From contig JAFSOW010000199.1 of NCBI GenBank assembly GCA_017443165.1, positions 1 to 15,037 of the forward strand: a stretch of DNA of 15,037 bases, read 5' to 3'. The translations under genes and the position numbers were made by a program. Below, one piece after another: positions 1 through 15,037 of this stretch. Each line of letters starts with the position of its first letter. Position 1 is the stretch's first letter. Below the pieces are notes generated by a model. The model was not told the origin of the DNA and searched no databases. It saw only the letters and a program-made list of their open reading frames with translations. The DNA is from Acidaminococcaceae bacterium. GTDB taxonomy: Bacteria; Bacillota; Negativicutes; Acidaminococcales; Acidaminococcaceae.

Positions 1-87
1 CGCGCTTCCATTTACAACGCCATGCCTCTGGAAGGTTGTGAAGCACTGGCGCAGTTCATGGAAGACTTTTATCAGAAAAACAAATAA
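1..87 (+). CDS. serC: Phosphoserine aminotransferase, C-terminal end (partial)
   Basis: Frame 1 is open from the first base to a TAA at 85-87 and encodes 28 residues. They contain RASIYNAMPLEG and end in FMEDFYQKNK. The R-A-S-I-Y-N-A-M-P-L-E-G block is the hallmark C-terminal segment of SerC, the PLP-dependent aminotransferase that makes 3-phosphoserine from 3-phosphohydroxypyruvate in cytoplasmic serine biosynthesis. The rest of the gene lies outside the window. A terminator follows at 120-155, so this looks like the end of a transcription unit. The call rests on one short but very characteristic motif. Confidence 0.8.
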   Translation, partial: RASIYNAMPLEGCEALAQFMEDFYQKNK

Positions 88-119
88 CGAACTGTTTGAA
101 TACCTGGGTTTGTGAACCG

Positions 120-155
120 GGGCTTTGGTTTTATGCCGAAGCCCTGTATTTTTTT
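120..155 (+). terminator. Intrinsic terminator after serC
   Basis: GGGCTT (120-125) pairs with AAGCCC (139-144). The stem continues inward through a T-G wobble and GG/CC (127-128 with 136-137), giving nine pairs with a 7-nt loop. A run of seven T follows at 149-155. It lies 32 nt after the serC stop codon and separates serC from the next operon. Confidence 0.7.
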
Positions 156-182
156 GCGAATTTTTAGATGAAATGGTAAAAT
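154..182 (+). promoter_or_regulatory. Sigma-70-type promoter for the sialidase-like/TTT operon
   Basis: TTGCGA (154-159) and TAAAAT (177-182) are separated by exactly 17 nt. A TG at 174-175, one base before the -10 box, adds an extended -10. Transcription would start near 189, giving a leader of about 30 nt that consists almost entirely of the hairpin at 203-217. It lies directly after the serC terminator, as expected for a new unit. Confidence 0.5.
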
Positions 183-202
183 AAGAATAACAAAAAACAA
201 AG

Positions 203-220
203 AAAGGTGTGACCTTTTTT
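203..220 (+). promoter_or_regulatory. Terminator-like hairpin at the translation start
   Basis: AAAGGT (203-208) pairs with ACCTTT (212-217) around a GTG loop, and six T occupy 215-220. The likely ribosome binding site of the downstream gene (AAAGG) is in the left arm and the TTG start codon overlaps the end of the T run. The hairpin could terminate or attenuate transcription, or mask the ribosome site. Its function is inference. Confidence 0.4.
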
Positions 221-1361
221 GTTTAAACAACTGATATGCAAAACACTGCCGACCACCATGTGCCACGGCAGCTGTCTGACGGCGCTGCCCAACGGATCGC
301 TGCTGTGCGTCTGGTTCGGCGGCAGCAGGGAAGGCGCGGCGGATACGGAGATTTATTTCTCTGTAGGCAGACCCCGTTATTCCGCGGTGAATAAGAAAAA
401 GCAGGACAGCGACCGGGAGCATATTCATGACGGACGCGTGCAGGAAACATTGGCGGTATCCTGCGACTGGACGGAGCCGGTCTGCATCACGAACATGCCG
501 GAGGCATGCTGGAACCCGGTGCTGCTGGTACAGCACGAGCATGTGCTGCTGTTTTTTAAAACCGGGAATAAAATTGCGGACTGGAAGACCATGGTCATGC
601 TGAGCCGGACTGACCCGGTATATTGGGGACATCCCCGTCCGCTGGTACCGGGCGACGCCACCGGAGGGCGCGGTCCGGTGAGGACAAAACCCATCCTCCT
701 TCCTTCCGGACGTATCTGCGCGGGGGGGAGCATTGAGCGGGGCGACTGGCAGTGCTTCTGCGATTACAGCGATAATTACGGCATCACTTGGAACCGTACC
801 GCGTTACTGGGGCTGAACCTGCTGGCGCTTAATATGCCGGACGCTGGGGAACACGGGCAGACAGAACCGGTAACGGCTTCCGAACTGCCGCCTCTCAGCG
901 CGCAGAGTTTTAACGGGCGCGGCGTGATCCAGCCGGTCCTCTGGCAGGACAAAGGCCGGTTGCATATGTATATGCGCAGCACGGAAGGCTATATTTACAG
1001 CAGCGTTTCGGATGATGAGGGAAAACACTGGACAGACCCGCAGCCTACGGAACTGTACAATAACAACAGCGGATTTGATGTGATCCGTGTGCCGGGCGGC
1101 CGGCTGTTTCTGGCCTGCAACCCGGTGCGGGGCAACTGGGGCGCCCGTACGCCGCTGGCCCTGTTTATGGGCCGGGAAGACGGCAGCCGCTGGGAAATGT
1201 TCCTGCGGCTGGAAAAAGGGAAGGGCGAATTCAGTTATCCGTCCTTAACGTACGCCTTTAACGGGTTGTGGGTGTCTTACACATACAACCGGGAAAACAT
1301 TGCCGTTGTCTTTCTGACCTGGAAGGAAATCGCCCAATGCCGTAAGTTCAGGATAAAATGA
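219..1361 (+). CDS. Sialidase-family (BNR/Asp-box beta-propeller) protein, unexported
   Basis: The 380-residue product resembles the bacterial BNR_2 sialidase/neuraminidase family. Its N-terminal block (CHGSCLTALPNGSLL, then VWFGGSREG) is typical. Two Asp-boxes of the form S-x-D-x-G-x-x-W-like are visible: SDNYGITW at residue 184 and SDDEGKHW at 264. There is no signal peptide, so it probably acts in the cytoplasm. Family members include exo-alpha-sialidases and enzymes with other or unknown glycan substrates, so sialidase activity is not proven here. A segment between residues about 48 and 85 looks like a lineage-specific insertion. An in-frame TGA at 210-212 limits the start to TTG 219 or ATG 258. 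TTG 219 is preferred because the family has residues before CHxSC and AAAGG lies upstream. It is followed after 79 nt by tctC on the same strand, suggesting a shared operon. Confidence 0.75.
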   Translation: MFKQLICKTLPTTMCHGSCLTALPNGSLLCVWFGGSREGAADTEIYFSVGRPRYSAVNKKKQDSDREHIHDGRVQETLAVSCDWTEPVCITNMPEACWNPVLLVQHEHVLLFFKTGNKIADWKTMVMLSRTDPVYWGHPRPLVPGDATGGRGPVRTKPILLPSGRICAGGSIERGDWQCFCDYSDNYGITWNRTALLGLNLLALNMPDAGEHGQTEPVTASELPPLSAQSFNGRGVIQPVLWQDKGRLHMYMRSTEGYIYSSVSDDEGKHWTDPQPTELYNNNSGFDVIRVPGGRLFLACNPVRGNWGARTPLALFMGREDGSRWEMFLRLEKGKGEFSYPSLTYAFNGLWVSYTYNRENIAVVFLTWKEIAQCRKFRIK

Positions 1362-1440
1362 TGCGTTTTTATATAGCAGGAAGCCGCAGAATATGATAAA
1401 ATAAATTGCGTTGAAATTAATCAAAAGGGGAGGAGAATCA

Positions 1441-2403
1441 ATGAAAAAGCTATTAACTTTATTGATGCTGACAGCGATGCTTTTAGGTGTGGTCGGCTGT
1501 GGCGGCAGTGCGGAAAAGAAAGCGGCGTATCCGGCAGACGGTGACATAACCGTTATCATTCCGAAAGCACCGGGCGGTGGTACGGATACCAGTGCCCGTG
1601 GGCTGATTTCGTTCCTGCAAAAGGAATTACAGGGAAGCAAGTTTGTTCCCGTAAATAAACCGGATGGTGGCGGTATTACCGGTATGGTGGAACTGTCCAA
1701 GGCGAAACCGGACGGACATACCTTAGGTATGGTAACGGTAGAGTTGGCTATGTTTCCCCATCAGGGCAAAGCAACCGTGACCAACAAGGATTATGTCTCC
1801 GTGTGTGCCCCTATTGCGGCTCCCGCAGCTCTGATCGTTACGAAGGAAGCACCGTACAATAACCTGGATGAGTTTGTAAAATATGCAAAAGACAATACCG
1901 GCAAGGTTTCCATGGGGAACTCCGGTACCGGCGCCATCTGGCATATTGCTGCGCTGAATTTTGAAAAGGAGTTTGGGGTAAAGTTTAAACATGTTCCCTA
2001 TCCGAAGGGAAGCGCCGACATTGCGGCTGCCCTGGCAGGCAAACACATTGAAGCGACCCTGGCGGATCCCAGTGTGTTCAAGAGCCAGATTGATGCAGGC
2101 GCGCTGAAAATTCTGGCCGTGATGGCGGATACCCGTAGTGAATTCTATCCCAACGTTCCGACCTTTAAGGAACTGGGCCATCCTATGGCGATCCGTGCCT
2201 GGGCGGCTCTGGTAGCTCCGAAGGGTACGCCGAAAGAGAAAATGGATGTGTTGCGCAAGGCTGCCGAAAAGGTGTGCAACAGCAAAGAATTTAAGGATTA
2301 TTTCAAGAAACAGGGTATTGATCCCACGGCGATCATCGGTGATGCCTGCGATAAGATGATGGCGGACGACGACGCCATGTACGCAAAATTCCTGAAAAAG
2401 TAA
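1441..2403 (+). CDS. tctC: Tripartite tricarboxylate transporter substrate-binding lipoprotein (TctC/Bug family)
   Basis: The 320-residue product is the extracytoplasmic receptor of a TTT transporter. Residues 1-20 form a lipoprotein signal peptide ending in VVGC, with Cys20 as the likely lipidated residue. PKAPGGGTDTSAR at 41-53 is the Bug-family ligand-loop motif (typically PfapGGgtDxxAR). The later block GNSGTGAIWHIAA and the PNVPTFKELG segment are also family features. The ATG at 1441 is chosen over an in-frame TTG at 1411 because AGGGGAGGAG lies just before it and the signal peptide begins there. A weak extra promoter may lie upstream (TTATAT 1369-1374, 17 nt, TATGAT 1392-1397). TTT ligands are typically di- and tricarboxylates; the ligand here cannot be read from sequence. 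Two stem-loops separate it from tctB. Confidence 0.92.
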   Translation: MKKLLTLLMLTAMLLGVVGCGGSAEKKAAYPADGDITVIIPKAPGGGTDTSARGLISFLQKELQGSKFVPVNKPDGGGITGMVELSKAKPDGHTLGMVTVELAMFPHQGKATVTNKDYVSVCAPIAAPAALIVTKEAPYNNLDEFVKYAKDNTGKVSMGNSGTGAIWHIAALNFEKEFGVKFKHVPYPKGSADIAAALAGKHIEATLADPSVFKSQIDAGALKILAVMADTRSEFYPNVPTFKELGHPMAIRAWAALVAPKGTPKEKMDVLRKAAEKVCNSKEFKDYFKKQGIDPTAIIGDACDKMMADDDAMYAKFLKK

Positions 2404-2411
2404 AACCGTTT

Positions 2412-2484
2412 AGGAAGTACGGCAGAACTGACCCGTACTTCCTTAATAAAAAGCCGCAGCGGTACATCGATATCGCTACGGCTT
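2412..2484 (+). promoter_or_regulatory. Two tandem stem-loops between tctC and tctB
   Basis: The first is an 11-bp perfect stem, AGGAAGTACGG (2412-2422) with CCGTACTTCCT (2433-2443), loop of 10 nt. The second starts AAGCCG (2451-2456) with CGGCTT (2479-2484), then, after one C-A mismatch, AGCGGTA (2458-2464) with TATCGCT (2471-2477), loop of 6 nt. Neither is followed by a real T run. In an operon this arrangement suits partial termination or protection of the upstream message from 3' exonucleases, so that the binding protein exceeds the membrane subunits. That role is inferred by analogy. Confidence 0.6.
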
Positions 2485-2506
2485 CTTCAAATCAGGGAGT
2501 TATAGT

Positions 2507-2977
2507 ATGGTTTCCATGAAATTTTGTAATTTTGTGGTGTTTGTGATGGGGATGATTATCGGCGGAGCGATTATGGGCGCGTCCGCCGGCTTTCCCATGG
2601 AGATTACGGAGCAGGGGCCGGGGCCCGGTTTCTGGCCGTTCCTGCTGGGGCTGGCGTTGGCCGTCGCGGCCCTGGTTTTAGCTGTTTTTACATTATGCCA
2701 CCGTCAGGAACTGACGGAGGAAAAAGTTTCGCTGGGCACCGCTGCCAACCGGCAGACTTATGTGGTGATGGTCCTGATAATATTATTTTGCGGTCTGATC
2801 CATCTGATTGGTTTTTATGCTGCGGCTGTGCTTTTGGTTCCCTGTATTATGCACCGGCTGGAGTGCCGGGATAAGAAGCTGATGATTTTTACAGCGGTAG
2901 GAGTAACGCTGTTTATTTACCTTGTGTTCGGGCAGCTTCTCCATACGTCGCTCCCGTCCTCTGTGTTTTTAGAGTAG
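2507..2977 (+). CDS. tctB: Tripartite tricarboxylate transporter small membrane subunit (TctB family)
   Basis: The 156-residue product is the small, poorly conserved membrane subunit of the TTT transporter. Hydrophobic segments lie at roughly 6-25, 42-63, 84-116 (one or two spans) and 125-145, matching the usual four-helix layout. The loop GPGPGFWPFLLG at 37-48 matches the G-P-x-x-F/W-P motif common in TctB. GGAG at 2496-2499 lies 7 nt before ATG 2507; a second ATG at 2516 is possible but more distant. The stop codon overlaps the tctA ribosome binding site, which suggests translational coupling. The family call is supported mainly by its position between tctC and tctA. Confidence 0.87.
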   Translation: MVSMKFCNFVVFVMGMIIGGAIMGASAGFPMEITEQGPGPGFWPFLLGLALAVAALVLAVFTLCHRQELTEEKVSLGTAANRQTYVVMVLIILFCGLIHLIGFYAAAVLLVPCIMHRLECRDKKLMIFTAVGVTLFIYLVFGQLLHTSLPSSVFLE

Positions 2978-2987
2978 GAGGGCGAAG

Positions 2988-4463
2988 ATGGCGGACATTA
3001 TTACAGCGTTGGGAATGATAGCAGATCCTTTTAATTTTGTGTGCCTGATTTTTGGCGTGGGCGTGGGAATTATGTTCGGCGCCATGCCGGGCCTTTCCGT
3101 GAACATGGGGCTGGCGCTGCTGCTGCCTCTGGCTTTTGCGTTTAAAGGTATGGCCGGTATACTGATGCTGCTGGGAATTTACTGCGGCGCAATTTACGGG
3201 GGAAGCATCAGCGCTATCCTGTTAAAGACTCCGGGCACTCCTGCCAGTGTGGCTACGACCCTGGACGGCTATCCCATGGCAGTTGAACAGCGGCAGCCGG
3301 GCCGGGCGTTGGGGCTTTCCACTACAGCCAGCGCTTTCGGGGGCATCTTCAGTACAGTTTGCCTGATTATCTGCGCGCCGCTTCTGGCCAGGATTTCGCT
3401 GCAGTTCTCCAAACCGGAATATTTTGCCCTGGCGGTATTCGGGTTATCCATAATTACCAGTGTTTCCAGCGGTAACGTGATCAAAGGGATCATGGGAGGC
3501 ATTATCGGTCTGTTTTTAGCCACGGTCGGTATTGATGCCATGAGCGGGGCCATCCGTTTTACACTGAACACGACATATCTGTTGGGCGGGGTTAGTTTCA
3601 TCCCCATCCTGATAGGTGTGTTTGCCCTCTCGCAGACGTTACAGAGTGTGGAGGACTGCTGGCAGAAAACACAGCTTCAGCAGCATGTTTCCATTGACAA
3701 TGTGCTTCCGTCACTGACAGATTTGAAACGATGTTTTGTGACTATGCTGCGCAGCAGCGCAATCGGAACATTTATTGGCTGTATCCCGGGAACGGGCGGG
3801 GATATTGCCAGTTTTGTGGCCTACGACCAGGCTAAACGGTGGAGCAATAACAGTGAAAATTTCGGGCATGGGGAGCCGGAAGGGGTGGCTGCGCCGGAAG
3901 CGGGTAATAATGCCGTCAGCGGCGGGGCGTTTATCCCGGTTCTGACGTTAGGTATTCCCGGGGACGGGGCTACCGCAATCATGATGGGCGCCCTGATGGT
4001 ACAGGGTCTGCAGCCGGGGCCCTTACTGTTCATTGACAAAGCTCCGGATGTATATGCAATTTTCATCGGTTTGCTAATGGCCAACATTATTATGGCCTGC
4101 ATGGGCTATTCCCTGATCCGGCTGTTTGTGAAACTGACCAATGTTCCGAATACGATTTTGCTCCCCATCATTATGCTGATGACATTTGTAGGTACTTACA
4201 GCTATGGAAATTCCATGACAGACGTGTACATCATGGTAGCCAGCGGTATCCTGGGCTATTTTCTGAATAAGCTGAAGTTTTCCATGAGCGCTGTCATCAT
4301 TGGCATCATCTTAGGCGGTATGGCGGAACAGAATTTTGTGGGGTCGCTGATCATGAGCGACGGCAATCCCGCAATCTTCTTTACAAGACCGATCTGCCTG
4401 TTTTTCCTGGCAGCTGCTGTGATATCCCTGGTTGCACCCTTTGTGATGAAAAAGAAAAGATAA
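2988..4463 (+). CDS. tctA: Tripartite tricarboxylate transporter large permease (TctA family)
   Basis: The 491-residue product is a very hydrophobic protein of the usual TctA length (about 500 residues) with around 12 membrane segments. It forms the ion-coupled translocation channel of the TTT transporter in the cytoplasmic membrane. Two family signatures are clear: TPGTPASVATTLDGYP beginning near residue 81, and GIPGDGATAIMMGAL near 322, which form the internally repeated, proline-rich loops of TctA. GAMPGLSVNMGLALLLPLAF near the N-terminus is another. The AGGAGG at 2976-2981 overlaps the tctB stop codon. It is the last gene of the operon and is followed by a large terminator. Confidence 0.95.
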   Translation: MADIITALGMIADPFNFVCLIFGVGVGIMFGAMPGLSVNMGLALLLPLAFAFKGMAGILMLLGIYCGAIYGGSISAILLKTPGTPASVATTLDGYPMAVEQRQPGRALGLSTTASAFGGIFSTVCLIICAPLLARISLQFSKPEYFALAVFGLSIITSVSSGNVIKGIMGGIIGLFLATVGIDAMSGAIRFTLNTTYLLGGVSFIPILIGVFALSQTLQSVEDCWQKTQLQQHVSIDNVLPSLTDLKRCFVTMLRSSAIGTFIGCIPGTGGDIASFVAYDQAKRWSNNSENFGHGEPEGVAAPEAGNNAVSGGAFIPVLTLGIPGDGATAIMMGALMVQGLQPGPLLFIDKAPDVYAIFIGLLMANIIMACMGYSLIRLFVKLTNVPNTILLPIIMLMTFVGTYSYGNSMTDVYIMVASGILGYFLNKLKFSMSAVIIGIILGGMAEQNFVGSLIMSDGNPAIFFTRPICLFFLAAAVISLVAPFVMKKKR

Positions 4464-4472
4464 ACAAATAAA

Positions 4473-4533
4473 CCGTAATGCCGGAGAGCATATTATGGAA
4501 AAATGCGTTCCGAAGCATTACGGCATTTTTGTC
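4473..4533. terminator. Large, probably bidirectional terminator after tctA
   Basis: CCGTAATGC (4473-4481) pairs with GCATTACGG (4515-4523). After an AA bulge the stem continues with CGGA (4482-4485) and TCCG (4509-4512), then GCAT (4488-4491) and ATGC (4503-4506). On the plus strand it is followed by CATTTTTGTCGTTT. Read from the other side it is followed by a U-rich stretch, so it may also stop the convergent ybaK transcript. From 4534 to 4622 nothing else is evident. Confidence 0.8.
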
Positions 4534-4622
4534 GTTTAAAAACAACGCTGAAATAGTACACAGATTCAATTGCTGACAGGCATGTAAACGAATTGATGAC
4601 AGATGCACCAATCAACTGTCTT

Positions 4623-5099
4623 TCAATTTTCCTGCCAGCCCTTGCAAAGATCCACCCAACCTTCGTTGACCGTGTATTTTTCCAGTTCTTCCGGCGTCAG
4701 TTCGATGGCGTTGTTCTCTTCTCCCGCAGCGGGGAACATGGTGGGGAAGCGTTTCATGGAAATATCCAGATACACTTTGACGCCGTCGTTAACACCAAAG
4801 GGGCAGACGCCGCCGGGAGCGTGGCCAATCTGTTCCTCTACTTCGGCAAAGGGAAGCATGTGGGCTTTTATACCGAAAAAGTGTTTAAACTTAGCGTTAT
4901 CGATTTTTGTATCCCCGGCAGTTACAATTAAAACAGGAAACTCTTTTCCTGCAAAAGAAAGCGTTTTGGCGATGCGGGCCGGTTCCGTTCCGGCGGCCTT
5001 GGCGGCCAGTTCTACCGTCGCGCTGGACTCCTTGAATGTTATAATCTTATCTTCCATACCAAACCGGGACAGAAACTTTCTGGCGCGTTCCACAGACAT
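4623..5099 (-). CDS. ybaK: YbaK/ProX-type aminoacyl-tRNA editing protein
   Basis: The 158-residue cytoplasmic protein belongs to the YbaK/prolyl-tRNA-synthetase editing-domain family, whose members hydrolyse mischarged tRNA, typically Cys-tRNA(Pro) or Ala-tRNA(Pro). The whole protein is the single domain, of usual length. Visible signatures are the IAKTLSF strand with Lys45, which matches the essential Lys of the family, the GDTKIDNAK segment (62-70), and GGVCPFG at 96-102 followed by VKVYLDISM. An AGGAG lies 9 nt before the ATG (revcomp of 5109-5113), and a strong promoter lies upstream. It is transcribed towards tctA. Which mischarged tRNA it edits cannot be told from sequence. Confidence 0.9.
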   Translation of the reverse strand: MSVERARKFLSRFGMEDKIITFKESSATVELAAKAAGTEPARIAKTLSFAGKEFPVLIVTAGDTKIDNAKFKHFFGIKAHMLPFAEVEEQIGHAPGGVCPFGVNDGVKVYLDISMKRFPTMFPAAGEENNAIELTPEELEKYTVNEGWVDLCKGWQEN

Positions 5100-5146
5100 G
5101 ATAGCGACTCCTTTACGTTTAGATTTTCTTATTCAATGTTGCTTCA

Positions 5147-5175
5147 AGTTTACGTTTTTCTGTATCACTTGTCAA
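5147..5175 (-). promoter_or_regulatory. Strong sigma-70-type promoter for ybaK
   Basis: On the minus strand TTGACA (5175-5170) and TAAACT (5152-5147) are separated by exactly 17 nt. The -35 box is perfect consensus. Transcription would start near 5140, about 40 nt before the ybaK start codon. Confidence 0.75.
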
Positions 5176-5273
5176 CTTTTGCTTAACCAATTACAATAAG
5201 AGTAGTAAACAAAAAAGTTTAGTCGGAAAAAGATTTGAGAAAAACATCGGGAACGATTTTGTAGTTTTATTGA

Positions 5274-5380
5274 GCGTTGACCGGGTAACCCGTGAGGGTC
5301 CCGGTCTGACGATACCGAGCAACGCGAACAGAGTGAGCATGCGCAGTGAGGAAGTGGGAGACGGGTTACCCGGTCAACGC
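5274..5380. repeat. 107-bp element with perfect 20-bp inverted arms
   Basis: The 20 bases at 5274-5293 (GCGTTGACCGGG...) are the exact reverse complement of 5361-5380 (...CCCGGTCAACGC). Each arm itself contains the near-palindrome CGGGTAACCCG. The 67-nt centre holds a small hairpin (CGGT 5302-5305 with ACCG 5314-5317) and a purine-rich stretch with two copies of AGTGAG around GCATGC. Weaker outer pairing is possible between GGAACGA near 5250 and TCGTTTCC near 5399. There is no long T run, no coding frame of note and no obvious target-site duplication. It could be an extragenic palindromic or MITE-like repeat, or a structured RNA in the 5' leader of the CoA-transferase gene. The remaining bases of the 346-nt gap hold only the ybaK promoter on the left and the RBS on the right; no convincing plus-strand promoter was found. 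Confidence 0.8.
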
Positions 5381-5445
5381 GGCTCCGGTTTCGTGAAGTC
5401 GTTTCCTGACAGTAGTAGTTATGTATATCTATAAGGAGTGAAACC

Positions 5446-6576
5446 ATGGGACCCTTACAGGACATCAGAGTACTTGACCTGTCACGTCTTTTGCCCGGAC
5501 CCTTCTGTACCCGCCTGTTCGCGGATATGGGGGCGGATGTCATTAAAATTGAAGAACCGGTGAAAGGCGACTATTCCCGGGACTTCGTGCCCCGGCGGGG
5601 TGATTTTGCCTGTTGGTTTATGGAAGTGAACCGTAATAAGAAGAGCATGGCGCTGGATCTGAAGCAGGAAGAAGACAGGAAAATCTTCCTGGAGCTTGCC
5701 AAAACCGCCCATGTGGTAGTGGAAAGTTACCGCCCCGGTGTTATGGAAAAGCTGGGGGTCGACTTTGCTACGGTAAAAAAGGTAAATCCGAAAATCGTCT
5801 ACTGTTCTATTACCGGTTATGGCAAACAGGGGCCCCTGGTGAAGCAGGCGGATCACGATATCGGCTACCAGAGTCTGGCGGGCCTGATTTCCCTTAGTGG
5901 GGAAAAGGACGGAAAACCGTCTATACCCGGCGTACTGGCGGCGGACATGCAGGCATCCGCCCTGGCCGGCATGTCGATTCTGGCTGCGCTGCGGCACGCG
6001 GAGCGGACAGGGGAAGGACAGGAGATCAGCATTTCCCTGTTTGATATTTGTCTGGCGCTGGTGCCCGGTGTCAGCGCTACCTATTTCGGCAATGGGTTCG
6101 TGAACGTGCGGGGCAACAACTGGCTCAGCGGCGCCAACCCCAATTACAACGTGTACCGGACAAAGGACGGCAGGTACATGAGTGTGGGCTGTCTCGAAGA
6201 AAAATTCTGGGCAAAGCTGTGCAAGGTATTGGAGCGACCGGATCTGATTACGGCGATCCGCGATGAGAAGAACTATCCCATGCTGAAAGAAGAACTGGCC
6301 TCCATCATCGCCGGGAAGACCATGGCTGAGTGGGCGGAACTGGCCAAAGGATCCGACGCCTGCTTTGAACCGGTGCTGAATTATGACGAGGCTGTAGCAA
6401 CAGAACAGGTGAAAGCGGATGAAATGGTACTGGAAATAGAGGATCCGGAACTGGGCAATTACAGGACCATGGGCTTCGTCCCCAAGTTTTCCAAAACGCC
6501 TTGTGCCTTTTACCGGAGAGCTCCCCGACTGGGAGAAGATACAGAAGATTTGTTGAAAGAAATAGCGAAAAAATGA
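5446..6576 (+). CDS. Class III CoA-transferase / alpha-methylacyl-CoA racemase-like (CaiB/BaiF family)
   Basis: The 376-residue protein is a cytoplasmic CaiB/BaiF-family enzyme. The N-terminus (LQDIRVLDLSRLLPGPFCTRLFADMGADVIKIE) is the standard CoA-binding start. VVESYRPGVMEKLG and PKIVYCSITGYGKQGP follow in family order. Asp167 in LAADMQAS occupies the place of the catalytic Asp, which forms an acyl anhydride in formyl-CoA transferase. ADHDIGYQSLAG at 135-146 places His137-Asp138 as in the GHDINY motif of alpha-methylacyl-CoA racemase, and the length also fits racemases better than the longer (about 425-residue) formyl-CoA transferases. So transferase or racemase are both open. AAGGAG lies 7 nt before ATG 5446. 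It is a single gene between the inverted-arm element and a terminator. Confidence 0.9.
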   Translation: MGPLQDIRVLDLSRLLPGPFCTRLFADMGADVIKIEEPVKGDYSRDFVPRRGDFACWFMEVNRNKKSMALDLKQEEDRKIFLELAKTAHVVVESYRPGVMEKLGVDFATVKKVNPKIVYCSITGYGKQGPLVKQADHDIGYQSLAGLISLSGEKDGKPSIPGVLAADMQASALAGMSILAALRHAERTGEGQEISISLFDICLALVPGVSATYFGNGFVNVRGNNWLSGANPNYNVYRTKDGRYMSVGCLEEKFWAKLCKVLERPDLITAIRDEKNYPMLKEELASIIAGKTMAEWAELAKGSDACFEPVLNYDEAVATEQVKADEMVLEIEDPELGNYRTMGFVPKFSKTPCAFYRRAPRLGEDTEDLLKEIAKK

Positions 6577-6579
6577 GAT

Positions 6580-6627
6580 AAAAAACAGCAGGCCACATAG
6601 AAATCTTGTAACCTGCTGTTTTTTTAT
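6580..6627. terminator. Shared bidirectional terminator
   Basis: AAAAAACAGCAGG (6580-6592) pairs with CCTGCTGTTTTTT (6612-6624), loop 19 nt. The A-rich left arm and T-rich right arm give a U run in both directions. It ends both the CoA-transferase transcript and the convergent HD-GYP transcript; the right arm overlaps the TAA stop of the latter (6624-6626). Confidence 0.85.
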
Positions 6628-7346
6628 TCATAATCTTTTATTTCGCTTGTTTCAGCTACTTTTGTTGCGACGGAAGACAATGCCGCGGCAGCCGTTTTGG
6701 TCTTTTCCCTGGGGCCCATCTTATTTAAAACCGGAATCGGTTTGATAGTATTTCCGGGAACAATGGCTTCAATAAAGGCTTTTACGATTTCCGGATCGAA
6801 AGCGGTCCCCATGGCGCTTAACAGTTCCTGCAACGCTTCCTGATGGCTTTTCTGCCACTGGGTAGCGCATGGATTGATTACACTGTCGTAATAATCCGCT
6901 ACGGCAATGATCCGTGCGCCAAGAGGAATGTTCACGCCTTTCAGACGCTTAGGATATCCGGTACCGTCCCATTTTTCGTGATGGCTGCGGATCAGGTCGA
7001 TGATACCGGAGAACTCTTCCATGTTTTCCAACATGCTGCAACCTGCGATACAGTGCCGTTTGTACTGGGCCAATTCACGGGTGCTCAGATACGGGAATTT
7101 ATTCAGGATGCTGTTGGGTACGCTTAAAAGGCCAATGTCGTGCATCAGAGCCGCGGTCCGGATAATACCGATTTCTTTTCTGGAAAGTCCCAGCTTGGCG
7201 GCCACGCTGGCCGAATAATTAGCTACCTGTTGCGAATGCAGATACAACACTTCGTTCTTACGCTGTAAAAGTTCAAGAAAAAAGCTGCAGATCTCTTTCG
7301 TCTTCCCTGTATAGGCAAAATCAAGATACTGAGGAATAGAAAGCAT
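6624..7346 (-). CDS. HD-GYP-like metal-dependent phosphohydrolase
   Basis: The protein is an HD-domain phosphohydrolase of the HD-GYP type, the family that degrades cyclic di-GMP in the cytoplasm. From the start used here (240 residues) the order is LHSQQVANYS with His37, the metal motif ALMHDIG with His69-Asp70, RHCIAG with His98, HHEKWDGTGYP (122-132) with the GYP triplet, and ARIIAVADYYD with Asp151. The Lys that normally follows HDIG in canonical HD-GYP proteins is a Leu, and the usual R-P-Y after AVADxxD is absent, so activity on cyclic di-GMP is uncertain. There is no fused receiver or sensor domain. The start is uncertain: no good RBS is visible, and an in-frame ATG at 7430 would add 28 residues. 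ATG 7346 was chosen because the intervening stretch contains a CCGGT/ACCGG hairpin and looks like leader. Confidence 0.8.
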   Translation of the reverse strand: MLSIPQYLDFAYTGKTKEICSFFLELLQRKNEVLYLHSQQVANYSASVAAKLGLSRKEIGIIRTAALMHDIGLLSVPNSILNKFPYLSTRELAQYKRHCIAGCSMLENMEEFSGIIDLIRSHHEKWDGTGYPKRLKGVNIPLGARIIAVADYYDSVINPCATQWQKSHQEALQELLSAMGTAFDPEIVKAFIEAIVPGNTIKPIPVLNKMGPREKTKTAAAALSSVATKVAETSEIKDYE

Positions 7347-7459
7347 AATATCACGTCCGTACTTAATTGTATTGCATGGATTTGCCGGCTTTTTCCGGTC
7401 CGCGCAAATGCGTTGAACCGGCATATCCATAAGTTTTCTGTTGTTTGTCAGATAAATAA

Positions 7460-7478
7460 AACCGGAACGGATCCGGTT
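7460..7478 (-). terminator. Terminator-like hairpin in the HD-GYP leader
   Basis: Read on the minus strand, AACCGGA pairs with TCCGGTT around a TCCGT loop and is followed by TTATTTAT. It lies about 20-40 nt after the predicted transcription start and upstream of either start codon. It could act as an attenuator. The stem is only 7 bp and the U run is interrupted. Confidence 0.35.
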
Positions 7479-7505
7479 ATGATTTCGGTTTTTTCAGGTA
7501 AGTAT

Positions 7506-7534
7506 AGTATAGTGGCTTTGGAAGATTCCGTCAA
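7506..7534 (-). promoter_or_regulatory. Sigma-70-type promoter for the HD-GYP gene
   Basis: On the minus strand TTGACG (7534-7529) and TATACT (7511-7506) are separated by 17 nt. A second overlapping TATACT lies at 7506-7501. The predicted start of transcription is near 7499, giving a leader of 70 nt (ATG 7430) or about 150 nt (ATG 7346). Confidence 0.75.
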
Positions 7535-7634
7535 GACAAACTGTAATTCGCCAAAAGCAGGTTCGTCATATTATGTTCAAAATGTTAATTATTAAACACA
7601 TAATGGCAAAGCTGTAAACAACGTTATGAAATGC

Positions 7635-7663
7635 TTGAATTATTCGGTTTTGTGTGCTATATT
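7635..7663 (+). promoter_or_regulatory. Sigma-70-type promoter for the amino acid uptake locus
   Basis: TTGAAT (7635-7640) and TATATT (7658-7663) are 17 nt apart. The start would be near 7670, leaving a leader of about 325 nt before the first binding-protein gene. Just upstream, CATAATG (7599-7605) and CGTTATG (7622-7628) form a near-inverted pair and ATTATG (7570-7575) is a further half-site. These could be operator sites but are AT-rich and may be chance. Confidence 0.65.
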
Positions 7664-7680
7664 TAGTGAATAAAAACAAT

Positions 7681-7875
7681 CCGGGTCTGTGGTTGAAAGT
7701 CGATGCCAGTTGCAGGCAAAACGATCCACGTAAGCAGTAAAAATTACTGTGAGCACGGTGCAGCTTAGAAGTAAGTCCTGCCGTTAATAACGAGAGGAGC
7801 AGTAGTGGGGAGCAGTTGCTTAGGAGCGAACCTTCCAGCAGGCGGGTGTGGGGGCGAAAACCAGGTCAGCCGGGG
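7681..7875 (+). ncRNA. Structured 5' leader RNA, family not recognised
   Basis: Four local helices can be drawn in order. H1: GTGG (7689-7692) with CCAC (7726-7729), then TCG with CGA (7700-7702, 7722-7724), then GCC with GGC (7705-7707, 7715-7717). H2: CAGTAA (7735-7740) with TTACTG (7744-7749). H3: ACGG (7755-7758) with CCGT (7781-7784), CAG with CTG, and CTTA with TAAG (7764-7767, 7772-7775) around GAAG. H4: GGGAG (7808-7812) with CTTCC (7832-7836), then GTT and GCT with AAC and AGC around TAGG. CCTGC (7777-7781), used in H3, could instead pair with GCAGG (7838-7842), which offers a switch. No known riboswitch consensus was recognised. It contains no convincing coding frame. Confidence 0.5.
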
Positions 7876-7887
7876 CGTTTTTATTCT

Positions 7888-7955
7888 GGCAGGTACGTGA
7901 CCGTTTTTCCGGTATCATGCGTCAGGCAAAGCCTGGTCTTATAACAGTATCTGCC
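7888..7955 (+). promoter_or_regulatory. Three-way-junction structure just before the first binding-protein gene
   Basis: A closing stem of nine pairs joins GGCAGGTAC (7888-7896) to GTATCTGCC (7947-7955) with one G-T wobble. It encloses TGACCG (7898-7903) with CGG and TCA (7910-7912, 7915-7917), and CAGGC (7923-7927) with GCCTG (7931-7935) around AAA. It ends 28 nt before the GGAGGGG ribosome binding site at 7984-7990. No T run follows, so it is not a simple terminator. It is probably part of the same leader RNA as 7681-7875. Confidence 0.5.
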
Positions 7956-7996
7956 CAAAGTATCGTTGTTGAATAACAGGTTTGGAGGGGAAGTAA

Positions 7997-8812
7997 ATGA
8001 AAAAAATTACTGTATTGTTAAGCGTTTTGGTCTTGGCGCTGGGCGTTTTGGCTGCCGGCTGCGGCGGCGGTGACAAGAAGGATGAAAAGAAGCAGGCGGC
8101 TGCACCGGCTCCGGCAGCCAAAGAAGAGCTGCTCGTAGGTACGGAACCATCCTTTGCGCCGTTTGAATTCCCGGAGAAAGATTCCAAGGAATTTACCGGC
8201 TTTGATATGGACCTGATCCGCGCTATCGCCAAGGAGATGGGTTATAAGAAATGCACCATCAAAAACATGGGCTTTGATGCCCTGATTCCTGCAATCAACG
8301 CAGGTAATATTGATGTTTCAATTGCAGGCTTCAGCATTACGGAAGAACGGAAGAAACAGGTTATTTTCTCCCAGCCTTACTACAAATCCGGCCTGGCTTT
8401 TGTAGTGCGCAAGGATGTAAACGACGTCAAGAAATTTGAAGATCTGAAAGGCAAGACGATTGCGGTACAGCTGGGTACGACCGGCGCCCTGTACGGGGAA
8501 AAACTGAAAGATAAAGGCTCCGTTGTGAAGACCTTCAATACCAGCGATCTGGCCTGCATGGAACTGAAGAACAAGGGCGCGGACGCAGTTATCAGTGATT
8601 TGCCTGTATTACAGTATTTCCTGAAGAACGGTGGCAGTGAATACGCGAAGCTGGCCGGCGAGCCTCTGACAGCGGAAGATTACGGTATCGTAATTTCCAA
8701 GAAGAAACCGGAACTTGCCAAAGAAATTGACAAGGCTCTGGACACCCTGAAGAAGAACGGCACCTATGACAAGCTGTATGAAAAATGGTTTGGCAGCAAA
8801 CCTGCAAAATAA
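7997..8812 (+). CDS. Polar amino acid ABC transporter substrate-binding lipoprotein (first paralogue)
   Basis: The 271-residue product is a periplasmic-binding-protein family 3 receptor (GlnH/HisJ type), anchored by a lipoprotein signal peptide ending in LAAGC with Cys22 as the likely lipid site. The mature part begins with a K/A/P-rich linker, then LLVGTEPSFAPFEF, GFDMDLIRAIAKEMG and MGFDALIPAINAGNID. The SITEER segment carries the Arg that binds the amino acid carboxylate in this family, and ISDLPV carries the Asp expected to contact the amino group. GGAGGGG lies 6 nt before the ATG. It is the first gene after a long structured leader and is followed by a near-identical paralogue, then the permease and ATPase. 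Glutamine, glutamate, arginine, histidine or a related amino acid are all possible ligands. Confidence 0.93.
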   Translation: MKKITVLLSVLVLALGVLAAGCGGGDKKDEKKQAAAPAPAAKEELLVGTEPSFAPFEFPEKDSKEFTGFDMDLIRAIAKEMGYKKCTIKNMGFDALIPAINAGNIDVSIAGFSITEERKKQVIFSQPYYKSGLAFVVRKDVNDVKKFEDLKGKTIAVQLGTTGALYGEKLKDKGSVVKTFNTSDLACMELKNKGADAVISDLPVLQYFLKNGGSEYAKLAGEPLTAEDYGIVISKKKPELAKEIDKALDTLKKNGTYDKLYEKWFGSKPAK

Positions 8813-8867
8813 GATACAGCATTTATAGTTTCTGTTAAGCAACAGGGATTCACACTGCATGTTTAGC

Positions 8868-8893
8868 AACGGAGGAATCCGTTTGATTTTATT
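8868..8893 (+). terminator. Small terminator-like hairpin between the two binding-protein genes
   Basis: AACGGA (8868-8873) pairs with TCCGTT (8878-8883) around GGAA, followed by TGATTTTATTT. A second small hairpin, CTGTT (8832-8836) with AACAG (8841-8845), precedes it. The stem is only 6 bp, so termination is probably partial and the second gene may be reached by read-through. No convincing promoter was found between 8813 and 8946. Confidence 0.4.
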
Positions 8894-8946
8894 TAAACTG
8901 GAATTTTGCTGGACAATTAATTAAAGCGAGGAGGCAGAACAAAAAA

Positions 8947-9726
8947 ATGAAAAAAGCATTAGTGCTTATGATGACTTTGTTGATGGCTGTTATGATGGTA
9001 GCAGGCTGCGGCGGCGGAGATAAGAAGGCCCCGGCCGTTCAGGCTCCCAAAGTTTTAAAGGTTGGAACGGAACCCACCTTTGCTCCCTTTGAGTTCCAGA
9101 AAGAAGGCAGCAAGGAATTTGACGGCTTCGACATGGATCTGATCCGCGCTATCGGCAAACAGATGAACATGAAAGTGGAAATCCTGAACATGGGCTTTGA
9201 TGCCCTGATTCCCGCCATTAATGCCGGGAATATCGATCTGGCCATTGCCGGCATGAGCATTACACCGGACCGTCAGAAAGCCGTGGACATGAGCGATCCT
9301 TACTACGTATCCGGCCTTGTTGTTGTAGTGGGTAAAGATAACGCTGCGGTAAAGAGCGTAAATGACCTGAACAACAAAGGCATCGCAGTACAGATCGGCA
9401 CCACCGGCGCGGAACGGGCGGCCAAGGTCCCCGGCGCCAAGGTTAAAAACTTCAATACCAATGCTGAAGTTTTCCTGGAATTGAAGAATAAAGGCGTTGA
9501 AGCGGTCATCATTGACAAGCCCGTTGCAGAATACTTCCTGGCCACCGGGGGCGGCAAAGATTACGCCAAAATCGTGGGCGACACTATGGAAGCGGAATCC
9601 TACGGCATCTCCCTGAAGAAAAACAGCCCGCTGACCAAAGAAATCAACAAAGCCCTGCTGGATCTGAAGAAAAACGGCGAATATGACAAGCTTTACACGA
9701 AATGGTTCGGCGCTGTGAAGAAATAA
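8947..9726 (+). CDS. Polar amino acid ABC transporter substrate-binding lipoprotein (second paralogue)
   Basis: The 259-residue product is a second family 3 binding lipoprotein, clearly a duplicate of the preceding one. The signal peptide ends in MVAGC with Cys21. It shares exact blocks with its neighbour, such as MGFDALIPAINAGNID, and the order VGTEP, GFDMDLIRAI, SITPDR and IIDKPV. The Arg of SITPDR and the Asp of IIDKPV are the ligand-contact positions of the family. The proteins differ most in the linker after the lipid Cys and in the hinge region (VSGLVVVVGKDNAAVKSV), which allows different ligand preference. AGGAGG at 8929-8934 is unusually far (12 nt) from the ATG, the gap being A-rich. 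A strong terminator follows. Confidence 0.93.
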   Translation: MKKALVLMMTLLMAVMMVAGCGGGDKKAPAVQAPKVLKVGTEPTFAPFEFQKEGSKEFDGFDMDLIRAIGKQMNMKVEILNMGFDALIPAINAGNIDLAIAGMSITPDRQKAVDMSDPYYVSGLVVVVGKDNAAVKSVNDLNNKGIAVQIGTTGAERAAKVPGAKVKNFNTNAEVFLELKNKGVEAVIIDKPVAEYFLATGGGKDYAKIVGDTMEAESYGISLKKNSPLTKEINKALLDLKKNGEYDKLYTKWFGAVKK

Positions 9727-9774
9727 ATTGTTAAGATTTGACATTAATTCTGTGCTTTGCTATTCGTAATAATG

Positions 9775-9813
9775 CAAAAGGGAATTTTGCATAAATTCCC
9801 TTTTGTATTTTTT
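9775..9813 (+). terminator. Strong intrinsic terminator after the second binding-protein gene
   Basis: CAAAAGGGAATTT (9775-9787) pairs perfectly with AAATTCCCTTTTG (9793-9805), 13 bp, loop TGCAT, followed by TATTTTTT. It separates the two binding-protein genes from the permease and ATPase genes. Confidence 0.9.
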
Positions 9814-9829
9814 ATTTATGTAGTATAAT
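9801..9829 (+). promoter_or_regulatory. Promoter for the permease-ATPase pair
   Basis: A perfect TATAAT lies at 9824-9829. The -35 region (TTTTGT, 9801-9806, 17-nt spacer) is poor and overlaps the T-rich arm of the preceding terminator. A start near 9836 would give a leader of about 105 nt. Confidence 0.5.
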
Positions 9830-9844
9830 ATTTGCAAAGATTTT

Positions 9845-9875
9845 CTGCCGTGCCTTTTCAGGTGCATTGCGGCAG
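9845..9875 (+). promoter_or_regulatory. Leader hairpin before the permease gene
   Basis: CTGCCG (9845-9850) pairs with CGGCAG (9870-9875), with TGC and GCA continuing inside. No T run follows, so it is not a terminator. It may stabilise the transcript 5' end; the function is unknown. Confidence 0.35.
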
Positions 9876-9940
9876 AGAGTCTGTGCATTTGCGATGGATT
9901 GCAAAATGTAAAAAAATACAAAAACAAGAAGGTTTGCCTT

Positions 9941-10597
9941 ATGGACGTTAATTTTGATTTGATGAAAAACGCGTTTCCGCTGTTGGTTGCGGGCGCCGGC
10001 ATTACGATTGAGATCACGGCTCTCAGCGTCTTCTTCGGTATGCTGATCGGCATCATCGTGGCTCTGGTTCGTATGTCTGATTTTAAAATTCTGCGCTGGC
10101 TGGGCAATGTATATGTGGATTTTATCCGGGGGACACCGCTTCTGATCCAGATTTTCCTGGTTTATTTTGCGCTGCCCAGTATTATCGGGCACCGGGTAGA
10201 CGCGTTCTTCGCAGCGATTTCCGCCTGCTCCATCAACAGCGGCGCCTATGTGGCGGAAGTGTTCCGGGGCGGCATTCAGTCCATTGACGTGGGTCAGATG
10301 GAAGCCGGACGCAGTCTGGGCATGACCTGGTGGCAGACTATGCGCTACATCATTTTACCTCAGGCCTTCAAGCGCATCATCCCTCCGCTGGGCAACGAAT
10401 TCATTGCCATGCTGAAGGATTCCTCCCTGGTTTCCGTAATCGGGTTTGAGGAACTGACCCGCCGGGGCCAGCTGATCATTGCCCGTACTTATGCGTCCTT
10501 TGAGATCTGGATGGCGGTAGCGATTATCTACCTGATCCTGACATTTACGGTAGCCCGGCTTACCGGCCTCCTGGAAAGGAAGTTTGATACAAAATGA
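9941..10597 (+). CDS. Polar amino acid ABC transporter permease (HisMQ/GlnP type)
   Basis: The 218-residue integral membrane protein is a permease of the polar amino acid family (His/Glu/Gln/Arg/opine type). The N-terminal [29 protein letters not shown] and [22 protein letters not shown] segments are characteristic. The EAA loop that docks onto the ATPase is [22 protein letters not shown] at 121-142, followed by [22 protein letters not shown]. About five membrane spans are expected. ATG 9941 is preferred to an in-frame TTG at 9899 because AGAAGG lies 8 nt before it and [18 protein letters not shown] matches the family start. It overlaps the ATPase gene by 4 nt (ATGA), so the two are translationally coupled. 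Only one permease is present, so it probably acts as a homodimer. Confidence 0.93.
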
Positions 10598-11331
10598 CAG
10601 AACGACAGGATATTATTAAAATTACGGGCCTGAAAAAGAGTTTCGGCGACCTGCATGTATTGAAGGGCATTGACCTGTATATCAAAGAAAAAGAAGTGGT
10701 GGTCATCATCGGACCCTCCGGCAGCGGCAAGTCCACCCTGCTTCGCTGCATCAATTACCTGGAAGAGCCTTCGGGCGGGGAAATCGTGTTCGACAACATC
10801 CCTCTGAACGGGGAAGCAAACATCAATGAGGTCCGCAAGGAAGTGGGCATGGTGTTCCAGCGTTTCAACCTGTTCCCCCATATGACGGTGATGGAAAACC
10901 TGGTGCTGGCTCCCATGAAGGTGAGAAAGACGAGCCGGAAGGAAGCGGAAGAGCTGGCCATGACCTACCTGAAAAAAGTCGGGCTGGCGGAAAAAGCGAA
11001 TAATTATCCGGACCAGCTTTCCGGCGGGCAGCAGCAGCGTGTGGCTATTGCCCGGGCCCTTTGTATGAAACCCAAAGCCATGCTGTTTGACGAGCCGACT
11101 TCGGCGCTGGATCCGGAAATGATCAACGAAGTGCTGGAAGTTATGAAGCAGCTGGCCAAAGAGGGCATGACCATGGTTGTGGTTACACACGAAATGGGTT
11201 TTGCCAAAGAAGTGGGCGACCGGGTGCTGTTTGTGGACGGCGGGTATATTGTGGAAGAAGGAACGCCGGAGCAGGTATTCGACCATCCGCAGAACCCTAG
11301 GACCCAGAGTTTCCTGTCCAAGATTCTGTAA
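10594..11331 (+). CDS. glnQ: Polar amino acid ABC transporter ATP-binding protein (GlnQ/HisP type)
   Basis: The 245-residue cytoplasmic ATPase powers uptake. All nucleotide-binding motifs are intact: Walker [10 protein letters not shown] at 40-48, Q-loop in [19 protein letters not shown], signature [15 protein letters not shown] beginning near 142, Walker [14 protein letters not shown] with Asp166-Glu167, and the switch His in [15 protein letters not shown]. The length and the [26 protein letters not shown] tail are typical of GlnQ-type subunits. It overlaps the permease gene by 4 nt. The symbol reflects family resemblance; the transported amino acid is not known. Confidence 0.95.
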
Positions 11332-11411
11332 TACAGGGGGCGTTTGCGAAAACGCTGCAGTGGAAAGATTGAAAATGTGTTTGCGTTACGCTCTACAGGA
11401 GGATAAATACC

Positions 11412-12230
11412 ATGTTGAAAAAGACGGCAATGTTGTTTCTGGCGTTGGTCCTCATAATCAGCGCATCTGCAGGTTTTGCTGCAGAAAGCGCGAAGGGCAA
11501 AACCGGGAAGGCTGTGAAGACAGAACAAAGTAAGTATCCGGCTGCTTATGAAAAGGCAATCCTTGCTGCGAAAGCGGAAGTTCCGGTTGCAGCAGTTTTT
11601 CAAGGATTGTTAAATGAACAGGAAACTGATACGACTGTTGCTTTTTTGTTTTTTGATAATAATACACTCCGTGCCTATGAGGTTACTGTAATTAAAGAAA
11701 TCAATAAAGTGAAAACCGTTAAAATCGGGGGCAGCAATATTCCCGGCAGCACAACCGTTAATAAAACAGTGGAAGACATTGAAGAAATAGTAAGGCTGGA
11801 GTATCCGGACGGGAAGATAACCTCAATTGAACAGAAATACGAAGGGAACCTCAGCTATTATGAGGCGCAAGTGGAAACACAGCGGTTTACGGCAGATATT
11901 AAGATCAATCCAGTGACCGGGGCGGTTGGCAGCCGGGTACTGGAATATAAAGTGGAAATGACCAAGACGGAGGTCGGGGAGCAACCGTCAAAAGAAGAAC
12001 CGGCTAAGCCGGAAAAGCAGAATCCGGTTCCTCCTGTTCCCAGCGAATGGATGTGCGGTAACTGCGGAACCCTGAACCATGAAGGACAGTTCTGCATCAA
12101 CTGCGGTATCCGGAGACCTGCGGATATGAACGCGCCTGTTGTTAAATGCAACAAATGTGGATGGGCTTCTGCAGATCCCAATAACCTGCCCAATTTTTGC
12201 CCGGAATGCGGCAGTCCATTTCAACATTAA
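11412..12230 (+). CDS. Exported PepSY-like protein with two C-terminal zinc ribbons
   Basis: The 272-residue protein begins with a signal peptide (residues 1 to about 23, ending SAGFA-A). A stretch at about 42-105 and a clearer one at 119-178 resemble PepSY-like domains: the second has the pattern VEDIEEIVRLEYPDGKITS, then YYEAQVE, then IKINPVTGAV. A Pro/Glu/Lys-rich linker (about 186-212) leads to two zinc ribbons: Cys215, Cys218, Cys228, Cys231, and Cys246, Cys249, Cys263, Cys266, each of the CxxC...CxxCG type. Zinc ribbons are more usual in cytoplasmic proteins, so this combination with an export signal is odd; the hydrophobic N-terminus could instead be a membrane anchor with the rest outside. 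An AGGAGG lies before ATG 11412. It lies 80 nt after the ATPase gene with no clear terminator between. No function is known. Confidence 0.75.
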   Translation: MLKKTAMLFLALVLIISASAGFAAESAKGKTGKAVKTEQSKYPAAYEKAILAAKAEVPVAAVFQGLLNEQETDTTVAFLFFDNNTLRAYEVTVIKEINKVKTVKIGGSNIPGSTTVNKTVEDIEEIVRLEYPDGKITSIEQKYEGNLSYYEAQVETQRFTADIKINPVTGAVGSRVLEYKVEMTKTEVGEQPSKEEPAKPEKQNPVPPVPSEWMCGNCGTLNHEGQFCINCGIRRPADMNAPVVKCNKCGWASADPNNLPNFCPECGSPFQH

Positions 12231-12356
12231 GGATTAAGGAAGCAACGAGTTGTAACGAATTGTGCAGTTTTTAGTAAAAAAGTGACAAAAGTTAGAAATC
12301 TGTATTTACAAACAGGAATAATATGTAATACGTCGAATGAATAGATAGCAGACAAA

Positions 12357-12476
12357 GGGGAGGAGCCCTGCGGACAGGATTTACAAAGAGGAGGCATTAC
12401 AGATCAGTTAGAGAACGGGCCGCAGCTTCCTGATCCGGAGCCTGTAATAACCAAGTAACCTTGGAAGTTCAAGGAG
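12357..12476 (+). ncRNA. Structured hpf leader, candidate raiA-motif-type RNA
   Basis: Pairings drawn by eye: CCTG (12367-12370) with CAGG (12375-12378) around CGGA; ATTACAG (12396-12402) with CTGTAAT (12442-12448); ATCAG (12403-12407) with CTGAT (12430-12434); CCAAG (12451-12455) with CTTGG (12460-12464). A long-range pairing CTGCGG (12368-12373) with CCGCAG (12420-12425) is also perfect and would form a pseudoknot or an alternative fold. CCTTG (12459-12463) can pair with CAAGG (12470-12474), which covers part of the hpf ribosome binding site. The position directly before hpf (raiA) fits the raiA motif, a known RNA of Firmicutes and Actinobacteria, but the consensus could not be checked. From 12231 to 12356 there is AT-rich sequence with an imperfect tandem 10-mer near 12246 and no convincing promoter. 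Confidence 0.5.
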
Positions 12477-12484
12477 GACTCAGT

Positions 12485-13036
12485 ATGGCAATTATCGTAA
12501 AAGGCAGAAACGCAGTTGTATCACCGGCGGTCAAAGCGTACCTGGAGAAAAAGATCGATAAAGTTACCAGGCAGTTTAAAGCGGTGGGAGATATTACTGC
12601 AGTACTTAAGGTAGAAAACGGAAACCATATCGCTGAAATCACCGTTCCGGCTAAGGGTATCCTGCTGCGGGCCCAGGAATCTACAAAAGACATGTATTCC
12701 TCCATCGATCTGGTGGTGGAAAAGATTGAGCGGCAGGTACACAAATATAAGACCAAATTAATGAAACGGAAATACAGCAACTTCCGGGAAGTTCCTGTAG
12801 AAACCCCGCCTGTAGCGGAAGCGGTTCCGGTTCAGGCGGAAGCGGAAGAAGATTTTAAGATTATCCGTAGCAAGAGTTTTACCATGAATCCCATGACACC
12901 GGAAGAAGCAATTTTGCAGATGAATCTGCTGAATCATGATTTCTTTGTATTCTATGATCCGGATTTTGGAGGAGTAAGCGTAGTGTACCGGCGTAAAGAC
13001 GGCAATTACGGGCTGCTGGAGCCCAAGCTGGAGTAA
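12485..13036 (+). CDS. hpf: Ribosome hibernation promoting factor, long form
   Basis: The 183-residue cytoplasmic protein inactivates ribosomes in slow growth by binding in the small subunit and joining two 70S particles into 100S dimers. The N-terminal S30AE domain covers about 2-98 (AIIVKGRNAVVSPAVKAYLEKKIDKVTR, then the basic KYKTKLMKRKYS tract that meets 16S rRNA). A Pro/Val/Glu-rich linker (about 103-122) leads to the C-terminal dimerisation domain (124-183: DFKIIRSKSFTMNPMTPEEAILQMNLLNHDFFVF...). This two-domain length is the long form of Firmicutes. ATG 12485 is used, 7 nt after AAGGAGG (12471-12477), rather than an in-frame TTG at 12461. It sits next to secA, a common neighbour in this phylum. 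Confidence 0.94.
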   Translation: MAIIVKGRNAVVSPAVKAYLEKKIDKVTRQFKAVGDITAVLKVENGNHIAEITVPAKGILLRAQESTKDMYSSIDLVVEKIERQVHKYKTKLMKRKYSNFREVPVETPPVAEAVPVQAEAEEDFKIIRSKSFTMNPMTPEEAILQMNLLNHDFFVFYDPDFGGVSVVYRRKDGNYGLLEPKLE

Positions 13037-13054
13037 AACATCTGTTGCATATTC

Positions 13055-13088
13055 AACGCAGGACGAAAGTCCTGCGTTTTTTGTTTTT
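13055..13088 (+). terminator. Strong intrinsic terminator after hpf
   Basis: AACGCAGGAC (13055-13064) pairs perfectly with GTCCTGCGTT (13069-13078) around a GAAA tetraloop, followed by TTTTTGTTTTT. This is a textbook terminator and isolates hpf from secA. Confidence 0.92.
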
Positions 13089-13138
13089 ATTCTTCACGTA
13101 AACTTCACAAACTTTAACACAGAAATGGCGGCGTTTTT

Positions 13139-13167
13139 TTGACTTTTGCGGCTCTTTCTGTTAAAAT
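13139..13167 (+). promoter_or_regulatory. Sigma-70-type promoter for secA
   Basis: TTGACT (13139-13144) and TAAAAT (13162-13167) are separated by 17 nt. Transcription would start near 13174, about 86 nt before the secA start codon. Confidence 0.7.
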
Positions 13168-13259
13168 TTTATGATAGACAATAATGGATATTTGTTTGCT
13201 AAAAACATGAAGAAAAATAAAACCATTAATGAAAATTCCCAAGTTAAGGAGTGATTAGT

Positions 13260-14297
13260 TTGCTGGAATCTTTAATAAAGAAGATTTTCGGAGATCCCAA
13301 TGAAAAAGAATTAAAAAACATCCAGCCGATTGTAGACAAAATCAACGCGCTGGAACCTGAGATGGAACGGATGAGCTCCGCCAACCTGCAGGCAAAGACG
13401 GCTGAATTTAAACTGCGCCTGAAAAAAGGCGAGACGCTGGATGATATTTTGCCGGAAGCTTTTGCGGTGGTAAGGGAAGCGTCCAAGCGCGCCACCGGTC
13501 TGCGCCATTTTGATGTGCAGCTGATTGGCGGCGTAGTGCTGCACCGTGGCAAGATTTCCGAGATGCGTACCGGCGAAGGCAAGACTCTGGTGGCAACTCT
13601 GCCGGTGTATCTGAACGCGCTGACCGGTCACGGCGTTCATGTAGTTACTGTCAACGATTATCTGGCTCGCCGTGACAGTGTGGATATGGGCCGTATTTAT
13701 AATTTTCTGGGTCTGACAGTGGGTCTGATTGTCCATGATCTTGATTTCGCGGAACGGAAGGCTGCGTACCAGGCGGATATCACGTACGGAACCAACAATG
13801 AATTCGGCTTTGATTATCTCCGCGACAACATGGTGGTTGATAAGGATCAGATGGTGCAGCGGGAACTAAATTACTGCATTGTGGACGAAGTGGACTCGAT
13901 TCTGATCGACGAGGCCCGTACTCCGCTGATTATTTCCGGCCCCGGTGAAAAGTCTGCCGATCTGTACAAAGTCATCGCCCGTATCGTCGCCAACATGAAA
14001 CCGGGCGAAGATTACACTGTCGATGAAAAGCAGAAGCAGGTAGCACCTACGGAAGTGGGTATTGCCAAAGCGGAAAAGGCGCTGGGCGTGACAAACCTGT
14101 ATGATACTGAACACGGCGTGGATTTCTCCCACCATATCATGTGCGCGATCAAAGCCAAGGAGTTGATGATTCGTGACCGGGATTATGTGGTGAAAGACGG
14201 AGAGGTCATCATCGTCGACGAATTTACCGGACGTCTGATGTACGGGCGCCGTTATTCCGAGGGCCTGCACCAGGCCATCGAGGCCAAGGAAGGCGTA
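13260..14297 (+). CDS. secA: Preprotein translocase ATPase SecA, N-terminal part, truncated at a joint
   Basis: Residues 1-346 are a normal SecA N-terminus, the motor that drives preproteins through SecYEG. It starts at TTG 13260 ([20 protein letters not shown]), 8 nt after AAGGAG. Walker A is MRTGEGKT with Lys108 and Walker [15 protein letters not shown] has Asp209-Glu210, at the same numbers as in E. coli SecA. The preprotein cross-linking region and the return to the motor core ([28 protein letters not shown]) are present. SecA should then continue with a stretch like KVQxESQTLATITFQNYFRxYxKLAGMTGTA and run to over 800 residues. Instead the homology stops at EGV346 and the frame runs on, without a stop, into an unrelated lipoprotein-like sequence. 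An intact secA is essential, so this is unlikely to be the true chromosomal state. Confidence 0.88.
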
Positions 14298-14309
14298 GTT
14301 ACTAGTCGA
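14295..14309. other. Abrupt joint between secA and unrelated sequence
   Basis: SecA homology ends at the codon 14295-14297. The next gene-like start is ATG 14310. The few bases between (GTTACTAGTCGA) belong to neither in any recognisable way. No inverted repeats, target duplication, transposase or integrase accompany the change, but composition and codon use shift at once to AT-rich. A chimeric contig is more likely than an insertion. Confidence 0.75.
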
Positions 14310-15037
14310 ATGTTAAATCGTGTCCTTTGTTGTATTGTATTGGCTGTTTGCTGTGCGTTTTGCGGCGTTGTAAATTGTACGGATAATTCAAACAGTTCTC
14401 AGAACCTTAAATCTTCTTTAATTCCATATTTAATTTCAGAACAAAAATCTCAACTGATCCCAAGAGAGATTTTGTTTGCAAAACCCGACCGATTTTGCGT
14501 GCGTCTCAGTCCTAACGGCAGGTATATTTCATATTTTTCTCGTTCAGGAAGTGAAGTCGAACTTCATATCGATACTGTAGATGGGAAGCGGCAACAAATT
14601 TTTAAAGTAAAAGAAGCCAGAAATATGTATGGATACAGGTGGTGTTATACAAACAATCACATTTTGCTTCCTGAAGATAATCAAGGTGATGAAAACGACC
14701 ATATTTTGTGTCTCAACATAAAAACGGGCGAGAAAAAAAATCTTACACCGTTTGAAACATTTGGAAAATCAAAATCATATGTAGAAGAGCTATCAAAGGA
14801 TTTCCCCAATGAAGCGATTATCAGCAATAATAAACGCAATGCCCAGCGTTTTGATGCTTACCGCGTGAATATTGAGACAGGAGAATGTGATCGAGTATTC
14901 GAAAACAACGCCTATATTAGTATGATATTTGACGAGAAACTGCAGTTGAAAGCACTCTCGAGAATATTATCAAATGGAGATGTGGAATTATTGACCGCAC
15001 GCGGAGATGTCGTATTAAAAATTCCGTGCGAAGAAGC
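14310..15037 (+). CDS. N-terminal part of a lipoprotein resembling S9-family (prolyl oligopeptidase-like) peptidase (partial)
   Basis: The frame is open from ATG 14310 to the end of the window (242 residues) and continues beyond it. It begins with a Cys-rich lipoprotein-like signal peptide ([23 protein letters not shown]) with possible lipid sites in AFC or VVNC. A segment [28 protein letters not shown] follows, which matches the start of the beta-propeller of S9 peptidases of proteobacterial type (typically IPREVLFGNPxRxxxxLSPDGxxIAY). Repeats such as DGKRQQIF and [11 protein letters not shown] fit propeller blades. The catalytic alpha/beta-hydrolase domain would lie outside the window, so peptidase activity cannot be shown. 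It is in frame with secA upstream. AAGGAAGG at 14286-14293 belongs to secA and is too far (16 nt) to be a convincing RBS. AT-richness (only 16 G/C in 14401-14460 by hand count) contrasts with the rest of the window. Confidence 0.6.

Follow-up and report, generated by a model that had tools for sequence, protein, structure and literature searches.

A secA–peptidase reading frame in an Acidaminococcaceae draft genome, most probably an artefact of a cross-phylum chimeric metagenome contig

According to the metaMIC study (PMC9661791), inter-genome joins occur more often than other errors in the CAMI simulated sets, and chimeric assemblies contaminate MAGs. Here, we analyzed a stretch of 15,037 nucleotides, hereafter the window, which makes up contig C166 in its entirety; the contig belongs to a fragmented draft genome of 1,494,729 bases and 255 contigs (73% complete, 3.2% contaminated). 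An open reading frame containing a TTG at position 13260 begins as secA and runs, with no stop up to the window end, into a sequence related to S9-family peptidases, for a total of 592 whole codons counted arithmetically from 13260. The first-pass annotation, which had described the uninterrupted frame and its 592 codons accurately, favored a chimeric join of two organisms. Our comparisons lead to the same reading: secA continues on another contig and in the relatives, the tail comes from a different phylum, and the contig is almost certainly a cross-phylum metagenome chimera, an artefact rather than a novel fusion protein. Bases 1-14299 would belong to the draft genome's own Acidaminococcaceae-like organism, and bases 14300-15037 to a different one.

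The secA gene and its continuation on a second contig

The 5' part of secA (13260-14299, plus strand; 346 codons and 2 bases) is ordinary and genuine to the draft genome. Residues 1-346 matched SecA models, including NF009538 (1.3e-169, model positions 1-338 of 814), and Pfam recognized both the SecA DEAD domain (PF07517, 6.5e-113) and the preprotein cross-linking domain (PF01043, 2.1e-41), in keeping with the earlier statement that the protein is normal to residue 346. The stretch is also collinear with, and 99.5% identical over 1039 bases to, that of the congeneric genome G010.

Only one other place in the draft genome matched the window DNA, namely positions 11999-12094 on the minus strand of contig C119, with 100% identity to the 96 bases at 14204-14299 (plus strand). 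C119 is 12,094 bases long, so that the match occupies the very end of that contig; read on the reverse strand, C119 opens with the exact copy of the 96 bases, followed by the portion of secA that the window lacks. The sole other SecA_DEAD match in the draft genome fell at the same end of C119 and corresponds to the last part of the domain. Full-length secA is found on no single contig of the genome but is split between C166 and C119, and, judging from these sequences, the true path of secA is from window base 14299 into C119. The first-pass annotation had proposed searching the genome for the missing secA C-terminus and for a full-length secA. No second, intact copy was found elsewhere in the 73% complete genome; nor is one required, because the missing part of the same gene sits on C119. 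Near position 11501 of C119 (locus L005), the secA part shows a one-base deletion relative to G010, which shifts the frame; the joined reading of C166 and C119 stops after 547 codons. The deletion is probably a sequence or assembly error of the draft.

The arrangement in related genomes was examined by searching window positions 13800-15037 as DNA in 41 genomes, including the window's own. Of the 40 others, 37 matched, and all 37 matches ended at 14299 or at most 8 bases before it. In all 29 relatives' loci that were compared, the window secA part and the C119 part both matched and adjoined each other, and in none of these 29 secA loci was the tail matched at E <= 1e-3. G010 is collinear with window positions 1-14299 at 95-96% identity, rising to 99.5% near secA, with 218 bases (5216-5433) unaligned, and with C119 at 94-96%, with 30 internal bases and the last base unaligned. 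The two contigs meet in G010 at the joint, forming a collinear span of about 26 kb save for the short unaligned stretches.

The end of the C119 overlap, the ends of the relatives' DNA matches and the end of G010 collinearity from the window side, at 14299, place the putative false joint of two organisms between bases 14299 and 14300, with 14299 being the last base common to the window and the true secA continuation. The first-pass annotation had correctly recognized a switch inside secA, although its position for the switch, 14297, was two bases too early. The joint is exact, base to base, without N or gap, and residue 347 is Val on both branches, that is, in the C119 continuation and in the tail. 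G+C content drops from 51.5% in the secA part to 37% in the tail, confirming the compositional change reported previously.

The host side looks like Acidaminococcaceae, a lineage of Negativicutes within Bacillota. A protein search with the CoA transferase encoded in the window returned 445 matches above the cut-off, and among the best 120 of these, which were inspected, the 10 organism-named rows comprised 9 from Acidaminococcaceae and 1 from Succiniclasticum. A BNR-repeat (sialidase-like) protein (219-1361; PF13088, 3e-57) is encoded where the G+C content of the window is highest; it is genuine to the lineage, because it is collinear with G010. Three genes at 1411-4463, of which the first and third had no NCBIfam match, resemble by eye what we take to be a tripartite tricarboxylate transporter in the order TctC, TctB, TctA. 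Further downstream, two adjacent genes for similar amino-acid ABC substrate-binding proteins (7997-9726), both with GlnH as the best model, below the curated cut-off, point to an apparent tandem duplication of the binding protein; permease and ATPase genes come next (9899-11331).

Identity and origin of the terminal 738 bases

The tail comprises the last 738 bases of the window (14300-15037). Its first ten bases (14300-14309, plus strand), considered foreign from the sequence and from the relatives' upstream stretches, separate the joint from an ATG at 14310 and include no Shine-Dalgarno-like GGAG. A SpeI-like site, ACTAGT, was spotted by eye at 14301-14306; a palindromic 6-mer close to a joint is not rare. 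From the ATG, the tail encodes 242 codons (14310-15035, plus strand), which, given the protein matches, the alphaproteobacterial relatives and the composition, appear to be the opening part of a foreign gene for an S9-family peptidase, truncated where the contig ends. The 675-residue protein P0023, apparently a complete copy of the tail protein, is 98.3% identical to the tail across all 242 residues, with the same Met start. This protein, which cannot be read from C166 because the contig ends after 242 codons, came up among the best 120 of 2,898 matches when a full-length relative served as the protein query; its cluster represents 10 sequences from 2 contigs, of which the longest has 8,987 bases. 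Nowhere in the draft genome was the remainder of P0023 found.

A direct protein search with the 242-residue fragment recovered 4 proteins with 49-67% identity. The fragment had no Pfam match and no PDB match, and a weak match to a TolB propeller remained below the cut-off. In all three full-length relatives scanned, Peptidase_S9 (PF00326) was located by Pfam within residues 419-637; this catalytic domain is absent from the fragment, which ends before that region. The earlier label 'S9-peptidase-like' is justified through the full-length relatives with PF00326; the fragment by itself would not support it. The earlier term 'lipoprotein' is putative, the tail protein showing a hydrophobic, Cys-rich leader.

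To identify relatives of the tail, we performed a pattern search of a genome collection covering 84,980 species, in which 46 stretches matched and 9 loci were confirmed as tail relatives, at 50-68% identity. All nine come from MAGs, with titles naming Alphaproteobacteria (5), uncultured proteobacterium (3) and Holosporaceae (1); three of the titles refer to roe deer rumen, yak omasum and water buffalo rumen. The Met of the window lies at most 2 residues from the relatives' start in 8 of the 9 aligned loci, a later Met having been taken by the script in the ninth (L019), and the frames measure 657-680 residues in 8 of the 9, L018 being shorter (503). A search of 100 genomes found the tail protein in none of the 13 other members of the genus, none of the 45 members of the family (0/58 together) and none of the 4 members of the order; of 37 genomes from elsewhere in the class, 3 (G093, G083 and G063; loci L026, L027 and L028) carry an S9 protein 31-34% identical to the tail. 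The best tail match among 40 genomes of the family of G100 reached 70%, and none was recorded at E <= 1e-60, a strict cut-off applied without a positive control, in 49 genomes of the order of G100. Plasmid and phage collections contained nothing that matched the tail, and neither a 30-base pattern spanning the joint nor a 36-base one from within the tail had an exact counterpart in viral contigs.

Oligonucleotide composition was assessed with a third-order Markov score in 738-base chunks, contrasting 7 of the 9 alphaproteobacterial loci with C119 and G010. The tail scored +0.050 per base, compared to a mean of 0.058 and a minimum of 0.013 for 91 chunks of the 7 alphaproteobacterial loci, each scored with its own locus left out, and to a maximum of -0.007 for 58 chunks of C119 and G010; the comparison is weakened in that the two G010 stretches overlap and the alphaproteobacterial loci include the tail homologues. 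Outside the tail, the 37 window chunks were without exception negative, the sign flipping at the joint. On the strength of these sequence comparisons, the tail is considered to be from another organism, of a different phylum than the host and related to Alphaproteobacteria known from rumen MAGs, which presumably shared a sample with the host.

Possible origins of the joint

The two sequences that follow the same 96 bases could have arisen from an error at a fork of the assembly graph, at which a chimeric read or a local-extension step might have joined the wrong branch, leaving the true secA continuation as the separate contig C119. The 96-base shared end resembles a k-mer overlap. Among 20 sampled contig starts of the 255, no start-to-start overlap was present, so that a standard k-mer overlap is unconfirmed for this assembly, and the other ends of C166 (left) and C119 overlap with no other contig. 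We do not claim that the joint formed through a secA block common to both organisms: the tail is not secA, and the overlap is not especially conserved (83%, compared to 75-88% in nearby stretches, in 29 relatives). Across 11 alphaproteobacterial secA loci, 72-78 of the 97 bases at window positions 14203-14299 are matched. The in-frame joint only 10 bases 5' of a start codon looks contrived; the chance of an in-frame joint alone is 1 in 3, and, on the chimeric-contig account, both the frame and the nearby start codon are due to chance.

Within the same account, the chimera might have preceded assembly, as a chimeric DNA molecule formed during library preparation or amplification and faithfully kept by the assembler. 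We regard this variant as possible but doubtful: an exact joint that has neither N nor gap is as compatible with a chimeric molecule as with a graph error, but a single molecule would rarely be expected to beat the true branch unless the depth was low.

A real and recent event in which some cells of the population acquired, within secA, foreign DNA carrying an alphaproteobacterial peptidase gene, both joints being natural and the intact path on C119 stemming from the other cells, appears highly improbable. A mixed population would likewise yield two sequences after the same 96 bases in one genome, and the reading frame is open across the joint. However, secA is an essential gene, and here it would have been cut without a second secA, the C119 half being the only other SecA_DEAD match in the 73% complete genome. 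Moreover, the draft genome lacks the remainder of the peptidase gene, the tail protein is missing from all 58 genus and family relatives, and no relative's DNA match crosses the joint. The tail likewise lacks plasmid or phage matches, and, with no viral-contig pattern match either, insertion by a mobile element is unsupported.

That the frame encodes a working translocase carrying a peptidase domain is the least credible reading, its probability being close to negligible: although the single frame stays open for 592 codons to the window end, SecA would be cut at residue 347, compared to the 787-814 positions of the best SecA family models, the appended part has its own start codon and hydrophobic leader and corresponds to the N-terminus of a stand-alone 675-residue protein, and no such fusion was found among the relatives covered by the tail protein search and the DNA search.

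The significance of a chimeric contig is one of quality control only. A gene caller would report a SecA-peptidase fusion at this locus. The 738-base tail would be contamination from another phylum, and the peptidase should not be counted as a gene transferred to the lineage; the advice of the first-pass annotation against assigning anything past the joint to this genome was sound. Neither should secA be called broken or lost in the lineage on present evidence.

Comparison with known systems

Compared with bacterial SecA (NF009538 / TIGR00963), window positions 13260-14299 correspond to the N-terminal part, including the preprotein cross-linking domain, with the continuation on C119; the difference is that the gene is cut here by the apparent false joint and that the C119 part contains one frameshift. 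The tail resembles the S9 (prolyl oligopeptidase) family peptidases that alphaproteobacterial MAGs from rumen and other sources encode. It corresponds to their N-terminal 242 residues and aligns in register with P0023 from Met 1; in contrast to those proteins, it does not reach the catalytic part, which PF00326 places within residues 419-637 of the three scanned relatives. As a whole, the contig conforms to the inter-genome translocation misassembly, as outlined in the metaMIC study (PMC9661791), in apparently uniting two genomes in one contig with an exact breakpoint, and differs in that it was detected through contig ends and relatives, not through reads.
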